The position numbers and the translations under genes were made by a program. From contig NC_020504.1 of assembly GCF_000349325.1 (NCBI RefSeq), positions 1,456,806 to 1,520,805 on the forward strand: 64,000 nt of DNA. The letters run 5' to 3'. Below the pieces are notes generated by a model. That model was not told the origin of the DNA. It saw only the letters and a list, made by a program, of their open reading frames with translations, and searched no databases. Below are positions 1-64,000 of the stretch, in pieces. The DNA is from Streptomyces davaonensis JCM 4913 (GTDB lineage Bacteria; Actinomycetota; Actinomycetes; Streptomycetales; Streptomycetaceae). Positions within the stretch are counted from its first letter, which is position 1, and the number at the start of each line of letters is the position of its first letter.

Positions 1-143
1 GAGAAGGGAGTCGCGGGTGAGCGAGCGGACGGTCGACACGGCGGCGGAGGCGGTGGGGCAGTCGGGTCGATGAGTCGATCGTGCATCGTAGGCGGGCCTA
101 CGCCGGGTATGTGGCGGCGGACAATGCCCGGCGGGCGGGGCAC
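1..143 (+). pseudogene. Fragment of LuxR-type regulator gene (internally deleted copy)
   Basis: Bases 1-50 match 34139-34188 with one difference, and bases 52-143 match 34312-34403 with a few differences. Both blocks lie at the 5' end of the intact LuxR gene at 34155-35828. The fragment keeps the GGGAG-type ribosome binding site and GTG start (base 17) but has lost about 123 bases of coding sequence between the blocks, and similarity stops at about base 143. It cannot encode a LuxR protein: the C-terminal helix-turn-helix is absent. The window begins inside this duplication, so its left limit is unknown. Confidence 0.8.
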
Positions 144-176
144 TACGCAGCGTCCTCGGTGTTCGCTCACCCAGTC

Positions 177-873
177 ATGACCGTCCCCAAGCGGAAGATG
201 TGCCGCAGCAACACCCGCCACCGCCGAGCACAGTGGAAGGTCACCACCCCCACGCTGGTGCCGGTCACCCTCGACGGCGTCCAACACCTCGTACCGCAGC
301 GGCTGGTCATGGCGTACGAGCGTGGGCTGCTGCGCCCCGACGACCGCCGACTGCCCGTAACCGTGCTCTCCGGGTTCCTCGGGGCGGGCACGACCACGCG
401 ACGGCGCCACCCTCGACGACCTGGCCCGTCTGGACACCATGGTCACGGTCGTGGACGCGGCCAACTTCCTGCCCGAACTGGACAGCGGCGACGAACTCGC
501 CGAGATCGGTCTCGCCCCATACAAGGACGACGAACGCACGGTCAGCGATCTCCTCGTGGACCAGATCGAGTTCGCCGACGTCATCGTGCTGAACAAGCTC
601 GACCTGGTCGACGACGCGTCCGCGGCACGGCTGCGAGCGGCGCTCACCCGGCTGAACCCCCTCGCGCGGATCATCGATGCCGTACAGGGACAGATCCCGC
701 TCCAACACGTGCTGGGCACCCGACTGTTCGACCTTGACCGGGCGCAGCAGGCACCGGGCTGGGTGCGGGAGCTGAACGGCGACCATGTCCCCGAGACCGA
801 GGAGTACGGCGTCTCCTCCACGGTCTTCCGCGCCGACGTCCCCTTCCACCCCGAGCGGTTGTGGACGTTCGTG
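177..873 (+). pseudogene. Broken L32 (RpmF paralogue) / CobW-type GTPase pair
   Basis: From ATG 177 the frame reads like ribosomal protein L32 ([17 protein letters not shown], then an AYERGLLRP end), of the zinc-independent paralogue type that in Streptomyces sits in Zur-regulated clusters beside a COG0523/CobW GTPase. There is no L32 stop codon: the frame runs on into a GTPase N-terminus ([13 protein letters not shown]) whose Walker A lysine is replaced (GAGTTT instead of GAGKTT). At about 395-403 the GTPase is interrupted by a large deletion and a frame change. It resumes in another frame with [17 protein letters not shown] and a good NKLD guanine-recognition motif, and fades at FHPERLWTF near 873. 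Missing P-loop lysine, deletion, frame change and truncated C-terminus make the GTPase dead. L32 could in principle still be translated as a fusion, but no ribosome binding site precedes base 177. Nothing recognisable is seen in 874-1064. Confidence 0.7.
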
Positions 874-1064
874 CCCTCGTCGCCCTGGCCGTCAGCACCT
901 GGCTCGTCGTTCACCACCGCCGCCGCGACCAGACCGTTTTCCCCCGGAGCCGGCCCGGAAGGAGGATCGGGGTACGGCCTCGGCTACAAGCGCGAGAAAC
1001 GCAGGTGTCGGTCAAGACTCGGCGCTCTATCCTGCTCTGTTCGCTTACAGAGGGGTACAGCGCT

Positions 1065-2162
1065 ATGACCGGCCTTGCAGATCCGCTCGACGATGAACAG
1101 CAGTATCTCGTTGACGTCGTGTGGTCGACGTTCGTTGAGCACGGCGAGTTCCCGAAGTTCTTCTACGTCAATCACCTCATGCGGCGCCGCAGACACGACA
1201 CGGTCGCCGTGCTCAACAGCTTCCCCGCGGTGGGCACTGTGCTCACCCACCGTTACCGGGCAGTCGGCTGGTGGGGAACCGATCACAACCCCGACCACGA
1301 CGGAGTGGTCTTCCTGACGGTTGCCGGGCTCTACCACGTTCAGGATGACCCGGTGGCCGAAATGATCAGCCGGGGCCTGCTCGTGTTCATGCGCGAGTTG
1401 ACCAAGGCTCAGGACAGGATCCTCGACTCGCCGTTCGCCATGCCTGACGTCGAGGTCGACCTAGCCACCTCGGTGACGCGGGCCGAGGCCAAGGGAGGCT
1501 ACGTAGGCCACATGGCGACGATCGCCGAGCAGGAATGGCCGGGGATTCGCTACAACAAGGGAAACAACACGGGGCGGCTGGGCATGTTGGCTGACGCCGA
1601 CTTCTCTACGGTCGCGGACTACCTTGCCGCGGTCACAGCCACGCTGTCGCCGCCCGAGCCTCCGGCCGCACTGCCGTACGCAGAGCCACGCGCCCTTCTG
1701 CGGGCGTTCAACTTCCTCGACGTCACCACCGAGCTGGTGCTTGGCCACCAGCTCGTATCCCGTCCGCCGATGGACCGGTCCAGTCTGCTGGCCCAGGACA
1801 TCGAGGACGAGGCCGGGTTCCAAGCGGGCTTGGTCGTCCTCACAGACATCCTTCGCGATCTACAGGTCCCGGGCAGGGCACCCGCCTCTGCTCTCGGCCG
1901 TCTCGAAGGTCACCTCGTCCGTCATCTACCCGCTATCGACCAGGCCGCGGTACAGCAGGCCGTCGAACTCCTCGACCAGGTCCGGGTGTTGCGGAACTCC
2001 GCGGTTCATCCCAAGCCCTCGGCGCGGCTCCTCGCCGCTCACCAGGCGCTCGGCTTGACCTTCCCCGTCCGGGACTTCACGGCCGCATGGGACAGCGTCC
2101 GGGCGCATGCCGAGCGGGCGCTGAGCCGAGTGCAAGAGGAGATTCAGGCCGCACGGCCGTAG
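1065..2162 (+). CDS. Unknown protein with HEPN-like RNxxxH motif near the C-terminus
   Basis: 365 residues from ATG 1065 (GAGGGG about 10 bases upstream); the frame is open further upstream but that sequence looks non-coding. I do not recognise the family with certainty. The N-terminal ~45 residues (YLVDVVWSTFVEHGEFPKFFYV) resemble a small helical domain seen at the start of several actinobacterial uncharacterised proteins. The C-terminal third is helical and contains VLRNSAVHP, which fits the R-N-x3-H signature of HEPN ribonuclease domains; this is a motif match only. No signal peptide or membrane segment is evident. It converges on the large STAND NTPase gene with a 96-base gap holding a hairpin. 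HEPN effectors often sit beside STAND sensors in phage defence, which would fit, but the pairing here is inference. Confidence 0.6.
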   Translation: MTGLADPLDDEQQYLVDVVWSTFVEHGEFPKFFYVNHLMRRRRHDTVAVLNSFPAVGTVLTHRYRAVGWWGTDHNPDHDGVVFLTVAGLYHVQDDPVAEMISRGLLVFMRELTKAQDRILDSPFAMPDVEVDLATSVTRAEAKGGYVGHMATIAEQEWPGIRYNKGNNTGRLGMLADADFSTVADYLAAVTATLSPPEPPAALPYAEPRALLRAFNFLDVTTELVLGHQLVSRPPMDRSSLLAQDIEDEAGFQAGLVVLTDILRDLQVPGRAPASALGRLEGHLVRHLPAIDQAAVQQAVELLDQVRVLRNSAVHPKPSARLLAAHQALGLTFPVRDFTAAWDSVRAHAERALSRVQEEIQAARP

Positions 2163-2177
2163 GGTGACCTGTCACAT

Positions 2178-2200
2178 CGGGCCGTATGTAAAGCGGCCCG
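2178..2200. terminator. Hairpin between convergent genes
   Basis: Perfect 7-bp arms CGGGCCG (2178-2184) and CGGCCCG (2194-2200) with a 9-base A/T-rich loop, between the stop codons of the two convergent genes. Likely a bidirectional terminator; no U-tract, as is usual in Streptomyces. Confidence 0.45.
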
Positions 2201-2258
2201 GTGGGCGCGGCACTCGCGCACGAGAACGCACGGCTCAAGGCGGTCGCGCGTCTGGACC

Positions 2259-5200
2259 TCACCAGTCTCGGCCGTCCGGAGGGAGTTCGTCTGTTTCGTC
2301 CCGCATACGGTCCAGGGTGGCGTGCGCGAGATCGCGGTAGAACTGCTCCTCGACGCTGCCCCGGGCGCATCCGTCGGCCAGCTCAGTGGCCTTCGCCTGC
2401 TGCTCTATATCCTCGGGGTGGGGCTCGCCAGGCGTCCCCCAACGCATCCCGCTCATGCAGGCTTCATAGAGGGCGCCCCGCACTCTTCTCAGGCTGGCGT
2501 CTCCGTGGCGGTCCGCGGCTCGCAGGCAGCGGCGTACGAACCCGACGTCCCAGACCAGTGTCCGTGGGGCTTTGGACAACATCGCCGCGGCGACCGTGAT
2601 CTTCACGGGGTCGCTGTCGTCGAGATATTCGTCAATCACGGCGGTGACCCGGGCGTCGTAGGGCCCGGCGACAAGCTCGAAGAGGTGGGCTCCCAGATAG
2701 CGCCTGCGGGCGGATTCCGGTTCGGCGGCGATCCAGTCGCGGATCTGTCGCAGTAGGTCCGGGAAGTCGCCGTGATCGTGGAATGGCGGTGTCACATGCC
2801 AGCGGAAGGGCAGGGCGGAGTGCATGCCTCTCGCTTGGCGTGATGAGGACTCCGCCCTGGCTTCGAGCAGTTCGATGACGGAGAGGGGTTCGGTGCGGGC
2901 GAGTTCTGCGAGGAACCGGCCGATCTCGTAGCCGTCGATGGACGGTGCTGCGGTCAGGGCGGTGAGAAATGCCTCCTGCTGTTCCTTGGAGAGATCCGAC
3001 CAGGACAGCGAACTGTATGGGGCACCGGCCACGGCCAGGGCGAACGCGTCGAGGTCCGCTGTCTCCAGGGCGGGCGATGCGGTGAGCAGTTCGACGGCCA
3101 GGTCCTTGTGCTGCGTGGCGATGACGCGCACGGCGCCGAGAGCGGCCCTGCGCACGATATTGTCCCCGTGGATGGCGAGTTCGCGCAGCAGGTCCGCCTC
3201 GCCGTCCAGCAGATCGCCGCGACCGCGCTGGTGACCAAACGCCTGCGCCATTTCCCGGGTGAGTTCGGTGTTCTCCGAGCCCATGAGCGTTCGCCCCCAG
3301 TGGACCGCGCGGTCGCCGGCGGCGTGTCCCATTGCAGCGACAGTGACCGACACAAGCGATGCCAGCGAGCACTCGGGCGCGGCCATGGCCTGCTCGCAGA
3401 TGGCTTCGCCGACGGACGGGCGGTGGGTGACCAGCGTCCAGATGAAGGACCGGGCTCGTCCGCTGTCGGTGCCGAAGACCCTGTAGTTCTCGCTGAGCAA
3501 GACATCGACGCACGCCGCGATCGTGTCGTCTGTCCAGTCGGCGAGCGCGCCCATCACGTCGCTGAACAGTGCGTCTTGCGCCGCACGCGAATCCGAGACG
3601 GCGGAGTAGACGGCCGGGTCGGCCGGTCCGTGTAGCGCCCGGGCGAGTTCGTTGTCCGGTGAGGTGGGTATTGCGCTCAACAGGTCTTCGGCGGGGCGGC
3701 GGAGGCCGTCGGGGCCGTGCTGTGCGAGCCAGCCCAGCTCAGTGCGCACGGCGACCAGGATTGCCGGCGGCAGGGCGTGCTCAACGATGTACCGGTGCAG
3801 CCGGTCGATGGTGCTCGCGAGGTGTGGGATCCACGGCTGGCACATGGCGTCTGTCACCGTCAGCCCGAAACCGCCAAGTGGCAGGCTGATTGCGTTGCCG
3901 ATCAGGGAACGGGCCGCCGAGGCGCGTTCGAGCTGCGGGTGTCCCAGCTCCTCGAACGCCAGGTCCAGCGCCGCGCCGCGCATGTCCAGGACCTCACTGG
4001 TGGGGGTCAGCACGTAGGGGCGGAAGGTCAAGGTCCAGGTCGTGGGTGTCCACAGCTCGTCATGGCCTTCCGTGCTCAGTACGGGGGCGAGCACGCTCAG
4101 CGGCTGGTGGACAGACGGAGGAGCGGGTGCTCGGGCCAGCCAGCGCTCGACCTGGCTGACGAGGATCTGCTGGTACTCGGTGGGGCCCCAGCGGGTGTAG
4201 CCGGCCAGTTCCTCCAGAATCCGCAAGGGGTGCGAGGGGTGTTGAGGCAGGGGGCGCGGGTCGTCGCAGCCCAGGCGCCAGAGAAGGGCGGCCGCCTGCG
4301 GCAGGAACTCCAGAGAATGAGCGGCGGCCTGGAGGACAGGGGCCAGGGCATAGCGCACATCCGTGTCGGTCCAGGTGTGGGTCAATCCGAACCCGACTTC
4401 CGCGGTGACGGGGGCGCAGGGGTTGTCCGCCGCCCATGTGGCCAGGTCTACAACCCGCCGTGGTTGGAAGAAGGCGACCTTCGCCACGACCTCCAGCAGA
4501 CTCACCAGCTCCCGTGCGTCCGCGGCTCGGAACGCTGCCGTGATCTGCTCCCACAAGGGCTCGATCAGCCCTCCGGTGCTGGTGCCCTGTTGCTGTTGCC
4601 ACTCCACACGGCCGGTGTTCACCACCAGGTTGGCCAGCGCGCTGCCCTGGCCGGCTTCCATGGCTCGGGCGAGGTAGCCCGTGGGCAGACCTGTGCTGCT
4701 GTGACGCGCTGCCTTGACGAGCAGGGCGTCGCCCAGCAGGTCCGGCACGAGACGTAGGGTTGTGCCGTGGCTCAGGACCACCCCGGCGCCTTCCAGGGTC
4801 GCCAAGTGGCGGGCGCAGACGTCGAACGGCAAGCCTGTCAGAGCTTCCAGCGACGTGCGAACCTCCGGTTCCGCGAGCCGCGCAGGCTGGAACGCGGCGA
4901 GGGCGGAAAGCAGGTCCTGGGGTACCTGGACAGATGCCGGATCGGCGGTCAGCGCCTCGGCAAGCCGGTCCGTGAGTTCCAGGTGGAGTTGCTCGTCGCC
5001 TTCGATTCTTCGAGGATCCAGGGCTCCGCTGTTGATCAGCGCCGCGCCGGTGACGATCAGCAGTGGGCAATCCCGCGCCGCAGTGGCGAGCCTCGGTGCG
5101 TGAAGCCGTACCGCTTCGTCCAGAATCTCGCTGGCCAGGGAGAGGGCGTCGTCGAACTCCAGGTCCCCGATCTCGACCGAGGTGGCCTCGCTCGCGTGCA

Positions 5201-6026
5201 GACCGGCCTGGGCCAGTGCGCGGCGAGCGTGGGCCGCACCGTAGGGCCGTAGGGAGAGCAGTACGTTGGCGGAGCCGTTGGCGCTCCGGACCCCGGCGAC
5301 GATCTTTTCCAGGGGGAGGGTGTGGTTGTGTGCGTCGTCGACGATCACCAGCAGACTGCCCGTGCTCGGCAGTTCCCTGAACGCGCCTGGGCCGATGTCC
5401 GGGTCGGGGCCGAGCACCCGTACTTCGACGGCGGGCTCTGCCTCGCGAAGCGCTTCGCACAGGGCCGTCACGATCTTCGTCTTCCCGACTCCACCCCTAC
5501 CGATGAGGAGCGCGACGCCTCCGTGCTCGTTCCTGGCGAACGGTACGAGGCTGTCCAGGATCTGAGTACGTCCGACGAGTCGCCAGCGGTGCGTGTAGAC
5601 CGAGCCCTGGTTCACCTGGCGGAGGTAGTCGTCGGGTTTCATCCAGGGATCCGATTCCGCGGGTCCGTTCTGCTGGATCACGACCTGCGTGCCGACCACA
5701 TTGCCCAGGAAGACCCCGCCCGTGAAGTCGATGTGGTCCCCTCGATACCAGGCCTCCGCGCTGCCCGGCGTATGCCGCTGCATAGCCTCCGCAACCGCTT
5801 GCGCGATCTGCGGATCGGCGACGAACAGGTCGGCCAACCGGTCGCCCCAGGACCGCACCGCTTCCTGCCGGGCGGGCTGGGCAGCCGCCTCGGCAAGCAC
5901 TTGTGCGGAGGCACTCGGATCCTGTGCCAGCGCCCGCGCCAGTTCCTCCACAAGCTGGCGCCCGCCCTCCCCGCCGACGCCTTCGGCCAACACCGCCAGC
6001 AACGCCGTCGGCAACGACTCGTCCAT
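2259..6026 (-). CDS. STAND-type P-loop NTPase with large helical-repeat C-terminus
   Basis: 1255 residues. I choose ATG 6026 because AGGAAGGGG lies directly upstream; an ATG eight codons earlier lacks a site. An N-terminal helical region (~1-90) is followed by a short Gly-rich linker (HIDFTGGVFLGNVVG) of the kind that joins effector-associated domains to NTPases in actinobacteria. Next comes the NTPase: Walker A GRGGVGKTK at roughly residue 180 and Walker B LLVIVDDAH about 60 residues later. The remaining ~850 residues are alpha-helical, Leu/Ala-rich and repeat-like, as expected of the sensor part of a STAND protein. No signal peptide or membrane segment. Such proteins act as signal-transducing switches; some are anti-phage sensors (Avs-like), others regulators. 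The N-terminal domain would be the effector or adaptor, but I cannot assign it. Convergent with the HEPN-like gene at 1065. Confidence 0.8.
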   Translation of the reverse strand: MDESLPTALLAVLAEGVGGEGGRQLVEELARALAQDPSASAQVLAEAAAQPARQEAVRSWGDRLADLFVADPQIAQAVAEAMQRHTPGSAEAWYRGDHIDFTGGVFLGNVVGTQVVIQQNGPAESDPWMKPDDYLRQVNQGSVYTHRWRLVGRTQILDSLVPFARNEHGGVALLIGRGGVGKTKIVTALCEALREAEPAVEVRVLGPDPDIGPGAFRELPSTGSLLVIVDDAHNHTLPLEKIVAGVRSANGSANVLLSLRPYGAAHARRALAQAGLHASEATSVEIGDLEFDDALSLASEILDEAVRLHAPRLATAARDCPLLIVTGAALINSGALDPRRIEGDEQLHLELTDRLAEALTADPASVQVPQDLLSALAAFQPARLAEPEVRTSLEALTGLPFDVCARHLATLEGAGVVLSHGTTLRLVPDLLGDALLVKAARHSSTGLPTGYLARAMEAGQGSALANLVVNTGRVEWQQQQGTSTGGLIEPLWEQITAAFRAADARELVSLLEVVAKVAFFQPRRVVDLATWAADNPCAPVTAEVGFGLTHTWTDTDVRYALAPVLQAAAHSLEFLPQAAALLWRLGCDDPRPLPQHPSHPLRILEELAGYTRWGPTEYQQILVSQVERWLARAPAPPSVHQPLSVLAPVLSTEGHDELWTPTTWTLTFRPYVLTPTSEVLDMRGAALDLAFEELGHPQLERASAARSLIGNAISLPLGGFGLTVTDAMCQPWIPHLASTIDRLHRYIVEHALPPAILVAVRTELGWLAQHGPDGLRRPAEDLLSAIPTSPDNELARALHGPADPAVYSAVSDSRAAQDALFSDVMGALADWTDDTIAACVDVLLSENYRVFGTDSGRARSFIWTLVTHRPSVGEAICEQAMAAPECSLASLVSVTVAAMGHAAGDRAVHWGRTLMGSENTELTREMAQAFGHQRGRGDLLDGEADLLRELAIHGDNIVRRAALGAVRVIATQHKDLAVELLTASPALETADLDAFALAVAGAPYSSLSWSDLSKEQQEAFLTALTAAPSIDGYEIGRFLAELARTEPLSVIELLEARAESSSRQARGMHSALPFRWHVTPPFHDHGDFPDLLRQIRDWIAAEPESARRRYLGAHLFELVAGPYDARVTAVIDEYLDDSDPVKITVAAAMLSKAPRTLVWDVGFVRRCLRAADRHGDASLRRVRGALYEACMSGMRWGTPGEPHPEDIEQQAKATELADGCARGSVEEQFYRDLAHATLDRMRDETDELPPDGRDW

Positions 6027-6086
6027 CTGCCCCTTCCTCGCTCTACACAACCGGCCCGCTCGGAGCCGTGGGTCAACGGTAGAGGT

Positions 6087-6266
6087 TCAGGCCGCACCAG
6101 GTGCCGACCTGGCGTACAACACGACCTCGACGCCGAGGCCAGCCACCGCCAGCGCCTCCAGCCCCGACAGAGCGCCGAGCAGCCCGCCGCCCGGTCCGCC
6201 AGCCCAGAACACCACCAACCCCGCCAGCGGCAGCACGCAGAACGCCGTCAAGTGCGCGTCAGCCAA
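6087..6266 (-). CDS. Possible small hydrophobic protein (59 residues)
   Basis: A short frame on the same strand and 60 bases upstream of the STAND gene, starting at TTG 6264-6266 (GAGG four bases before it) and ending at TGA 6087-6089. It reads LADAHLTAFCVLPLAG and continues with two hydrophobic stretches (around VLPLAGLVVFW and LEALAVAGLGVEVVL), suggesting a small membrane protein, and its third codon positions are mostly G or C. The weak start and small size make it uncertain. Apart from this frame, the 354-base gap 6027-6380 holds only the upstream region of the Nudix gene. Confidence 0.3.
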   Translation of the reverse strand: MADAHLTAFCVLPLAGLVVFWAGGPGGGLLGALSGLEALAVAGLGVEVVLYARSAPGAA

Positions 6267-6380
6267 AGGGCCTCGGCACCAGCCGGGAGCATCTCGTCAG
6301 GTTGACGCGAAAGAGCTGAATGAGCCTCCCTCTCCCGATCAGTCTGAGATCCTGGGGTCCGATCGAGAGGGGCCGCACGC

Positions 6381-6914
6381 ATGGAGTGGAAGACCCACGG
6401 TGAGCGACAGATCTACACCAACAGGTGGGTGAATCTGTGTCTGGTCGATGTTCAGCAGCCTGACGGGCGCAGGTGGGAGTACCACGTCGTTCGCCTCCGG
6501 CACCTGGCCGTGGCCGCCGTGGTCAACGACCGGCAAGAGGTTCTAATGATGTGGCGGCATCGCTTCATCACTGACTCGTGGGCCTGGGAGTTGCCCATGG
6601 GTCTGGTCGAGGAGGGCGAGACTCCCGAGGAGGCTGCTGGCCGCGAAGTCCTGGAGGAGACCGGCTGGCGCCCTGGTCCCATCAAGCCTCTGATCTACGC
6701 CGAACCGGCCAACGGCATCACCGACTCGCAGCACCACGTCTTCCGCGTTGACGGTGCGACCTACGCCGGACCTCCCACGGAGAAGAACGAGTCCGACCGC
6801 ATCGAGTGGATTCCCCTCTCGGAGATCCGGGGCATGATCGACCGCCGCGAGGTCGTGAGCAGCGGATCGCTCGTCGGCCTGCTCTACCTGCTTATGGACG
6901 AAGCGGTCCGCTGA
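6381..6914 (+). CDS. Nudix hydrolase
   Basis: 177 residues from ATG 6381 with GAGAGGGG nine bases upstream. The complete Nudix box GX5EX7REUXEEXGU is present (G-LVEEG-E-TPEEAAG-RE-VL-EE-TGW), so the magnesium-binding glutamates are intact and the protein should hydrolyse a nucleoside diphosphate linked to another moiety. The length and surrounding sequence resemble the ADP-ribose/nucleotide-sugar branch, but substrate cannot be read from sequence. Cytosolic. Its last 23 bases overlap the convergent XRE-TPR regulator gene, so the two transcripts are antisense at their 3' ends. Confidence 0.88.
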   Translation: MEWKTHGERQIYTNRWVNLCLVDVQQPDGRRWEYHVVRLRHLAVAAVVNDRQEVLMMWRHRFITDSWAWELPMGLVEEGETPEEAAGREVLEETGWRPGPIKPLIYAEPANGITDSQHHVFRVDGATYAGPPTEKNESDRIEWIPLSEIRGMIDRREVVSSGSLVGLLYLLMDEAVR

Positions 6915-8232
6915 CCAGCGGTAGGAGTTCCCGTAGCCGTGCCTCGAAGGCCAGGGCTACGGGCTCCTGCCTGTGGGGAGCCAACTGGTCGTAGAACTCC
7001 CTGAGATGGCCTGTCACGCGCTCGGACGCCACGGTCGACGCGGACTCCAGAGCCTGTGTGGCGGTGTGGCACGCCTGGTCAAGCTTGCCCTGGTCCAGTT
7101 GCGTACGGGCGAGCCAGAAGGCGTGAAACGCACGGCCACGCTGATTGCTGCGGTCTTCCCGCCGCAGAGCATCCGCGATCAGTGGCTCTGCGGTCGATGC
7201 TTCGCCGAGTCGGCCATGGGCGATGCCGGTGTCCACGATGAGCTTCGGCTCGTCGAAGTAGGCCACCCATGACGGGTCGGGATCGCTCTGCCGGATCTGC
7301 TCGAAATGGCTGTGTGCTTCCCCGATCGCCTGGTGGGTGGCATCCCGGTTGCCGAGGGTGGCATGCGCGAAGGCTTCGCGCATCGACAGCATGGACAGAA
7401 CGCGCGGGGTGGTGTCGAGTGCGGAGCGGGCCTGGTCCTGGGCAGCGGTCACGAGTGCCAGGGAGTCTGCGGGCTTGTCCTGGTAGGTGCCCTGCAAGCT
7501 CATGCAGGCTAGGACGTTGGCCATGAACTGGCGGTCGTCGATCTCCTTGGCGAGTTGCAGGGCTTCGGTGAAGTAGGCGCGGGCTTGGCTGTACTGGCGG
7601 GCGTCGAAGTAGGTCCAGCCGGTGAGGCGTGCCAGTTCGGCTGCGATGCCGTACAGGCCGTTTTGGATGGATGGTGGCCGGTGCTCTTTCAGGAGTCCGA
7701 CGACGTAGCGGAGCTGGCCGACGATGGCCGGCCGCAGCGCTTCGCCGCCGTGCTGGTTGTCCCGTCGCCAGTAGTCCTCGATGGAGGAGCGGAAAGCCTC
7801 AAGTGTGGCTGTGCTCAAGCTTGTTCGGGTGGCCAAGGCCAAGATGCTGTCCACATCGGGGCCTGGTAAGGACGTGGTGGCTTGCTGTTCGGGCTCGGGT
7901 AGCTGGGGTAGCGCTCGCTCGGCGACCACAAGGGCCTGAGGGGTCTCCCACTGTCGGCGGGCGAGCCCGAGCATGTCTCCGGGGATGCGCAAGCCATCTG
8001 CGATGCGCTCGATCACGTCCATGTGCTGCAACTGGCGTTTCCCTGCGATGACTTCGCCAACGCGACTGGGTGTCAGATCGCATCGCCTGGCAATCATCGA
8101 CGGGTAGATGCCTGCCTTGATCTTGACCAGCCGGAACACTCTGGAGAAGTCCCGCACTCGACACGCGTCGATCATCTCGGGATCGGTGAGCAGCCTGGCA
8201 GGCAGTTCCTGCGGCCGGTCGGCGTCGGGCAT
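6892..8232 (-). CDS. XRE-family regulator with TPR-like C-terminal half
   Basis: 446 residues from ATG 8232, chosen because AGGGGGAG lies at the right distance; an in-frame ATG 22 codons earlier lacks a site. Residues ~30-90 form a helix-turn-helix (PSMIARRCDLTPSRVGEVIAG), followed by a long helical part with TPR-like units (ARAYFTEALQLAKEIDDRQF, AEPLIADALRREDRSNQRGR), as in regulators whose repeats bind a peptide or partner. Members of this architecture are common in Streptomyces accessory regions and are often encoded beside Nudix or kinase-like genes. A perfect palindrome at 8291-8307, 59 bases upstream of the start, is the obvious autoregulatory site and could also control the rightward genes from 8356. 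Confidence 0.8.
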   Translation of the reverse strand: MPDADRPQELPARLLTDPEMIDACRVRDFSRVFRLVKIKAGIYPSMIARRCDLTPSRVGEVIAGKRQLQHMDVIERIADGLRIPGDMLGLARRQWETPQALVVAERALPQLPEPEQQATTSLPGPDVDSILALATRTSLSTATLEAFRSSIEDYWRRDNQHGGEALRPAIVGQLRYVVGLLKEHRPPSIQNGLYGIAAELARLTGWTYFDARQYSQARAYFTEALQLAKEIDDRQFMANVLACMSLQGTYQDKPADSLALVTAAQDQARSALDTTPRVLSMLSMREAFAHATLGNRDATHQAIGEAHSHFEQIRQSDPDPSWVAYFDEPKLIVDTGIAHGRLGEASTAEPLIADALRREDRSNQRGRAFHAFWLARTQLDQGKLDQACHTATQALESASTVASERVTGHLREFYDQLAPHRQEPVALAFEARLRELLPLVSGPLRP

Positions 8233-8290
8233 TGGGCGGCTCCCCCTGCGAGGGCTACGCAACGTTGTTGGGACTCTACTTGCCGCGATG

Positions 8291-8307
8291 TTACCCAAGT
8301 TGGGTAA
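8291..8307. promoter_or_regulatory. Palindromic operator between XRE gene and rightward small genes
   Basis: TTACCCAA-G-TTGGGTAA, perfect 8-bp arms with one central base, A/T-rich against the local background. It lies in the divergent intergenic region 8233-8355, the expected binding position for the XRE-family protein encoded on the left. Confidence 0.6.
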
Positions 8308-8355
8308 TCAGCCTGACCTTCTGGCGGCGGCTCCCGGAACGCGATGCTCCTGCAC

Positions 8356-8586
8356 ATGGCGAGCAACCAGCAGACCAGACCAGACATCGGTGACCTGGCG
8401 AAGGACCGCGTCAGGGGATGTATCGGCATCGTCATGGGTGAGATCGGCGGCCGGGTCCAGATAAGGCCCATCGGTGGCGGCGTTGAGTGGGATGCCTTGC
8501 CGAGCAACGTGGTGGCGCCGAGTGCGCGGGAGGAACTGAGCGCACGTCTGGCCATCAAGAACGCCAGCAGCCGGGACGGCCTGTGA
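8356..8586 (+). CDS. Small conserved-looking hypothetical protein (76 residues)
   Basis: Read from ATG 8356 (MASNQQTRPDIGDLAKD); another in-frame ATG is at 8344 and neither has a clear ribosome binding site. The middle reads RVRGCIGIVMGEIGGRVQIRPIGGGVEWDA, which suggests a small beta-rich domain, perhaps nucleotide- or RNA-binding, but I do not recognise the family. Its stop TGA overlaps the start of the next small gene (TGATG), so the two are translationally coupled. It is divergent from the XRE regulator gene and probably controlled by it. Confidence 0.55.
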   Translation: MASNQQTRPDIGDLAKDRVRGCIGIVMGEIGGRVQIRPIGGGVEWDALPSNVVAPSAREELSARLAIKNASSRDGL

Positions 8587-8684
8587 TGCGCGCCATCGGC
8601 CAGTACGCGGGTGTCCTGCTCATCGTCATGATCAGCGGGTCGTGCGGCCTGGTGATCGGCATGGCTTTTGCCATGAGCCTGTAG
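8586..8684 (+). CDS. Very small membrane protein (32 residues)
   Basis: ATG 8586 overlaps the previous stop codon (TGATG) and the frame ends at TAG 8682-8684. Nearly the whole product is one hydrophobic segment (AGVLLIVMISGSCGLVIGMAF) after MRAIGQ, so it would be a single-pass membrane peptide. No family recognised. Translational coupling is the main evidence that it is real; size alone would not support it. Nothing further is seen in 8685-8836 except the next gene's ribosome binding site. Confidence 0.45.
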   Translation: MRAIGQYAGVLLIVMISGSCGLVIGMAFAMSL

Positions 8685-8836
8685 ACCGGCCGCCCGAACG
8701 CAGGCCAGGTTCCTGGCTCCCCCTTTCCCCGTTCGGGGCGGCCACCCCAGCCCGCCTCCTGGTCGTCCCTGAGTCAAGCTCGGCGGCCCCATCGGGCGGT
8801 CTGTCCCACGCACCGTCACACACGAGGAGTTTTCGC

Positions 8837-9280
8837 ATGACGGCAACGGCGAACGATCAAAGGACCGGTCGCGCGGTGGCCGGCGAGGAGCTGTTCGAGA
8901 GCCTCGCCAACTTCGTGGTCATCCACAACAGGCAGTCGCCCGAGCGTGCCGAGCGGATCGCCGACCAGGCGGTCGCGTTCCTGGTCACGGCGGCCACTGC
9001 CACCGTCCCCATGGTTCCGTCGGACGATGTGGACCTCGGCCTGCACGCGCTCATCCTGCACACCAAGGGCTACGCCGAACTGTGCGAGGAATACGCGGGC
9101 CGCTTCCTGCACCACAATCCCGAGCCCGGTGGACCAGGCCGCGACCCGCAGATCGTCGCTGCGTCGGTGCGTGCCATGAAGGCGGCCGGGTTCCTGGTCT
9201 TCGATGACCTGTGGACGGTCAACGGCGCGAACCTCGCGCAGTGCGATTCGGACTGCGGCCGACCGTACGGTCAGGCGTAG
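8837..9280 (+). CDS. Small protein resembling GRDP-type (glycine-rich-domain-like) proteins
   Basis: 147 residues; ATG 8837 follows GAGGAG at ideal spacing. The centre (DVDLGLHALILHTKGYAEL, then CEEYAGRFLHHNP) resembles bacterial members of the glycine-rich domain-containing family, in which an [LW]H..ILHT..Y..FC motif precedes a GRF[IL]HH motif. The C-terminus ends in a short Cys/Gly-containing tail (CDSDCGRPYGQA), perhaps a metal site or a truncated version of the family's Cys-rich tail. No signal peptide. The next gene follows after 72 bases on the same strand, so they are probably co-transcribed. Function unknown. Confidence 0.6.
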   Translation: MTATANDQRTGRAVAGEELFESLANFVVIHNRQSPERAERIADQAVAFLVTAATATVPMVPSDDVDLGLHALILHTKGYAELCEEYAGRFLHHNPEPGGPGRDPQIVAASVRAMKAAGFLVFDDLWTVNGANLAQCDSDCGRPYGQA

Positions 9281-9352
9281 CACCCACCACGTCGGCGGCG
9301 CGGTCGGTTTCGGCTTCTGGTCGGCCGCGTGCGCCTGGAAGGAGAACAGACG

Positions 9353-10195
9353 TTGTCCGGCTCAACCCCTGAACTGCCGATCGTGGTGCTCGACGCGCTC
9401 ATGCCCACCACTCAGCGCCTGGTCCTCAAACGTCGGGGCTCCATGGTCTGGGATGTGGAGGGCCCCCGGGGCCGCTACGCCGTAAAGGTCGGCTATTCGA
9501 TCGAGGCCACGGCCGACTGGCCCGCCCAGCCCTGGACCGCGCTCGCCCCCGCCCGCGAGGGTGCAGTCCTACAACGCCTCGGCATCGAGGAGATCGCCTA
9601 CGGCGAATGGGAGCACGGAACGTGGAACTTCCAGCCGTGGCACGAAGGGCCGGACCTGTACAGGCTGTGGGCCTCCTGCCGTGAGCAAGGCTCGTCCAAC
9701 ACGCCTGACGCCAGTGTGGCGCTGGAATGCGCCGAGGCACTGGCCGAACTCCACGCGAAGGGCTGGGCACACGGCGACGTGCAGCCCGCGCACTTCATCA
9801 TCGGGCTGGAGCGGACCCATCTCATTGACCTCGCCCTTGCCAGGGGCGGGCACGTGCCCGAGGGCTACGACTTCCCGTTCCGCGGCTGCCTCGTCCACTA
9901 CGAGGCACCCGAGATCGCGCGCAGCGTGCTCGCCACCGGCGAAGCCGAGCCGACACCGGAAGCCGACGTCTACGCCCTCGGCGCCTCCCTGCTCATCTCC
10001 GCCACCGGATGGCGCGCGGTCGAGTACCCGGACGATGCTCCGCGCCCCGTCCAGCGCAAGGCCGTGGCCGATGGAAGGCGCCGCCCCGTGAAGGTGCCCG
10101 GTGAGCTGGGCAAGGTGATCGACGACATGCTCAGCCACGCTCCCGAAGACCGGCCCACCGTCTACGAAGTGGGTAAAGCCCTGGGCTGCCTCTGA
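9353..10195 (+). CDS. Atypical protein-kinase-fold protein
   Basis: 280 residues from TTG 9353, preceded by GGAAGGAG with eight-base spacing; a GTG at 9329 is in frame but lies before that site. Kinase landmarks are present but modified: the beta-3 lysine (YAVK, K45), a catalytic loop HGDVQPAH (D142 kept, the usual Asn replaced by His147), DLA in place of DFG at D159, and an APE motif (YEAPE). The C-terminal lobe (ADVYALGASLLISATG, ending APEDRPTVYEVGKAL) is typical of Ser/Thr kinases. It lacks a sensor or membrane domain. It could be a weak kinase, a small-molecule phosphotransferase or a pseudokinase. It follows the GRDP-like gene and probably belongs to the same module. Confidence 0.7.
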   Translation: MSGSTPELPIVVLDALMPTTQRLVLKRRGSMVWDVEGPRGRYAVKVGYSIEATADWPAQPWTALAPAREGAVLQRLGIEEIAYGEWEHGTWNFQPWHEGPDLYRLWASCREQGSSNTPDASVALECAEALAELHAKGWAHGDVQPAHFIIGLERTHLIDLALARGGHVPEGYDFPFRGCLVHYEAPEIARSVLATGEAEPTPEADVYALGASLLISATGWRAVEYPDDAPRPVQRKAVADGRRRPVKVPGELGKVIDDMLSHAPEDRPTVYEVGKALGCL

Positions 10196-10312
10196 GGCGT
10201 CAGTTCACTGGAGCAGTGACCGTATCGGGGAATCAGCAGGGGCATTCGCGCCACCAGTGACCCAGAGGTCTGACCGCAGCCCACCCACCATCTGATGGAG
10301 ACACGTTCCGAG

Positions 10313-11143
10313 TCAGGAGGCGTCGGCGCGTACGGCGGTCGTCGCCAGGGTGGTGTAGTGCATGGTGAAGGAGCCGCCCATCGCGTCGATGGCGGTTCCG
10401 ACCGCGTCGAGGATGTGGGATCTCACGTCGGTGGGCAGTGGGGTGAGGCCGCCGGTCGTAGCAAGCAGGTCCAGCCACTGGTCGCGCGTGTAGGGGTGCT
10501 CCCAGTTGAATCGCCACTGTTCGGGGGCGTGGAAGCGTTCCGACTGGCGGATGGCGTCGGCGAATTTCGCATACCCCGCCTGGTACGTGGCCGTCGGACG
10601 TCGGGCCGGCTGATGGCTGAGGGGCGAGTCCGGCGCCGCCTGCCGGTAGGCGGCGGCGAACGGCTCGGCCACCTCGGCGGGCGGCTCGTAGAGATGACCG
10701 AAGATCGTCAGGCGCCCGCGCGGACGCAGCACCTGGGCCGCCTTGACCGCGCCGACGACCGGATCGACCCAGTGCCAGGACTGAGCCGCGACGACCGCGT
10801 CGAACTTCCGGTCGGCCGCCTGCCAGGTTTCGAACGTCGCCACCTCGACCCGAAGGCCACGGCTCCGCGCGAACTCGGCCATCCGCTCGTCCGGTTCGAC
10901 GCCGAGGACCGTGCAGCCGGCGGCCTGGAACTGGCGGGCCGCGATACCGGTGCCACAGCCCACGTCGAGCACCTCGGGCCCAGGGCTGCCGGAGACGATG
11001 CGCGCCACCATTGGGTCGGGGTAGCCGGGCCGGGCCCGGTCGTAGCGTTGTGCGTCCGTACCGAACGACTCGGCCGTCCGCCGGGCCGTGTGCGGCTCGG
11101 CTCGGGACGGCGGTTCCGGTTGCTCTCGCGATAAGGTGGGCAT
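10313..11143 (-). CDS. Class I SAM-dependent methyltransferase
   Basis: 276 residues from ATG 11143. Motif I is VLDVGCGTGIAA, the acidic end of beta-2 is VLGVEPDERM, and post-motif FDAVVAAQSWHWVD is typical of the Methyltransf_11/25 type. Substrate unknown. Its start codon and probable AAGG-containing ribosome binding site lie inside an inverted repeat (11133-11154) shared with the divergent TetR gene, so it is very probably repressed by that TetR protein. It may be a self-contained effector/regulator pair rather than part of the natural-product cluster to the right. Confidence 0.85.
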   Translation of the reverse strand: MPTLSREQPEPPSRAEPHTARRTAESFGTDAQRYDRARPGYPDPMVARIVSGSPGPEVLDVGCGTGIAARQFQAAGCTVLGVEPDERMAEFARSRGLRVEVATFETWQAADRKFDAVVAAQSWHWVDPVVGAVKAAQVLRPRGRLTIFGHLYEPPAEVAEPFAAAYRQAAPDSPLSHQPARRPTATYQAGYAKFADAIRQSERFHAPEQWRFNWEHPYTRDQWLDLLATTGGLTPLPTDVRSHILDAVGTAIDAMGGSFTMHYTTLATTAVRADAS

Positions 11144-11172
11144 GCGCCCACCTTAGTGGGCACATGCCCACT
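11133..11172. promoter_or_regulatory. Double palindromic operator of the methyltransferase/TetR pair
   Basis: Two adjacent inverted repeats with the same core: AAGGTGGGC-ATGC-GCCCACCTT (11133-11154, perfect 9-bp arms) and AGTGGGCA-CA-TGCCCACT (11155-11172, perfect 8-bp arms). They abut with no gap and share GTGGGC/GCCCAC half sites. The first covers the methyltransferase start codon. This is the expected binding site of the TetR protein at 11216. Confidence 0.75.
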
Positions 11173-11215
11173 GGACAACGGATGCCGGCGGATCGACGTA
11201 CGAGAGGGGCCGAGA

Positions 11216-11818
11216 GTGCCAACCGGTGTGCACCTTCGTGACGCACGGCAGCAGTTGTTCGACGCTGCCGAGCGCGTGCTGCTGCGGGACGGGCCGAACG
11301 CGCTGACCAGCCGGGCCGTCACCGACGAGGCGGGCTGCGCCAAGGGCGTCCTGCACCGGCACTTCAGCGACTTCGACGCCTTCCTCACCGACTTCGTGCT
11401 CGACCGGGCCGCGCAACTGGAGGAACGGACGCGGGCGCTGGGTGAGTCCGTCGGCGCCGACACGGTGGCCGGCAACCTCACCACCGCGCTGACCACCCTG
11501 TTCGGACCGGTGCCGGTGGCGATCATCCCGCTCATCACCTTCCGGGACGAACTGCGGGCCCGTCTGCGGCAGTCCAGGCCCGGCGGCGGCATCGCCATCC
11601 TCTCCCAGGCCACGACCGCGATCTCCGCCTACCTGGCCGACGAGCGTGAACTGGGCCGCATCGCGGCCGACGCCGACATCGACTCACTCACGCTCTCCCT
11701 GGTCGGTGGCGGTCACCTGCTGTTCGCGGACCGCGACCCCGGCCCGCCGCAGCCGGCGACCGTGCACAAGCTCGTGACCACAGTGCTCGCCGACGTGGTG
11801 CAGCGGCGGCCACACTGA
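11216..11818 (+). CDS. TetR-family repressor
   Basis: 200 residues from GTG 11216 with GAGAGGGG seven bases upstream; an upstream in-frame ATG at 11156 falls inside the operator and is unlikely. The N-terminal helix-turn-helix (LTSRAVTDEAGCAKGVLHRHFSD) follows the usual DAAERVLLRDG helix, and the remainder is the ligand-binding helical domain. Divergent from the methyltransferase gene with a double palindrome between them, so local repression and autoregulation are expected. Converges with the SARP gene after 34 bases. Confidence 0.88.
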   Translation: MPTGVHLRDARQQLFDAAERVLLRDGPNALTSRAVTDEAGCAKGVLHRHFSDFDAFLTDFVLDRAAQLEERTRALGESVGADTVAGNLTTALTTLFGPVPVAIIPLITFRDELRARLRQSRPGGGIAILSQATTAISAYLADERELGRIAADADIDSLTLSLVGGGHLLFADRDPGPPQPATVHKLVTTVLADVVQRRPH

Positions 11819-11852
11819 GGGGCGAAAACACGGCAACTCCCGTGCCGTGCGG

Positions 11853-12668
11853 TCACCGCAGGGCCGGAATGACCCCGGCGGCCTCCAAGCGGGCCGGGTC
11901 CGCTCGCAGAATCGCCTCGTGGGCGAGACGTAGCGACGGGCCGGGCTCGACGCCCAGTTCCTCTCTGAGCACCCGGCGGGCACTGCGGTACGCCGCGAGC
12001 GCGTCGCCCTGGCGGTTCGCCCGGTACAGGGCGACCATCAGCTGGTGGTGGAAGGGCTCCCGCAGCGGGTGCTGGAGGACCAGGCCGCGCAGTTCCTCGA
12101 TCATCTGGTGATGGCAGCCGAGAGCCAGCGCCGACGCCATCCACAGTTCTGTGCAATTCAGCCGTTTCTCGTCCTGGACCGTGGTGAACGAATCGATGAC
12201 CAGCGAGCCGGGAATGCCCTCCAGAACCGGGCCGCGCCACAGCGAAAGCGCTCGCCGGAGAAGTTCGGAGGCATGGCGGAAATCAGCCTCCCCGTACCGT
12301 TCCCGACCACGACTGTAGAGCATCTCGAATTCATGGAGATCCGTCACCGTCCCGCTCGTGCCAAGAATATATCCGGGCGCCGTCGTGACAATCGGTGACA
12401 TTCCTTGCGGAGCGCTCAGAATTTTCCGCAGTTGTGATATGTACACGCGCAGGCTCGCCACCGCGCAGCGCGGCGGATCCTGCTCCCACAGCTCCGCCAC
12501 GAGTTTCTCGCCGGCCACCGGCTCATCTGCCTTGATCAGGAGCAGGGCGAGCAGTTTGGCGAGCTTGGGCGGCTCGGGCGTCAGGTCGGCGCCGCCTCGG
12601 GTCACCCGCAGGCGCCCGAGCAGGTCGTAGCGCAGTGGCTGGTCAGCCTGTACAGAGGACAGGGCCAC
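11853..12668 (-). CDS. SARP-family pathway activator
   Basis: 271 residues from GTG 12668 (GGGGGG upstream). An OmpR-type winged-helix DNA-binding domain fills residues ~1-100 (KLAKLLALLLIKADEPV, LRVYISQLRKIL), followed by the bacterial transcriptional activation domain with its usual signature (FHHQLMVALYRANRQGDALA). No NTPase or sensor domain, so it is the short ActII-ORF4/RedD form. SARPs activate antibiotic clusters, which fits the biosynthetic genes from 12.9 to 28 kb. It faces away from the hydrolase operon, separated by a 289-base region with a palindrome and a terminator. Confidence 0.88.
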   Translation of the reverse strand: MALSSVQADQPLRYDLLGRLRVTRGGADLTPEPPKLAKLLALLLIKADEPVAGEKLVAELWEQDPPRCAVASLRVYISQLRKILSAPQGMSPIVTTAPGYILGTSGTVTDLHEFEMLYSRGRERYGEADFRHASELLRRALSLWRGPVLEGIPGSLVIDSFTTVQDEKRLNCTELWMASALALGCHHQMIEELRGLVLQHPLREPFHHQLMVALYRANRQGDALAAYRSARRVLREELGVEPGPSLRLAHEAILRADPARLEAAGVIPALR

Positions 12669-12745
12669 AGCAAACCCCCCAGAATGCGCGGATACGCATT
12701 CAACTGATTCTGGTTCCCCCGTCCGTCCCCAGGTCCGGGACGCAC

Positions 12746-12768
12746 CTAGTCGACGATATCGCGACTAG
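12746..12768. promoter_or_regulatory. Palindrome upstream of the SARP gene
   Basis: CTAGTCG (12746-12752) and CGACTAG (12762-12768) flank a 9-base centre containing CGATATCG. It lies about 80 bases upstream of the SARP start in an A/T-richer stretch and could be an operator controlling the cluster activator. The rest of 12669-12894 shows no gene. Confidence 0.4.
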
Positions 12769-12894
12769 TGCGTGAAGCCTATGCCAGCCCATCTCTCGCT
12801 GCCACCCCCTCCCTGTTACACCGCCATTAAAGACAATAGAACTCGGACGCCCGGATTCGAGTCGGGGGAATGAATTCGGCCGCTCGAATTGGAC

Positions 12895-12929
12895 GACAGC
12901 CCGGCCTGCTCACCCAGGGCCGGGCTGTC
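12895..12929 (-). terminator. Terminator of the hydrolase-TetR-MFS operon
   Basis: Perfect 12-bp arms GACAGCCCGGCC (12895-12906) and GGCCGGGCTGTC (12918-12929) with an 11-base loop, 29 bases beyond the stop codon of the hydrolase gene. Confidence 0.75.
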
Positions 12930-12957
12930 TGCCCTGCACGGTCCGTGGCCAGGACGG

Positions 12958-14172
12958 TCAGACCCCGACCGCCCGTTCCGTCTCAACGGTCTTGGTCAGC
13001 CACGAGAACAGCCGGTCGTGGAAGAGCCGCATGGCCCCCGAGTGGCAGTGCGCTCCGCCGCCCCCGTCCGCGGTGAACACCTCAAGCGTCTTGGGCGCGT
13101 TCAGTCCGGTGTAGACCTTCTTGGCGTGTTCCAGTCCGGCGAAGAACATGTCCTCTTCCGCGTCCATGACGAGCACGGGACAGCTCACCCGTCCGATGAC
13201 GTCGGACAGCCCGAACTCGGGCAGCCGACGCAACAGTCCGGCCGGGGTGTCGGCGCCGAAGGTCCACAGCGCGTGCCGGAGCAGCCAGCGGGTGAAGGTC
13301 TGCTGGGCGGCGATCCCCCACATGACCGGATTGGCGAAGTCGTCGTGTCCCTGCTCGACCCACTCATGCACGAACGGCGGCAGGGCGACGACATCGCCCA
13401 GTTGCCAGACTGCGTCGTGGGCGACGCAGGCGGCCAGTCGGTGCTCGAAGGCAGCCGCCCGCAGCGCGAGCAGGCCGCCGAGGCTGGTGCCGATCAGCGC
13501 CAGGCGGTCGGGATCCACCCCGGGCAGGGACCGTGCATGGTCCACGACCGGGGTGACGACCTCCTCCCAGTCGGGCCGGAAGACCAGGCCCTGGTCGCGC
13601 AGGACGGAGCCCTGTCCGGGCCCTTCGAAGCAGAGGCAGTTCCAGCCGTGGGCGAGGGCCGCGGCGGCCACGAAGAAGTAGCCTTCCTCCACCGTGGAGT
13701 CGAGCCCGCCGTGGTGGATGATCGTCGGCCGGGGCACGTCGGAGTCGTCGACCCGGTACAGGTAGGCGGGCAGTGAGGTGTCCTCGTAGGGGATGCGGAT
13801 GAACTGCGGTGGGCGCTCCATGAGTTCGGCGGCGTCGGCGAAGGTCTCGCGGGACAGGCGCATCAGCCGTAGGGCCTCCGCGCCGCGCGGGTCGTCGCGC
13901 TCGAAGAACTCGGCGGTCCGGTAGTAGTTGTGCGCCCGCAGCAGCGCGGCGCGGGCCGAGTCGGTGCGGCCCTCGCCGCGTGCCGTGACGGCCAGGCCGT
14001 GGACGCGTTCGGCGAGCGAGGTCCAGGCCTGCCGCCAGGAGGCGGTGTCTCCGCCGGAGATCCGGGAGGCGACCGCAACCACCTCGCCGAGTTGCGCACC
14101 GCCGTAGTCGGCATAGCCGGCGGCGCGTAGTGCCTGGTAGTCGAAGGCTGGGTCGTCGAACAGGAACTTCAT
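12958..14172 (-). CDS. FrsA-like alpha/beta-hydrolase
   Basis: 404 residues from ATG 14172. An N-terminal helical lid/cap (~1-130) precedes an alpha/beta-hydrolase core: oxyanion region HHGGLDST, nucleophile S230 in GTSLGG, acid in MDAEEDMFF and a histidine in GGAHCHSGA, so the catalytic triad looks complete. The architecture matches the FrsA/2,6-dihydroxypseudooxynicotine-hydrolase group, some of which act on polyketide or other C-C or ester bonds in actinomycete clusters. Its ATG overlaps the TetR stop (ATGA), so it is translationally coupled and is the last gene of the MFS-TetR-hydrolase operon. Contrast the paralogue at 26075, which has lost its serine. Confidence 0.83.
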   Translation of the reverse strand: MKFLFDDPAFDYQALRAAGYADYGGAQLGEVVAVASRISGGDTASWRQAWTSLAERVHGLAVTARGEGRTDSARAALLRAHNYYRTAEFFERDDPRGAEALRLMRLSRETFADAAELMERPPQFIRIPYEDTSLPAYLYRVDDSDVPRPTIIHHGGLDSTVEEGYFFVAAAALAHGWNCLCFEGPGQGSVLRDQGLVFRPDWEEVVTPVVDHARSLPGVDPDRLALIGTSLGGLLALRAAAFEHRLAACVAHDAVWQLGDVVALPPFVHEWVEQGHDDFANPVMWGIAAQQTFTRWLLRHALWTFGADTPAGLLRRLPEFGLSDVIGRVSCPVLVMDAEEDMFFAGLEHAKKVYTGLNAPKTLEVFTADGGGGAHCHSGAMRLFHDRLFSWLTKTVETERAVGV

Positions 14173-14852
14173 GGCAGCGGCTCCTCAGCGTGGGGAAGGT
14201 GCTCCGGTGTCGTGCCCGGGCTTGTCCCGGGCCGGCTCGTGCGGGTTCCGTTCAGGAAGGCGTCGACGATGCGTTCGGCGAACACCGCCGATTCCACGGG
14301 GCGTTGACGCAGGATCAGGCGGGCGGCCATCGGGCCGGTGAGCATCTCGACGGCATCGTCCAGGTCGAGGTCGGCGCGGAGCTCGCCGCTGTCGATGCCG
14401 TCCGCCAGGACCCGTAGAAAGGCCTCGTGCCGGGCGGCGACGACCGTGTCCTCGAAGCGCTCCACGAGTTGCGGGCGGCGTACCGCCTCTCCGAGCAGGC
14501 TGCCGATCAGCCGGTGCAGATTGGTGTCCTGGCCGCGGTGGCGCAGCTGGTCGACGAGCGTCACCAGCCGGTCCCGCAGGCTGAGTCCGTCCAGCGGCGG
14601 CACGGGCAGGTCGAGGCTGCCCAGCGCGGCGAGCACCAGTTCTTCCTTGTTGCGCCAACGGCGGTAGATGGTGGCTCGGGCGACGCAGGCGCGCTGGGCG
14701 ACCAGGTCCATGGACAGGTCGCCGAAGCTGCACCCCTCACTGAGCAGGCCCAGGGTGCTGTCCAGGATCGCCTGGTCGGCGGCGGGGTCGCGCTGGCGGC
14801 CGCCCCGGGGGACGGGTCCCGGGGCGGCCGCGGGTGGGTCGACGTGGGGCAT
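14169..14852 (-). CDS. TetR-family repressor of the exporter operon
   Basis: 227 residues from ATG 14852; the reading frame extends far upstream but overlaps the MFS gene and is a shadow there. The helix-turn-helix is SMDLVAQRACVARATIYRRWRNKEEL, followed by a typical TetR_C helical domain. The N-terminal ~20 residues are Pro/Arg-rich. It starts five bases after the exporter stop codon and overlaps the hydrolase start by four bases, so the three genes form one operon. The likely operator is the 44-bp palindrome at 16545-16588 in front of the exporter. Confidence 0.88.
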   Translation of the reverse strand: MPHVDPPAAAPGPVPRGGRQRDPAADQAILDSTLGLLSEGCSFGDLSMDLVAQRACVARATIYRRWRNKEELVLAALGSLDLPVPPLDGLSLRDRLVTLVDQLRHRGQDTNLHRLIGSLLGEAVRRPQLVERFEDTVVAARHEAFLRVLADGIDSGELRADLDLDDAVEMLTGPMAARLILRQRPVESAVFAERIVDAFLNGTRTSRPGTSPGTTPEHLPHAEEPLP

Positions 14853-14857
14853 ACGGC

Positions 14858-16462
14858 TCAGACCTCCGTGGTGTGGACTTCTCGCGTGGTCGCCTCCTGG
14901 CCGCCGGGTGCCCTGATGGCCGTACGGGAGGGCAGGAACAGCAGGCTGACGAGGGCGCCGAGGAAGGTGACACCGACCGCGACGAGGGCCGTGAGGTGCA
15001 TGGCGGAGACGAACGCGTCGACGGCCCGGCCGGCGAGCGGTGCACCTCGCGGGCCCAGGTCCTCCGCGGCGGTGAGGGTGGCGGCGATGGACTCCCCGGC
15101 GCTGTCGCGGAGCGGGGCGGGCAGCGGCGTCAGGTGGTCCTCGATCCGGGAGCGGTAGGCGAGGGAGAGCACCGAGCCGAGGACGGCGACACCGAGGGCG
15201 CCGCCGACCTGCCGGAAGGTGGTGGTGACGGCCGATCCGGTGCCCGCCCGGTCCGAGGAGACGGCGGACATGGCGGCCGAGGTCGCGGGCGGCATGACGC
15301 AGGCGATGCCGATGCCCATGACGAAGAGGACGGACTCGATCACCCACACCTCGGTCCGCTCGTCGATGCCCGCCACGGCGAGGAAGGCCAGCGAGGTGAG
15401 CAGCATGCCCACGGCGCACACCGGCCCGGTTCCGATCCGTTTGGCCGCGAGCGTGGCCGGTGCCGAGCAGCCCAACTGCGCCAGGGCCAGGGGCAGCAGC
15501 AGGCACCCGGCCTCGAGCGGCGTCCAGCCGCGCACGCTCTGGAGATAGAACACCAGGAAGAAGGTGGCGCCGAGCAAGGCGAAGAAGACCAGGCAGATGA
15601 CCGTCACCGCAGCCGAGAAGCGGCGGTCGGTGAACAGGGCGAGGTCCAGCGCGGGCCGCTCGATGCGGTGTTCCCAGAGGGCGAACAGGCCCAGGATCAG
15701 CAGACCCCCGAGGATCGGCCCCCAGACGACGGCCTCCGCCCAGTTGTCCGACTCACCGCCCCGGATCACGCCGTACACCAGAGAGGTGAGCCCGGCGACG
15801 GACAGCACGGCGCCGAGCGGGTCGAGACCGCCGCGTCCGGGGTCCTTGGACTCGGGGACGACGTAGAGCGCGGCGGTGGCGCCGATCAGTACGACGGGCA
15901 GGTTGACCAGGAACACCGAGCCCCACCAGAAGTGTTCGAGCAGCGCGCCACCGGTGATCGGCCCGAGCGCGATGGCCAGTCCGGCGGCGCCCGCCCACAG
16001 ACCGATGGCCTTGGCACGCTCGGCGGGCGGGAAGACGGCCATGATGATCGCCAGGGTGGCCGGCAGCACCAGGGCGGCCCCGACTCCCAAACCCGCCCGC
16101 GCGACGATCAGTTCGTCGGCGCTGCTGGCGTAGGCGGACCACACGGAACAGGCGCCGAAGACGGCAAGTCCGGCCAGCAGGACGCGTTTTCGTCCCCAGC
16201 GGTCGGCGAGCGCGCCGGTGGTGAAGAGCAGCGCGGCGAAGACCAGGGTGTAGGAGTCGATGGACCACTGCAATGCGCCCGGCGAGGCCCCGAGGCCCTC
16301 GGGCGCGGGCTCGGCCAGGGTTTTCAAGGCCACGTTGAGGATCGACGTGTCCAGGACCACGAGCAGCAGGCCGACCAGGAGCACCGCGAGCACGCGCCAG
16401 CGGTGCGGGTGCGCGGTCTGCGAGGTGGGGCCAGGGGGCGTGCGGCGAGACTGAGGTGTCAC
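14858..16462 (-). CDS. MFS drug exporter, 14-TM EmrB/QacA (DHA2) family
   Basis: 534 residues from GTG 16462 with GAGGAG nine bases upstream. Many hydrophobic segments and the family signatures are visible: LVVLDTSILNVAL in TM1, the A-type motif GALADRWGRKRVLL, and the drug/H+ antiporter motif C region (GPITGGALLEHFWWGSVFLVNLP). It would export a small molecule, most simply the product of the adjacent cluster, giving self-resistance. Transcribed from a promoter embedded in the 16545-16588 palindrome, so expression is expected to be induced by a ligand of the TetR protein encoded next. Confidence 0.92.
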   Translation of the reverse strand: MTPQSRRTPPGPTSQTAHPHRWRVLAVLLVGLLLVVLDTSILNVALKTLAEPAPEGLGASPGALQWSIDSYTLVFAALLFTTGALADRWGRKRVLLAGLAVFGACSVWSAYASSADELIVARAGLGVGAALVLPATLAIIMAVFPPAERAKAIGLWAGAAGLAIALGPITGGALLEHFWWGSVFLVNLPVVLIGATAALYVVPESKDPGRGGLDPLGAVLSVAGLTSLVYGVIRGGESDNWAEAVVWGPILGGLLILGLFALWEHRIERPALDLALFTDRRFSAAVTVICLVFFALLGATFFLVFYLQSVRGWTPLEAGCLLLPLALAQLGCSAPATLAAKRIGTGPVCAVGMLLTSLAFLAVAGIDERTEVWVIESVLFVMGIGIACVMPPATSAAMSAVSSDRAGTGSAVTTTFRQVGGALGVAVLGSVLSLAYRSRIEDHLTPLPAPLRDSAGESIAATLTAAEDLGPRGAPLAGRAVDAFVSAMHLTALVAVGVTFLGALVSLLFLPSRTAIRAPGGQEATTREVHTTEV

Positions 16463-16528
16463 GGATGTCCGCTCCTCGGTGAGAAGAGGGTGATCGTGAG
16501 CTGAGTGCCGTTCGGCGCCGTGGCCTTG

Positions 16529-16588
16529 ACGCTAGACCCGGCGAGCAATCGAGTCAACGGTGTATCGAAACACTGTTGACTCGATTGC
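16529..16588 (-). promoter_or_regulatory. Exporter promoter inside a 44-bp palindrome
   Basis: GCAATCGAGTCAAC (16545-16558) and GTTGACTCGATTGC (16575-16588) are perfect 14-bp arms; the intervening 16 bases continue the symmetry with one mismatch. On the minus strand the left arm supplies a -35 TTGACT (16552-16557), followed after 17 bases by -10 TAGCGT (16529-16534), placing the start of transcription near 16522, about 60 bases before the exporter GTG. The overlap of -35 and operator is the classical arrangement for TetR repression. A role as terminator of the upstream phosphopantetheinyl transferase gene is less likely given its modest GC content. Confidence 0.8.
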
Positions 16589-16600
16589 CGAAGCCGGTGG

Positions 16601-17266
16601 TTACAGACCGTCAGGCCCCAATGCGCGGGCGACGACGAAGCGGTCCATGACCGGATCGCACCGCAACCGCCAACCCGGCGCGGAAGGTTCCAGCCACCAG
16701 CCGTCGCCCGGGACGGGCCGGGGGCGGAGGCGTGCGAAATCGTGCGCAAGACCGACGCCGAGCGCCTTGGTGTAGGCCTCTTTGAGCGTCCACAGCCGTA
16801 CCAGCAGCGCATTGCGTTCGGCGGGCGGCAGTTCGCGCAGCTCGGCCAGTTCCTCCGGGTGACAGAACCTCTCGGCGAACCCGGGCGCCAGCAACGGGCG
16901 GTCCCGCGCCTCCACGTCCACGCCGATGCGACGACCGTGCGCCACGCCGACGACTAGCACGTCGGCCGTATGACTGATGCTCACGTCCAGCCCCGAGGGG
17001 GCGCGCAGGACCGGCCGCCCATGGCCGTCGCGGTCCAGGACCACACGGTGGGGTGAGGTGGCGGCGGCCGCCGCCACCGCTTGGCGCAGCAGCCGCCGGG
17101 AGCCCAACGACCGTGCCCGGCCCACGGTTTCGCCCGCGGGCACACCGAGCGCCCGCGGCCGTACGTCCAGCCGGCCCAGGCAGACGGCATGCCCGCCGGG
17201 AGGCAGCGGACCGGCCGGGAGTGCTCCCACCGCGGTCCCCTCGCCGGGTACGTCCGCTTCGCCCAC
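16601..17266 (-). CDS. Sfp-type 4'-phosphopantetheinyl transferase
   Basis: 221 residues from GTG 17266 with GAGGAGGG just upstream; the longer open frame lacks a site. Signature motifs are present: SISHTADVLVVGVA, GVDVE with the metal-binding acidic residues, and WTLKEAYTKALG (WxxKEAxxK). It transfers phosphopantetheine from CoA to carrier-protein serines. The operon starting at 17485 encodes three carrier domains (19331 ACP, the PKS C-terminal ACP and the 25669 ACP), which are the obvious local substrates. It is divergent from that operon. Confidence 0.92.
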   Translation of the reverse strand: MGEADVPGEGTAVGALPAGPLPPGGHAVCLGRLDVRPRALGVPAGETVGRARSLGSRRLLRQAVAAAAATSPHRVVLDRDGHGRPVLRAPSGLDVSISHTADVLVVGVAHGRRIGVDVEARDRPLLAPGFAERFCHPEELAELRELPPAERNALLVRLWTLKEAYTKALGVGLAHDFARLRPRPVPGDGWWLEPSAPGWRLRCDPVMDRFVVARALGPDGL

Positions 17267-17369
17267 ACAGCCCTCCTCGCGTCGACGCTTCAGGCACCGC
17301 GTGCCAGCACGGTACGTGTCCCCGCGCGCACCCATCGTCGCAACCGGCCATGCCTACAACCCCAAACCC

Positions 17370-17398
17370 TTGACGTGCGCACCAATTTTCGCTTTACG
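17370..17398 (+). promoter_or_regulatory. Candidate promoter of the biosynthetic operon
   Basis: TTGACG (17370-17375), 17-base spacer and TTTACG (17393-17398) in the A/T-richer part of the 218-base divergent region 17267-17484, giving a leader of about 80 bases before GTG 17485. SARP-type direct repeats were not evident by eye. Confidence 0.35.
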
Positions 17399-17484
17399 CC
17401 GTCTTTTCACGACACCTCAAGGCTTGGGGCAATCGGATGGCACTCGGTGCCGCCGCAAGGATCGGTTCTGGGAGAGGACAGCCC

Positions 17485-19293
17485 GTGCCACACCAGCTTC
17501 AGTACCGGACGATGACGGACGCCGTACGCACCGGCGTGGAACGCCATCCTGAGCGGCCCGCGTTCGTGTACCTGCACGAGGACGGCCCGGACATGCGGCC
17601 CGAGCAGCTCAGCTACGCCGAACTGGACCGCCGGGCCCGCTCGGTGGCCACCAGGCTCCAGCACGCGTCCCAGCAAGACCGCTCGCGTCCGGTCCTGCTG
17701 CTCTACCCGCCGACCCTGGACTTCGTCACGGCCTTTCTCGGCTGCTTCTACGCGGGGCGCACCGCCATCCCCGCACCCCTGCCCGACGAGCCGGGCGAAC
17801 GACTGGCCCGGGTCCACGGGATCCTGCGGGACGCCGACGTGGGCGCGGTGCTGACCCTGCCGAAGTACCGGCAGGCCATCGCGGCCTGGCTGGCCGCAGC
17901 GGGAGAGCAGGACGTGCTGTGCCTGGCGACCGGCGCGGACGCCGAGGAGACGGCCGACCCCGACCTGTGGACCCCGCCCCGCGTACGCGACACGGATGTG
18001 GCCTTCCTCCAGTACAGCTCCGGCTCCACCAGCGAGCCGAAGGGCGTCATGGTCACGCACGCCAACCTCGCCGCCAACGAGGAGGCCATCCGCGGCGCCA
18101 TGGTGACCCCGGACGGCGTGGTGGCCGGCAGCTGGCTGCCGCTCTACCACGACATGGGGCTCATCGGCATGACCCTGCAACCGCTGTGGGTGGGCGGCAC
18201 CAGCGTGCAGATGTCCCCGATCGCCTTCATCAAACAACCGCACCGCTGGCTGCGCATGATCCACGACTACCGGGTCGAGGGCACCGCATCCCCCAACTTC
18301 GGCTACGAACTGTGCACCCGCCGCGTCACCGAGGAACAGTCCGCCGACCTGGACCTGTCCAGCCTGCGGGTGGCCCTCAACGGGGCCGAGCCGGTGCGCG
18401 CCGAGACCCTGCGCGCCTTCGTCGGCCGCTTCGCGGGCAACGGGCTGCGTCCGCAGGCGATCCGGCCCTGTTACGGCCTGGCGGAGAACACCCTGCTGGT
18501 CTCCAGCGGCGACACCGAGGCCCCCCACCTCGAACTCACCGTGGACGCCCGCGCCCTGGAGCAGGACGAGCTGCGGCCCGCCCGTAGCGACCGTGCCGAC
18601 CGCACCCTGGTCGGCTGCGGCCGGCCGAAGGACACCGAGGTGCTGATCGTGGACCCGGTGACCCTGCGGGTGCTGCCCGACGGCCAGGTCGGCGAGATCT
18701 GGCTGCGCGGCCGATCGGTGGCCTCCGGCTACTGGAACCGGAAGGAGCTCACCGCCGAGACCTTCCGGGCCGTGACGGCGGACGGCCGCGCGGGCTACTT
18801 TCGCACCGGTGATCTCGGGGCCCTGCTCGACGAGGAGCTCTACGTCACCGGGCGGATCAAGGAGATGCTGATCCAGCACGGCCGCAACCTCTACCCGCAG
18901 GACATCGAGCAGGCCGTACAGGAGTCCGGGGAGGCGTTCCGGCGCGGCGGAGGCGCGGTGTTCACCGTCACCGACGAGGCGTCCGAGCGCGCGCACGTGG
19001 TCGTGGTGCAGGAGTTGCGGGCCCCCGCCGTCGAGGCAGCGGACCTGGTCCAACTCGGCGCCTCGGTCCAGTCCTTGATCAGCCGTCAGTTCCAGTTGCC
19101 CGCCGTGAGCGTGGTGCTGGTGCGCCCCGGAGCGATCCGTAGGACCACCAGCGGCAAGACGCAGCGCACCCTCATGCGGCGGCTCTTCCTCGACGGCAGC
19201 CTGCCGGTGCTGCACCAGCGGCTTCAGCCGCCGGTCGCCGCCCTGGTCACCGCCCCGGGCGAGGCACCGGAGCCCGCCGTCACCCGTCGCTGA
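17485..19293 (+). CDS. Fatty acyl-AMP ligase (FAAL)
   Basis: 602 residues from GTG 17485 with GGAGAGG seven bases upstream. The adenylate-forming P-loop is YSSGSTSEPKG (residues ~177-187), followed by the FAAL/long-chain signatures YHDMGLIG, LNGAEPVRAETL and CYGLAENTL, then YFRTGDLG and the C-terminal subdomain with SGKTQR. The long N-terminal domain and AMP-to-ACP context fit FAALs, which adenylate a fatty acid and load it directly onto an ACP without CoA. The very next gene is a stand-alone ACP, its expected acceptor. First gene of the biosynthetic operon, so it probably selects the starter chain. Confidence 0.92.
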   Translation: MPHQLQYRTMTDAVRTGVERHPERPAFVYLHEDGPDMRPEQLSYAELDRRARSVATRLQHASQQDRSRPVLLLYPPTLDFVTAFLGCFYAGRTAIPAPLPDEPGERLARVHGILRDADVGAVLTLPKYRQAIAAWLAAAGEQDVLCLATGADAEETADPDLWTPPRVRDTDVAFLQYSSGSTSEPKGVMVTHANLAANEEAIRGAMVTPDGVVAGSWLPLYHDMGLIGMTLQPLWVGGTSVQMSPIAFIKQPHRWLRMIHDYRVEGTASPNFGYELCTRRVTEEQSADLDLSSLRVALNGAEPVRAETLRAFVGRFAGNGLRPQAIRPCYGLAENTLLVSSGDTEAPHLELTVDARALEQDELRPARSDRADRTLVGCGRPKDTEVLIVDPVTLRVLPDGQVGEIWLRGRSVASGYWNRKELTAETFRAVTADGRAGYFRTGDLGALLDEELYVTGRIKEMLIQHGRNLYPQDIEQAVQESGEAFRRGGGAVFTVTDEASERAHVVVVQELRAPAVEAADLVQLGASVQSLISRQFQLPAVSVVLVRPGAIRRTTSGKTQRTLMRRLFLDGSLPVLHQRLQPPVAALVTAPGEAPEPAVTRR

Positions 19294-19330
19294 GTTCTGC
19301 AGGCACCAGCCCCTGAGAGGAAGAAACGCC

Positions 19331-19666
19331 ATGAGCATCGCCCCCGACACCCGAGGCGCCCGTCGCGCCGGACCCGTGGACCGGCCCTCGCCTCGCGGAA
19401 CGGCACCCGACCTCGAACTGTGGCTGACCGGGCGAGTCGCCTTCCACCTGCGCAGGACCGCCGACGAGATAGACCCGGACACCCCGCTCGCCGACTACGG
19501 CATCGACTCCGTCGCGGCGATCAGCATCTGCGGCGAGATCGAGGAGACGTACCGGATGGCGGTCTCCCCCACCATCGCGTACGACTTCCCGACGGTCCAC
19601 GCGATCGCGTCCCATGTCGCCGAACGCCTGGCCGACCGGGCTGCGGGCCGCGAGGACCCGTCATGA
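19331..19666 (+). CDS. Acyl carrier protein (FAAL partner)
   Basis: 111 residues from ATG 19331 with AGAGGAAG upstream. After a ~25-residue Arg/Pro-rich N-terminus comes a carrier domain with phosphopantetheine site S60 in DYGIDSVAA and the usual TIAYDFPTVHAIASHV end. It would accept the fatty acyl group from the FAAL and present it to the PKS ketosynthase. Its stop overlaps the PKS start (ATGA). Confidence 0.9.
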   Translation: MSIAPDTRGARRAGPVDRPSPRGTAPDLELWLTGRVAFHLRRTADEIDPDTPLADYGIDSVAAISICGEIEETYRMAVSPTIAYDFPTVHAIASHVAERLADRAAGREDPS

Positions 19667-22600
19667 GCGTGCGCGAGCCCATCGCCGTAGTCGGTCTCGA
19701 CTGCCGTTTCCCCGGCGCCCGGGACGCACAGGAGTACTGGGCACTCCTCATGGACGGACGCGACGGCACCGGCCGGGTGCCCGAGCGGCGCTGGGACGCT
19801 GAGCGCTACCACGTCGCCGCCCCGTCCACCGCGCAGGGCGCCCCCGGCAGCCGGCCGCCCGGCCGCAGCAACACCGTGCGCGGCGGCTTCATCGACGACC
19901 CCGACGCGTTCGACCCCGCCTTCTTCGGGATCGCACCGCGCGAGGCCGCCGCGATGGACCCGCAGCAACGGCTGCTGCTCCAGTGCTCGTGGCGGGCCGT
20001 GGAGGACGCCGCCGTCGCACCGCAGGACCTGGCCGGCACGGCGACCGGCGTGTTCGTCGGAGTGATGGCCAGCGAGTGGGCGCATCTGGCGCTCCGGGAC
20101 TACGACCGGATCACCGCCCGCCACGGCTCCGGCAACGGCTACTTCATGGCCGCGAACCGCGTCTCGTACCACCTCGACCTCAAGGGCCCGAGCCTTGCGG
20201 TGGACACGGCCTGCTCCTCCTCGCTGGTCGCCGTGCACCTCGCGATGAACTCGCTGCGCTGGGGCGAGTGCGACCACGCCCTGGTGGCCGGCACCAACCT
20301 GATCATGACGCCGGTCATCAACATCTTCTACACCCAGGCCGGTCTCTCGGCGCCCGACGGCCGGTGCAAGCCGTTCAGCGCGGCGGCGGACGGGATCGGG
20401 CGCGCCGAGGGCGTGGCGGTGCTCGTGCTGCGCCGCCTCGGCGACGCGCTGGCGGACCGTCAGCCGGTGTACGCCGTGCTGAAGGAGACCGGGAGCAACC
20501 AGGACGGCCGCAGCAACGGCATCACCGCGCCCAACCGCTGGGCTCAGGAGCAGCTGATCGAGTCCGTGTGGGAGCGGGCCGGCATCACCGCCGACGACAT
20601 CGGGTTCATCGAGGCGCACGGCACCGGCACGCTGCTCGGCGACTTCATCGAGGCCCAGGCGCTCGGCCGGCTGACCGCTGCCCGCAGCGGCGGCAGCGTC
20701 GCGCTGGGCTCGGTCAAGAGCAACTTCGGGCACGCCGAAGGCGCGGCCGGCATCGCCGGACTCATCAAGACCGTCCTCGCGCTGCACCACCGTACGGTGC
20801 CGCCGAGCCGGTACGCCCACGACGAGAACCCGCGGTTGGACCTGCCCGGACAGCGGCTGAACCTGCTCAGGTCGCCGCTCAGGCTGGGCTCCGGCACGGT
20901 GCATGCCGCGGTGAGCAGTTTCGGCATGGGCGGCAGCAACGCCCACGCGGTGCTGGCCTCAGCGCCCCGGACGGTCCATCGGACCCGCCCCGGTGCGCCG
21001 GGCGTGTTCACCGTCTCCGCCCGGGGCGCGGAGCGGCTGCGGGCCAATCTGCTCGCCCAGGCCGAGGCCCTCGCCCGCCGTCCGGGCGACCAACTGGCGC
21101 AGGTGTGCTGGACCAGCAACCGGGTCAAGTCCCGGCTGCCGCAACGGGTGGCCGTCGCCGCCGCCGACCTGCCCACGCTGGTGGCGGGGCTCCGGGAGGC
21201 GGCACACCGGGTGGACGGGACCGGCCCGGCGGGCACCGCCCGGCGGGCGGCCCCGTCGGTGGCGTTCGCCTTCACCGGGCAGGGTGCGCAGGACCCCCGG
21301 AACACCGCCTCCTGGTACCGGTCGTGCCCCGCCTACGCACGCCACCTCGACGACGTGGACCGACTGCTCGCCCCGCACACCGGTCGGTCCGTGCGCGACC
21401 TGCTCCTCGACGACGCCCCGGAGTTCCACCGCCCGGGACTGGTCCAGCCCGCGCTGTTCGCGGTCGGGTACGCGATGGCCGCCACCCTGGCCGAGGCCGG
21501 GATCAGGCCCGCGTACGTCATCGGGCACAGCATCGGCGAGTTCGCGGCCGCCTGCGTGGCCGGAGCGCTCGACCCGGCGGACGCCGCCCGGCTGGTCGCC
21601 CGGCGCGGACAGCTGATGGAGACACTGCCCGACGACGGCGGGATGCTCGCGGTGGCCCTCGACGCCGCGGAGGCCGAGCCGCTGCTCGCGGGACGGCAGC
21701 GGCTCGGCCTGGCCGCCGCGAACGGCCCCCGCCGCACCGTGATCGCCGGAGACCGCGGTGAACTCACCGCCCTCATCGCCGAGTTGACCGAACGCAAGGT
21801 GGCCGCCCGGCCGCTCGCGGTCTCCCATGCCTTCCACTCGCCGCTGATGCTGCCCGTGGTCGACGCGTTCCGCCGCGCCTGCGCGAACACCCCCGACCGG
21901 CGTCCGAACCTTCCGGTCTTCTCGACCGTCCACGGCCGGGAGCTGACCGGCGAGGAAACCCTTGACGCCGACTACTGGGCGGCACAGATCACCGCCCCGG
22001 TGCGGTTCGCCGAGGCCGCCCACGCACTGCTCGCCACCGACGTCACCCACGTGGTGGAGATCGGCCCGGCCGCGGTGCTCACCCCGCTGCTGGCCCGGCT
22101 GCGGACGGAGACCGGATCCCCGGTGAGCCTGCACGCCGCACATCCCGGCGAGCGTGCCCCGGGGCACCGGCCCCAGCAGTTGTTCGGCGAACTGTGGTGC
22201 GCGGGCCTCACCCCCGACTGGGACGTGCTGTACGCCGAGTCCGACCGGCTGCCCCGTCGGCTGCCGCCCTATCTGTTCGACACCTCGTTCCGCGCCTGGC
22301 GCTCCGGCGCCGCCCCGGATCATCCGGAACCGTCCGCGCCCCCCATCCCCCTTGGCGCGGACGCCGCGGTACCGCTGCCCACGGACCGCGATCAGTCGTG
22401 TCCGCCGACCCCGGCAGGGGACGTGCCGGACTCCCTCGCCGCACAGGCCCGCCGTCTGGTGTGCCGGGTCGGCGGACACGACCCCGACCTGGTGCACGAC
22501 GACTCCCGGCTCCATGAGGACCTCGGCTTCGACTCGATCCAGGCCGTGGAGCTGAAGGCCCGGATCGAGCACGAGCTGCCCCACCTCGGCACGCTCCCGG

Positions 22601-22713
22601 TCGAGGAACTGCTTCAGAGCATGCGCACCGTGGGCGACCTGGTCCGGTATCTGCGCAGCCGCGGCCTCGCCGACACCGCCCTGCCCCTGACCCCGGAAGG
22701 AACCGGCCGATGA
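19663..22713 (+). CDS. Type I polyketide synthase, KS-AT-ACP
   Basis: 1016 residues from ATG 19663, overlapping the ACP stop. The ketosynthase fills ~1-430 with the full triad: C184 (DTACSSS), H319 (EAHGTGT) and H357 (KSNFGHAEGAAG). The acyltransferase spans ~530-830 with nucleophile S623 (GHSIGEF) and HAFH at 722-725, the motif predicting malonyl-CoA. A C-terminal ACP has S958 (DLGFDSIQAVEL). There is no ketoreductase, dehydratase, enoylreductase or thioesterase, so one round would add an unreduced two-carbon unit and leave a beta-ketoacyl-ACP, exactly what a tetronate-forming enzyme needs. The ACP-to-KS order of the upstream genes fits loading by the FAAL-ACP pair. Confidence 0.93.
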   Translation: MSVREPIAVVGLDCRFPGARDAQEYWALLMDGRDGTGRVPERRWDAERYHVAAPSTAQGAPGSRPPGRSNTVRGGFIDDPDAFDPAFFGIAPREAAAMDPQQRLLLQCSWRAVEDAAVAPQDLAGTATGVFVGVMASEWAHLALRDYDRITARHGSGNGYFMAANRVSYHLDLKGPSLAVDTACSSSLVAVHLAMNSLRWGECDHALVAGTNLIMTPVINIFYTQAGLSAPDGRCKPFSAAADGIGRAEGVAVLVLRRLGDALADRQPVYAVLKETGSNQDGRSNGITAPNRWAQEQLIESVWERAGITADDIGFIEAHGTGTLLGDFIEAQALGRLTAARSGGSVALGSVKSNFGHAEGAAGIAGLIKTVLALHHRTVPPSRYAHDENPRLDLPGQRLNLLRSPLRLGSGTVHAAVSSFGMGGSNAHAVLASAPRTVHRTRPGAPGVFTVSARGAERLRANLLAQAEALARRPGDQLAQVCWTSNRVKSRLPQRVAVAAADLPTLVAGLREAAHRVDGTGPAGTARRAAPSVAFAFTGQGAQDPRNTASWYRSCPAYARHLDDVDRLLAPHTGRSVRDLLLDDAPEFHRPGLVQPALFAVGYAMAATLAEAGIRPAYVIGHSIGEFAAACVAGALDPADAARLVARRGQLMETLPDDGGMLAVALDAAEAEPLLAGRQRLGLAAANGPRRTVIAGDRGELTALIAELTERKVAARPLAVSHAFHSPLMLPVVDAFRRACANTPDRRPNLPVFSTVHGRELTGEETLDADYWAAQITAPVRFAEAAHALLATDVTHVVEIGPAAVLTPLLARLRTETGSPVSLHAAHPGERAPGHRPQQLFGELWCAGLTPDWDVLYAESDRLPRRLPPYLFDTSFRAWRSGAAPDHPEPSAPPIPLGADAAVPLPTDRDQSCPPTPAGDVPDSLAAQARRLVCRVGGHDPDLVHDDSRLHEDLGFDSIQAVELKARIEHELPHLGTLPVEELLQSMRTVGDLVRYLRSRGLADTALPLTPEGTGR

Positions 22714-23732
22714 CCGTTCCCACCGCACACCTGGCCTCGGTCGGCACCTGTCTGCCCGGGGAGCCCGTGGACAACGCGACGCTGGCCAAGCTCGTCGGCG
22801 TCGACGAGACGTGGGCCGAGATGTTCATCGGCAACACCAGCCGGTACTTCGCCGTCGACCTGGCCACCGGTCAGGTGCGGCACAGCCTGGCCGACATCGC
22901 GGCGACCGCCGCCGACCGGGCGCTGGCGCAGGCCGGTCTCGATCCGCGCGACATCGACTGCGTCGTCATGGGCACCGCGACCCCGGACCATCTGATGCCC
23001 GCCACCGTGAACCTGGTCGCCGACCGGCTCGGCATCGACAACGCCCCCACCTACCAGCTCCAGTCCGGCTGCGCCGGCGCCGTGCAGGCCCTCGACGTGG
23101 CCCGCACCCTGCTGCTGGCCGGGCGCTGCGCCACCGTGCTGGTGATCGGCGGCGACGTGTGCGCCAAGCACTTGGAGCGGGACTTCGATCCCGGTACCCG
23201 CACATCCGCCGAACTCGTCAATTACGCCCTCTTCGGCGACGGGGCCGGAGCGGCCGTGCTCAGCGCCGAACCGCTGGGCCCGGGGATCGCGATCCGTCAG
23301 GTGCTCAACCGGCTGGTGGGGCTGGGCCGCGAACCCGGCCAGATCATCGACTGGTTCGGGCTCGGTGACCGGCACAGCGACCGTCCGGCGGTCTCGGAGG
23401 ACTACAAGGCGATCGAGGAGACGGTGCCCCTCCTGGCCCAGCAGATGTTCTGGGAACTCCTCGGCGACCTGGGCTGGGGCGCCGAGGAGGTGGACTTCCT
23501 GCTGCCCCCACAGCTCTCCGGCCGGATGAGCGACCGCATCTCGGCGGCCATGCCCGCCCCGGGCGCCCGACGCATCAACGTGGTGCGTTCCGTCGGCAAC
23601 AACGGCAACGCCCTGCCCTTCCTCCAGCTCGCCGAGCTCCTGGAGCAGTGGGAGAGTCCGGGGCGCGCCGTCGCGGTGGCCGTCGAGTCCAGCAAGTGGA
23701 TCAAGTCCGGTATCGCGCTGGAGCGCTCATGA
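22710..23732 (+). CDS. KAS III-like enzyme, probable tetronate-forming
   Basis: 340 residues from ATG 22710 (ATGA overlap with the PKS stop). FabH fold: nucleophile C121 in QLQSGCAGAVQAL and the C-terminal asparagine region VGNNGNALPF. Where FabH enzymes have the catalytic histidine (PHQANxRI) this protein reads PPQLSGRM, so His is replaced by Pro; a decarboxylative condensation by the usual route is therefore unlikely. KAS III homologues beside FkbH-type proteins (RkD, Agg1) join glyceryl-ACP to a beta-ketoacyl thioester in tetronate pathways, and others in polyketide clusters act as acyltransferases. The neighbours favour the tetronate role; this is inference from context. Confidence 0.85.
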   Translation: MTVPTAHLASVGTCLPGEPVDNATLAKLVGVDETWAEMFIGNTSRYFAVDLATGQVRHSLADIAATAADRALAQAGLDPRDIDCVVMGTATPDHLMPATVNLVADRLGIDNAPTYQLQSGCAGAVQALDVARTLLLAGRCATVLVIGGDVCAKHLERDFDPGTRTSAELVNYALFGDGAGAAVLSAEPLGPGIAIRQVLNRLVGLGREPGQIIDWFGLGDRHSDRPAVSEDYKAIEETVPLLAQQMFWELLGDLGWGAEEVDFLLPPQLSGRMSDRISAAMPAPGARRINVVRSVGNNGNALPFLQLAELLEQWESPGRAVAVAVESSKWIKSGIALERS

Positions 23733-25672
23733 CCCAGGCCCAGGAACGGATTCCCCTGTCCCCTGCGAGCTGGCACGACCAGGCGTCCCTCGCCGCTTTG
23801 CGCGGCCTGTACCGCGCCGGGAGGCTGGCCGAGGAGTACGGCACGGTGCGGGCGCTGCTGTCCCGGATGCCCCGGGCCGACCTCCCGGCCGCGGGCCAGC
23901 TGCTGGCCCGGCTCGACCTGGAGGAGGTACGCCGCCACGCCCCCGACCTGCCGGTGGTCTCCATAGCCGTGACGGGCGAGTCCACCGTGGCACCGGTCGT
24001 GGGACCGCTCACCGCCGAACTGGCCCGCCATGGGCTGCTGCTGGAGGCGAAGGTCGCGCCGTACGGGTCGTACGTGCAGGACTTGATGCGGCCGGCCGAC
24101 CCGGCGATGGGCGAGGAGCAACCGCACCTGACGCTGTGCGTGCTCGACGCGCACACGGTCGTCGGCGGCCTCACCGCGCCCTGGCGGGCCGAGGACGTCG
24201 AGAAAGCGGCGCGGACCCAACTCGCGCTGCTGACCGCCGCCGTGGGCGCCCATCAGCAGGCGGGTCGCGGGCTGCTCGTGCTCAACACCGTCCCGTTGCA
24301 CCACCACTTCACCCATCAGCTGATCGACCTGCGCTGCCGGGCCCGGCTCGGCGTGGTGTGGCGGCAGTTCAACAGCGGGCTGCTGTCACTCGCCGCCGAA
24401 CACCCGGGCGTGGTCGTCATCGACCTCGATCCGCTGATCGGCGAGGGCGTGCCCGCAGCGGAGCCGCGCGCCGCCCAGTACGCCCGGGCGCGGTTGTCCG
24501 AGCCGCTGCTGGCCCGCTACGCCCGGGAATCCGCGCACATCGTCCGTGCCCGCCTCGGCCGGACCCGCAAGGTCCTGGTGCTGGACCTGGACGGAACCCT
24601 GTGGGGCGGCGTACTCGGTGAGGACGGGCCCGGCGGCATCGAACTCGGCGTGGGGCTGCGCGGCGAGGCCTTCGCGGAGTTCCAGCGGGTGCTCCGGCAA
24701 CTCGCCGCCCAGGGTGTGCTGCTCGCGGTCAGCAGCAAGAACGACGCGGACGCCGTGAGCCGCACGCTGCGGACGCATCCGGCCATGGTCCTGCGCGAGC
24801 AGGACTTCGTGCACGTCAACGCCAACTGGAAGCCCAAGCACGACAATCTCCGGGACATCGCCGAACGGCTCGGACTCGGCCTGGACAGCTTCGTCTTCGC
24901 CGACGACAGCCTCTTCGAATGCGGGCTCGTCGCCGAGCAGCTGCCCGAGGTCGCTGTCGTACGCGTCGACGACGAACCCGCCCTGCACCCCTCGGCGCTG
25001 CTGGCCGACGGCTGGTTCGACCTGTTCGAGCTGACCGAGGCCGACCTGGAGCGGGCGGACCGCTACCGCACCGAGGCCCGACGGCAGGAGTTCCGCGAGG
25101 ACTTCGACTCCTACCAGGACTACCTCGACGGGCTCGGCCTGGAGGTCACCCTCCGCCCGCCGGACGAGCCGGACCTCGCGCGAGTCTCCCAACTCACCCT
25201 GCGCACCAACCAGTTCCATCTGGCCACCGAGCGACTCCACGTCCCGCAGGTGGCCGACCGGATGACGTACCCGGGACAGTACGTGATCGCGGTGCACGCG
25301 CGTGACCGGTTCGGCGACCACGGCCTGGTCGGCGCGCTGTTCCTGCGCCGCGACGGGAAAGTGCTGCGCATCGACAACTTCGCCCTGAGCTGCCGCGTGT
25401 TCGCCCGGGGCATCGAGGCCGCCTGTGTGGCCGCGGTGCTTCGATTCGCCCACGACAGCGGGGCGCAGGCCGTGGCGGGCCGCTACCTGCCGTCCCCGCG
25501 CAACGCCGCCTTCGCCGCGTTCTACGGCGAGCAGGGCTTCACCCCGGTGGGCACCGACCCGGACGATCCCGACGCCGTCTTCTTCCGGCACGACCTGCGC
25601 CACATCGCCCCCGCCCCCGCCCACCTGCGGCTGCACGCCGCGTTCGGGCCCGACACCGGAGACCGCACATGA
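23729..25672 (+). CDS. FkbH-like glyceryl-ACP synthase
   Basis: 647 residues from ATG 23729 (ATGA overlap). The N-terminal ~270 residues resemble the SGNH-like part of the family; the HAD core begins at VLVLDLDGTLWGGVLGEDG (nucleophile D286, D288), followed by LAVSSKNDAD, a VHVNANWKPK segment with the HAD lysine, and FADDSLFE. A GNAT-like C-terminus ends near DPDAVFFRHDL. FkbH proteins take 1,3-bisphosphoglycerate, remove a phosphate and load the glyceryl group onto a dedicated ACP. That ACP is the next gene. This is the strongest marker for a glycerate-derived unit in the product. Confidence 0.92.
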   Translation: MTQAQERIPLSPASWHDQASLAALRGLYRAGRLAEEYGTVRALLSRMPRADLPAAGQLLARLDLEEVRRHAPDLPVVSIAVTGESTVAPVVGPLTAELARHGLLLEAKVAPYGSYVQDLMRPADPAMGEEQPHLTLCVLDAHTVVGGLTAPWRAEDVEKAARTQLALLTAAVGAHQQAGRGLLVLNTVPLHHHFTHQLIDLRCRARLGVVWRQFNSGLLSLAAEHPGVVVIDLDPLIGEGVPAAEPRAAQYARARLSEPLLARYARESAHIVRARLGRTRKVLVLDLDGTLWGGVLGEDGPGGIELGVGLRGEAFAEFQRVLRQLAAQGVLLAVSSKNDADAVSRTLRTHPAMVLREQDFVHVNANWKPKHDNLRDIAERLGLGLDSFVFADDSLFECGLVAEQLPEVAVVRVDDEPALHPSALLADGWFDLFELTEADLERADRYRTEARRQEFREDFDSYQDYLDGLGLEVTLRPPDEPDLARVSQLTLRTNQFHLATERLHVPQVADRMTYPGQYVIAVHARDRFGDHGLVGALFLRRDGKVLRIDNFALSCRVFARGIEAACVAAVLRFAHDSGAQAVAGRYLPSPRNAAFAAFYGEQGFTPVGTDPDDPDAVFFRHDLRHIAPAPAHLRLHAAFGPDTGDRT

Positions 25673-25908
25673 CCACCGCCCTCGCCGGTACGGCGGAATT
25701 CCGCACGCTCCTTGAGGAGGAACTCGGCCTGTACCTGGAGGAGGAGGACCTGGACCGGCCGCTGGACGACTTCCCCGACTGGGACTCGGTGCTGCTGCTG
25801 CGGCTGGTGACCGTGGTGGAGCGCGTCGTCGGGCGGCGGATCCCGGTGGCCGATCTGCTCGAGGTCAGGACGTTCCGCCAGATGCACCAGGTGGTGACCG
25901 AGCCATGA
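25669..25908 (+). CDS. Acyl carrier protein for the glyceryl unit
   Basis: 79 residues from ATG 25669, overlapping the FkbH stop by ATGA. Acidic, with the phosphopantetheine serine S40 in PDWDSVLLLRL and a short helix IV region (LLEVRTFRQM). Stand-alone ACPs immediately after FkbH genes carry the glyceryl thioester in tetronate and methoxymalonate pathways. Distinct from the FAAL partner at 19331. Confidence 0.9.
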   Translation: MTTALAGTAEFRTLLEEELGLYLEEEDLDRPLDDFPDWDSVLLLRLVTVVERVVGRRIPVADLLEVRTFRQMHQVVTEP

Positions 25909-26078
25909 CCCCTCCGACGACCGACTCCCCGCCCCAGGAACCCGACGCCTGCCTGCACTTCCACGCGGTGTTCCTCGACACCCACCTGGACCTGGTCTGG
26001 TCCCCCGGCCTCGGCAGGCGGATACGAGCCTGTCTCGCCCTGCTCGGCAAAGAGGAAGAGAAAGGAGCAGCCCGATGA
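25905..26078 (+). CDS. 57-residue protein in the biosynthetic operon
   Basis: ATG 25905 overlaps the ACP stop and its own TGA (26076-26078) overlaps the next ATG, so it sits in the ATGA chain of the operon with no spare base. The product begins MTPPTTDSPPQEPDAC, continues LHFHAVFLDTHLDLVW and ends in a basic/acidic tail with KEEEKGAAR. No membrane segment, signal peptide or known domain. It may be a small accessory subunit of a neighbouring enzyme; alternatively the segment is merely a translated spacer. The coupling on both sides argues for translation. Confidence 0.6.
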   Translation: MTPPTTDSPPQEPDACLHFHAVFLDTHLDLVWSPGLGRRIRACLALLGKEEEKGAAR

Positions 26079-27172
26079 TCCCCATGGCGGAGCTGCGCAG
26101 GTTCGCTCTCCCGCACGCGTACGCCCAGGGCATCCCCGGCGACGTCATCCACCGGGTGACGCACAGCCTCTCCGAGGACACCGAGGGCGCCTGGACCCAC
26201 ACCTGGTCCTCGCTCGCGACGGCGGCCGAGGCACGCGGCCGCGATCTGGACGCGGTCCGCTATTACGCGATGGCCCGCTTCCCGTACGTCGACGGCCCGG
26301 ACCGGCTCGCGGCGCAGCAGGGTTGTGTGGCGGCCTTCGATCGCTGGCGCAAACGTGCCCGCGGCGTCACCCGGCTCGATCTGCCCTTCGAGGACGCGGG
26401 CTTCGCCTGCTGGGCCACCGGCCTGTCCCTGCGGAACAGGCTCCCGCTGATCCTCGTCGTCGGCGGGATCGCCGGCGTCAAGGAACAGTGGGCCCCGGTG
26501 CTCGCCGAGTCCGACCGGCTCGGCGCGGCCGTCGTGGTCACCGAGCTGCCGGGGGTCGGCGAGAACTCCCTCACCTACGGAACGGACAGCGTGCGCATGC
26601 TCACCTACCTCCTCGATCTGCTCGGCCGCGCGGCCGACACCTCCCGCACCTGCGTCGTCGGTCTCGGCTTCGGCGGGCATCTGGCCCTGCGTCATGTGCT
26701 GGACGACGACCGGGTAAGGGGGCTGGCCACCGTCGGGGCGCCGGTGCGGGACTTCTTCGTCCGGGCCGCGCAGCACGCCCCGCTGCCGCAGCTGGTGAAC
26801 CTCACCCTGTCCCACCTGATGCGTACGCCGGTGGAACGGCTGCCGGCCGCCCTGGCCGACTGGCCGGTGGACGAGGAGCAGCTTGCCGAACTGCGCGTCC
26901 CGGTCGCCTGCGTGGCAGGCCGCGACGACGAGATCGTGCCGTACTCCGACGCCCAGCTGCTCGAACGGACCGTGCCGCGCCTGCGACTGGTCGAGAACGA
27001 CACGCTGGGCGGCCGGCCCGAGCAAGCCGCCGAGACCCGGCTGTGGCTGCTGGCGCAGGCGCTGCGGATGACGGGCACGGCGAGCGCGGTACGCCGGGCG
27101 GCCTCGGCCCGCGCCCGCGTCCTGCGCGCCCGGCGCCGGCTGAACCGTACGTCGGCCGGAGCCCCCGTATGA
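26075..27172 (+). CDS. Alpha/beta-hydrolase-fold protein lacking the nucleophile serine
   Basis: 365 residues from ATG 26075 with AAAGGAG eight bases upstream (ATG 26084 is an alternative). FrsA-like layout: helical N-terminal part (~1-110), then core strands LILVVGGIAG and VVVTELPGVGENS. The nucleophile elbow reads GLGFGG (196-201) instead of GxSxGG, so position 198 is Gly. The acid (GRDDEIVPYSD) is kept, but the histidine loop (VENDTLGGRPEQ) has no clear His. It is therefore unlikely to be a serine hydrolase. In agglomerin biosynthesis an alpha/beta-hydrolase-fold protein (Agg5) eliminates acetate to make the exocyclic double bond; whether this protein plays a comparable lyase role is speculation, and no Agg4-like acetyltransferase was found. 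Confidence 0.78.
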   Translation: MIPMAELRRFALPHAYAQGIPGDVIHRVTHSLSEDTEGAWTHTWSSLATAAEARGRDLDAVRYYAMARFPYVDGPDRLAAQQGCVAAFDRWRKRARGVTRLDLPFEDAGFACWATGLSLRNRLPLILVVGGIAGVKEQWAPVLAESDRLGAAVVVTELPGVGENSLTYGTDSVRMLTYLLDLLGRAADTSRTCVVGLGFGGHLALRHVLDDDRVRGLATVGAPVRDFFVRAAQHAPLPQLVNLTLSHLMRTPVERLPAALADWPVDEEQLAELRVPVACVAGRDDEIVPYSDAQLLERTVPRLRLVENDTLGGRPEQAAETRLWLLAQALRMTGTASAVRRAASARARVLRARRRLNRTSAGAPV

Positions 27173-27981
27173 CCACCACCGCCGCGGTGCCGTGCCTGAA
27201 CCGGACGCCCCGTGCGGACGCCCGGCTGCGGCTGTTCTGTTTCCACCACGCGGGCGGCGGGGCCTCGTTCTTCAGCTCCTGGGCCGCCCGCGTCCCGTCC
27301 GGCGTGGACGTCCTGCCGGTGCAGCTGCCGGGGCGCGAGGCGCGCTACCGGGAACCCCGCTTTCAGGACGCCGGGGAGCTCGTCGAGACCCTCGCCCGGG
27401 ATCTCGCCCCCTGCCTCGACGAGGGCCCTTGGGCCGCGTACGGCCACAGCATGGGCGCCTTGGTGGCGGCCGCCCTGGCCACGGCCCGGCTGCGGGCGGG
27501 AGGACGCGGCCCCGAGGCACTGTTCCTCGGCGCGTACGCGGCCCCGCACCTGACGCCCACGCTGCCCTTGCCCGACCGGTACGAGGACCGCGAACTGGCC
27601 CGGCTGCTGGTCGACTTCGGCGGTATGCACCCGCAGTTCCTGGACCGGGAGGACTGGCTGCGGGTGCTGCTGCCCATCGTCCGGGACGACCTGCGGGTAT
27701 GCGCGAGCCACAGTAGGGCGGGGCTGCCGGACCCGGACGACGAACAGGCCCGGCTGCCCCTGGCCGTCGAGGCGTTCGCGGGCCTCGACGACCCGTTGGT
27801 GGACCCGGCACGGGTGCGCGCGTGGGAGCGGTACGCACACGACTTCCGTCTGACCCTGGTGCCCGGCGGTCACTTCTTCCCTCGTGAGGAGCCCGGCCCC
27901 TTCTTCGGCCGGCTCAACCGCTCCCTGGCCCGGCTGCTCGGGGAGCCGCCGCCGGTCGCACCACCCGCGGCACCCGGCTGA
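27169..27981 (+). CDS. Type II thioesterase
   Basis: 270 residues from ATG 27169 (ATGA overlap). Signatures of TEII editing enzymes: LFCFHHAGGGASFFSSWA, QLPGREARY, nucleophile S94 in GHSMGAL, and GGHFF near the end with the catalytic histidine. It would clear misprimed acyl groups from the carrier proteins of the operon. It is the last gene of the operon; its 3' end overlaps the convergent metallo-hydrolase gene by 68 bases. Confidence 0.92.
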   Translation: MTTTAAVPCLNRTPRADARLRLFCFHHAGGGASFFSSWAARVPSGVDVLPVQLPGREARYREPRFQDAGELVETLARDLAPCLDEGPWAAYGHSMGALVAAALATARLRAGGRGPEALFLGAYAAPHLTPTLPLPDRYEDRELARLLVDFGGMHPQFLDREDWLRVLLPIVRDDLRVCASHSRAGLPDPDDEQARLPLAVEAFAGLDDPLVDPARVRAWERYAHDFRLTLVPGGHFFPREEPGPFFGRLNRSLARLLGEPPPVAPPAAPG

Positions 27982-28798
27982 TCCGCCGCGCGCTGTCGTC
28001 GGCGTTCTTCTCGTACAGGGCGCGCTGTTCCTGGATGCCCGGCATGACCCAGGACGGCCGGGCCGAGGAGTCGGCGAAGCGCAGCCCCGGGGTGTCGGGC
28101 CCTGCCCCGGTCACGGTGAGCGCGAAGGGCGCCAGGTAGTCGATGCCGCCGTCCGCGGTGAGCCGGAACGGCCGGTCGTGGCCCGGATAGATCACGTCGG
28201 ACACGTCCAGGATCCGCCCGATGCTGCGCGCGGCCTGGTCGGCGTCCCAGAAGACGAGGGGGTTGCGACCGGTCGTGGCGACGTACGCGAAGTGCAGGGC
28301 GTCGCCGGTGATCGTGGCCCGCCCCGCCTCCGTGTGCACCACCAGGCCGATGCTGCCCGGCGAGTGGCCGGGCAGGCCGAGGACCTCGACGCCGGGGATG
28401 ATCTCCTCCCCGTCCCCGACCTCGCGGACGGGTAGCTGCTCCAGCAGCAGCCCCGTCCAGGCGGGCGTGGCCCAGTCGTTGGCGTGCGGGGTGTGCGCGT
28501 ACCGGCGCTCGTCGGGGTGGACGACCAGGGTCGCCCCGGGGAACAGGTCGATGTTCTGTACGTGGTCCCAGTGGGCGTGCGTGAGCACGACGGTGTCGAT
28601 GTCGTCGGCCGACAGGCCGTGGTCGGCGAGCGCGGTCCACAGGAAGGGACGCCGGCCGACGTGGGCGGCGTCGACGAGGATGTTCCGGGGCTGTCCGGCG
28701 GCGTCCGGACCGCGGACCAGGAACACTCCGCAGAAGGCGGGATAGCCCTGATCGGTGTCGAGGCCGAAGCCGGGCAGGAGGATGTCGATGGTCGGCAT
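27914..28798 (-). CDS. Metallo-beta-lactamase-fold hydrolase
   Basis: 294 residues from ATG 28798; the open frame upstream is a shadow of the synthetase gene. The zinc ligands are clear: THAHWDHVQN (HxHxDH), GLPGHSPGS and a later IYPGHD, with ITGDALHF for the bridging aspartate. The N-terminus (MPTIDILLPGF) lacks a signal peptide, so it is cytosolic. Relatives hydrolyse lactones, thioesters or acyl groups; a role in tetronate/lactone metabolism is possible but not shown. Thirty-five bases separate it from the acyl-CoA synthetase stop, so it is the last gene of the MFS-thiolase-synthetase operon. The last ~20 residues are Ala/Pro/Arg-rich and overlap the thioesterase gene in antisense. Confidence 0.85.
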   Translation of the reverse strand: MPTIDILLPGFGLDTDQGYPAFCGVFLVRGPDAAGQPRNILVDAAHVGRRPFLWTALADHGLSADDIDTVVLTHAHWDHVQNIDLFPGATLVVHPDERRYAHTPHANDWATPAWTGLLLEQLPVREVGDGEEIIPGVEVLGLPGHSPGSIGLVVHTEAGRATITGDALHFAYVATTGRNPLVFWDADQAARSIGRILDVSDVIYPGHDRPFRLTADGGIDYLAPFALTVTGAGPDTPGLRFADSSARPSWVMPGIQEQRALYEKNADDSARRISRVPRVVRPAAAPRAAGPGSG

Positions 28799-28833
28799 GG
28801 AACTCCCTTGGTCCAGGGGCGGGTTGTCCCTGT

Positions 28834-30768
28834 TCAGTGGTCCGGGATCTGCTGGACGGCGGTACGGAGGGCGTCGAGGCTCTCGGGGTTGACGAGGGTG
28901 GACAGGTCGCCGGGCTCCTCGCCGGTGACCACGTCGCGGATGAGGCGCCGCATCACCTTGCCGTTGCGGGTCCTGGGCAGTTGGCGCACGGCGATCACCC
29001 GGCTGGGCCGGAACGCGGAGCCGAGGGCGTCGGCGACGCGTGCGCGGATCAGCTCGCACTCCGCTGCGCCGAGCGGCCTGTCGGCGGCCGGGACCGCGAA
29101 GCACCACAGGGCCTCGCCCTTGACGGGGTGCGGTATGCCGACCGCGGCGGCCTCGCCGACGGCCGGGTCGCCGAGGACCGTCTCCTCCACCTCGGTGGGT
29201 CCGAGGCGTTTGCCGGCCACCTTGATGACGTCGTCGAGGCGGCCGTGGACGAACCACTCCTCGCCGGTCCGCGAGACGAGGTCACCGTGCGCCCAGCGGC
29301 CCGGCCGCCGGTCGAAGTAGGCCTGGGTGAACCGTTCGCGTGCCCGCCACAGCCCGCGGGTCATGCCGGGCCACGACTGCCGTACGACCAGCTCTCCGGC
29401 CTGTCCTTCGGGCGGCTCGGCGCCCGAGGCATCCGCGACGGCCGCGTCGATGCCCAGGCACGGGCCCGCGAAACCGCAGGGCGACTGGGGCAGGGTGGGC
29501 GCGGAGGCGAGCAGGGAGCCGCCGACCTCGGTGCCGCCGCAGATGTTGATCACCGGGCAGCGTTTGCCGCCGAACTCGGCGAAGTACCAGTGCCACGCCT
29601 CCTCGGTCCACGGTTCCCCGGTGGAGCCGAGGATCCGCAGCCGGCCCGGTGCCCCCGGGTGCGGCAGGTCGCGTCCCCTCAGCATGCGGGACAGGCTGGG
29701 CGAGCTGCCGAACACGGTGACCTCGTGGTCGTCGAGCAGCCGCCACAGCCGGGTGGGGCCCGGATGGTCGATCGCGCCCTCGTACGCCAGGACGCAGGCA
29801 CCGGCGAGGGTCGCTCCGACGGCGACGAGCGGGAACATGATCCAGCCCGGGTCGGTCACCCACCACACGACGTCGTCCGGCCGCAGGTCGAGGTTGTACC
29901 GCGTCTCACTGCCGACTTGGGCCGGGAAACCGCCGTGGGTGTGGACGGCGCCCTTGGGCCGGCCGGTGGTGCCGGAGGTGTGCAGCAGGAGGAAGGGGGT
30001 GTCGGCGGCGAGCGAGACGGTTCCGGCGGGCTCGGCGGCGGCCGGCCCCTGCCAGGTCGTACCGGGCGGTCCGGACGCGCTCGCCGTCTCCGGGACGACG
30101 ACGAGATGCCGTACGCACGACGCCTTCTCCAAGGCCGTGCGGGCGGCGCTCTCCATGTCGTGGCGGCGTCCGTGCCGGACGGAGGCTGTCGCGGTCACCA
30201 GGACCCGAGGCTCGGCGTCGGCGAGCCGCACGGCGATCGCCTCGGCTCCGAAGCCGGAGAACAGGGGGACCAGGACGGCGCCGATGCGCGCGCAGGCGAA
30301 GAGCAGGACGAAGGCCTCGGGCCCCGGGGGCAGGTACGCGGCCACCCGGTCGCCGACCGTGACCCCCAGTTCGCGCAGCCGGCCCGCCATCCGGGCGCTT
30401 TGGGTGGCCGCTTCGCCGTAGGTGAGCACTCCGCGGGTGCCGTCCTCGCGCTCCCAGCGCAGTGCGGGGGCGCCGCCGCGCCCTTGCCGTACCTGGCGGC
30501 CCAGGCAGGAGTCCACCAGGTTGGTGCGCCCGCCCGGGAACCAGCGGGTGAACGCGATGCCTCCGGTGTCGTCGCGGACGCGCCGCGGGGGCACGTGCCA
30601 GACGATGCCGATGTCCCGCACGGCCCGCTCCCAGAACCACTCGGGGTCGGCGACGGACCTGGCTTGCAGGGCGCGGTAGCCGCCCTCGACGCCATGCTCG
30701 CGGCAGAAGGCCGCGATGTTGCTGTGCTCGGTGTGCTCGCGAGCCGGGTACCAGGCGTAGCCGCTCAT
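28834..30768 (-). CDS. Acyl-CoA synthetase, acetyl/acetoacetyl-CoA synthetase type
   Basis: 644 residues from ATG 30768, which overlaps the thiolase stop (ATGA). Adenylate-forming motifs: LLHTSGTTGRPKGAVHTHGG (P-loop), VWWVTDPGWIMFP, INICGGTEVGG, HGRLDDVIKVAGKRLGP, and the catalytic lysine in RTRNGKVMRR. An N-terminal ~100 residues (WFWERAVRDIGIVW) is the ACAS_N-like region of acetyl-, propionyl- and acetoacetyl-CoA synthetases. It activates a short carboxylic acid to its CoA ester. Together with the thiolase this suggests degradation or synthesis of a beta-keto acid. Confidence 0.9.
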   Translation of the reverse strand: MSGYAWYPAREHTEHSNIAAFCREHGVEGGYRALQARSVADPEWFWERAVRDIGIVWHVPPRRVRDDTGGIAFTRWFPGGRTNLVDSCLGRQVRQGRGGAPALRWEREDGTRGVLTYGEAATQSARMAGRLRELGVTVGDRVAAYLPPGPEAFVLLFACARIGAVLVPLFSGFGAEAIAVRLADAEPRVLVTATASVRHGRRHDMESAARTALEKASCVRHLVVVPETASASGPPGTTWQGPAAAEPAGTVSLAADTPFLLLHTSGTTGRPKGAVHTHGGFPAQVGSETRYNLDLRPDDVVWWVTDPGWIMFPLVAVGATLAGACVLAYEGAIDHPGPTRLWRLLDDHEVTVFGSSPSLSRMLRGRDLPHPGAPGRLRILGSTGEPWTEEAWHWYFAEFGGKRCPVINICGGTEVGGSLLASAPTLPQSPCGFAGPCLGIDAAVADASGAEPPEGQAGELVVRQSWPGMTRGLWRARERFTQAYFDRRPGRWAHGDLVSRTGEEWFVHGRLDDVIKVAGKRLGPTEVEETVLGDPAVGEAAAVGIPHPVKGEALWCFAVPAADRPLGAAECELIRARVADALGSAFRPSRVIAVRQLPRTRNGKVMRRLIRDVVTGEEPGDLSTLVNPESLDALRTAVQQIPDH

Positions 30769-31940
30769 CGGATCGCACCCGGGTTCTCGATCAGCGCCGC
30801 GATGCCCTGGCCGCCGCCGATGCACATGGTGATCACGGCGAACCGGCCGCCGGTGCGGCGCAGTTCATGGGCCGCCTTGAGCAGCAGCACCGCTCCGGTG
30901 GCGCCGATGGGGTGGCCGAGGGCGATCGCCCCGCCGTTCGGGTTGACCCGGTCCGGGTCGAGCTTGAGGCCGTCCATGACGGCGAGGACCTGGGCCGCGA
31001 ACGCTTCGTTGAGCTCGATCACGTCGATGTCGTCGAGGGTGAGGTCGCTCAGGCGCAGCAGGGCGCTGATCGCCTCCATGGGGGCGACTCCCATGATCTC
31101 CGGTTCGAGAGCGGTGACCGCCACTTCTCGCAGGAGGCACAGCGGCGTGGTGCCGGGGCCGAGGTCGGCCGTGCGCGTCAGCAGGACGGCCGCCGCGCCG
31201 TCGTTGATTCCGGCGGAGTTCCCGGCGGTGATCGTGCCGTTCTGCGCGAACACGGGAGGCAGGGCCGCCAGCTTCGCCACCGTTGTGCCGGGCCGGGGAT
31301 GTTCGTCCCGCTCGACGAGGCCGTCCGCGGTGTCGGCCGGGACGACTTGGTCACGGAATCGCCCCTCGTCGACGGCGACGGCGGCCCGGCGCTGGCTCTC
31401 GGCGGCCCACCGGTCCTGGCGCTCGCGCGAAATGCCGTACCGGTCCGCCACCAATTCGCCCGTCATGCCCATCGGGTACTGCCCGAAGGGGTCGGTGAGC
31501 AAGGAGAGGGTGCCGTCGACCTGGGATGCTCCGGGCAGTTCGTCGGCGGCGCGCTCGCTGTAGTCCAGCAGGGGCTGACGGGTCATCGACTCGTTCCCGC
31601 CGGCCACGACGAGGTCCACCCCACCGACCGTGAGGCTTTGCGCGGCCGACCAGATGGCCTGGAGACCGGACCCGCACAGTCTGTTGACGTTGTACGCGGT
31701 GGTCCGCACGGGCAGCCCGGCGGCCAGAGCCGCCCGCCGGGCGTTGAAGGCGTCGGGGCCGACCTGGCCCACGCAGCCGAGGACGACCTCGTCCACGGCG
31801 GCGGGTTCCGCCCCGCCCCGGGCGATCGCCGCCCGGATCACGAGGGCGGCGAGACGGTGGGCGGGGATGCGGCCCAGTGCTCCCTTGTACCGGCCGATCG
31901 GGGTCCGGGCCCCTTCGACGACGGCGATGTCTACGGGCAA
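30765..31940 (-). CDS. Acetyl-CoA acyltransferase (thiolase)
   Basis: 391 residues from ATG 31940, full length for the family. Active-site residues are all visible: nucleophile Cys in NRLCGSGLQAI, NEAFAAQ, His in GHPIGATGA and the second Cys in CIGGGQGIAAL. It catalyses reversible Claisen condensation/thiolysis of acyl-CoA. It begins six bases after the MFS stop and overlaps the synthetase gene, so it is the second gene of the operon. Confidence 0.93.
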   Translation of the reverse strand: MPVDIAVVEGARTPIGRYKGALGRIPAHRLAALVIRAAIARGGAEPAAVDEVVLGCVGQVGPDAFNARRAALAAGLPVRTTAYNVNRLCGSGLQAIWSAAQSLTVGGVDLVVAGGNESMTRQPLLDYSERAADELPGASQVDGTLSLLTDPFGQYPMGMTGELVADRYGISRERQDRWAAESQRRAAVAVDEGRFRDQVVPADTADGLVERDEHPRPGTTVAKLAALPPVFAQNGTITAGNSAGINDGAAAVLLTRTADLGPGTTPLCLLREVAVTALEPEIMGVAPMEAISALLRLSDLTLDDIDVIELNEAFAAQVLAVMDGLKLDPDRVNPNGGAIALGHPIGATGAVLLLKAAHELRRTGGRFAVITMCIGGGQGIAALIENPGAIR

Positions 31941-31946
31941 CGGGGG

Positions 31947-33293
31947 TCACTCCTTCGCTGAGGGCTGTGCCTTCGTGGTGGACGCGGTCGCTTTCCGGCG
32001 GTGGGCCCGGGCGTCATGGTCGGGCCGGATCAGGAGCATCGAGAGCACGGCCCCGGCGATCAGCAGCCAGGCGGTCAGGTCGAAGGCCCGGGCGTAGCCG
32101 GTGGCCTCGTTCGGCGCCGCGTCGATGATCCGTCCGGTGACGTAGGGGGCGATCAGACTGGCGAGGGCAGCGAGGGCGTACGACAGTCCGAGGGCCGCGC
32201 TGCGCCGGCCGGGCGGGCAGATGTCCGCGATCGCCGCGTTGGTCAGCGGGGTCTGGCCGTTGCCCGCGGAGAACGCCACCACCAGCAGCGGCAGCAGGGC
32301 GGCGGCAGGGGCCCGGGTCATCAGGAGCAGGCACGCCCCGGCGAGCAGCGGCAGCAGCGCGCCCAGCAGTCCCTGGGCGACCCGTGCGGACACCCCGCGC
32401 CGCAGGAGCCGGTGCGCGAGAGCCCCGGCGGAGAGCACCAGCACGGCCATCGACAGGGCGGGCAGGCCGACGATCCCGCTGATCTCCCCGTCGCTGAACC
32501 CGGCCTGTTCCTCCAGGTAGAGCGGTACCCAGGCGAAGCCGAGGGCGAGGGTCCACAGGACCGCGAAGGTGGAGAGGGTGGCACCCAGCCAGGTACCGGT
32601 GGTGACGATGCGCCAGAAGGGCACCATGTCGTCGGCCGCGTCGTACGCCGCTTCCGACGGTTCGTCCGCGGGGCCGAGCCGGGCGGTGTACGGTCCGCTG
32701 CCGCCGAGCCGCAGCCAGAGCGCGGTCCACAGCAGGCCCACGGCTCCGAGCAGGCCGAACGCGGCCCGCCAGCCGAGGGTTTCACTGACCAGGACGACCA
32801 GCGGGGCGGCCAGGACGGTGCCGCCCGCGCCGCCCGCGACCACGACGGCCGACGGCAGCGCGCGCCGCTTCTCCGGATACCAGGTGAAGGCCGTGTAGTT
32901 GGCCAGCGGATAGCCTGGCCCCTCACCCGCGCCCAGCATCACCCGGGTCGCGACGAGCGCGCCGAATCCGGCGGCGGGGAGGAGGATCGGCAGTTGCGCC
33001 GCCGCCCAGACCAGGGCGAGCGCGGTGAGCAGGGGCCGGGGGCGGATACGGTCGCCGAGGAAGCCGACCGAGACGGCGGAGAGGCTGAACAGCAGATAGA
33101 AGCTGCTGGCGATGATCCCGAACTCGGTTGCCGTCAGGTGGAGTTCGTCCTTGATGGGGCCCGCGGTCAGACCGAGCACGGCCTTGTCGGCGGCATTGAT
33201 CACGATGAAGAGGGCCAGCACCGCCAGGACGGTGCGGGCCCGGCGCCGGGTTCCGTCCGCCTCGGCCGACCGGGTCTCGGCCTCCAGGGTCAT
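31947..33293 (-). CDS. MFS permease, anion:cation symporter (ACS) type
   Basis: 448 residues from ATG 33293 (GGTGAGG upstream); the longer frame runs through the operator region. About twelve hydrophobic segments, with FVINAADKAVLGLTAGPI in TM1, the loop 2-3 motif GFLGDRIRPRPLL and GEGPGYPLANYTAFTWYPEKRR, typical of ACS-family carriers of organic anions. It probably imports a carboxylate that the synthetase and thiolase then use. First gene of the leftward operon; divergent from the TetR gene with two palindromes between. Confidence 0.9.
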   Translation of the reverse strand: MTLEAETRSAEADGTRRRARTVLAVLALFIVINAADKAVLGLTAGPIKDELHLTATEFGIIASSFYLLFSLSAVSVGFLGDRIRPRPLLTALALVWAAAQLPILLPAAGFGALVATRVMLGAGEGPGYPLANYTAFTWYPEKRRALPSAVVVAGGAGGTVLAAPLVVLVSETLGWRAAFGLLGAVGLLWTALWLRLGGSGPYTARLGPADEPSEAAYDAADDMVPFWRIVTTGTWLGATLSTFAVLWTLALGFAWVPLYLEEQAGFSDGEISGIVGLPALSMAVLVLSAGALAHRLLRRGVSARVAQGLLGALLPLLAGACLLLMTRAPAAALLPLLVVAFSAGNGQTPLTNAAIADICPPGRRSAALGLSYALAALASLIAPYVTGRIIDAAPNEATGYARAFDLTAWLLIAGAVLSMLLIRPDHDARAHRRKATASTTKAQPSAKE

Positions 33294-33323
33294 GCGCGGC
33301 CTCACCGGGCCCCCTCTCCCCCT

Positions 33324-33399
33324 ACGGAACGGAACAGGTCCGTTCCGTCTCGGCGGGAACGTACTCCCGGCCCGGACGGAACGCAACCGTTCCGTCCGG
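33324..33399. promoter_or_regulatory. Two palindromic operators, MFS operon / TetR
   Basis: 33372-33399 has perfect 12-bp arms CCGGACGGAACG and CGTTCCGTCCGG with a 4-base centre; 33324-33348 has perfect 10-bp arms ACGGAACGGA and TCCGTTCCGT with a 5-base centre. Both contain the half site ACGGAACG. They lie in the divergent gap 33294-33414, where the TetR protein at 33415 should bind. A -10-like TAATGT at 33403-33408 places the TetR transcript start at about its GTG codon. Confidence 0.78.
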
Positions 33400-33414
33400 T
33401 GTTAATGTCCCGCC

Positions 33415-34032
33415 GTGGAGTCGACCAGCAGGAGTGCACTCGACCGCGGGCCCACGGGCTCGGCGATGCTGCGGGAATCCGTGACCGAGACGATCAGACG
33501 CGCCGTGTTCGAGGAACTGGCCGAGACCGGGTACGCCCGTATGTCGATGGAGGCCGTCACCCGCCGGGCCCGCGTCGGCAAGGCGGCCCTCTACCGCCGC
33601 TGGCCCGCCAAGGAGGCCATGGTGGTGGAGCTGGTCTCCGAGGCCGCCGCCGCACACCTGCCCGAGACGGCCGGCTCCGGTTCCCTGCACGACGACGTCG
33701 AGCGTTTCGTCCGGGACACGATGGCCGATCTCCACCACCCGCTCGTCGGCCGGATCGTCCCCGATCTGGTGGCCGAGTCGGCCCGCAACCCGTCCCTGCG
33801 CGAGGCGCTCCACGAGTCGGTCCTCGCCCCCCGGCGCGCGGCGGTGGCGGCCCTGCTGCGCCAGGCGGTGGACCGCGGCGAGCTGCCCCCCGACATCGAC
33901 ATCGCGCTGGCCGTCGACCTCTTCGGCGCCCCGCTGTACTTCAGGATGCTCGCGGTGGGCGGCCCCACCGACGACGCCTACGTCTCCCGCCTCATCCACG
34001 CCGTCCTCGCGGCCCTCGCCGCCAGCCGCTGA
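33415..34032 (+). CDS. TetR-family repressor
   Basis: 205 residues from GTG 33415, or 188 from ATG 33466. There is no ribosome binding site before 33415, but TAATGT seven bases upstream fits a leaderless transcript starting at the GTG. Helix-turn-helix: MSMEAVTRRARVGKAALYRRWPAKEAM. The C-terminal domain (TetR_C_11-like, with PDIDIALAVDLFGAPLYFRML) is typical of regulators of transporters and acyl-CoA genes. It should repress the divergent MFS-thiolase-synthetase-MBL operon via the two palindromes. Confidence 0.9.
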   Translation: MESTSRSALDRGPTGSAMLRESVTETIRRAVFEELAETGYARMSMEAVTRRARVGKAALYRRWPAKEAMVVELVSEAAAAHLPETAGSGSLHDDVERFVRDTMADLHHPLVGRIVPDLVAESARNPSLREALHESVLAPRRAAVAALLRQAVDRGELPPDIDIALAVDLFGAPLYFRMLAVGGPTDDAYVSRLIHAVLAALAASR

Positions 34033-34059
34033 ACCGGCGGCCCGCTGAGGGAGGAGGCT

Positions 34060-34085
34060 GCGGCGGTCCCTTCGCCGACCGCCGC
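34060..34085 (+). terminator. Hairpin after TetR gene
   Basis: Perfect 9-bp arms GCGGCGGTC (34060-34068) and GACCGCCGC (34077-34085) with an 8-base loop, 28 bases beyond the TetR stop codon and before the LuxR gene. Confidence 0.6.
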
Positions 34086-34154
34086 GCAGGCCCCTCCCGC
34101 CTATCCTGGAAGAAGGCGATCCGGCTCTCGCAGTGCGCGAGAAGGGAGCCGCGG

Positions 34155-35828
34155 GTGAGCGAGCGGACGGTCGACACGGCGGCGGAGGCTCTGCGCGGTG
34201 CCCGGGACGCCGTGGCGCGGGAGGCGTGGGCCGACGCGTATCGGCTGCTGAGCGACGTGGACACCGCGCGGCTCACCCCGGACGACTGCGCCGCGTTCGC
34301 GGATGCCGCCTGGTGGGGCAGTCGGGTCGATGAGTCGATCGTGCATCGTATGCGGGCCTACGCCGGGTATGTGGCGACGGACAATGCCCGCCGGGCGGGG
34401 CACATGGCCTGGCTGCTCTTCTACGAGCACCAGCTGGCCGGGCGCTCGGCGCTGGCTGCGGGCTGGCTGCGGCGGGCCCGGCGGCAGTTGCGGGACGAGC
34501 CGGAGTGCGTGGAGCAGTGTTACCTGGTCTGGATCGACGCCGAGGAGGCGCAGGCGCGCGGAGCGTTCGAGGAGGCGATGGTCTCGGCCCGGCGGATGGC
34601 CGCGATGGCCCGGCGCTGCGGCAGCCCGGATCTGGCTGCCTTGGGCGTGCAGACGCAGGCCGGTGTCCTGGTGGCGCAGGGACGGGTCGGCGACGGGCTC
34701 GACCTGTTGGACGACGCGATGTGCGCGGCCATGGCCGGCGAGCTGACCTCCTTCTTCACCGGGTGGGTCTACTGCCTGGGCCTTCAGCAGTCCATGGCCT
34801 GCGTCGACCTCGAACGCGCCGCCGAGTGGACGGAGGCGGCCATGGCGTGGTGCGCGGCCATGCCCGCCGAGAACAACTTCCGCGGGCTGTGCCGGGTGCA
34901 TCGGGCGGAGGTGCTGGAGCTGCGCGGCAACTGGGCCGAGGCCCTGACCGAGGCCGCGCGGACCGTCGAGGAACTGCTGCCGTACGAGCGGCGGATGGCC
35001 GCCGAGGCCTTCTACCTGATCGGGCAGATCCAGCGTCGGCGCGGGGACCTGGCCGCGGCCGAGCAGTCCTACGACCGCGCACACGAGTACGGCCGCGACC
35101 CGCAGCCCGGTCTCGCCCTGCTGCGGCTCGCCCAGGGCAAGGCCGAGGCCTCGGCGACCGCACTGAACCTGGCCCTGGCGGACCGGGAGGAGGACAACGA
35201 GCCGCTCGGGCGCTGCCGGCTGCTCGTCGCCCAGGTCGAGATCGCCCTCGCTCTCGGCCGGCTCGACGCGGCGCGCTCGGCGACCGGGGAGCTTCAGACG
35301 CTGGCCCAGCAGTGGCAGCGGCGGCGCCGCTCGGAGACGACCGTGCTGCACGCGGCAGCCGCGGCGGCGGCCGGCGCGGTGGCGTTCGCGGCCCGGCATC
35401 CGGACCGTGCGCTGCCCCTGCTGCGCCGGGCGCTGACGCTCTGGCTGGCGCTGGACGTCCCCTACGAGGTCGCCCAGGTGCGGATGACGCTCGCCGCCGC
35501 CGACCGCGCCGCCGGGGACGACGAGGGTGCCCGGATGGAGCTGAGGGCGGCCGAGCAGACTTTCCGGCGACTGGGCGCCGTACCCGACGCGCGCCGGGCG
35601 TCGGCCCTGCTCGCCGATGTGCGCAGGCGGCAGCCCGGTGGGCTCACCGAGCGCGAGATCCAGGTGCTGCGGCTGGTCGCCGCGGGCCACACCAACCGGG
35701 CCGTCGCCGCGGAACTGGTGATCAGCGAGCACACCGTCGCCCGGCACCTCAACAACATCTTCGCCAAGCTCGACGTCTCGTCCAGGGCGGCGGCCACCGC
35801 GTACGCCTGCACGCACGGCCTGGCGTGA
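34155..35828 (+). CDS. LuxR-family regulator with helical-repeat N-terminus
   Basis: 557 residues from GTG 34155 with GAAGGGAG seven bases upstream; the open frame extends far to the left but only as shadow of other genes. The first ~480 residues are Ala/Arg-rich helices of TPR character, with no Walker A motif, so it is not a full LAL/MalT protein. The C-terminus is a complete GerE/LuxR DNA-binding domain (LTEREIQVLRLVAAGHTNRA, then ISEHTVARHLNNIF). A broken, partly deleted copy of the first ~100 bases of coding sequence lies at 1-143. Possible targets are the FAD oxidase next door, but nothing proves this. Confidence 0.88.
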   Translation: MSERTVDTAAEALRGARDAVAREAWADAYRLLSDVDTARLTPDDCAAFADAAWWGSRVDESIVHRMRAYAGYVATDNARRAGHMAWLLFYEHQLAGRSALAAGWLRRARRQLRDEPECVEQCYLVWIDAEEAQARGAFEEAMVSARRMAAMARRCGSPDLAALGVQTQAGVLVAQGRVGDGLDLLDDAMCAAMAGELTSFFTGWVYCLGLQQSMACVDLERAAEWTEAAMAWCAAMPAENNFRGLCRVHRAEVLELRGNWAEALTEAARTVEELLPYERRMAAEAFYLIGQIQRRRGDLAAAEQSYDRAHEYGRDPQPGLALLRLAQGKAEASATALNLALADREEDNEPLGRCRLLVAQVEIALALGRLDAARSATGELQTLAQQWQRRRRSETTVLHAAAAAAAGAVAFAARHPDRALPLLRRALTLWLALDVPYEVAQVRMTLAAADRAAGDDEGARMELRAAEQTFRRLGAVPDARRASALLADVRRRQPGGLTEREIQVLRLVAAGHTNRAVAAELVISEHTVARHLNNIFAKLDVSSRAAATAYACTHGLA

Positions 35829-35941
35829 CCCGCGATGGGCCGTTCTGCCCATGCGCGGGACCCGGAAATGGGCCGTTACGGCGATGAGGCCGCCCGGCGC
35901 CCCGGCGTAGACCGGTGATGTACCCCTCCCCCGACACCAAG

Positions 35942-35973
35942 ACACCGAGACGCCGAGACGCCGAGACACTGAG
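35942..35973 (+). repeat. Four tandem 8-bp repeats
   Basis: ACACCGAG, ACGCCGAG, ACGCCGAG, ACACTGAG in immediate succession, directly in front of the FAD oxidase start. The unit length is not a multiple of three and it lies in the leader, so copy-number change would alter spacing rather than frame. Confidence 0.7.
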
Positions 35974-35978
35974 AGCCG

Positions 35979-37373
35979 GTGACGGTCATGGCCACCTACA
36001 CCTCCACCCTGGACGACCAACTGCTGGACCGGTTGCGCGGAGCCGTGCGCGGCGACCTCGTCCGCCCCGGCGAGCCCGACTACGACGAGGCCCGCAAGGT
36101 CTACAACGCCATGCACGACCGGCGCCCCGCGATCGTCGTCAGGGCCGTGGACACGGGCGACGTCATCGCCACCGTCGACTTCGCCCGCGAGCAGCACCTG
36201 CCCCTGGCCGTACGGGGCGGCAGCCACAGCGTCCCCGGCTACGGCACCTGCAACGGCGGTGTCGTGCTCGACCTCGGCCGCATGCGCGGCATCCGCGTCG
36301 ATCCCCAGGCCCGCACGGCGTGGGTGGAGGGCGGCTGCACCTGGGCCGACGTCAACCACGCCACGCACGCCTTCGGCCTCGCGACCACCGGCGGGGTCGT
36401 CTCCACCACCGGCGTGGGCGGCCTGACCACGGGCGGCGGCATGGGTTACCTGGACCGGCAGTGCGGTCTGGCCTGCGACAACCTGGTCTCCGTCGACCTG
36501 GTGACGGCCGACGGATCCTTCGTGACCTGCACGGACGAACAGCACAGCGACCTGATGTGGGCGGTGCGCGGCGGCGGCGGGAACTTCGGCGTCGTCACGT
36601 CCTTCGCGTACCGGCTGCACCCCATCGCCGACATCCTCGGCGGGCCGACCTTCTTCCCGCTCGACGGCGATGTGATCCGCCGCTACCGGGAGCTGATCGC
36701 CGAAGCGGACGAGCGGCTCGGCGCCCTGTTCGTGGTCGGCCTCGGACCGCCGCTGCCGTTCCTGCCCGAACGCTGGCACGGACGCCCGCTCTGCGGCGTC
36801 GTCACCTGCTGGACCGGGCCGGAAGACGAGGACGACCGCATCCGTGAGCGGATCGCGTCCCTGGGGCCGGTGCTCGGCCGACTCCTGGAGCGCATGCCCT
36901 ACCCGGTGATCAACACCCTCTTCGACGACCTGGTGCCCGCCGGGCTCTACCACTACTGGAAGGGCGCCTTCACCCAGGGCATGCCGGACGGCGCGATCGA
37001 CACCCTCGTCGAGTACGGCGCCAGCACCCCGTCCATCCAGAGCGTGACCGTCGTCTTCCCCATCGACGGGGCCTGCCACCGGGTGGCGCCGCAGGACACC
37101 GCCTTCTCCTACCGGGACGCCGACTACTCCATCGCGCTCAGCCCCACCCTCACCACCCGCGAGGAGTGCGAGGCCCAGAAGCCCTGGGTGCGCGCCTTCC
37201 ACGGGGCACTCGCACCGCACTCCATGGAGGGCGGCTACGTCAACTTCATGGACGGCGACGACCAGGACCGCGTCCAGGCCAACTACCGCGACAACCACGC
37301 CCGCCTGACCAGTCTCAAACGGCGTTACGACCCGAAGAACCTGTTCCGTCTGAACCACAACATTGCGCCGTGA
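35979..37373 (+). CDS. BBE-type FAD-linked oxidase
   Basis: 464 residues from GTG 35979; ATG 35988 is an equally plausible start. FAD_binding_4 domain with PLAVRGGSHSVPGYGTCNGG (the histidine that usually carries 8-alpha-linked FAD) and GVVSTTGVGGLTTGGGMGY; the second cysteine of bicovalent members is not obvious in the usual position. The C-terminal BBE motif is present (YVNFMDGDD then RYDPKNLFRLNHNI). No signal peptide, so cytosolic. Such oxidases act on sugars or natural products. The short 8-bp tandem repeats just upstream may affect its expression. It follows the LuxR gene by 150 bases. Confidence 0.88.
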   Translation: MTVMATYTSTLDDQLLDRLRGAVRGDLVRPGEPDYDEARKVYNAMHDRRPAIVVRAVDTGDVIATVDFAREQHLPLAVRGGSHSVPGYGTCNGGVVLDLGRMRGIRVDPQARTAWVEGGCTWADVNHATHAFGLATTGGVVSTTGVGGLTTGGGMGYLDRQCGLACDNLVSVDLVTADGSFVTCTDEQHSDLMWAVRGGGGNFGVVTSFAYRLHPIADILGGPTFFPLDGDVIRRYRELIAEADERLGALFVVGLGPPLPFLPERWHGRPLCGVVTCWTGPEDEDDRIRERIASLGPVLGRLLERMPYPVINTLFDDLVPAGLYHYWKGAFTQGMPDGAIDTLVEYGASTPSIQSVTVVFPIDGACHRVAPQDTAFSYRDADYSIALSPTLTTREECEAQKPWVRAFHGALAPHSMEGGYVNFMDGDDQDRVQANYRDNHARLTSLKRRYDPKNLFRLNHNIAP

Positions 37374-37407
37374 GGAATCCTGCGGGCCGCCGAGTGTTGA
37401 ACCAGGC

Positions 37408-38403
37408 ATGAGTTCCGTGATCGCGCAGGCCCGCTTCTCCGTCCTCGACCGCTCCCGCACCCGCGAGGGCCACACGAACGGCGAGGCCCTGCGGGACACC
37501 GTCGCGCTGGCGCGGGAGCTGGAGGAACTCGGCTACCACCGGTTCTGGGTCTCGGAGCATCACGGGGTGCCCGGGGTCGCCGGTTCCGCCCCGACGGTAC
37601 TGGCGGCCGCCGTCGCCTCGGCCACCCGCACCATACGGGTGGGCACCGGCGGCGTGATGTTGCCCAACCATCAACCCCTCGTCGTCGCCGAGCAGTTCGG
37701 GGTGCTGGAGTCCCTCTTCCCCGGCCGCATCGACATGGGCCTCGGCCGTTCCGTCGGCTTCACCGACGGGGTGCGCCGGGCGCTCGGCCGGGACAAGGAC
37801 GTCGCCGACGACTTCGCCGGTCAACTCGACGAACTGCTGGGCTGGTTCCAGGGCACCTCGCCCACCGGGGTGCACGCCCGGCCCAGCGAGGGCCTGACCG
37901 TGCCGCCCTTCGTGCTCGCGATGGGCGAGGGCGCCGCGATCGCGGCCCGCGCGGGCCTGCCGATGGTCATCGGCGACCTCAGGAACCGCGCCAAGATGCA
38001 GCGCGGCATCGACCACTACCGCGCGAACTTCCGCCCCTCCCCCTGGGCCGCGGAACCGTACGTCGTCATCTCCGGCACCATCGCCGTGGCCGCCACCCCC
38101 GAGGAGGCCCGCCGGCTGCTCATCCCCGAGGCCTGGTCGATGGCGTACTCCCGCACCCACGGCACCTTCCCGCCGCTGCCGCCCGCCGAGCGCGTCGAGG
38201 CACTCACCATGACCGCCAAGGAGCGGGGCTTCTACGAGGGCGGACTCGCCGGGCACCTCGCGGGCACCGAGGAGCAGGTCGCGGACGAGCTGGAAATCCT
38301 GTTGAAGGAGACGGGCGCCCAGGAGATCCTCGTCACGACCAGCACCTATGACCGTAGGTCACTGCTGGATTCGTACCGGCGGCTGGCCGGGATCGTGAAG
38401 TGA
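37408..38403 (+). CDS. LLM-class flavin-dependent oxidoreductase
   Basis: 331 residues from ATG 37408; an earlier in-frame ATG overlaps the oxidase end and gives an implausible N-terminus. Bacterial luciferase-like signatures: LAFELEELGYHRFWVSEHH-type segment (RELEELGYHRFWVSEHHG), VGTGGVMLPNHQPLVVAEQFG and FPGRIDMGLGRSVGF. It would use reduced flavin for oxidation or reduction of an unknown substrate. It lies 34 bases after the FAD oxidase and 17 bases before the next gene, so these genes may be one transcript. Confidence 0.88.
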   Translation: MSSVIAQARFSVLDRSRTREGHTNGEALRDTVALARELEELGYHRFWVSEHHGVPGVAGSAPTVLAAAVASATRTIRVGTGGVMLPNHQPLVVAEQFGVLESLFPGRIDMGLGRSVGFTDGVRRALGRDKDVADDFAGQLDELLGWFQGTSPTGVHARPSEGLTVPPFVLAMGEGAAIAARAGLPMVIGDLRNRAKMQRGIDHYRANFRPSPWAAEPYVVISGTIAVAATPEEARRLLIPEAWSMAYSRTHGTFPPLPPAERVEALTMTAKERGFYEGGLAGHLAGTEEQVADELEILLKETGAQEILVTTSTYDRRSLLDSYRRLAGIVK

Positions 38404-38420
38404 ACCCTGGGGGCTCCTGA

Positions 38421-39686
38421 GTGACCGCTGACGCCTCGGCGTTGTGGGCGATGTACGACACACAGATTCGCGGACGCGTGCCCGAGGTGTTCGGCGTGGT
38501 CGCCGAGCGGGACGGGCCCTTGGTGCGCGTCCACTACGGCACCCATGGCGTTGTGGACCACGGGGACCTCTCCGAGGTCGAGGACCTCGCCGGGCTGGTC
38601 CGCCGGAGTCAGCAGGACTTCGCCGAGCGCGTGGAGCCGGTGACCTGGAACGCGTACTCCCACGACGGGCCGCGCCTCGCCCAAGCCCTGCTCGACGCGG
38701 GCTTCACTCCGGGGACCCCGCGCTCCCTGCTGATAGCCGACGTCAACGACGTGCCGACGACGGACGTGGAACTGCGGACGTACTGGGCAGGGCTCCCGCC
38801 CAAGGACGAGGACCGGATCCTCCGGCTCGCCGAGGCGGCGCCCGAGCAGCGTCGGCCAGTGTCCGAGCTGGAGTTCGGCATGGACGTCCAGGCACTGTGG
38901 CATTACAACCGCCTGCTGGACCTGGTCTGGCTGGAGAAGGTCCACGGCACGGAATTCACCTCGATCGGCGGGATCAGCGGGCCGCGCCGCGAGCTGCTGC
39001 ACGCGGCGGCCGCGTGGAAGGGCCGGCGAGCGTGGTTGCAACCGCCGACGCGTTACGTGGTGGCCGAGGCGAGCGGGGATCTCGTCCCCGTCCATCTGGC
39101 GGCCGGGTTCCAGGAGATCGCCGAAGTCACGACCTACCGATGGGCGCCACCCGGGGAGCCCGCCCGCGAGCGCCCTTCGAAGCAGCTGTTCTCCGACCCC
39201 GAGCACGACGAGATCTGGCGGCGCTTCGAGAAGCGGTTCGAGGTCACCTACGAGACCGCCTACGACGGCATCACCGAGCCGCCCGGTTCGGTCACCTGGC
39301 ACATGGAGGCCATCGAGGACTGGCGCGACCCGCTGCTGCGCCAGGTGGAGGCAGCCATCGCCCGCGGACTCAGGGCTTGCGGGCATCGCGGGGACCGGCT
39401 GTACCGGCTCAAGTGGTACATCAACGGCACGGTCTGCGACCCGACCCGGGTCGGCGGCCCCGGCCAGCCCCCGTGGCCGGGCTACTCCTACCTCCCCGAC
39501 GAGAATGTCATCCAGGTCAGCTGGGACCTGCGCATGGGCACCTACGGCAACTTCCGGGAGGAGTCGCTCTGCGTCTTCGGCGCGGAGCTCGTCGCCGAGG
39601 TCGAGGAGGAGCTCACCGAGCTGCTCGGCACGGTGCTGCGGCGGGACGGGCGGCCGGTGGGGAACGTATGGACGTTCGGGCCGTGA
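38421..39686 (+). CDS. Protein with GNAT-like N-terminus and DUF2716-like C-terminus
   Basis: 421 residues from GTG 38421; the ribosome binding site is weak. The first half (RVHYGTHGVVDHGDL; VWLEKVHGTEFTSIGGISGP; LVPVHLAAGFQEI) has a degenerate acetyltransferase look with an LAAGF end typical of GNAT folds. The second half (RRFEKRFEVTYETAYDGITE; SVTWHMEAI; YINGTVCDPTRVGGPG) resembles DUF2716 proteins of actinobacteria. No membrane segment. Role unknown; neighbours give no clear hint beyond the possible shared transcript with the luciferase-like gene. Confidence 0.6.
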   Translation: MTADASALWAMYDTQIRGRVPEVFGVVAERDGPLVRVHYGTHGVVDHGDLSEVEDLAGLVRRSQQDFAERVEPVTWNAYSHDGPRLAQALLDAGFTPGTPRSLLIADVNDVPTTDVELRTYWAGLPPKDEDRILRLAEAAPEQRRPVSELEFGMDVQALWHYNRLLDLVWLEKVHGTEFTSIGGISGPRRELLHAAAAWKGRRAWLQPPTRYVVAEASGDLVPVHLAAGFQEIAEVTTYRWAPPGEPARERPSKQLFSDPEHDEIWRRFEKRFEVTYETAYDGITEPPGSVTWHMEAIEDWRDPLLRQVEAAIARGLRACGHRGDRLYRLKWYINGTVCDPTRVGGPGQPPWPGYSYLPDENVIQVSWDLRMGTYGNFREESLCVFGAELVAEVEEELTELLGTVLRRDGRPVGNVWTFGP

Positions 39687-39750
39687 GGAAGCCCGTGGCA
39701 TAGAATCGCGGAGTTTGTCCCCTGCCCCCATCGCGTACGGAGAGCTCCTC

Positions 39751-42090
39751 ATGCACGACGCCCACGACCCGTACGTCCGTGTCCGGGGCGCCCGCGAGCA
39801 CAACCTCCGGGGCGTGGACGTCGACATCCCCCGGGACGTGCTGGCCGTGTTCACCGGAGTCTCCGGCTCGGGGAAGTCCTCGCTCGCCTTCGGCACGGTC
39901 TACGCCGAGGCGCAGCGCCGCTACTTCGAGTCGGTGGCGCCGTACGCGCGCAGGCTGATCCACCAGGTGGGCGCGCCCAAGGTCGGGGAGATCACCGGTC
40001 TGCCGCCCGCGGTCTCGCTCCAGCAGCGCCGCTCGGCACCCGGCTCGCGCTCCTCGGTCGGCACGGTCACCAATCTCTCCAACTCCCTGCGCATGCTGTT
40101 CTCCCGCGCGGGCGACTACCCGCCGGGCGCCGAGCGGCTCGACTCGGACGCCTTCTCGCCCAACACGGCGGCCGGAGCCTGCCCGGAGTGCCACGGCCTC
40201 GGCCAAGTCCACGGTACGACCGAGGAGTTGCTGGTCCCCGACCCCGAACTGTCAATCCGGGACGGCGCGATCGCCGCGTGGCCCGGGGCCTGGCAGGGCA
40301 AGAACCTGCGCGACATCCTCGACGCGCTCGGGTACGACGTGGACCGGCCCTGGCGCGAACTGCCCGCCGAGCAGCGGGAGTGGATCCTGTTCACCGACGA
40401 GCAGCCGGTCGTCACGGTCCATCCGGTGCGGGACGCGGACCGCATCCAACGGCCGTACCAGGGCACGTACATGAGCGCCCGACGGTATGTCATGAAGACG
40501 TTCTCCGACTCCAAGAGCGCGACCCTGCGCGCGAAGGCGGAACGGTTCCTGGCCAGTGCTCCCTGTCCGGCGTGCGGGGGCGGCAGGCTGCGGCCCGAGG
40601 CGCTGGCGGTGACCTTCGCAGGCCGTACGATCGCCGAACTGGCCGCACTGCCACTGCTGGAGCTGGCCGACACCCTGCACGGCAACACGGAGACGGCCCG
40701 GGTGCTCACCGAGGAGCTCAGGTCCCGGATCGGCCCGGTCGTCGAGCTGGGTCTCGGCTACCTCAGCCTCGACCGGTCGACCCCCACCCTCTCGGCGGGC
40801 GAGCTGCAACGCCTCCGCCTCGCCACCCAGCTGCGCTCCGGACTCTTCGGTGTCGTCTACGTCCTGGACGAGCCGTCCGCCGGACTGCACCCCGCGGACA
40901 CGGAGGCGCTGCTGACGGTGCTGGAGCGGCTGAAGGCGGCCGGGAACTCGGTGTTCGTGGTGGAGCACCATCTGGACGTGATGCGCGGCGCGGACTGGCT
41001 CGTCGACGTCGGCCCGCGCGCGGGCGACCACGGCGGGCAGGTGCTGTACAGCGGACCGCCGGAGGGACTGGCCACGGTGGCGGAGTCGGCAACGGCCCGT
41101 TTCCTGTTCGACCGCTCCCCCGCGCCAGTACGTGAAGTGCGCGCCGCCGCCGGGCAGTTGAAGGTCGGCCCGATCACCCGGCACAACCTGCGCGCGGTGA
41201 CCGCCGAGTTCCCGCTCGGGGTGTTCACCGCGATCACCGGGGTCTCGGGCTCGGGGAAGTCCACGCTCATCGGAGAGATCACGGAGGAGCTGTCCGGTGT
41301 GGGCCGACTGGTCCGCGTCGACCAGAAACCGATCGGCCGCACTCCCCGCTCCAACCTCGCCACCTATACCGGCCTGTTCGACGTCGTCCGCAAGGCGTTC
41401 GCGGCCACGGGCCAGGCCCGGGACCGGGGTTACGGCGTCGGCCGCTTCTCCTTCAACGTGGCCGGAGGGCGCTGCGAGACCTGCCAGGGCGAGGGGTTCG
41501 TGAGCGTGGAGCTGCTGTTCCTGCCGAGCACGTACGCGCCGTGCCCGGACTGCGGGGGCGACCGCTACAACCCCGGGACACTCGAAGTGACGTACCGGGG
41601 GCGGAACATCGCGCAGGTGCTGGACCTCACGGTGGAGGCGGCGGCGGACTTCTTCGCGGACACCCCGGCGGTGTCCCGCAGCCTCGGCACCCTCCTCGAC
41701 GTAGGCCTCGGCTACCTACGACTCGGCCAGCCCGCCACCGAACTGTCCGGCGGCGAGGCCCAGCGCATCAAACTGGCGAGCGAACTCCAGCGGGGGCGTC
41801 GCGGGCACACGCTGTACCTGCTGGACGAGCCGACGACCGGCCTCCACCCGGCCGACGTCGAGGTCCTCATGGACCAACTCCACGGCCTCGTCGACACCGG
41901 CCACACCGTGATCGTCGTCGAGCACGACATGGCGGTGGTGGCGGGCGCGGACTGGGTGATCGACCTGGGCCCGGGCGGCGGCGACGCTGGCGGGCGGATC
42001 GTGGCGGCGGGGCCGCCGGGGGAGGTGGCGCGTTCGGAGGGGAGCGCTACGGCGGCGTATCTGATCCGTGCGATGGGCGGGACATGGTGA
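39751..42090 (+). CDS. UvrA-like ABC ATPase (UvrA2 class)
   Basis: 779 residues from ATG 39751 with GGAGAG upstream, shorter than housekeeping UvrA (~950-1000). Two ABC modules are present: Walker A GVSGSGKSS near residue 38 and GVSGSGKST near 497, signature LSAGELQRL and LSGGEAQRI, and Walker B VLDEPSAGLHP and LLDEPTTGLHP. Zinc-binding clusters are visible (CPECHGLG, CPACGGGRL, CETCQGEG, CPDCGGDRY). Loss of the UvrB-interacting region is typical of the DrrC/UvrA2 group, associated with tolerance to DNA-binding drugs in producers. It probably acts on damaged or drug-bound DNA. Confidence 0.9.
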   Translation: MHDAHDPYVRVRGAREHNLRGVDVDIPRDVLAVFTGVSGSGKSSLAFGTVYAEAQRRYFESVAPYARRLIHQVGAPKVGEITGLPPAVSLQQRRSAPGSRSSVGTVTNLSNSLRMLFSRAGDYPPGAERLDSDAFSPNTAAGACPECHGLGQVHGTTEELLVPDPELSIRDGAIAAWPGAWQGKNLRDILDALGYDVDRPWRELPAEQREWILFTDEQPVVTVHPVRDADRIQRPYQGTYMSARRYVMKTFSDSKSATLRAKAERFLASAPCPACGGGRLRPEALAVTFAGRTIAELAALPLLELADTLHGNTETARVLTEELRSRIGPVVELGLGYLSLDRSTPTLSAGELQRLRLATQLRSGLFGVVYVLDEPSAGLHPADTEALLTVLERLKAAGNSVFVVEHHLDVMRGADWLVDVGPRAGDHGGQVLYSGPPEGLATVAESATARFLFDRSPAPVREVRAAAGQLKVGPITRHNLRAVTAEFPLGVFTAITGVSGSGKSTLIGEITEELSGVGRLVRVDQKPIGRTPRSNLATYTGLFDVVRKAFAATGQARDRGYGVGRFSFNVAGGRCETCQGEGFVSVELLFLPSTYAPCPDCGGDRYNPGTLEVTYRGRNIAQVLDLTVEAAADFFADTPAVSRSLGTLLDVGLGYLRLGQPATELSGGEAQRIKLASELQRGRRGHTLYLLDEPTTGLHPADVEVLMDQLHGLVDTGHTVIVVEHDMAVVAGADWVIDLGPGGGDAGGRIVAAGPPGEVARSEGSATAAYLIRAMGGTW

Positions 42091-42171
42091 GAGCCCGGCA
42101 CAGTTGCGCACTCGTGGGGCCGGTGCACACTGGGAATCGAGCCCAAACCACGACGACGCACGGAGGCTGCC

Positions 42172-42447
42172 ATGGCCGAAGATGCTGAGGTTCGCGGGAC
42201 CCTCACAAAGGTCGGGGAGGAAACGGTCGAGGTCTACAAGCTGGAGCTTGACCTCGATGATGCGTCGCGGGAGAAGCTGAAGGCGGACCCCCGCGCGGTG
42301 ATACAGGGCTTTCTGGAGTCGCAGGGGCATACGGTCAACGGTCTGCTCGTGGCGGACTTGCAGGGATTCGACGACGACTGGCCCGCGGGCTGGCTGCACA
42401 TCCCCAGTGGCGAGTACCGGTCTCGTTGGTTCCCGATCCTGCTGTAG
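42172..42447 (+). CDS. Small acidic hypothetical protein
   Basis: 91 residues; ATG 42172 follows GGAGG at good spacing. Acidic, soluble, beginning MAEDAEVRGTLTKVGEETVE and ending WLHIPSGEYRSRWFPILL; no known motif recognised. It has its own 81-base leader after the UvrA2 gene. Convergent with the ornithine-lipid acyltransferase gene after 19 bases. Confidence 0.7.
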   Translation: MAEDAEVRGTLTKVGEETVEVYKLELDLDDASREKLKADPRAVIQGFLESQGHTVNGLLVADLQGFDDDWPAGWLHIPSGEYRSRWFPILL

Positions 42448-42466
42448 CGGCGCGGGGCGTGGGCGG

Positions 42467-43435
42467 TCAGCCCGGTTGCCGTACCGCGGCCTGGACCGTC
42501 TTGGTCACCTGATGGGTTGCCAATGCCGCGTGCGCCCAGGCGAGTTCACCTCCCGACGGACCCGGCTCCGCGGCGTGGGCCAAGGTGCGGCGGTCGGTGT
42601 GGGCATCCGCCGGGATCTCGGACCGTACCTCGACCTCGGCCACCAGGCGGCGGGCCGTGACCACCCGCCACAGGGAGGCGAGCAGGGAGTCCTCGCCGAC
42701 GAAGGCGGGTGCCGTGGACGCGGGGCCGTCGTCGAAACGGTAGTGCAGCCGCACCGGTTGGACCGGGACGCCCGCGTCGAGTGCGGCCTGGAACACCGCC
42801 CGGCGGAAGTGTCCCTGGGCGCGGCCGCACCAGGTGCTGCCCTCGGGGAAGGCGACCACCGCGGCGCCGGAGCGCAGGGCCCCGGCGATCCGGGCGACCG
42901 TGTCGGGCAACGCCCGCAGCCGGTCCCGCTCGATGAAGAAGGCACCGCTGGCCGCGGTGAGCCCGCCCGCCACCGGCCACCGCCGGATCTCCGCCTTGGC
43001 CAGCATCCGGGCCGGACGCACCGCCGCGAGCAGCGGGATGTCCAGCCAGGAGATGTGGTTGGCGACCAGGAGCAGGCCCCCGGTGGGCGCCGCCGTGCCG
43101 GTGATCCGGACGCGCACCCCGGCGGCCCGGACCACGGCCCGGCTCCACCCGCGGATCAGCGCGTTCCGCCGGGAGACGGGAACGAGACCGAACACCGGCA
43201 GCAGACCGACACCCACCAGAAGCGTCACCAGCAGCGCCCCGATCCGCAGCACCGCGCGCGGCACGTCCGCCAGGGAGCGGGCGGAGGCGACGCACACCTG
43301 CGGGGAGCAGGGCGCGGTGGGCAGCCAGGCACTGGTCGGCACGATCGGACGGGGCACCGCGGCGGCGGCCGCCCGGCGCGCCCGCCGGTCGGTCAGCGCC
43401 CGTCCGCCGACGGGCACCGTGCGCAGCAGGCTCAT
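42467..43435 (-). CDS. olsA: OlsA-like lyso-ornithine lipid acyltransferase (PlsC family)
   Basis: 322 residues from ATG 43435; TGATG overlap with the olsB stop. PlsC motifs: NHISWLD (HX4D), GAFFIERDR and FPEGSTW; two hydrophobic segments near residues 55-80 anchor it in the membrane. In ornithine-lipid synthesis OlsA adds the second, ester-linked acyl chain to lyso-ornithine lipid. Alone it could be a lysophosphatidate acyltransferase, but direct coupling to an OlsB-type gene argues for the ornithine-lipid role. The pair corresponds, as I recall, to SCO0920/SCO0921 of S. coelicolor. Confidence 0.83.
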   Translation of the reverse strand: MSLLRTVPVGGRALTDRRARRAAAAAVPRPIVPTSAWLPTAPCSPQVCVASARSLADVPRAVLRIGALLVTLLVGVGLLPVFGLVPVSRRNALIRGWSRAVVRAAGVRVRITGTAAPTGGLLLVANHISWLDIPLLAAVRPARMLAKAEIRRWPVAGGLTAASGAFFIERDRLRALPDTVARIAGALRSGAAVVAFPEGSTWCGRAQGHFRRAVFQAALDAGVPVQPVRLHYRFDDGPASTAPAFVGEDSLLASLWRVVTARRLVAEVEVRSEIPADAHTDRRTLAHAAEPGPSGGELAWAHAALATHQVTKTVQAAVRQPG

Positions 43436-44208
43436 CAGGCCGGGACTAGCGAGAGGAAGTGCTTCAGATAACGCGGGTTGACCCGGCGCATCGACAGCAG
43501 CACGTACAGGTCGGCGACCCCGAAGTCCGGGTCGTGGGCGGGCTCCGCGCACACCCAGGCGCCGAGCCGGAGGTAGCCGCGCAGCAGCGGGGGCAGTTCG
43601 GTGCGGCCCTCGGGGCGGGTGACGCTCTCCGGGTTCCAGGGGTGCAGCGGGCGGACCCGGTACTCCTCGGGCGCCAGGTGCTTGTCCCGTACCCGGTCCC
43701 AGGTGCCGGCCGCGAGGGCGCCGCCGTCGGCGAGCGGGATGGAGCAGCAGCCGGCCAGCCACTCGTGGCCGTTGTCGACCATGTAGCGGGCGATACCGGC
43801 CCAGATCAGGCCGATGACCGCGCCGTCCCGGTGGTCGGGGTGGACGCAGGAGCGGCCGACCTCGACCAGGCCGGGGCGGATCGGGTCCAGCGGGGCGAGG
43901 TCGAACTCGCCCTCCGAGTACAGCCGCCCGGCGACCGCGGCACGGTCCGGGGGCAGCAGTCGGTAGGTGCCGACGACCTGGCCGGTGACCGTGTCACGGA
44001 CCAGCAGGTGGTCGCAGTACGCGTCGAAGGCGTCGATGTCGTGCCCCGGCTGCGGGGTGGACAGCAGGGCGCCCATCTCTCCGGCGAAGACGTCGTGCCG
44101 CAGCCGCTGCGCGGCCCGTACGTCGTCCTCGGTGCGGGCGAGCGTGACGGTGTAGCGGGTGGGGGCCGCGGGCTGCGCGGGGCGGTCGAGCGTGGAAACG
44201 CCGTTCAT
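43435..44208 (-). CDS. olsB: OlsB-like ornithine N-acyltransferase
   Basis: 257 residues from ATG 44208, chosen because AGGAG is seven bases upstream. Acetyltransf_5-type (acyl-homoserine-lactone-synthase-like) fold: AAQRLRHDVFAGEMGA, IDAFDAYCDHLLVRD, TYRLLPP and EVGRSCVHPDHRDGAVIGLIW are characteristic of OlsB. It transfers a 3-hydroxyacyl chain from ACP to the alpha-amino group of ornithine, giving lyso-ornithine lipid. First gene of the olsBA operon. Ornithine lipids replace phospholipids when phosphate is short; no PHO box was identified by eye. Confidence 0.85.
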   Translation of the reverse strand: MNGVSTLDRPAQPAAPTRYTVTLARTEDDVRAAQRLRHDVFAGEMGALLSTPQPGHDIDAFDAYCDHLLVRDTVTGQVVGTYRLLPPDRAAVAGRLYSEGEFDLAPLDPIRPGLVEVGRSCVHPDHRDGAVIGLIWAGIARYMVDNGHEWLAGCCSIPLADGGALAAGTWDRVRDKHLAPEEYRVRPLHPWNPESVTRPEGRTELPPLLRGYLRLGAWVCAEPAHDPDFGVADLYVLLSMRRVNPRYLKHFLSLVPA

Positions 44209-44339
44209 GGGCTGACTCCTGGTCACAGGCCGGGGACGATTGAGCGGCCGGAACAGTTCTTCCGACGCAGGGCGTCGTCCGCGTGACCATCGCCAGGAGC
44301 GCGGATGTGGGGTTGTTGAACGGAACGGTCAGGACACCG

Positions 44340-45365
44340 TCACTTGGGCGGCTCGCAACCCTCCAGCCAGTAGCGCGTCTCCGCGGCGTCCAGAACCCGC
44401 TCCAGGACGAGGTCTCCCGTCATGCGCGGGAAGAAGCGGCCGGACGGCCAGCTGCGCTCGTAGGCCGGCGGGTCGAGGACGAGCAGGCGTACACCGTCGA
44501 CGACCGGGATGTCGGTGGGCGTGCCCTCGTTCCACACCCACTCCCCGCCGGGTGCGACCAGGTTGAACGATCCCACGGTGTGCACCTGGCCCGGCGCGTC
44601 CCGGCACACCGCCGCCTCCTGCGGGGAGGGGGCCCGGCCGGGCACATGGCCGCCGCCGACGAGGACGTCCGCGAGCAGGGTGTGCAACTGGAAGTTGTCG
44701 CCGATTCCGCTCATCCGCATCCGGTAGCCGGTGCCGGTGGGGCGGTGCAGCACGACCAGCGGCTCGTCGTCGAGGACGAGCAGGGCGTAGGTCAGGCACT
44801 TGAACTCGTGGCCCGACGCCTCCGCCACGGCCCGTATCCCGCGCAGCAGCCGGGCTCGCAGCGACCCGTCCAGCGCGGTGCGCACGGCGGGGTCGCTGAG
44901 CATGGCGACGCACGCCATCTCCCACTGGGGCATCGACAGCCAGGCCAGTGCCGCCTCCGGTCCCACCCGTTCGAAGACCGCCGGATCCACCTCGCCGGAC
45001 TCCGGATCGGGGAAGTCCCCGCCGCCGGTCTCCGCCCAGCGTTCGGCGAACTCCCCGGCGGCGGCCAGGTTCTCGGCCAGCTCCACGAAGATGTGCGGCG
45101 CGCAGGGCCTCGGGTCGGCACCGCTCTCCACGCAGGCGCCGACGAGCACGGCTATGGTGCCGCGCGGCCCTGGCGGCACCTCGGGCAGCAGCGCGGCCAG
45201 GCGCGGGGCGGCCTGCGCCATTTCCTGCGGTGCCGCGTCCCGGTAGGCCCGGCCCATCTCCCCGAAGGCGCGTTCCGCCTGCTCCGGCTCCTGCTCCCGC
45301 ACGGCGGCCTCGAACCGCGCGACGGCCTCAACGAACGGCCCCTGCTGCTGACTTCCCGTGATCAT
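44340..45365 (-). CDS. Unknown soluble protein (341 residues)
   Basis: From ATG 45365 (MITGSQQQG); a longer open frame upstream is unlikely. The N-terminal half is helical and Glu/Ala-rich (FEAAVREQEPEQAERAFGEM), the C-terminal half is probably beta-rich (HEFKCLTYALLVLDDEPLVV, VGSFNLVAPGGEWVWNEG). No signal peptide, membrane segment or recognised motif. Reads leftward toward olsB with a 131-base gap, so probably its own unit. I do not recognise the family. Confidence 0.65.
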   Translation of the reverse strand: MITGSQQQGPFVEAVARFEAAVREQEPEQAERAFGEMGRAYRDAAPQEMAQAAPRLAALLPEVPPGPRGTIAVLVGACVESGADPRPCAPHIFVELAENLAAAGEFAERWAETGGGDFPDPESGEVDPAVFERVGPEAALAWLSMPQWEMACVAMLSDPAVRTALDGSLRARLLRGIRAVAEASGHEFKCLTYALLVLDDEPLVVLHRPTGTGYRMRMSGIGDNFQLHTLLADVLVGGGHVPGRAPSPQEAAVCRDAPGQVHTVGSFNLVAPGGEWVWNEGTPTDIPVVDGVRLLVLDPPAYERSWPSGRFFPRMTGDLVLERVLDAAETRYWLEGCEPPK

Positions 45366-45395
45366 GCAGGCAGCGTACCGAGGCCGGACAGGCGG

Positions 45396-45431
45396 AGCGG
45401 GGCCGGGGAGCACCACCTTCCCGACCCCGCT
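45396..45431 (-). terminator. Terminator after mhpC
   Basis: Arms AGCGGGGCCGGGGA (45396-45409) and TTCCCGACCCCGCT (45418-45431) pair with two imperfections, ten bases beyond the mhpC stop codon. Its left arm and loop share 19 identical bases with the terminator at 53285. Confidence 0.65.
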
Positions 45432-45441
45432 CGCCCGCAGG

Positions 45442-46287
45442 TCAGTTGTTCGTGACGAAGTCCACGACCAACCGGTTGAACTCGTCGGCGTGCTCGATCA
45501 TCGCCCAGTGACCACAGTGGTTGAGCACGACAAGACGGCTGTTCGGGATGTTGGCGAGAAGGAACAGCGAGGTCTCGTAGGAGACGACGCGGTCGTCACG
45601 GCCGTGGATGAGCAGGGTCGGCACCTGGATGGCCGGGAGCAGCTCGGGCTCGACCCACTTGGGCAGCGGTGCGCCCTGGGGCAGGCCGTCGACGTAGTTG
45701 CGCAGGTGGTCGGGGCGGGCGAGCGCGGCGTCCGAGCGGGCCTGGCACAGTTCCGGCGTGGCGAAGCGGGCCTTGTCGTAGACCATGATCTCGACGAGGC
45801 GGCGCATGTTCTCCGGGCTGGCGTCGTGGTAGGCCTCGATCAGCACCTTCAGGCCCTCGGAGGGGCCGCCTCCGGGCCCGAAGAGGGTGGGCATCCGGCC
45901 GACCGGCGGGCCCATGGTGATCAGGTGGGAGATGCGGTCGGGGTGTTCGGTGGCCAGCCGCAGGGAGGTCTGGCCGCCCATCGAGTTGCCGACGAACGCG
46001 GCCTTGTCGATGCCGAGGGCGTCCAGGAACTGGATCGCCGCCGTGACGTGGTCGAGCTGATCGACAGTGGCCGGGGACGACTCGCCCCAGCCGGGCATGT
46101 CGACGGCGTACACGTGGAAGTGCTCGGCCAGTGCCTCGATGTTCGGGGCGAAGTTGCTCCAGCCCGTCGCGCCGGGGCCGCTGCCGTGCAGCAGGACGAC
46201 GGGGTGGCCGGAGCCCGCCTCGTAGCAGCGGAGCTTCCAGTCCTGGGTCTGGACGGTGCGGGCGATCGTGTTCGGGTCGAGGGTCAT
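45442..46287 (-). CDS. mhpC: Meta-cleavage product hydrolase (MhpC-type)
   Basis: 281 residues from ATG 46287, which overlaps the dioxygenase stop (TGATG). Alpha/beta-hydrolase of the C-C bond hydrolase branch: oxyanion LLHGSGPGATGWSNF, nucleophile Ser in GNSMGGQTSLRLA, acid in HGRDDRVV and His in NHCGHWAMIEH. It splits the ring-cleavage product into 2-hydroxypenta-2,4-dienoate and a carboxylic acid (succinate if the substrate is 2,3-dihydroxyphenylpropionate). Third gene of the operon starting with mhpA. Confidence 0.88.
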   Translation of the reverse strand: MTLDPNTIARTVQTQDWKLRCYEAGSGHPVVLLHGSGPGATGWSNFAPNIEALAEHFHVYAVDMPGWGESSPATVDQLDHVTAAIQFLDALGIDKAAFVGNSMGGQTSLRLATEHPDRISHLITMGPPVGRMPTLFGPGGGPSEGLKVLIEAYHDASPENMRRLVEIMVYDKARFATPELCQARSDAALARPDHLRNYVDGLPQGAPLPKWVEPELLPAIQVPTLLIHGRDDRVVSYETSLFLLANIPNSRLVVLNHCGHWAMIEHADEFNRLVVDFVTNN

Positions 46288-47219
46288 CAGTGGGCCTCTC
46301 CGTGCGGGGCGGGCGCGGCGGCGAGCAGGTCGGCTACGACGCCGGGCGGGCGGTGGCCCCAACTGTGCAGCTTGTCGAGCGTCTTCACCTCCCAGGTCTC
46401 GTCGTCGATGATCAGTCCGCCCCAGCCGTACTCGATGCTGAAGCCCGAGGGGGTGAAGACGTAGAAGCTGAACATCTGGTCGTTGGGGTGCATGCCGAGG
46501 GTCATCTCGAAGGGCTGCTTGGCGTCCATGCAGCGGTCGTAGGCGAGGCCGACGTCGCGGATGTCGGTGACCTCGACCATGAAGTGGTGGGTCTTCTTCG
46601 GCGAGGGCAGGTCGCCGAAGGCCACGGTGTGGTGGCGGCCGTTGCAGTGCAGGAAGATCAGGTCGGCGACGACGCCCGGGGCGAGCTCCTCGACGATGAT
46701 GTCGCTGATCCTGAAGCCGAGCAGGTCGAGGTAGAAGCCGAGGTAGGTCTCGCGGGAGACGCCGTGCGCGAGCAGGACCTGGTGTCCCGCGCCGCCCGCG
46801 CCGGTGACGAAACCGCCGAGCAGCTTCGCGGACTCGAAGGGCGTGGCGGCGTCGGCCAGGCCGGTGACCAGCTCGACACGGTTGCCCATCGGGTCGGCGG
46901 TGATGAAGATCCGGTCGACCTTGCGGGCGGCGGCCAGCGCGTCGTCGCCCTCGGCGACCTCGACGTCGGCGGCGCGCAATTTCGCGACGAGCGCATCCAG
47001 GGCGGCGGCGTCCGAGACCTCGTAGCCGGTGGCGACCAGGTCGTCGACGGGGCCCTCGGTGACGACCCAGCGGTGGGCCTTCTCGTCAGTGCGCAGGGTG
47101 AATCCGTCGGCCGTCTTCTCGCCGTACTGCATGCCCAGCAGGTCGACGCCGAAGTGCTCCCAGTCGGTGAGGGAGCTGACCTCGTAGACGACGTATCCGA
47201 GTTCCTTGACTCCGGACAT
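46287..47219 (-). CDS. Extradiol ring-cleavage dioxygenase (type I, VOC fold)
   Basis: 310 residues from ATG 47219, 17 bases after the mhpA stop. Two-domain vicinal-oxygen-chelate enzyme: the C-terminal domain has the iron ligands in AGHQVLLAHG (His), KKTHHFMVEV (His) and FSIEYGWGG (Glu). It opens a catechol ring next to the hydroxyls using Fe(II). E. coli MhpB is an unrelated LigB-type enzyme, so this operon uses a BphC/HsaC-like enzyme at the same step. The exact catechol (dihydroxyphenylpropionate, steroid-derived or other) cannot be read from sequence. Confidence 0.88.
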   Translation of the reverse strand: MSGVKELGYVVYEVSSLTDWEHFGVDLLGMQYGEKTADGFTLRTDEKAHRWVVTEGPVDDLVATGYEVSDAAALDALVAKLRAADVEVAEGDDALAAARKVDRIFITADPMGNRVELVTGLADAATPFESAKLLGGFVTGAGGAGHQVLLAHGVSRETYLGFYLDLLGFRISDIIVEELAPGVVADLIFLHCNGRHHTVAFGDLPSPKKTHHFMVEVTDIRDVGLAYDRCMDAKQPFEMTLGMHPNDQMFSFYVFTPSGFSIEYGWGGLIIDDETWEVKTLDKLHSWGHRPPGVVADLLAAAPAPHGEAH

Positions 47220-47236
47220 CTGTGTGACTCCTTCTC

Positions 47237-48784
47237 TCAGAGGGTGGGGGCGGCGAGGCCGCTGACGTCGGCGGCGGCGACGAACCGGTCGGGGCGCAGG
47301 GCCACGGCGCGGGCGCCGTAGCGGCGCAGCCAGGGCAGCAACGACTCGTCGAGATCGACGAGTTCGTGCGGGCCGCGCGTGTACGCGGTCTTCGGGCGCA
47401 CGGCGACGTAGCGGGCGCCGAGCGCGTCCCAGTCGGCCCTCTCCTCGGGGGTGAGCAGGCTCGCGGGGTCGATGTCGTCGCCGAGCAGGACGAAGCCGGG
47501 GCCGAGGAGGTGGTCGAGCAGGGCCATCCGGCCGGCGGTGTCGCCGACGGTGGGCTGCGGCACCATCCGGCCGACGATGCTGGCGTCGCCGAGCGGGCCG
47601 CGCAGCCAGCCTGCCGCCAGTACCGGCGGGGCGGTCAGCGGCGGTTCGTAGGGGGTGACCGTGTTCTCGGGCACCGCGTTCATCGCGGCCTGCTCCTCCT
47701 CGGAGGCCTCCCGCTTGATGACCCGGCCGAGGCCGACCGCGAGGCCGGTGTAGAAGGCGGCGTTGGGGCGCCGTTCGGCCTCGTAGGTGTCCAGCCAGCG
47801 CTCGGGCAGCTCGCCCTTGATGACGCGGGCGAGTTTCCAGCCGAGGTTGTGGGCGTCGCGCATCCCGGTCTGCATCCCGGCACCGGCCCACGGCGGCATC
47901 AGGTGGGCCGCGTCGCCGGCCAGGAAGACCCGGCCCTGGCGCCAGGTGTCGGCCATGCGGACGTGGTGCCGGTAGAAGGCGTGCTGGTGGATCTCGACGT
48001 CGTCCTCGGTCACCCCGAGCGCCTTGAGCAGCGGCCACACCTCGGTGCTCGTCGGGTAGTCCTCGGGGGACTCGTCGGGCTTGAGGGGGATCTCCCAGCG
48101 GTGGTTGCCCGCGGACAGGGCGATGTCGACGACCGGGCGCTCCCTGTCGGACCAGAAGGTCAGGAAGTCGCGGTCGGGCCACCAGCGTTTGACGCGGCAG
48201 TCGACGACCACCCAGGTGACGTGGTTGGTGTCGCCGTCCAGTCGGCAGCCGATGCGGCCGCGGGTGGGGCTGGAGCCGCCGTCGGCGGCGATCGCGTACC
48301 GGGTGCGGACCGTGCGCCTCTCGCCGGTCGCGGTGTCGGTCGTGGTGAGGGTGACGCCATCGGCGTCCTGGGCGATGTCGGTGACCTCGGCGCCGTACCG
48401 GACGCTGATCCGGTCGCCCGACTCCTCGGCGGCCGCGCGGAGTTCGGCCTCCATGGTCGGCTGGTAGATGTTGTAGAAGCGCGGCTTGCGGCCGAGCGTG
48501 GACGGCGGGTGCTCGATCCGCATGATCTCGGTGCCGTCGTACGTCATCCAGCGCAGCGCCCGCTGCGGGTCGATCTTCTTCTCGACGCGCTCGTCGACAC
48601 CGAGGTCCTGGAAGATCCGCATCGTCCAGTCGTTGACGGTGACGGCTCGGGCCCGGGGGTAGAGGTCCTTGTCCCGCTCCAGGGCGAGGGCACTGACGCC
48701 GTTGCCGGCGAGGGTGAGGGCGGCGATCACACCGGTCGGGCCGTATCCGACGATCGCGACATCCGCGTCGTAGCTGTGGGTCAT
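47237..48784 (-). CDS. mhpA: FAD-dependent aromatic hydroxylase (MhpA-type)
   Basis: 515 residues from ATG 48784 with GGAG seven bases upstream; an in-frame ATG nine codons earlier lacks a site. PHBH-fold monooxygenase: dinucleotide motif VAIVGYGPTGV, the DG motif AIAADGGSSPTR, and GDAAHLMPPWAGAGMQTGMRD with the third FAD-binding motif, plus a thioredoxin-like C-terminal tail. The length and order (hydroxylase, dioxygenase, hydrolase) match 3-(3-hydroxyphenyl)propionate hydroxylases. It would add an ortho hydroxyl using NAD(P)H and O2. First gene of the left mhp operon, behind a promoter with an adjacent palindrome. Confidence 0.88.
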   Translation of the reverse strand: MTHSYDADVAIVGYGPTGVIAALTLAGNGVSALALERDKDLYPRARAVTVNDWTMRIFQDLGVDERVEKKIDPQRALRWMTYDGTEIMRIEHPPSTLGRKPRFYNIYQPTMEAELRAAAEESGDRISVRYGAEVTDIAQDADGVTLTTTDTATGERRTVRTRYAIAADGGSSPTRGRIGCRLDGDTNHVTWVVVDCRVKRWWPDRDFLTFWSDRERPVVDIALSAGNHRWEIPLKPDESPEDYPTSTEVWPLLKALGVTEDDVEIHQHAFYRHHVRMADTWRQGRVFLAGDAAHLMPPWAGAGMQTGMRDAHNLGWKLARVIKGELPERWLDTYEAERRPNAAFYTGLAVGLGRVIKREASEEEQAAMNAVPENTVTPYEPPLTAPPVLAAGWLRGPLGDASIVGRMVPQPTVGDTAGRMALLDHLLGPGFVLLGDDIDPASLLTPEERADWDALGARYVAVRPKTAYTRGPHELVDLDESLLPWLRRYGARAVALRPDRFVAAADVSGLAAPTL

Positions 48785-48828
48785 GCGCTGACTCCGTTGT
48801 CCCATCCGCACGTCCCGTACGGAAGTTT

Positions 48829-48887
48829 TGGACCGATCGGTCGGTCCATTTCTGGGAGGCTAGCAAGCCGCGTCCGTCGCATGTCAA
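48829..48887 (-). promoter_or_regulatory. mhpA promoter with downstream operator
   Basis: On the minus strand: -35 TTGACA (48882-48887), 19-base spacer, -10 TAGCCT (48857-48862), then a palindrome with perfect 8-bp arms TGGACCGA (48829-48836) and TCGGTCCA (48841-48848). The palindrome sits at about the transcription start, where a TetR repressor would block initiation. The divergent TetR protein is the natural candidate. Confidence 0.7.
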
Positions 48888-48919
48888 GAGTTCTTGCATG
48901 ATTTCGTGATAAGCCACGA

Positions 48920-48968
48920 CGGCCCCTGATCAGCGGTGGATCACCGCTCGTCAGGGGCCGCCTAGACT
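48920..48968 (+). promoter_or_regulatory. Promoter of the TetR gene with a 41-bp palindrome
   Basis: 48920-48960 is a near-perfect palindrome: outer arms CGGCCCCTGA and TCAGGGGCCG, inner arms AGCGGTG and CACCGCT, centre GAT, with one 2-base mismatch. A -10-like TAGACT (48963-48968) follows, and GTG 48976 lies at the expected transcription start. The palindrome covers the -35 region, so it could be an operator distinct from that at 48829; as a hairpin it would also stop transcription coming from the right. Confidence 0.55.
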
Positions 48969-48975
48969 TCGGCAG

Positions 48976-49626
48976 GTGGACACGTCCGCGCCGAGAGCGC
49001 ACACCAGCAACCGCCGCGGTCGCCGCTCACGGCAGGAGATCCTCGACGCGGCCGCACGCGTGATGTCCGTGCGCGGCTACGCCGGCACGTCGATGTCGAC
49101 GCTCGTCAAGGAGACGGGCCTGCCGAAGAGCGCCTTCTACCACCACTTCGAGTCCAAGGCGGGACTGCTCTCCGCCGTCATGGCGCAGGGCGCCCAGGGC
49201 TTCTTCGACGCGATGCGCGAGGCGCACCGCACCCCGCCCGAGGGCGGCACACCGCGCGAGCGCCTGCGCTGGTACCTGGGCCGGACCGGCGAAGTCATCG
49301 AGAACCGCGAGGAGTTCCTGCGGCTGCTCCTGGTACTGGTGATGAGTCATGAGGCGGCCGAGGCGTCGGAGGCGCTGGCGACCGTGCAGTCCGTCCGGGA
49401 CGAGGGCCGCGCCTACATGCGGGTCATGATCCGCTCCGCGTTCGCGGGTGAGGGCGAGGCCGCCGCCGACCGGGTCGCCGACGCGCTCGCCCACTTCTGC
49501 ATGGGCGGCTTCGACGGGGCGTTCGTGTCGCTGCAATCGGCGGACGGCAAACCGATCGCGCAGTTCATGGAGGAACTCGCCGACGCCACGGCGGCCCTCG
49601 GCGAGGCCCTCCTCGCCACGCGCTGA
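48976..49626 (+). CDS. TetR-family repressor inside the mhp locus
   Basis: 216 residues from GTG 48976; no ribosome binding site, but a -10 at 48963-48968 predicts a leaderless mRNA. Helix-turn-helix: TSMSTLVKETGLPKSAFYHHFESKAGL. The C-terminal domain ends with AQFMEELADATAAL. It separates the two leftward mhp operons and is read in the opposite direction, ending seven bases from the mhpE stop. Expected to control the divergent mhpA operon through 48829-48848. Confidence 0.88.
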   Translation: MDTSAPRAHTSNRRGRRSRQEILDAAARVMSVRGYAGTSMSTLVKETGLPKSAFYHHFESKAGLLSAVMAQGAQGFFDAMREAHRTPPEGGTPRERLRWYLGRTGEVIENREEFLRLLLVLVMSHEAAEASEALATVQSVRDEGRAYMRVMIRSAFAGEGEAAADRVADALAHFCMGGFDGAFVSLQSADGKPIAQFMEELADATAALGEALLATR

Positions 49627-49633
49627 GCCCCCC

Positions 49634-50650
49634 TCAGGCAGCCCGCTCGGCCACGAGCGTCAGCGCGATGTCGACGATCATGTCCTCCTGGCCGCCCACG
49701 AGCCCGCGCCGGCCGCACTCCATGAGGATCTCCCGCACATCGATGCCGTACCGCGCCGCGGCGGCCTCCGCATGCCTCAGGAACGACGAGTAGACACCGG
49801 CGTACCCCAGGGTCAGGGTCTCCCGGTCGACCCGCACCGGACGGTCCTGAAGCGGCCGGACGATGTCGTCGGCGGCGTCCTGGAGCCGGAACAGATCGCA
49901 GCCGTGCTCGAACCCGGAGATGTTCGCGACCGCAATGAACGCCTCCAGCGGACAGTTCCCCGCGCCCGCCCCGTGCCCGGCGAGCGAGGCGTCGACGCGG
50001 CGCACCCCGTTCTCCACGGCGACGACGGAGTTGGCGACCGACAGCGACAGGTTCTCGTGGGCGTGGATGCCGATCTCGGTCTCCGCGTCCAGGACATCGC
50101 GGTAGGCGCGTACCCGAGCGGCTATGTCGTTCATGGTGAGCCGGCCGCCGGAGTCGGTGACGTAGACGCAGTGCGCGCCGTACGACTCCATCAGCTTGGC
50201 CTGCTCGGCCAGTTCCTCGGGCGGGGCCATGTGGGAGAGCATCAGGAAGCCGGAGACGTCCATGCCCAACTCGCGCGCGGCGGCGATGTGCTGGGCGGCG
50301 ATGTCGGCCTCGGTGCAGTGCGTGGCGACACGGACCGAGCGCACGCCGAGGTCGTGGGCGCGCTTCAGCTCGTGGATGGTGCCGACACCGGGCAGCAGCA
50401 GCGTGGTGAGGCGGGCGCGCTGAAGCACGGAGGCCGCCGCCTCGATCCACTCCCAGTCCGTGTGCGAGCCGGGGCCGTAGTTGACCGAGCCGCCGGCCAG
50501 GCCGTCGCCGTGCGCGACCTCGATCGCGTCGACTCCGGCCCGGTCGAGCGCGGCGACGATGCGCCGGACGTCCTCGGGGGTGATCCGGTGCCGTACGGCG
50601 TGCATGCCGTCGCGCAGGGTCACGTCCTGGACGAAGATCGGGGTGCCCAT
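49634..50650 (-). CDS. mhpE: 4-Hydroxy-2-oxovalerate aldolase
   Basis: 338 residues from ATG 50650 (TGATG overlap with mhpF). DmpG/MhpE signatures: [12 protein letters not shown] (metal-binding Asp and catalytic His region), THCTEAD, and [17 protein letters not shown] with the metal histidines. It cleaves 4-hydroxy-2-oxovalerate to pyruvate and acetaldehyde and forms a channelling complex with the acylating acetaldehyde dehydrogenase encoded immediately upstream. Last gene of the mhpD-F-E operon. Confidence 0.94.
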
Positions 50651-51594
50651 CAGCGGCCCGCCTTCCGTGCTGCGATCCGCTCCGCGGCCTGGAGGCCGGC
50701 GGAGGTCATGATGTCGAGGTTTCCGGCGTAGGCCGGGAGGTAGTGGGCGGCGCCCTCGACCTCCAGGAAGACCGACACCTGGTGGGTGGGGCGGGCGTCG
50801 GAGCCGGGCAGCAAGGTCCCCACGGGCTGGTCGGCGGGGATCTCGGTGATCTGCACCTGCTGCTTGAGGCGGTAGCCGGGGACGTACGCGGCGACGTCGG
50901 CGACCATCTTCTCCACCGACCGCCTGATCTCCTCGTGCATGGCCGGGTCCGGCGCCGTGACCAGGCAGAAGACCGTGTCCCGCATCATCAGCGGCGGCTC
51001 GGCCGGGTTGAGCACGATGATCGCCTTGCCGCGGCGCGCGCCGCCGACCCGCTCGATGGCGGCCGAGGTGGTCTCGGTGAACTCGTCGATGTTGGCGCGG
51101 GTGCCGGGGCCCGCCGACTTCGACGCGATCGACGCGATGATCTCGGCGTACGCGACCGGCACGACCCGGCCGACCGCGGCGACGACGGGGATGGTGGCCT
51201 GGCCGCCGCAGGTGACCATGTTGACGTCGGGCGCGTCCAGGTGCTCGTCGAGGTTGACGGCCGGGACGACGTACGGGCCGATCGCGGCCGGGGTCAGGTC
51301 GATCAGCCGCTTCCCGAGCGGGAGCAGCTTGGCGGCGTTCACCTCGTGGGCCTTGGCGGAGGTGGCGTCGAAGACGATCTCGATGTCGTCGAAGCCCGGC
51401 AGCGCGAGGAGCCCGTCCACGCCCTCGTGGGTGATGGGCACCCCGAGCCGGGCGGCGCGGGCCAGCCCGTCCGAGGCGGGGTCGATGCCGACCATGGCTC
51501 CCATCTCCAGGTGACGTGAACCCCGCAGCACCTTGATCATCAGGTCGGTGCCGATATTGCCCGAGCCGATGACCGCGACCTTCGTCCTGCTCAT
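50650..51594 (-). CDS. mhpF: Acetaldehyde dehydrogenase (acylating)
   Basis: 314 residues from ATG 51594 (ATGA overlap with mhpD). Rossmann motif [16 protein letters not shown], catalytic cysteine in [14 protein letters not shown], and the C-terminal [14 protein letters not shown] typical of DmpF/MhpF. It converts acetaldehyde and CoA to acetyl-CoA with NAD+, taking acetaldehyde directly from MhpE. Confidence 0.94.
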
Positions 51595-52421
51595 GCTGCT
51601 CCCTCTGCTCCCTCGCTGAAGCGGACCGTCACGGCGCCGAGGCCGGACAGGGTGGCGGTGACGGTGTCGCCGGCGGCGGCCGGGCGCATCGGGCCGAGGG
51701 CGCCGGAGAGGACGACCTGGCCCGCGCGCAGCGGCTCGCCGAGTTCACGGGCGGTGCGGGCCAGCCATACGACCGCCTCGACGGGGTCGCCGAGGCAAGC
51801 GGCGCCGGAACCGGTGGAGACCTCCTCGCCGTTGATGCTCATCGACATGGCGACGTCCACCGGGTCGAACTCGTCGAGCTTCAGCCGCTCCTCGCCGAGC
51901 ACGTACGCGCCCGCGGAGGCGTTGTCGGCGACCGTGTCAGCGAAGCTGATGTCCCAGCCCGCGATCCGGCTGCCGCAGATCTCCAGCGCGGGCACGCCGT
52001 AGGCGATCGCCGCGCGGACCTGCTCGCGGTCGAGCGGCCCGTCGGCCAGGTCGGCGCCCAGCACGAACGCGATCTCCGCCTCGGCCCGCGGCTGGAGGAC
52101 CCGGCCGAAGGGGACCGTGTCATCGTCGGCATACGCCATGTCGTCGAAGAGGACTCCGAAGTCGGGCTGGTCCACGCCGAGCTGCCGCTGTACGGCCTCG
52201 GAGGTGAGCCCGATCTTGCGGCCCACGACCCTCGCGCCGGCGGCGATCCGCCGCTCGGTCAGCACGGCCTGCACGGCGTACGCGGCGGCCAGGTCGTCCC
52301 GGCCGATCAGGTCCCGCACGGGCGCGCACGGCACCCCGGAGGCGAGGGCCCCGGCGATGCGCTCGGCCGCGGCCACGATGTCGGAGGGGCTCGCGGTGGC
52401 GAGCGGTTTGCTGTCGTTCAC
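51591..52421 (-). CDS. mhpD: 2-Keto-4-pentenoate hydratase
   Basis: 276 residues from GTG 52421; the longer open frame overlaps the divergent IclR gene. FAH-superfamily fold: [28 protein letters not shown], and [12 protein letters not shown] with the metal-binding glutamates, then [20 protein letters not shown]. It hydrates 2-hydroxypenta-2,4-dienoate, the MhpC product, to 4-hydroxy-2-oxovalerate. First gene of the right mhp operon, divergent from the IclR gene with only 69 bases between start codons. Confidence 0.92.
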
Positions 52422-52490
52422 GCCTTCACTGTGCGGTCGGGCGGAACAGCGAACCAGCACTTCGTCTCGCTCAGCGATACGCTGGCGGAC

Positions 52491-53252
52491 ATGACGGACA
52501 CGGCCGACCTGAACACGGTGCTGGGCAAGGCCGTCACGATCCTGCGCGCCTTCCGGCCCGATGACCACGTCGTGACCCTCGCCGACCTGGTCCAACGCAC
52601 CGGTCTGCACAAGGCGACGGTGCACCGGCTCTCCGGCGAACTGGTCGCCAACCGGCTGCTGGAGCGCGCCGAGGGCGGCTACCGGCTCAGCGGCGGCCTC
52701 TTCGAACTCGGCATGCTCGCCTCACTGGAGCGCAGCCTGCTGGAGGTGGCGATGCCGTTCCTCCAGGACCTTTACGAGCGCACCCACGAAACCGTCCACC
52801 TGGGCCTGCGCGAGGGCCATGACGTCGTGTACGTCGCCAAGATCGGCGGACACCGGCAGGCCAGGGTGCCTTCGCGCACCGGCGGGCGGATGCCCCTGCA
52901 CTGCACGGCGATCGGCAAGGCGCTGCTCGCCCACGCCGACGCGGACCTGCGGCGCGCGGTGCTCACCGGGCCGCTGGAGCGCCGTACCCCGCACACCGTG
53001 GTGGCGCCGGGCATGCTGCGCCGCCAGTTGCAGCGGGTGACGGAAACAGGGGTCGCGTTCGAGCGGGAGGAGTCGGCGGTGGGCCTGGTGTGCGTGGCCG
53101 CGCCCGTGCTCGGCCGCCAGGACGAACCCCTCGCCGCGATCAGCGTGGCCGGGCCGACCAGCAGGTTCCGGCCGGAGGCCCAGGCGACGGCGGTACGCGC
53201 GGCGGCGGCAGCGCTGGGGAGCACGCTGATCCGGCGCGACTTCCTGCGCTGA
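52491..53252 (+). CDS. IclR-family regulator of the mhp pathway
   Basis: 253 residues from ATG 52491; the frame is open 20 codons upstream but that includes the divergent promoter. There is no ribosome binding site, while TACGCT at 52478-52483 would start a leaderless transcript at the ATG. Winged helix-turn-helix at ~20-75 (LADLVQRTGLHKATVHRLSG), then the IclR effector domain (HLGLREGHDVVYVAKIGGH; PLHCTAIGKALLA). E. coli MhpR is also an IclR-type activator of this pathway, which supports the assignment. Divergent from mhpD. Confidence 0.9.
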   Translation: MTDTADLNTVLGKAVTILRAFRPDDHVVTLADLVQRTGLHKATVHRLSGELVANRLLERAEGGYRLSGGLFELGMLASLERSLLEVAMPFLQDLYERTHETVHLGLREGHDVVYVAKIGGHRQARVPSRTGGRMPLHCTAIGKALLAHADADLRRAVLTGPLERRTPHTVVAPGMLRRQLQRVTETGVAFEREESAVGLVCVAAPVLGRQDEPLAAISVAGPTSRFRPEAQATAVRAAAAALGSTLIRRDFLR

Positions 53253-53284
53253 GCGGTCGTAGCCGGTCGTGGAAAAGGCGAGAC

Positions 53285-53312
53285 GGGGCCGGGGAGCACC
53301 ACTCCCGGCCCC
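53285..53312. terminator. Bidirectional terminator between IclR and sdhB genes
   Basis: Arms GGGGCCGGG (53285-53293) and CCCGGCCCC (53304-53312) with further partial pairing, between two convergent genes. Shares 19 bases (53284-53302) with the terminator at 45398-45416. Confidence 0.7.
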
Positions 53313-53347
53313 GCCCGTCCGCACCAATACGGCGAACGTCTGTGTGC

Positions 53348-54093
53348 CTACCGCTTCGCGGACTTACGGGTCGCCCGCAGCCACTCCTTGTTCATGCTCG
53401 TGATGGAGACCAGCGGGATGCCCTTCGGGCACGCGGTCGCGCACTCGCCCGTCAGCGTGCAGCCGCCGAAGCCCTCGTCGTCCATCTGCGCCACCATGTC
53501 CAGCACCCGGCTCTCCCGCTCGGGAGCGCCCTGCGGCAGCACGTTGAGGTGGTTGACCTTGGCGGAGGTGAACAGCATCGCCGCGCCGTTCGGGCAGGCG
53601 GCGACGCACGCGCCGCAGCCGATGCACTCGGCGTGCTCGAAGGCGAAGTCGGCGTCCGGCTTGGGCACCGGCGTCGCGTGCGCCTCCGGGGCGGCCCCGG
53701 TGGGCGCGGTGATGTAACCGCCGGCCTGGATGATCCGGTCGAACGCCGACCGGTCCACCACCAGGTCCTTGATCACCGGGAAGGCGGAAGCCCGCCACGG
53801 CTCGATGTCGATCGTGTCGCCGTCCTTGAAGGACCGCATGTGCAGCTGACACGTCGTCGTGCGCTCGGGGCCGTGCGCATCGCCGTTGATGACCAGGGAG
53901 CACGCGCCGCAGATGCCCTCACGGCAGTCGTGGTCGAAGGCCACCGGGTCCTCGCCCTTGAGGATGAGCTCCTCGTTGAGCGTGTCGAGCATCTCCAGGA
54001 ACGACATGTCGGAGGAGATGCCGTCCACGTCGTACGTGGACATGGCGCCGTCGGCGTCGGCGTTCTTCTGCCGCCAGACGCGCAGGGTGAGCT

Positions 54094-54097
<4 letters not shown>
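53348..54097 (-). CDS. sdhB: Succinate dehydrogenase/fumarate reductase iron-sulfur subunit
   Basis: 249 residues from ATG 54097 (ATGA overlap with sdhA). Cysteine clusters for three iron-sulfur centres: [15 protein letters not shown] with a following TTCQLHM ([2Fe-2S]), [15 protein letters not shown], and [13 protein letters not shown]. Electrons pass from the flavoprotein through these clusters to the membrane subunit. Last gene of the operon. Confidence 0.95.
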
Positions 54098-56040
<1,943 letters not shown>

Positions 56041-56041
56041 C

Positions 56042-56749
56042 TCAGCTCACCACTCCGGTCATGACGCCCACGGGCACGGCGAGGAAGCCGCAGGTGAGCA
56101 CAAGCGCGAGAACGTTGGCGACGGTCTTCAGGGCGCGGTCGCGGCTGCGGCTGCCGGCGCCCAGGGTCTGGGCGGCGCTCCAGAAGCCGTGCCGGATGTG
56201 CATGCCGACGGCGAGGACCGCGACGATGTAGATGACGTTGCCGTACCAGGTGGAGAAGGTGTCCACGACGTTCTGGTACGGGCGCCCCTCCTCGAAGCCG
56301 CCCGAGTGCACGGTGCCGGTCGTCAGGTCGAGGAGGTGCCAGACGATGAACAGGGCGAGGATGATCCCGCCCCAGCGCATGGTGCGGGTGGCGTAGCTCG
56401 CCCGCGGCTTCTTGTGCACGTACTTGCTGGGCCGCGCCTTGATGTCGCGGCGGCTGAGCTGGTAGGCGGAGACGCCGTGCGCGATCACCGCGACCACGAG
56501 CACGATCCGGACCAGCCAGAGCGTCCACTCGTAGTGCATGAAGGGCTCGCCGACCGTGCGCAGCCAGTGGGCGTACTCGTTGAACTCACCGGCCCCGAAG
56601 AAGATCTTCAGGTTTCCCATCATGTGGACGACCAGATACGACAGCATGATCAGCCCGCTGACCGCCATGACGGTCTTCTTGCCGACGGAGCTGTCCCACA
56701 CCGTGCGTGCCATGGACGGTCGTCGGTCCGTCCGCGTTGCCAGAGCCAT
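56042..56749 (-). CDS. sdhC: Succinate dehydrogenase cytochrome b subunit
   Basis: 235 residues from ATG 56749 (ATG 56713 is an alternative). Five hydrophobic segments and conserved histidines ([42 protein letters not shown]) fit the di-haem b-type anchor (SdhC, TIGR02046-like) that passes electrons to menaquinone. First gene of sdhCAB. The promoter region is shared with the divergent LysR gene and contains a T-N11-A palindrome at 56810-56824. Confidence 0.92.
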
Positions 56750-56809
56750 GTCACTAGAAGTTAGGGGGCGACTGCCCGATCGGTCCAAGACATCCTCCGG
56801 CTCGTTTCC

Positions 56810-56824
56810 ATAGCCAACGGCTAT
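56810..56824. promoter_or_regulatory. LysR-type binding box
   Basis: ATAGCC-AAC-GGCTAT, a 15-bp palindrome containing the T-N11-A signature (T56811, A56823), between the divergent sdhC and LysR genes and 11 bases before the LysR ATG. Position fits autoregulation and control of sdhCAB. Confidence 0.65.
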
Positions 56825-56834
56825 CGTGAGGGCC

Positions 56835-57719
56835 ATGCAGTTCCAGCAGCTCCAGTACTTCGTGGCGGTCGCCGAGACCCGCCACTTCACCCGGGCCGCC
56901 GACCTGGTCCACGTGGCGCAGCCGTCGCTGTCCCAGCAGATCAAGGCCCTGGAGCGGGAGCTCGGCGCCGACCTGTTCCTGCGGGCCCGCGGCAACATCA
57001 CGCTCACCGACGCCGGCGAGGCGCTGCTTCCGCTGGCCCGGCGCATCCTGGCCGACGCGGATACAGCCCGGCTCGAAGTCCAGGAGCTGGTCCAGTTGCG
57101 CAGCGGTCGGGTCCGGCTGGGGGCGACCCCGAGCCTGTGCACGGGCCTGCTGCCGGACGTCCTGCGCGCCTTCCACGACCGCTACCCCGGCATCCGCCTC
57201 ATGATCGAGGAGGGCGGCTCCCACGACCTGGTACGCCATCTGGCGCGCGGCGCGCTGGATCTGGCCCTGGTCGTGCTGCCCCTGCCGACCCCGTCCCCGG
57301 CGCTGGCCACGGTGGAACTGCTGCGCGAGGACCTGGTGGTGGTCTCCTCCCCCGACGCCGCCAAACCGGGCCATGGCAAGCGGACGGTACGCATCGCCGA
57401 TCTGGAGGGCGAGCGCCTGGTGATGTTCCGGCACGGCTACGACCTGCGCGAACTCACCGTCGCCGCCTGCCGCGCGGAGGGCTTCGAACCGGACTTCGCC
57501 GTCGAGGGCGGCGAGATGGACGCGGTGCTGGGCTTCGTCCGGGCAGGTCTGGGCATGGCCGTGGTCCCACGCATGGTGGCGGCCCGGGCAGGCCGGGGCC
57601 TACGGGTCACCCCACTGGCCCGCCCCGGCCTGCACCGCACGATCGCACTGGCCCACCGCAGTGACGTGGCACCACCGCGCGCCGCACGAGAGCTTCAGCG
57701 CATGCTGCTGGAGCACTAG
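56835..57719 (+). CDS. LysR-family regulator, probably of sdhCAB
   Basis: 294 residues from ATG 56835 (an in-frame GTG is three codons earlier). N-terminal helix-turn-helix HFTRAADLVHVAQPSLSQQIKALERELG, followed by the co-inducer-binding domain (VRLGATPSLCTGLLPDVLRAF; MDAVLGFVRAGLGMAVVPRMV). Divergent from sdhCAB, which it probably controls. The stop codon TAG (57717-57719) is part of the CTAG duplicated by the adjacent IS element, so the gene is intact despite the insertion. Confidence 0.92.
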   Translation: MQFQQLQYFVAVAETRHFTRAADLVHVAQPSLSQQIKALERELGADLFLRARGNITLTDAGEALLPLARRILADADTARLEVQELVQLRSGRVRLGATPSLCTGLLPDVLRAFHDRYPGIRLMIEEGGSHDLVRHLARGALDLALVVLPLPTPSPALATVELLREDLVVVSSPDAAKPGHGKRTVRIADLEGERLVMFRHGYDLRELTVAACRAEGFEPDFAVEGGEMDAVLGFVRAGLGMAVVPRMVAARAGRGLRVTPLARPGLHRTIALAHRSDVAPPRAARELQRMLLEH

Positions 57720-59161
57720 TAGGGCTTGGTCAGGTCGGTTGTGGTGTTGCGTGTCCTGCTGGGCCGGTGTGGCGTTGAGAGTGTGTGACTCCGGACGAGA
57801 TTGCGTTGGTGCGTGGTGAGTTGGAGACGTTCGCGGCGGAGGTGTTCGAGCCGTTTGCGCGCAGGGATCAGCGACGGTGGGGGCAGGTCTATCTGCGGGG
57901 GCTGCTGACCGACGGGCAGCGTAAATCGGTCGAGCCGATGGCCGCCCGCCTGGGTGAGGACGGGAACCGGCAGGCACTGGCCAACTTCATCACCACCAGT
58001 CCCTGGGACCCGGCACACATCCGGGCCCAGCTCGCCTGGCGGATGGAGGAGAGGATCGGGCCCGACGCCTTCGTCTTCGACGACACAGGGTTCCTCAAGG
58101 ACGGGACTGCCTCGGCGTGTGTGTCGCGGCAGTACACCGGCACGGCCGGCAAGGTCACCAATTGCCAGGTCGGCGTCTCCCTCCACCTCGCGTCCGACCA
58201 CGCCTCGGCGGCGGTCAACTGGCGGTTGTTCCTGCCCCAGAGCTGGGATCCCGCCTCGCCGAAGGCCGATGCGGACAAGGTCGCCCGCCGCACAGCCTGC
58301 GGTATCCCGGACGATGTCGGGCATGTGGAGAAGTGGCAGCTGGCCCTGGATATGCTCGACGAGACCCGCTCCTGGGGCATCGAGGTGCCGCTGGCCGTCG
58401 CGGACGCCGGATACGGTGACGCCGCCGCGTTCCGGAACGGACTGCAGGAACGCGGCCTGAACTACGTGGTGGGGATCTCCACCACGCTGTCTGCCCAGCC
58501 CGCCGACGCGGTGCCGGTGGCCGAACCGCACTCCGGGTCCGGACGCCCGCCGGTGGCGAAGTATCCCGACAAGCCGCGGCCGGTGAAGGAGCTGGTCATC
58601 GCGGCGGGCCGGAAGGCGGCCCGGCCGGTGCAGTGGCGGGAGGGCTCCCGGCCCGGCACCGGCCGCTCCGGCCGCAAGCGGATGTACTCCCGCTTCGTGG
58701 CGCTGCGGATCCGGCCCGCCGGACGCGAGGTCCGCCAGCACGTCGACGGCCCGGAACTGCCTGTGTGCTGGCTGCTGGCCGAATGGCCGGCCGGCGAGAG
58801 CGAGCCGGTGCAGTACTGGCTGTCCGACCTGCCCTCCGGCATGCCCCTGACCACACTGGTCCGCCTCGCCAAACTCCGCTGGCGCATCGAGCACGACTAC
58901 CGGGAGATGAAACAGGCCCTGGGACTCGCCCACTTCGAGGGCCGGACCTGGAACGGATGGCACCACCACGTCACCCTCGTCTCCGTCGCGCACGCCTTCT
59001 GCACGCTGCAACGACTGGCCCGGACCCCAAAAGAAGCAGCGCCGGCCTGAGCCTCTACCAAGTCGTCCGCGAGCTACAGACACTCCTCGCCCTTTGGGCC
59101 GGCGCCTGCCCCACCTGCCACCGGGACATACCCACACCCATACGAACCTGACCAAGCCCTA
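57720..59161 (+). mobile_element. IS701-family insertion sequence (1442 bp)
   Basis: Perfect 16-bp terminal inverted repeats: TAGGGCTTGGTCAGGT at 57720-57735 and its complement at 59146-59161. The element is flanked by direct CTAG copies (57716-57719 and 59162-59165), the 4-bp target duplication characteristic of IS701-type elements. It carries one transposase gene, disturbed or programmed at its 3' end. The intact repeats and target duplication indicate recent arrival. Confidence 0.92.
57785..59151 (+). CDS. IS701-family DDE transposase (frame change near the 3' end)
   Basis: The 0 frame runs from GTG 57785 to TGA 59048-59050 (421 residues). DDE residues: FVFDDTGFLKDG, VADAGYGD and RIEHDYREMKQ. 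The last part typical of this family (GLSLYQVVRELQTLLALW, then CPTCHRDIP) is found in the -1 frame, ending at TGA 59149-59151 inside the right terminal repeat. At 59026-59032 the 0 frame reads C CCA AAA, which fits an X XXY YYZ slippery site; slippage there would give a 455-residue product. Either the family C-terminus is made by programmed frameshifting or a one-base change has truncated the protein. The catalytic core is intact either way. Confidence 0.85.
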
Positions 59162-59199
59162 CTAGAGCCTGCCCAGAACTCTCGTACGACCGTGGCGGC

Positions 59200-61335
59200 T
59201 CAGCCCGTCGCGTCCACCAGCGCCAGCTCGTGCAGGCGCTCCGGTGGGCCGGGGCGGGCGTAGTACCAGCCCTGGGCCGTGTCGCAGCCGAGTATGCGGA
59301 GTTGCTCGGCCTGGGCTCCGGTTTCGACGCCCTCGACCGTGACCGCGAGGTTCAGGCTGTGGGCGAGGGAAACGATCCCCTCGACGATCTTGAGGTCGAC
59401 GGGGTCCGCCGGGAACTGCTGCATGCTCTGGGTGAAGGATCGGTCCAGCTTGAGGACGCTCACCGGCAGGCGGCGCAGGTTGGCGAGGTTGGAGTAGCCG
59501 GTGCCGAAGTCGTCCAGCGCGATGTCGACGCCCATCTCGGCCAGCCGGCGCAGCGGCTTGAGGAGGTCGTCGTCGGCGCCGATCAGCGCCGACTCGGTCA
59601 CTTCGAGGCAGAGCGCGTCGGGGTCCACGCCCGCGCCCTCCAGGATCTCGACCGTGTCCTGCACCAGCCCGGGGTGGGTGAGCTGGCACGGCGAGAGGTT
59701 GACGTTGATGCGCAGCGGGCCCGCCTCCGCGTGCCGGTCGCGCCAGTCCCGGGCCTGGCGCACCGACTGCTCCAGCACCCAGCGGCCGAGCGGAACGATC
59801 AGGCCCGTGTGCTCGGCGAGCGGGATGAACCGGTCCGGGCCGAGGACGCCGTGCTGCGGGTGCAGCCAGCGCACCAGCGCCTCGGCGCCGCGCACGCTGC
59901 CGTCGCCGAGGTGGACCAGCGGCTGGTACTCGATGAAGAACTCGCCCCGGTCCAGGGCGGTCGGCAGCGCCGTGGTCAGCCCGTGCCGGGTGATCGCGCG
60001 GGCGTCGGCCTCCGGGTCGGCCAGCTCGAAGCGGTTGCCGCCCGCCGACTTGGCCCGGTACATCGTGATGTCGGCGCTGCGCAGCACCTCCGCCGGGCTG
60101 CGCTCCCCCGCCGGACCCTCCACGATGCCGATGCTGCCGCGCACGGTCAGCGCCCGGCCGTCGACGGTGATCGGGGCGACCAGCGCGTTCATGATCCGGG
60201 CGGCCAGCTCGTCGACCTCCCGCTCGGTGTCGGGTCCGGTGGTCAGCGCGACGAACTCGTCGCCGCCGAGCCGGGCGACCATCTCGCCGGGCGCGGTCGC
60301 GCAGGCCTGAAGCCGGTCGGCGACCTCCACCAGCAGCCGGTCACCGGCGGCGTGTCCGAGGCTGTCGTTGATGGTCTTGAAGCCGTCCAGGTCGAGGTAG
60401 CACAGCCCGAACCGCTGGCCCTCCCCCGCGCCCAGCGCCTTCTCCAGGCGCTCGAAGAACAGCGTGCGGTTGGGCAGCCCGGTGAGCGCGTCATGCGTGG
60501 CCTCGTAGCGCAGCCGCAGGTTGAGCAGCCGCCGCTCGGTGGTGTCCTCCATGAGGGCCAGCTGGTACTCGGGGTTGCCGTCGGGGTCACGCAGCAGGGA
60601 GACGGTGAGGTTGGTCCACAGGACCGTTCCGTCGGGGCGGTAGAACGCCTTCTCCACGTGGTAGTGCTCGCGCTCGCCGCGCACCAGCTCCTCGTAGAGC
60701 TTCCAGACCTGCGGCGCGTCCTCGGGGTGCGTCCACTCCATGACGTTGCGGCCGCGCACCAGTTGCTCCGCGCCGCCGAACATGCGCACCAGGGCGCCGT
60801 TCACTTGCAGTATGTTGCCCGCGAGGTCCGCGATGCCGATTCCTATGGCGGCGCCCTCGAACACCGCGCGGAAGCGGGCCTCGCTGGCGTGCAGCGCCTG
60901 CGCCACCACGCCCTGCGCGGTGAGGGCGGCCGCGGAGATCGCCTCCTGCTCGGCCAGCGTCCGCTCGCGCAGCGCCTGGGCGAACCCGGCGGCCATGGCG
61001 TGCTGGAGCCGGCCGCTGCGGGCCCGCAGATCCTCCTGGGCGCTGTCGTCGCCGCAGTACAGGACGAGATAGGCGTCCACGCAGTCCAGGCTGCGGCTGA
61101 GCGCCTCCGGGTCGGTGCAGTGCGCGTCCACCAGGGCGGCGCCCACCGCCCTGGCCTCGTCCGCGTCGAACGCCCTGGCCAGCAGGGCGTGGCTCAACCG
61201 GCGGGCGAGCGGCAGCAGTTGTTCCTCGAACTCCGGCCGGGTCGACGACGTGGAGGTCACCGGGAACACGGCCCGGCTCCAGATCGTCGCGAACCGGCGC
61301 AGTCTGTCCTCCGGCCCGTCCGGCTCCGCGCTCAC
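59200..61335 (-). CDS. rmdA: PAS-GGDEF-EAL cyclic-di-GMP protein, RmdA-like
   Basis: 711 residues from GTG 61335, which overlaps the stop of the methyltransferase gene (GTGA); longer starts fall inside that gene. Order of domains: helical N-terminus (~1-145), PAS (~150-270, ARFRAVFEGAAIGIGIADLA), GGDEF (~285-440, with RLGGDEFVAL) and EAL (~455-705, with AEALVRWLHP, DDFGTGYSNL and VEGVET). Both catalytic signatures look intact, so it could make and degrade c-di-GMP. Architecture and neighbourhood match S. coelicolor RmdA (SCO0928, as I recall), which affects sporulation. No membrane segment. Confidence 0.88.
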   Translation of the reverse strand: MSAEPDGPEDRLRRFATIWSRAVFPVTSTSSTRPEFEEQLLPLARRLSHALLARAFDADEARAVGAALVDAHCTDPEALSRSLDCVDAYLVLYCGDDSAQEDLRARSGRLQHAMAAGFAQALRERTLAEQEAISAAALTAQGVVAQALHASEARFRAVFEGAAIGIGIADLAGNILQVNGALVRMFGGAEQLVRGRNVMEWTHPEDAPQVWKLYEELVRGEREHYHVEKAFYRPDGTVLWTNLTVSLLRDPDGNPEYQLALMEDTTERRLLNLRLRYEATHDALTGLPNRTLFFERLEKALGAGEGQRFGLCYLDLDGFKTINDSLGHAAGDRLLVEVADRLQACATAPGEMVARLGGDEFVALTTGPDTEREVDELAARIMNALVAPITVDGRALTVRGSIGIVEGPAGERSPAEVLRSADITMYRAKSAGGNRFELADPEADARAITRHGLTTALPTALDRGEFFIEYQPLVHLGDGSVRGAEALVRWLHPQHGVLGPDRFIPLAEHTGLIVPLGRWVLEQSVRQARDWRDRHAEAGPLRINVNLSPCQLTHPGLVQDTVEILEGAGVDPDALCLEVTESALIGADDDLLKPLRRLAEMGVDIALDDFGTGYSNLANLRRLPVSVLKLDRSFTQSMQQFPADPVDLKIVEGIVSLAHSLNLAVTVEGVETGAQAEQLRILGCDTAQGWYYARPGPPERLHELALVDATG

Positions 61336-62144
61336 GCCGTACGCCCCACGCCCGCGAACCCGGAGAAGGCCCATGGATCCTCCTCCTCCGGTGCGGTGTC
61401 CGGCCGCCACCGCGGCATCGACACCAGTCCGGGTTCCACCATGTCGTACCCCTCGAAGAACCGCGCGATCTCGTCGCGCGAGCGCATGATCAGCGGGTTG
61501 CGAATGTCCTTGTATACGCCCACCGTGCCCTCGGCCCGCTCCGCGGGAAGCGGGATTCCCTCGTACGAGGCATGGGTGAGGATGAGCAGGCTGCCGGGCG
61601 CGAGCGCGTCGCGCAGTTCGGCCACCGCCCCGTACGGGTCGTCCGCGTCTTCCACGAAGTGCAGTATGGCAACGAGCAGCAGCGCCACCGGACGGTTCAG
61701 GTCGAGAAGCCGCTCGACCTGGGGGCTCGCCAGGATCTCGTGCGGCTTGCGCAGATCGGCCGCGACGACGCCGGTGCGCTCGTCGCCGTCCAGCACCGCC
61801 TCGCTGTGCGCGACGGCGACCGGGTCGTGGTCGACGTAGACCACCCGCGCCTCGGGGCTGGCGGACTGCGCCACCTCATGGACGTTGCCGAAGGTGGGGA
61901 TGCCCGAGCCGATGTCGAGGAACTGGGTGATCCCCTCGGCGGCGGCGTAGCGTACGGCGCGGCGCATGAACGCCCGGTTCGCCTGCATCACCTTGGGCAG
62001 TCCCGGCAGGAACTCCATGGCCCTGCGGGCGGCTTCCCGGTCGACCTCGAAGTTGTGCGAACCGCCCAGGTAGTAGTCGTAGATTCGCGAGACGCTCGGC
62101 ACCGAGATGTCGATGCTCCGTGGGGCCCAGGCGGGACGCTCCAT
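61332..62144 (-). CDS. SAM-dependent methyltransferase, DUF574 family
   Basis: 270 residues from ATG 62144 with GGAGAGG just upstream. Actinobacterial DUF574 signatures: PSVSRIYDYYLGGSHNFEVD at the N-terminus, FLDIGSGIPTFGNVHEVA (motif I), VVYVDHDPVAVAHSEAVL and LLVAILHFVEDADDPYG. These proteins are very numerous in Streptomyces and their substrates are unknown. Directly upstream of, and overlapping, the c-di-GMP gene, so the two form an operon. Confidence 0.92.
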   Translation of the reverse strand: MERPAWAPRSIDISVPSVSRIYDYYLGGSHNFEVDREAARRAMEFLPGLPKVMQANRAFMRRAVRYAAAEGITQFLDIGSGIPTFGNVHEVAQSASPEARVVYVDHDPVAVAHSEAVLDGDERTGVVAADLRKPHEILASPQVERLLDLNRPVALLLVAILHFVEDADDPYGAVAELRDALAPGSLLILTHASYEGIPLPAERAEGTVGVYKDIRNPLIMRSRDEIARFFEGYDMVEPGLVSMPRWRPDTAPEEEDPWAFSGFAGVGRTA

Positions 62145-62363
62145 CTACCTCTCCAAGGCTCAGGCGATCCAGTGTTCGAGCTGAGGCTACTGATCGCCCG
62201 CCAAAGGGGCGAGCCGAAACGGAAATTGACCATCCGTTCCCGGTCACTGCCTGCGGCACGTGCCGAATTCGCGGGACGGGATTCCGTAACGAAATGCGTC
62301 CGAAGCATTCCACAGAGTTCTGAATCATGCGCAACGGGACGAAGGCCGACCCGGCCCAACACA

Positions 62364-62406
62364 CAGGTCCACCCCCTCCGTTGCGGTGCCGGAGGGGGTG
62401 GACCTG
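62364..62406 (-). terminator. Strong terminator after the lipoprotein gene
   Basis: Perfect 16-bp arms CAGGTCCACCCCCTCC (62364-62379) and GGAGGGGGTGGACCTG (62391-62406), 11-base loop, 48 bases beyond the lipoprotein stop. The rest of the 310-base gap 62145-62454 holds the upstream region of the methyltransferase gene and no recognisable gene. Confidence 0.85.
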
Positions 62407-62454
62407 GGTTCAGCGCGCTGACCGTTCGCCCTGCACTCGTCGAGCTCTCGCCTC

Positions 62455-63420
62455 CTACTCCTTCTCAGGCGCGCCGATCGGCTTCCCGTCGGGGGCCACG
62501 GCGTACCAAGTGCCGCCGACGCCCTGACCGTTGGTGTCACCGGGGGCCTTGTCACCGGCGAAGGTGTAGATGGGCCAGCAGTTGACGGTCTGCTGCTTGG
62601 CGCCGTCGGAGCGGGTGAAGCTCATCAGGCCCTTCTTCTGCACGCCCTTGGTGTCGTTGTTCGCCACCGGCTCGACCACCGGCCACTTCTCCAGGCAGGC
62701 ACCGGTGCAGTTGGAGACCGGCTCCGGCCAGGCCTCGTCCTTCATGAACCGGTAGACCGTCATGCCGTTCTTGTCGACGACGATCTCACCGAGCTCGGGG
62801 TCCTTGCGGGTGGACAGGCCGGGCAGGTCGGAAGCCGCCTTGGCCTTCTTGCCGTCGGGGGCCAGCGCGTACCAAGTCCCGCCCACACCTTGGCCCTTGG
62901 TGTCACCGGCGTTGACATCCTTGGCAAAGCGGTAGGCGGGCCAGCCGCCGATGGTCAGCTGCTTGGTGCCGTCGGCCCGGGTGACCTCCCCGAGCTGCGA
63001 CTCGTCCACCCCGGCGCCGGCGCTGGCGTCGTCCGCGGGAACCGGCGGCCAGGCCGTGGCACAGTCGCCGTCACAGTTGGTCTTCGGCGGTTCCGCGGTG
63101 TCCTTGTCGAAGCGGTAGAGGGTGAGCCCGGCGCTGTCGGTCAGCACCTTGCCCAGCTCGGCGTTGGTGGACACGGAAAGCTCGCCGGCCGCGGTCGCCT
63201 GGGTGCCGGTCCCGGCACCCTGCGCACCCGCCCCGGCGGTACCGGAATCGGCGTCGGTACCCAGGCCCGTACCCGCGGATCCGTAACCCCCGGCCGCGGC
63301 CGTCGCACCGACGTTCTGGCTGCTCGCCGGCGGGGTGGTCTCCTGACCGCACGCCGTCGTCAGCGCCAGCACTGCCACGGCGCTCACCACGAGCGAGGCG
63401 CTCCGCCACGAGGTCTTCAT
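62455..63420 (-). CDS. Lipoprotein with repeated PF03640-type domains
   Basis: 321 residues from ATG 63420 with GGGGAG upstream. Lipoprotein signal peptide (SASLVVSAVAVLALTTAC, lipobox LTTAC, Cys24), then a Gly/Ala/Thr-rich linker (~30-80). Next come two copies of a secreted repeat: LTLYRFDKDTAEPPKTNCDG ... GVGGTWYALAPDG and MTVYRFMKDEAWPEPVSNCTG ... GVGGTWYAVAPDG, each with a C-x3-C-type pair before W.P and a Trp-rich core. It is anchored outside the membrane. It resembles S. coelicolor SCO0930 as I recall it. Function unproven; metal or haem binding has been proposed for relatives. Confidence 0.9.
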   Translation of the reverse strand: MKTSWRSASLVVSAVAVLALTTACGQETTPPASSQNVGATAAAGGYGSAGTGLGTDADSGTAGAGAQGAGTGTQATAAGELSVSTNAELGKVLTDSAGLTLYRFDKDTAEPPKTNCDGDCATAWPPVPADDASAGAGVDESQLGEVTRADGTKQLTIGGWPAYRFAKDVNAGDTKGQGVGGTWYALAPDGKKAKAASDLPGLSTRKDPELGEIVVDKNGMTVYRFMKDEAWPEPVSNCTGACLEKWPVVEPVANNDTKGVQKKGLMSFTRSDGAKQQTVNCWPIYTFAGDKAPGDTNGQGVGGTWYAVAPDGKPIGAPEKE

Positions 63421-63675
63421 CTTCAACTCCCCATAATCACAAGGGTGTTGCAGCGCCCTGCTGCGCCGCCGCACAGCATTGGGTACGCAGCCGGACCATG
63501 GTCGTGTTCAATCGCGGCGCAAATTTCTTTCCAAAACCTGTGATCCACCCCGTCGCTCGCACAGGTGATCGACTTGGCGGGCGCCCGGTGGGCCGCCCAT
63601 CAAACCGCCCGCCGCCGCCTTCCCTCGTTCGGGGCAATCCGCCGCAGGAGAAAGGTTTCTGAGTAGCCGCCTGAC

Positions 63676-63689
63676 CTCAGGATCCTGAG
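63676..63689 (+). promoter_or_regulatory. Perfect 14-bp palindrome before the last gene
   Basis: CTCAGGA-TCCTGAG two bases before GTG 63692; it includes the AGGA that would serve as ribosome binding site, so a protein or hairpin here could control translation. Otherwise 63421-63691 shows only upstream sequence of the two divergent genes. Confidence 0.35.
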
Positions 63690-63691
63690 TC

Positions 63692-63988
63692 GTGCATGGA
63701 CCCGAATCGACCCATTCCGCCCTCGCCGCCCGAGTGTTGGCGCTGCTGGCCCTGAGCTGGCTGCTCGTGGGGGCACCGGCCGCCCCGGCCGCGGCCGACG
63801 CCTGCGCGTACGCCTCGACCGGGCCGGGCGGCACCGAGGCGGTGGCGGTCGCCGGGAGCGCCACCTGGCCCACTCCCCCTTCGTGCCCGCCACCGACGCC
63901 GCCCCCACCTCCGCCCACGCCCTGCCCGACCCCGACGCCCACCCCCGAACCGCCGAAGCCCACCCCCACCCCGAAGCCGCCCCGAAGA
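63692..63988 (+). CDS. Secreted proline-rich protein, 3' end missing
   Basis: Starts at GTG 63692. A signal peptide is clear: short N-region, hydrophobic RVLALLALSWLLVGAPAAP and an AAADA cleavage region, so it is exported. The mature part begins with CAYASTGPGGTEAVAVAG and turns into a Pro/Thr-rich stretch (PTPTPTPEPPKP), usual for wall-spanning linkers. The reading frame is ended only by the artificial linker at 63989-64000, so the true C-terminus lies beyond the window. Divergent from the lipoprotein gene. Confidence 0.7.
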
Positions 63989-64000
63989 CTAGCTAGCTAG
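63989..64000. other. Artificial six-frame stop linker (assembly join)
   Basis: CTAGCTAGCTAG, self-complementary and containing TAG in all three frames of both strands, at the very end of the window and inside an open proline-rich gene. Such linkers are used to concatenate contigs, so genomic sequence probably ends at 63988. Confidence 0.8.

Follow-up and report, generated by a model that had tools for sequence, protein, structure and literature searches.

Results

Gene content and extent of the cluster

The window, by which we mean the whole 64,000 nt stretch analysed, comes from Streptomyces davaonensis JCM 4913 (GCF_000349325.1, NC_020504.1, positions 1,456,806–1,520,805, forward strand). 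Between about 11.85 and 35.8 kb it carries a gene cluster whose features are listed in Table 1. Every gene named in the original prediction was found (FAAL, ACPs, KS-AT-ACP, KASIII-like protein, FkbH, type II thioesterase, PPTase, exporter, hydrolase and SARP), and the core genes do form a compact operon, adjoining genes overlapping at ATGA or GTGA junctions. The 57-codon ORF at 25905–26078 was absent from the earlier gene list. Twelve named loci from other Streptomyces show the same gene order, a recurrence that goes beyond chance. The window and these 12 relatives (13 loci) are referred to below as the family.

Table 1. Features of the cluster, in coordinates of the window.
Feature	Position	Strand	Evidence
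SARP regulator	11853..12668	-	BTAD PF03704 E 8.6e-46
Alpha/beta hydrolase with distant likeness to 2,6-dihydroxypseudooxynicotine hydrolase and AntI	12958..14172	-	Pfam; PDB 3fnb 1.2e-19, 2jbw 1.8e-19, 6hxa 6.4e-6
TetR regulator, start not fixed	14169..14858	-	TetR_N and TetR_C_11
MFS exporter	14858..16462	-	PF07690 E 3.5e-53
4'-Phosphopantetheinyl transferase (PPTase)	16601..17335	-	PF01648 E 6.5e-18
Putative FAAL, later start possible	17437..19293	+	PF00501 E 4e-68
Discrete ACP1, predicted loading carrier	19331..19666	+	GIDS motif
KS-AT-ACP, one non-reducing module	19663..22713	+	PF00109, PF02801, PF00698, PF00550; translation
KASIII-like, predicted tetronate-forming enzyme	22710..23732	+	AbyA1 by sequence and fold
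FkbH-type glyceryl-S-ACP synthase (predicted), long form	23729..25672	+	TIGR01686; tree
Discrete ACP2, predicted glyceryl carrier	25669..25908	+	PF00550 E 1.6e-6
Coupled 57-codon ORF, in AbyA4's place in relatives	25905..26078	+	In 12/13 family loci
AbyA5-like (FrsA/AbyA5-like) protein without catalytic Ser, His	26075..27172	+	5no5/4ywf AbyA5; residues; dN/dS
Type II thioesterase	27169..27981	+	PF00975 E 3.9e-37
Metallo-beta-lactamase-fold (MBL) hydrolase, weakly lactonase-like	27914..28798	-	PF00753 E 2.1e-16
Acyl-CoA synthetase, acetate/acetoacetate type, start not fixed	28834..30825	-	2p20 E 2.1e-110
Thiolase (BktB-like)	30765..31940	-	TIGR01930 428 bits, cut-off 240.55
Large LuxR-type regulator, start not fixed	32001..35828	+	GerE PF00196 E 8.8e-17

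Conservation extends to both flanks of the core. The alpha/beta hydrolase (in some loci cut by the flank), the TetR regulator and the LuxR-type regulator (52–79% identity over the fetched part) are each present in all 12 named loci, the PPTase in 11 and the MFS exporter in nine. SARP was seen in four of the 12 (L003, L004, L008, L010); in most others the fetched flank ends before it. The MBL protein matched lactonase models below their cut-off; its HxHxDH motif is kept, and its gene gives dN/dS values of 0.19–0.47, in 12/12 named loci. The acyl-CoA synthetase scored 486 bits against the acetate-CoA ligase model, under the cut-off of 657, and was found in 10 of 384 genomes, all ten of which also carry the family KASIII. 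BktB models likewise matched the thiolase below cut-off. By this co-occurrence, the lactonase-like, acyl-CoA synthetase and thiolase genes are part of the cluster; as a guess, they would most likely serve to turn over the tetronate or shunt 3-oxo acids. The interval first proposed (17485..27981, in a cluster of about 21 kb) thus holds for the core, whose genes are all present, and falls short of the full extent, since the MBL, acyl-CoA synthetase, thiolase and LuxR-type genes at 27914–35828 are conserved too.

Predicted fatty acid loading and a single extension

The best PDB match of the FAAL was 7r7e (2.1e-138), followed by 3kxw and FadD32 entries, which we take, partly by name, to be FAALs. 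Models for fatty-acid-AMP ligases came near the top for this protein, none of them above its own cut-off. Its nearest relatives appear on this basis to be FAALs, and sequence comparison supports the predicted FAAL priming. ACP1 gave a weak match (E 1.4e-10) to the Pks13 model, over the model's first 82 positions. A domain search of KS-AT-ACP gave no match to KR, DH or ER domains, as expected for one extension without reduction.

KASIII, FkbH and ACP2

The KASIII-like protein resembles AbyA1 in fold and sequence; its structure model has pLDDT below 50 at residues 205–230. As in AbyA1, the His of FabH is replaced by Pro, and Pro occupies this position in 30/30 aligned relatives. FkbH, encoded by a single copy in the genome, matched TIGR01686 with E 4.4e-85 (285.7 bits, cut-off 146.65). 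In the FkbH tree, a 13-row family clade (100/100) is nested in a 24-row clade (97/96), with 39 other FkbHs outside. This placement points to an FkbH of the tetronate type. The tree did not show the grouping with methoxymalonyl pathways that would have spoken against a tetronate, and the operon holds no dehydrogenase and methyltransferase partners of the methoxymalonyl type; gene context and tree both disfavour a methoxymalonyl role for FkbH. TIGR01686, the tree and the likeness to AbyA1 together support the predicted joining of a glyceryl unit through KASIII, FkbH and its own ACP to give a tetronate.

Absence of AbyA4 and a degenerate AbyA5-like protein

We searched for the acetyltransferase AbyA4 with a profile built from eight loci with a tblastn match, using --max on six frames of the 13 family loci (part 11001–37000 of the window). 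AbyA4 was found in none of the 13 (best score 4.3 bits, E 0.1; the profile's three positive controls are members of its training set). The genome has four PF00198 genes, each at least 2 Mb from the cluster, and a GNAT gene lies at 43435–44226, outside the conserved block.

The gene originally described as a hydrolase completing the cluster encodes an AbyA5-like protein from which the catalytic Ser and His are both gone. The His is lost in 16/16 family proteins and the Ser also in seven of them, while Ser-Asp-His is intact in 104/104 other homologues among the matches listed. The His-Ser dyad reportedly has a role in AbyA5. The gene is missing in three of the 12 named loci; against nine relatives its dN/dS is 0.30–0.41, and it is still under constraint. 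Such constraint would also fit altered catalysis or another kind of acetyltransferase. A database homologue, P0145, has an intact triad at 53–54% identity, and a database KASIII, P0027, reaches 82%; the contigs of the two are equal in length, so a relative with intact chemistry may exist. Judged from sequence, the last ring-tailoring steps seem to have been lost, with one of their enzymes kept in a catalytically degenerate form.

The coupled ORF sits in AbyA4's place in 12/13 family loci, and five more database proteins of this kind were found, all hypothetical and from Streptomyces. Its FLDTxxD stretch resembles AbyA4 N-termini. Summed local scores against AbyA4 (413) exceeded all 300 shuffles (mean 340, maximum 400), the rows being related to each other. 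Profile-profile comparison with AbyA4 gave a probability of 0.03% (E 0.94), and a search of AbyA4 frames with the coupled-ORF profile found none. In its 20-codon core, variable columns number 9, 6 and 11 at codon positions 1, 2 and 3, a weak pattern.

Distribution in Streptomyces

KASIII of this type (E <= 1e-60) occurs in 66 of 392 Streptomyces genomes. Outside the family, FAAL and KASIII were found together in four fetched loci (L014, L016, L115, L127), and FAAL beside a tetronate-type FkbH in three more (L077, L108, L111). The first four share FAAL, ACP, KS-AT-ACP, KASIII and ACP with the window; FkbH was seen in L014 (at the edge), L016 and L115, and an AbyA5-like protein in L014, L016 and L127. 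Unlike the window, they carry AbyA4 and two acyl-CoA dehydrogenase-like genes, and their genes are arranged differently; lactonase-like and thiolase genes were not seen in the fetched stretches. FAAL-linked tetronate loci thus recur in Streptomyces, and with RK-682 as a close functional precedent, the view that FAAL plus one non-reducing module amounts to an undescribed system is not supported.

Discussion

It is very probable that this cluster builds a small ring compound of a known type out of three parts: a fatty acid, a single malonate and a glycerol-derived unit. The FAAL would activate a fatty acid and load it on ACP1, and KS-AT-ACP would add a single malonyl unit, unreduced, to give a 3-oxoacyl thioester. 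The 5-hydroxymethyl group would then stay, with no acetylation-elimination to an exocyclic methylene, because the search found no AbyA4 acetyltransferase and both Ser and His are gone from the sequence of the AbyA5-like protein. The constraint on that protein suggests retention for a non-catalytic or altered role. We consider it likely that the whole route leads to an RK-682-like 3-acyl-5-hydroxymethyl tetronate, with the degenerate AbyA5-like protein retained. Of the original prediction, priming by FAAL, a single extension without reduction and a glyceryl-derived tetronate are supported; an undescribed system is not supported, and the hydrolase has lost catalytic residues.

The cluster could also simply be that of RK-682, identical in core and product, in which case only the annotation is new. 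This is compatible with the mechanism above and differs from it on novelty; we regard it as possible, if somewhat doubtful. According to passages of the literature cited below, RkD is the KASIII, RkE the FkbH, RkC and RkF carry ACPs, and six genes are enough as a minimal set; letters A to F would fit the order FAAL, ACP, KS-AT-ACP, KASIII, FkbH, ACP of the window. However, those passages name no FAAL for the rk cluster, and letters C and F are assignable otherwise.

An exocyclic-methylene product of the agglomerin type, formed by an acetyltransferase acting in trans and an AbyA5-like protein eliminating acetate by other residues, is improbable given the absence of AbyA4 from all family loci, the general loss of the AbyA5 His (and often Ser) and the three loci that lack the gene. 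A role of FkbH and ACP2 in supplying an extender unit (hydroxy- or methoxymalonyl-ACP) in place of a tetronate is hardly credible: FkbH homologues have such a role elsewhere, as Mad14 does with two dehydrogenases and a methyltransferase, but here the lack of such partners in the operon, the FkbH tree and the AbyA1-type KASIII adjoining FkbH all argue against it.

Beyond the hydroxymethyl tetronate, a further scenario seems to us rather unlikely: AbyA5 would have become a conserved pseudoenzyme and the coupled protein of 57–93 residues would stand where the acetyltransferase was, both serving a non-catalytic step (tetronate holding or KASIII steering), with the lactonase-like protein, acyl-CoA synthetase and thiolase as the cluster's own disposal route for tetronate or shunt acids. 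The related loci form a natural series, from an acetylation-elimination pair with intact AbyA5, through loss of the acetyltransferase with AbyA5 degenerate, to loss of both, and so offer a way into the question of why a degenerate lyase has been retained. As a class, acyl tetronates have antibacterial and enzyme-inhibiting activity. The cluster is small and encodes a FAAL, PPTase, thioesterase and exporter of its own, which suits it to expression work.

New here are a family without AbyA4 that mostly retains an AbyA5-like protein without its catalytic His, and a larger cluster with a conserved block and the coupled ORF. To our knowledge, the AbyA5-like protein, the coupled ORF and the lactonase-like/synthetase/thiolase block are not known from rk. 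Among the matches listed from the open-licence PMC literature, none linked a FAAL with a tetronate; tetronate, FkbH and fatty acyl-AMP ligase were not found together there, which has little bearing on subscription journals. Our comparisons draw on passages of PMC5318452, PMC6395733, PMC5819245, PMC6066502, PMC12144888, PMC7489565, PMC6522549, PMC3625739, PMC5724707, PMC10107801, PMC7466098 and PMC7333363. By description, the rk genes of Streptomyces resemble the window in making a hydroxymethyl tetronate through KASIII, FkbH and ACPs. A passage of PMC4979870 has Agg4 and Agg5 take RK-682 as substrate, and RK-682 is therefore the hydroxymethyl form. The agglomerin genes agg1–5 likewise lead to a simple acyl tetronate by way of glyceryl-ACP and a KASIII (PMC4979870) and differ by Agg4/Agg5 acetylation-elimination: of these hallmarks of exocyclic-methylene tetronates (agglomerin, spirotetronates), the window lacks an Agg4/AbyA4 homologue and has an Agg5/AbyA5 homologue without Ser and His. 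In common with the abyssomicin tetronate genes, the KASIII, FkbH, ACP and AbyA5 homologues follow the order A1-A2-A3-(A4)-A5, then thioesterase, as in the abm table; unlike abyA1–A5, the window has no A4, an A5 without Ser and His, and FAAL plus one module instead of a multimodular PKS.

Organization of the cluster

The host genome measures 9.56 Mb, and the cluster occupies about 11.85 to 35.8 kb of the window (G000:C1:1456806-1520805). Its core operon encodes, in this order on the plus strand, a fatty-acid-AMP ligase (FAAL), a first acyl carrier protein (ACP1), a KS-AT-ACP extension module, a KASIII-like protein, an FkbH homologue, a second carrier protein (ACP2), an ORF of 57 codons, an AbyA5-like protein and a type II thioesterase. 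Consecutive genes from ACP1 through the thioesterase are joined by 4-base overlaps. The positions of these overlaps, the genes on either side of the operon and the other features of the window are collected in the table below.

Features of the window and their coordinates
Feature	Position	Strand	Remark
PPTase, MFS exporter, TetR, alpha/beta hydrolase, SARP	5' side of core operon	-	opposite strand to the operon
4-base gene overlaps	19663-19666, 22710-22713, 23729-23732, 25669-25672, 25905-25908, 26075-26078, 27169-27172	+	
Coupled short ORF	25905-26078	+	57 codons
Lactonase-like MBL hydrolase, acyl-CoA synthetase, thiolase	27914-31940, 3' side of core operon	-	conserved together with the cluster
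Large LuxR-type regulator	beyond the MBL/synthetase/thiolase genes	+	
Berberine-bridge-type FAD oxidase, luciferase-like monooxygenase	35979-38403	+	directly after the LuxR-type gene
ABC ATPase, UvrA-like	39505-42090	+	861 codons
FAD_binding_3 monooxygenase, HMGL/DmpG-type aldolase, acetaldehyde dehydrogenase, FAA hydrolase-type genes	47237-52625	-	
PAS-GGDEF-EAL protein	59200-61410	-	cyclic-di-GMP turnover

Loading and extension enzymes

The ligase groups with fatty-acid-AMP ligases in the NCBIfam ranking and passes no model cut-off; its top-scoring matches in the PDB are 7r7e, a PKS-borne ligase, and entries of the FAAL type. Compared with the N-terminal carrier region of Pks13, which is loaded by FadD32, ACP1 shows a weak likeness (E 1.4e-10). 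Pfam recognizes KS, AT and ACP domains in the extension module and gives zero matches to reductive domains there. The translated AT carries the motif HAFH, which we take to be of the malonyl type.

Conservation across Streptomyces

A scan of genome contigs with the KASIII sequence retrieved 16 loci (L002-L017). In twelve of them, the named Streptomyces loci L002-L013, KASIII is 83-94% identical to that of the window, and, exceptions apart, the stretch bounded by the alpha/beta hydrolase and LuxR-type genes is arranged as in the window. Among these twelve, the MFS exporter was not found in L003, L004 and L008, the PPTase in L010, nor the AbyA5-like gene in L010-L012. SARP was detected in four of the twelve, where the flank extended far enough; in most of the others the flank stops short of it. 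Of the four remaining loci, L014, L015 and L016 are tetronate loci at a greater distance, and L017 is a partial, weak KASIII match in an archaeal MAG. KASIII is present at E <= 1e-60 in 66 of 392 Streptomyces genomes and at an identity of at least 85% in 11 of the 392, the window's own included.

The acyl-CoA synthetase of the flanking block was detected at E <= 1e-180 in 10 of 384 genomes. Because all ten fall among the eleven with KASIII at 85% identity or more, the block travels with the cluster. In the eleventh genome (G168), the synthetase is absent among the matches listed, and the contig ends 1.9 kb from KASIII, on the side where the synthetase is expected.

A short coupled ORF in the position of AbyA4

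Between ACP2 and the AbyA5-like gene, 12 of the 13 family loci (the window and the twelve named loci) contain a short ORF of 57 to 93 codons, missing only from L010. Its core resembles CLHFHALFLDTQLD. The same position is occupied in two fetched loci, L112 and L116, by AbyA4, the acetyltransferase of abyssomicin-type tetronate pathways. Descent of the coupled ORF from AbyA4 was not demonstrated by profile-profile comparison of the two. The coupled-ORF profile also matches eight family loci (L079-L086) around the AbyA5-like gene, some of which may come from genomes already represented by named loci, and found nothing above noise in the remaining fetched loci. A protein search with this ORF returned six entries, the window's own and five Streptomyces hypothetical proteins.

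Other genes of the window

The berberine-bridge-type FAD oxidase resembles BagK/FevA1, below the cut-off. Further downstream, the genes at 47237-52625 look like an aromatic meta-cleavage pathway.

Relation to known tetronate systems

Outside the family, FAAL and KASIII occur together in four fetched loci (L014, L016, L115 and L127), and FAAL adjoins a tetronate-type FkbH in three others (L077, L108 and L111). A Pfam check of L014 and L016 identified acyl-CoA dehydrogenase-like genes together with a 2-oxoacid_dh (AbyA4-type) gene. Two acyl-CoA dehydrogenase-like genes are observed in each of the four distant FAAL-linked loci (L014 725-6495; L016 3342-5057; L115; L127), which suggests that the acyl chains are desaturated. 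Two database proteins, P0027 (82% identity in KASIII) and P0145 (an AbyA5 homologue at 53-54%, with its triad intact), may belong to one locus lying between families.

RK-682 is made by a KASIII, an FkbH and ACPs, six genes being the minimal set. There is a sizeable chance that the window cluster is of the RK-682 type outright.
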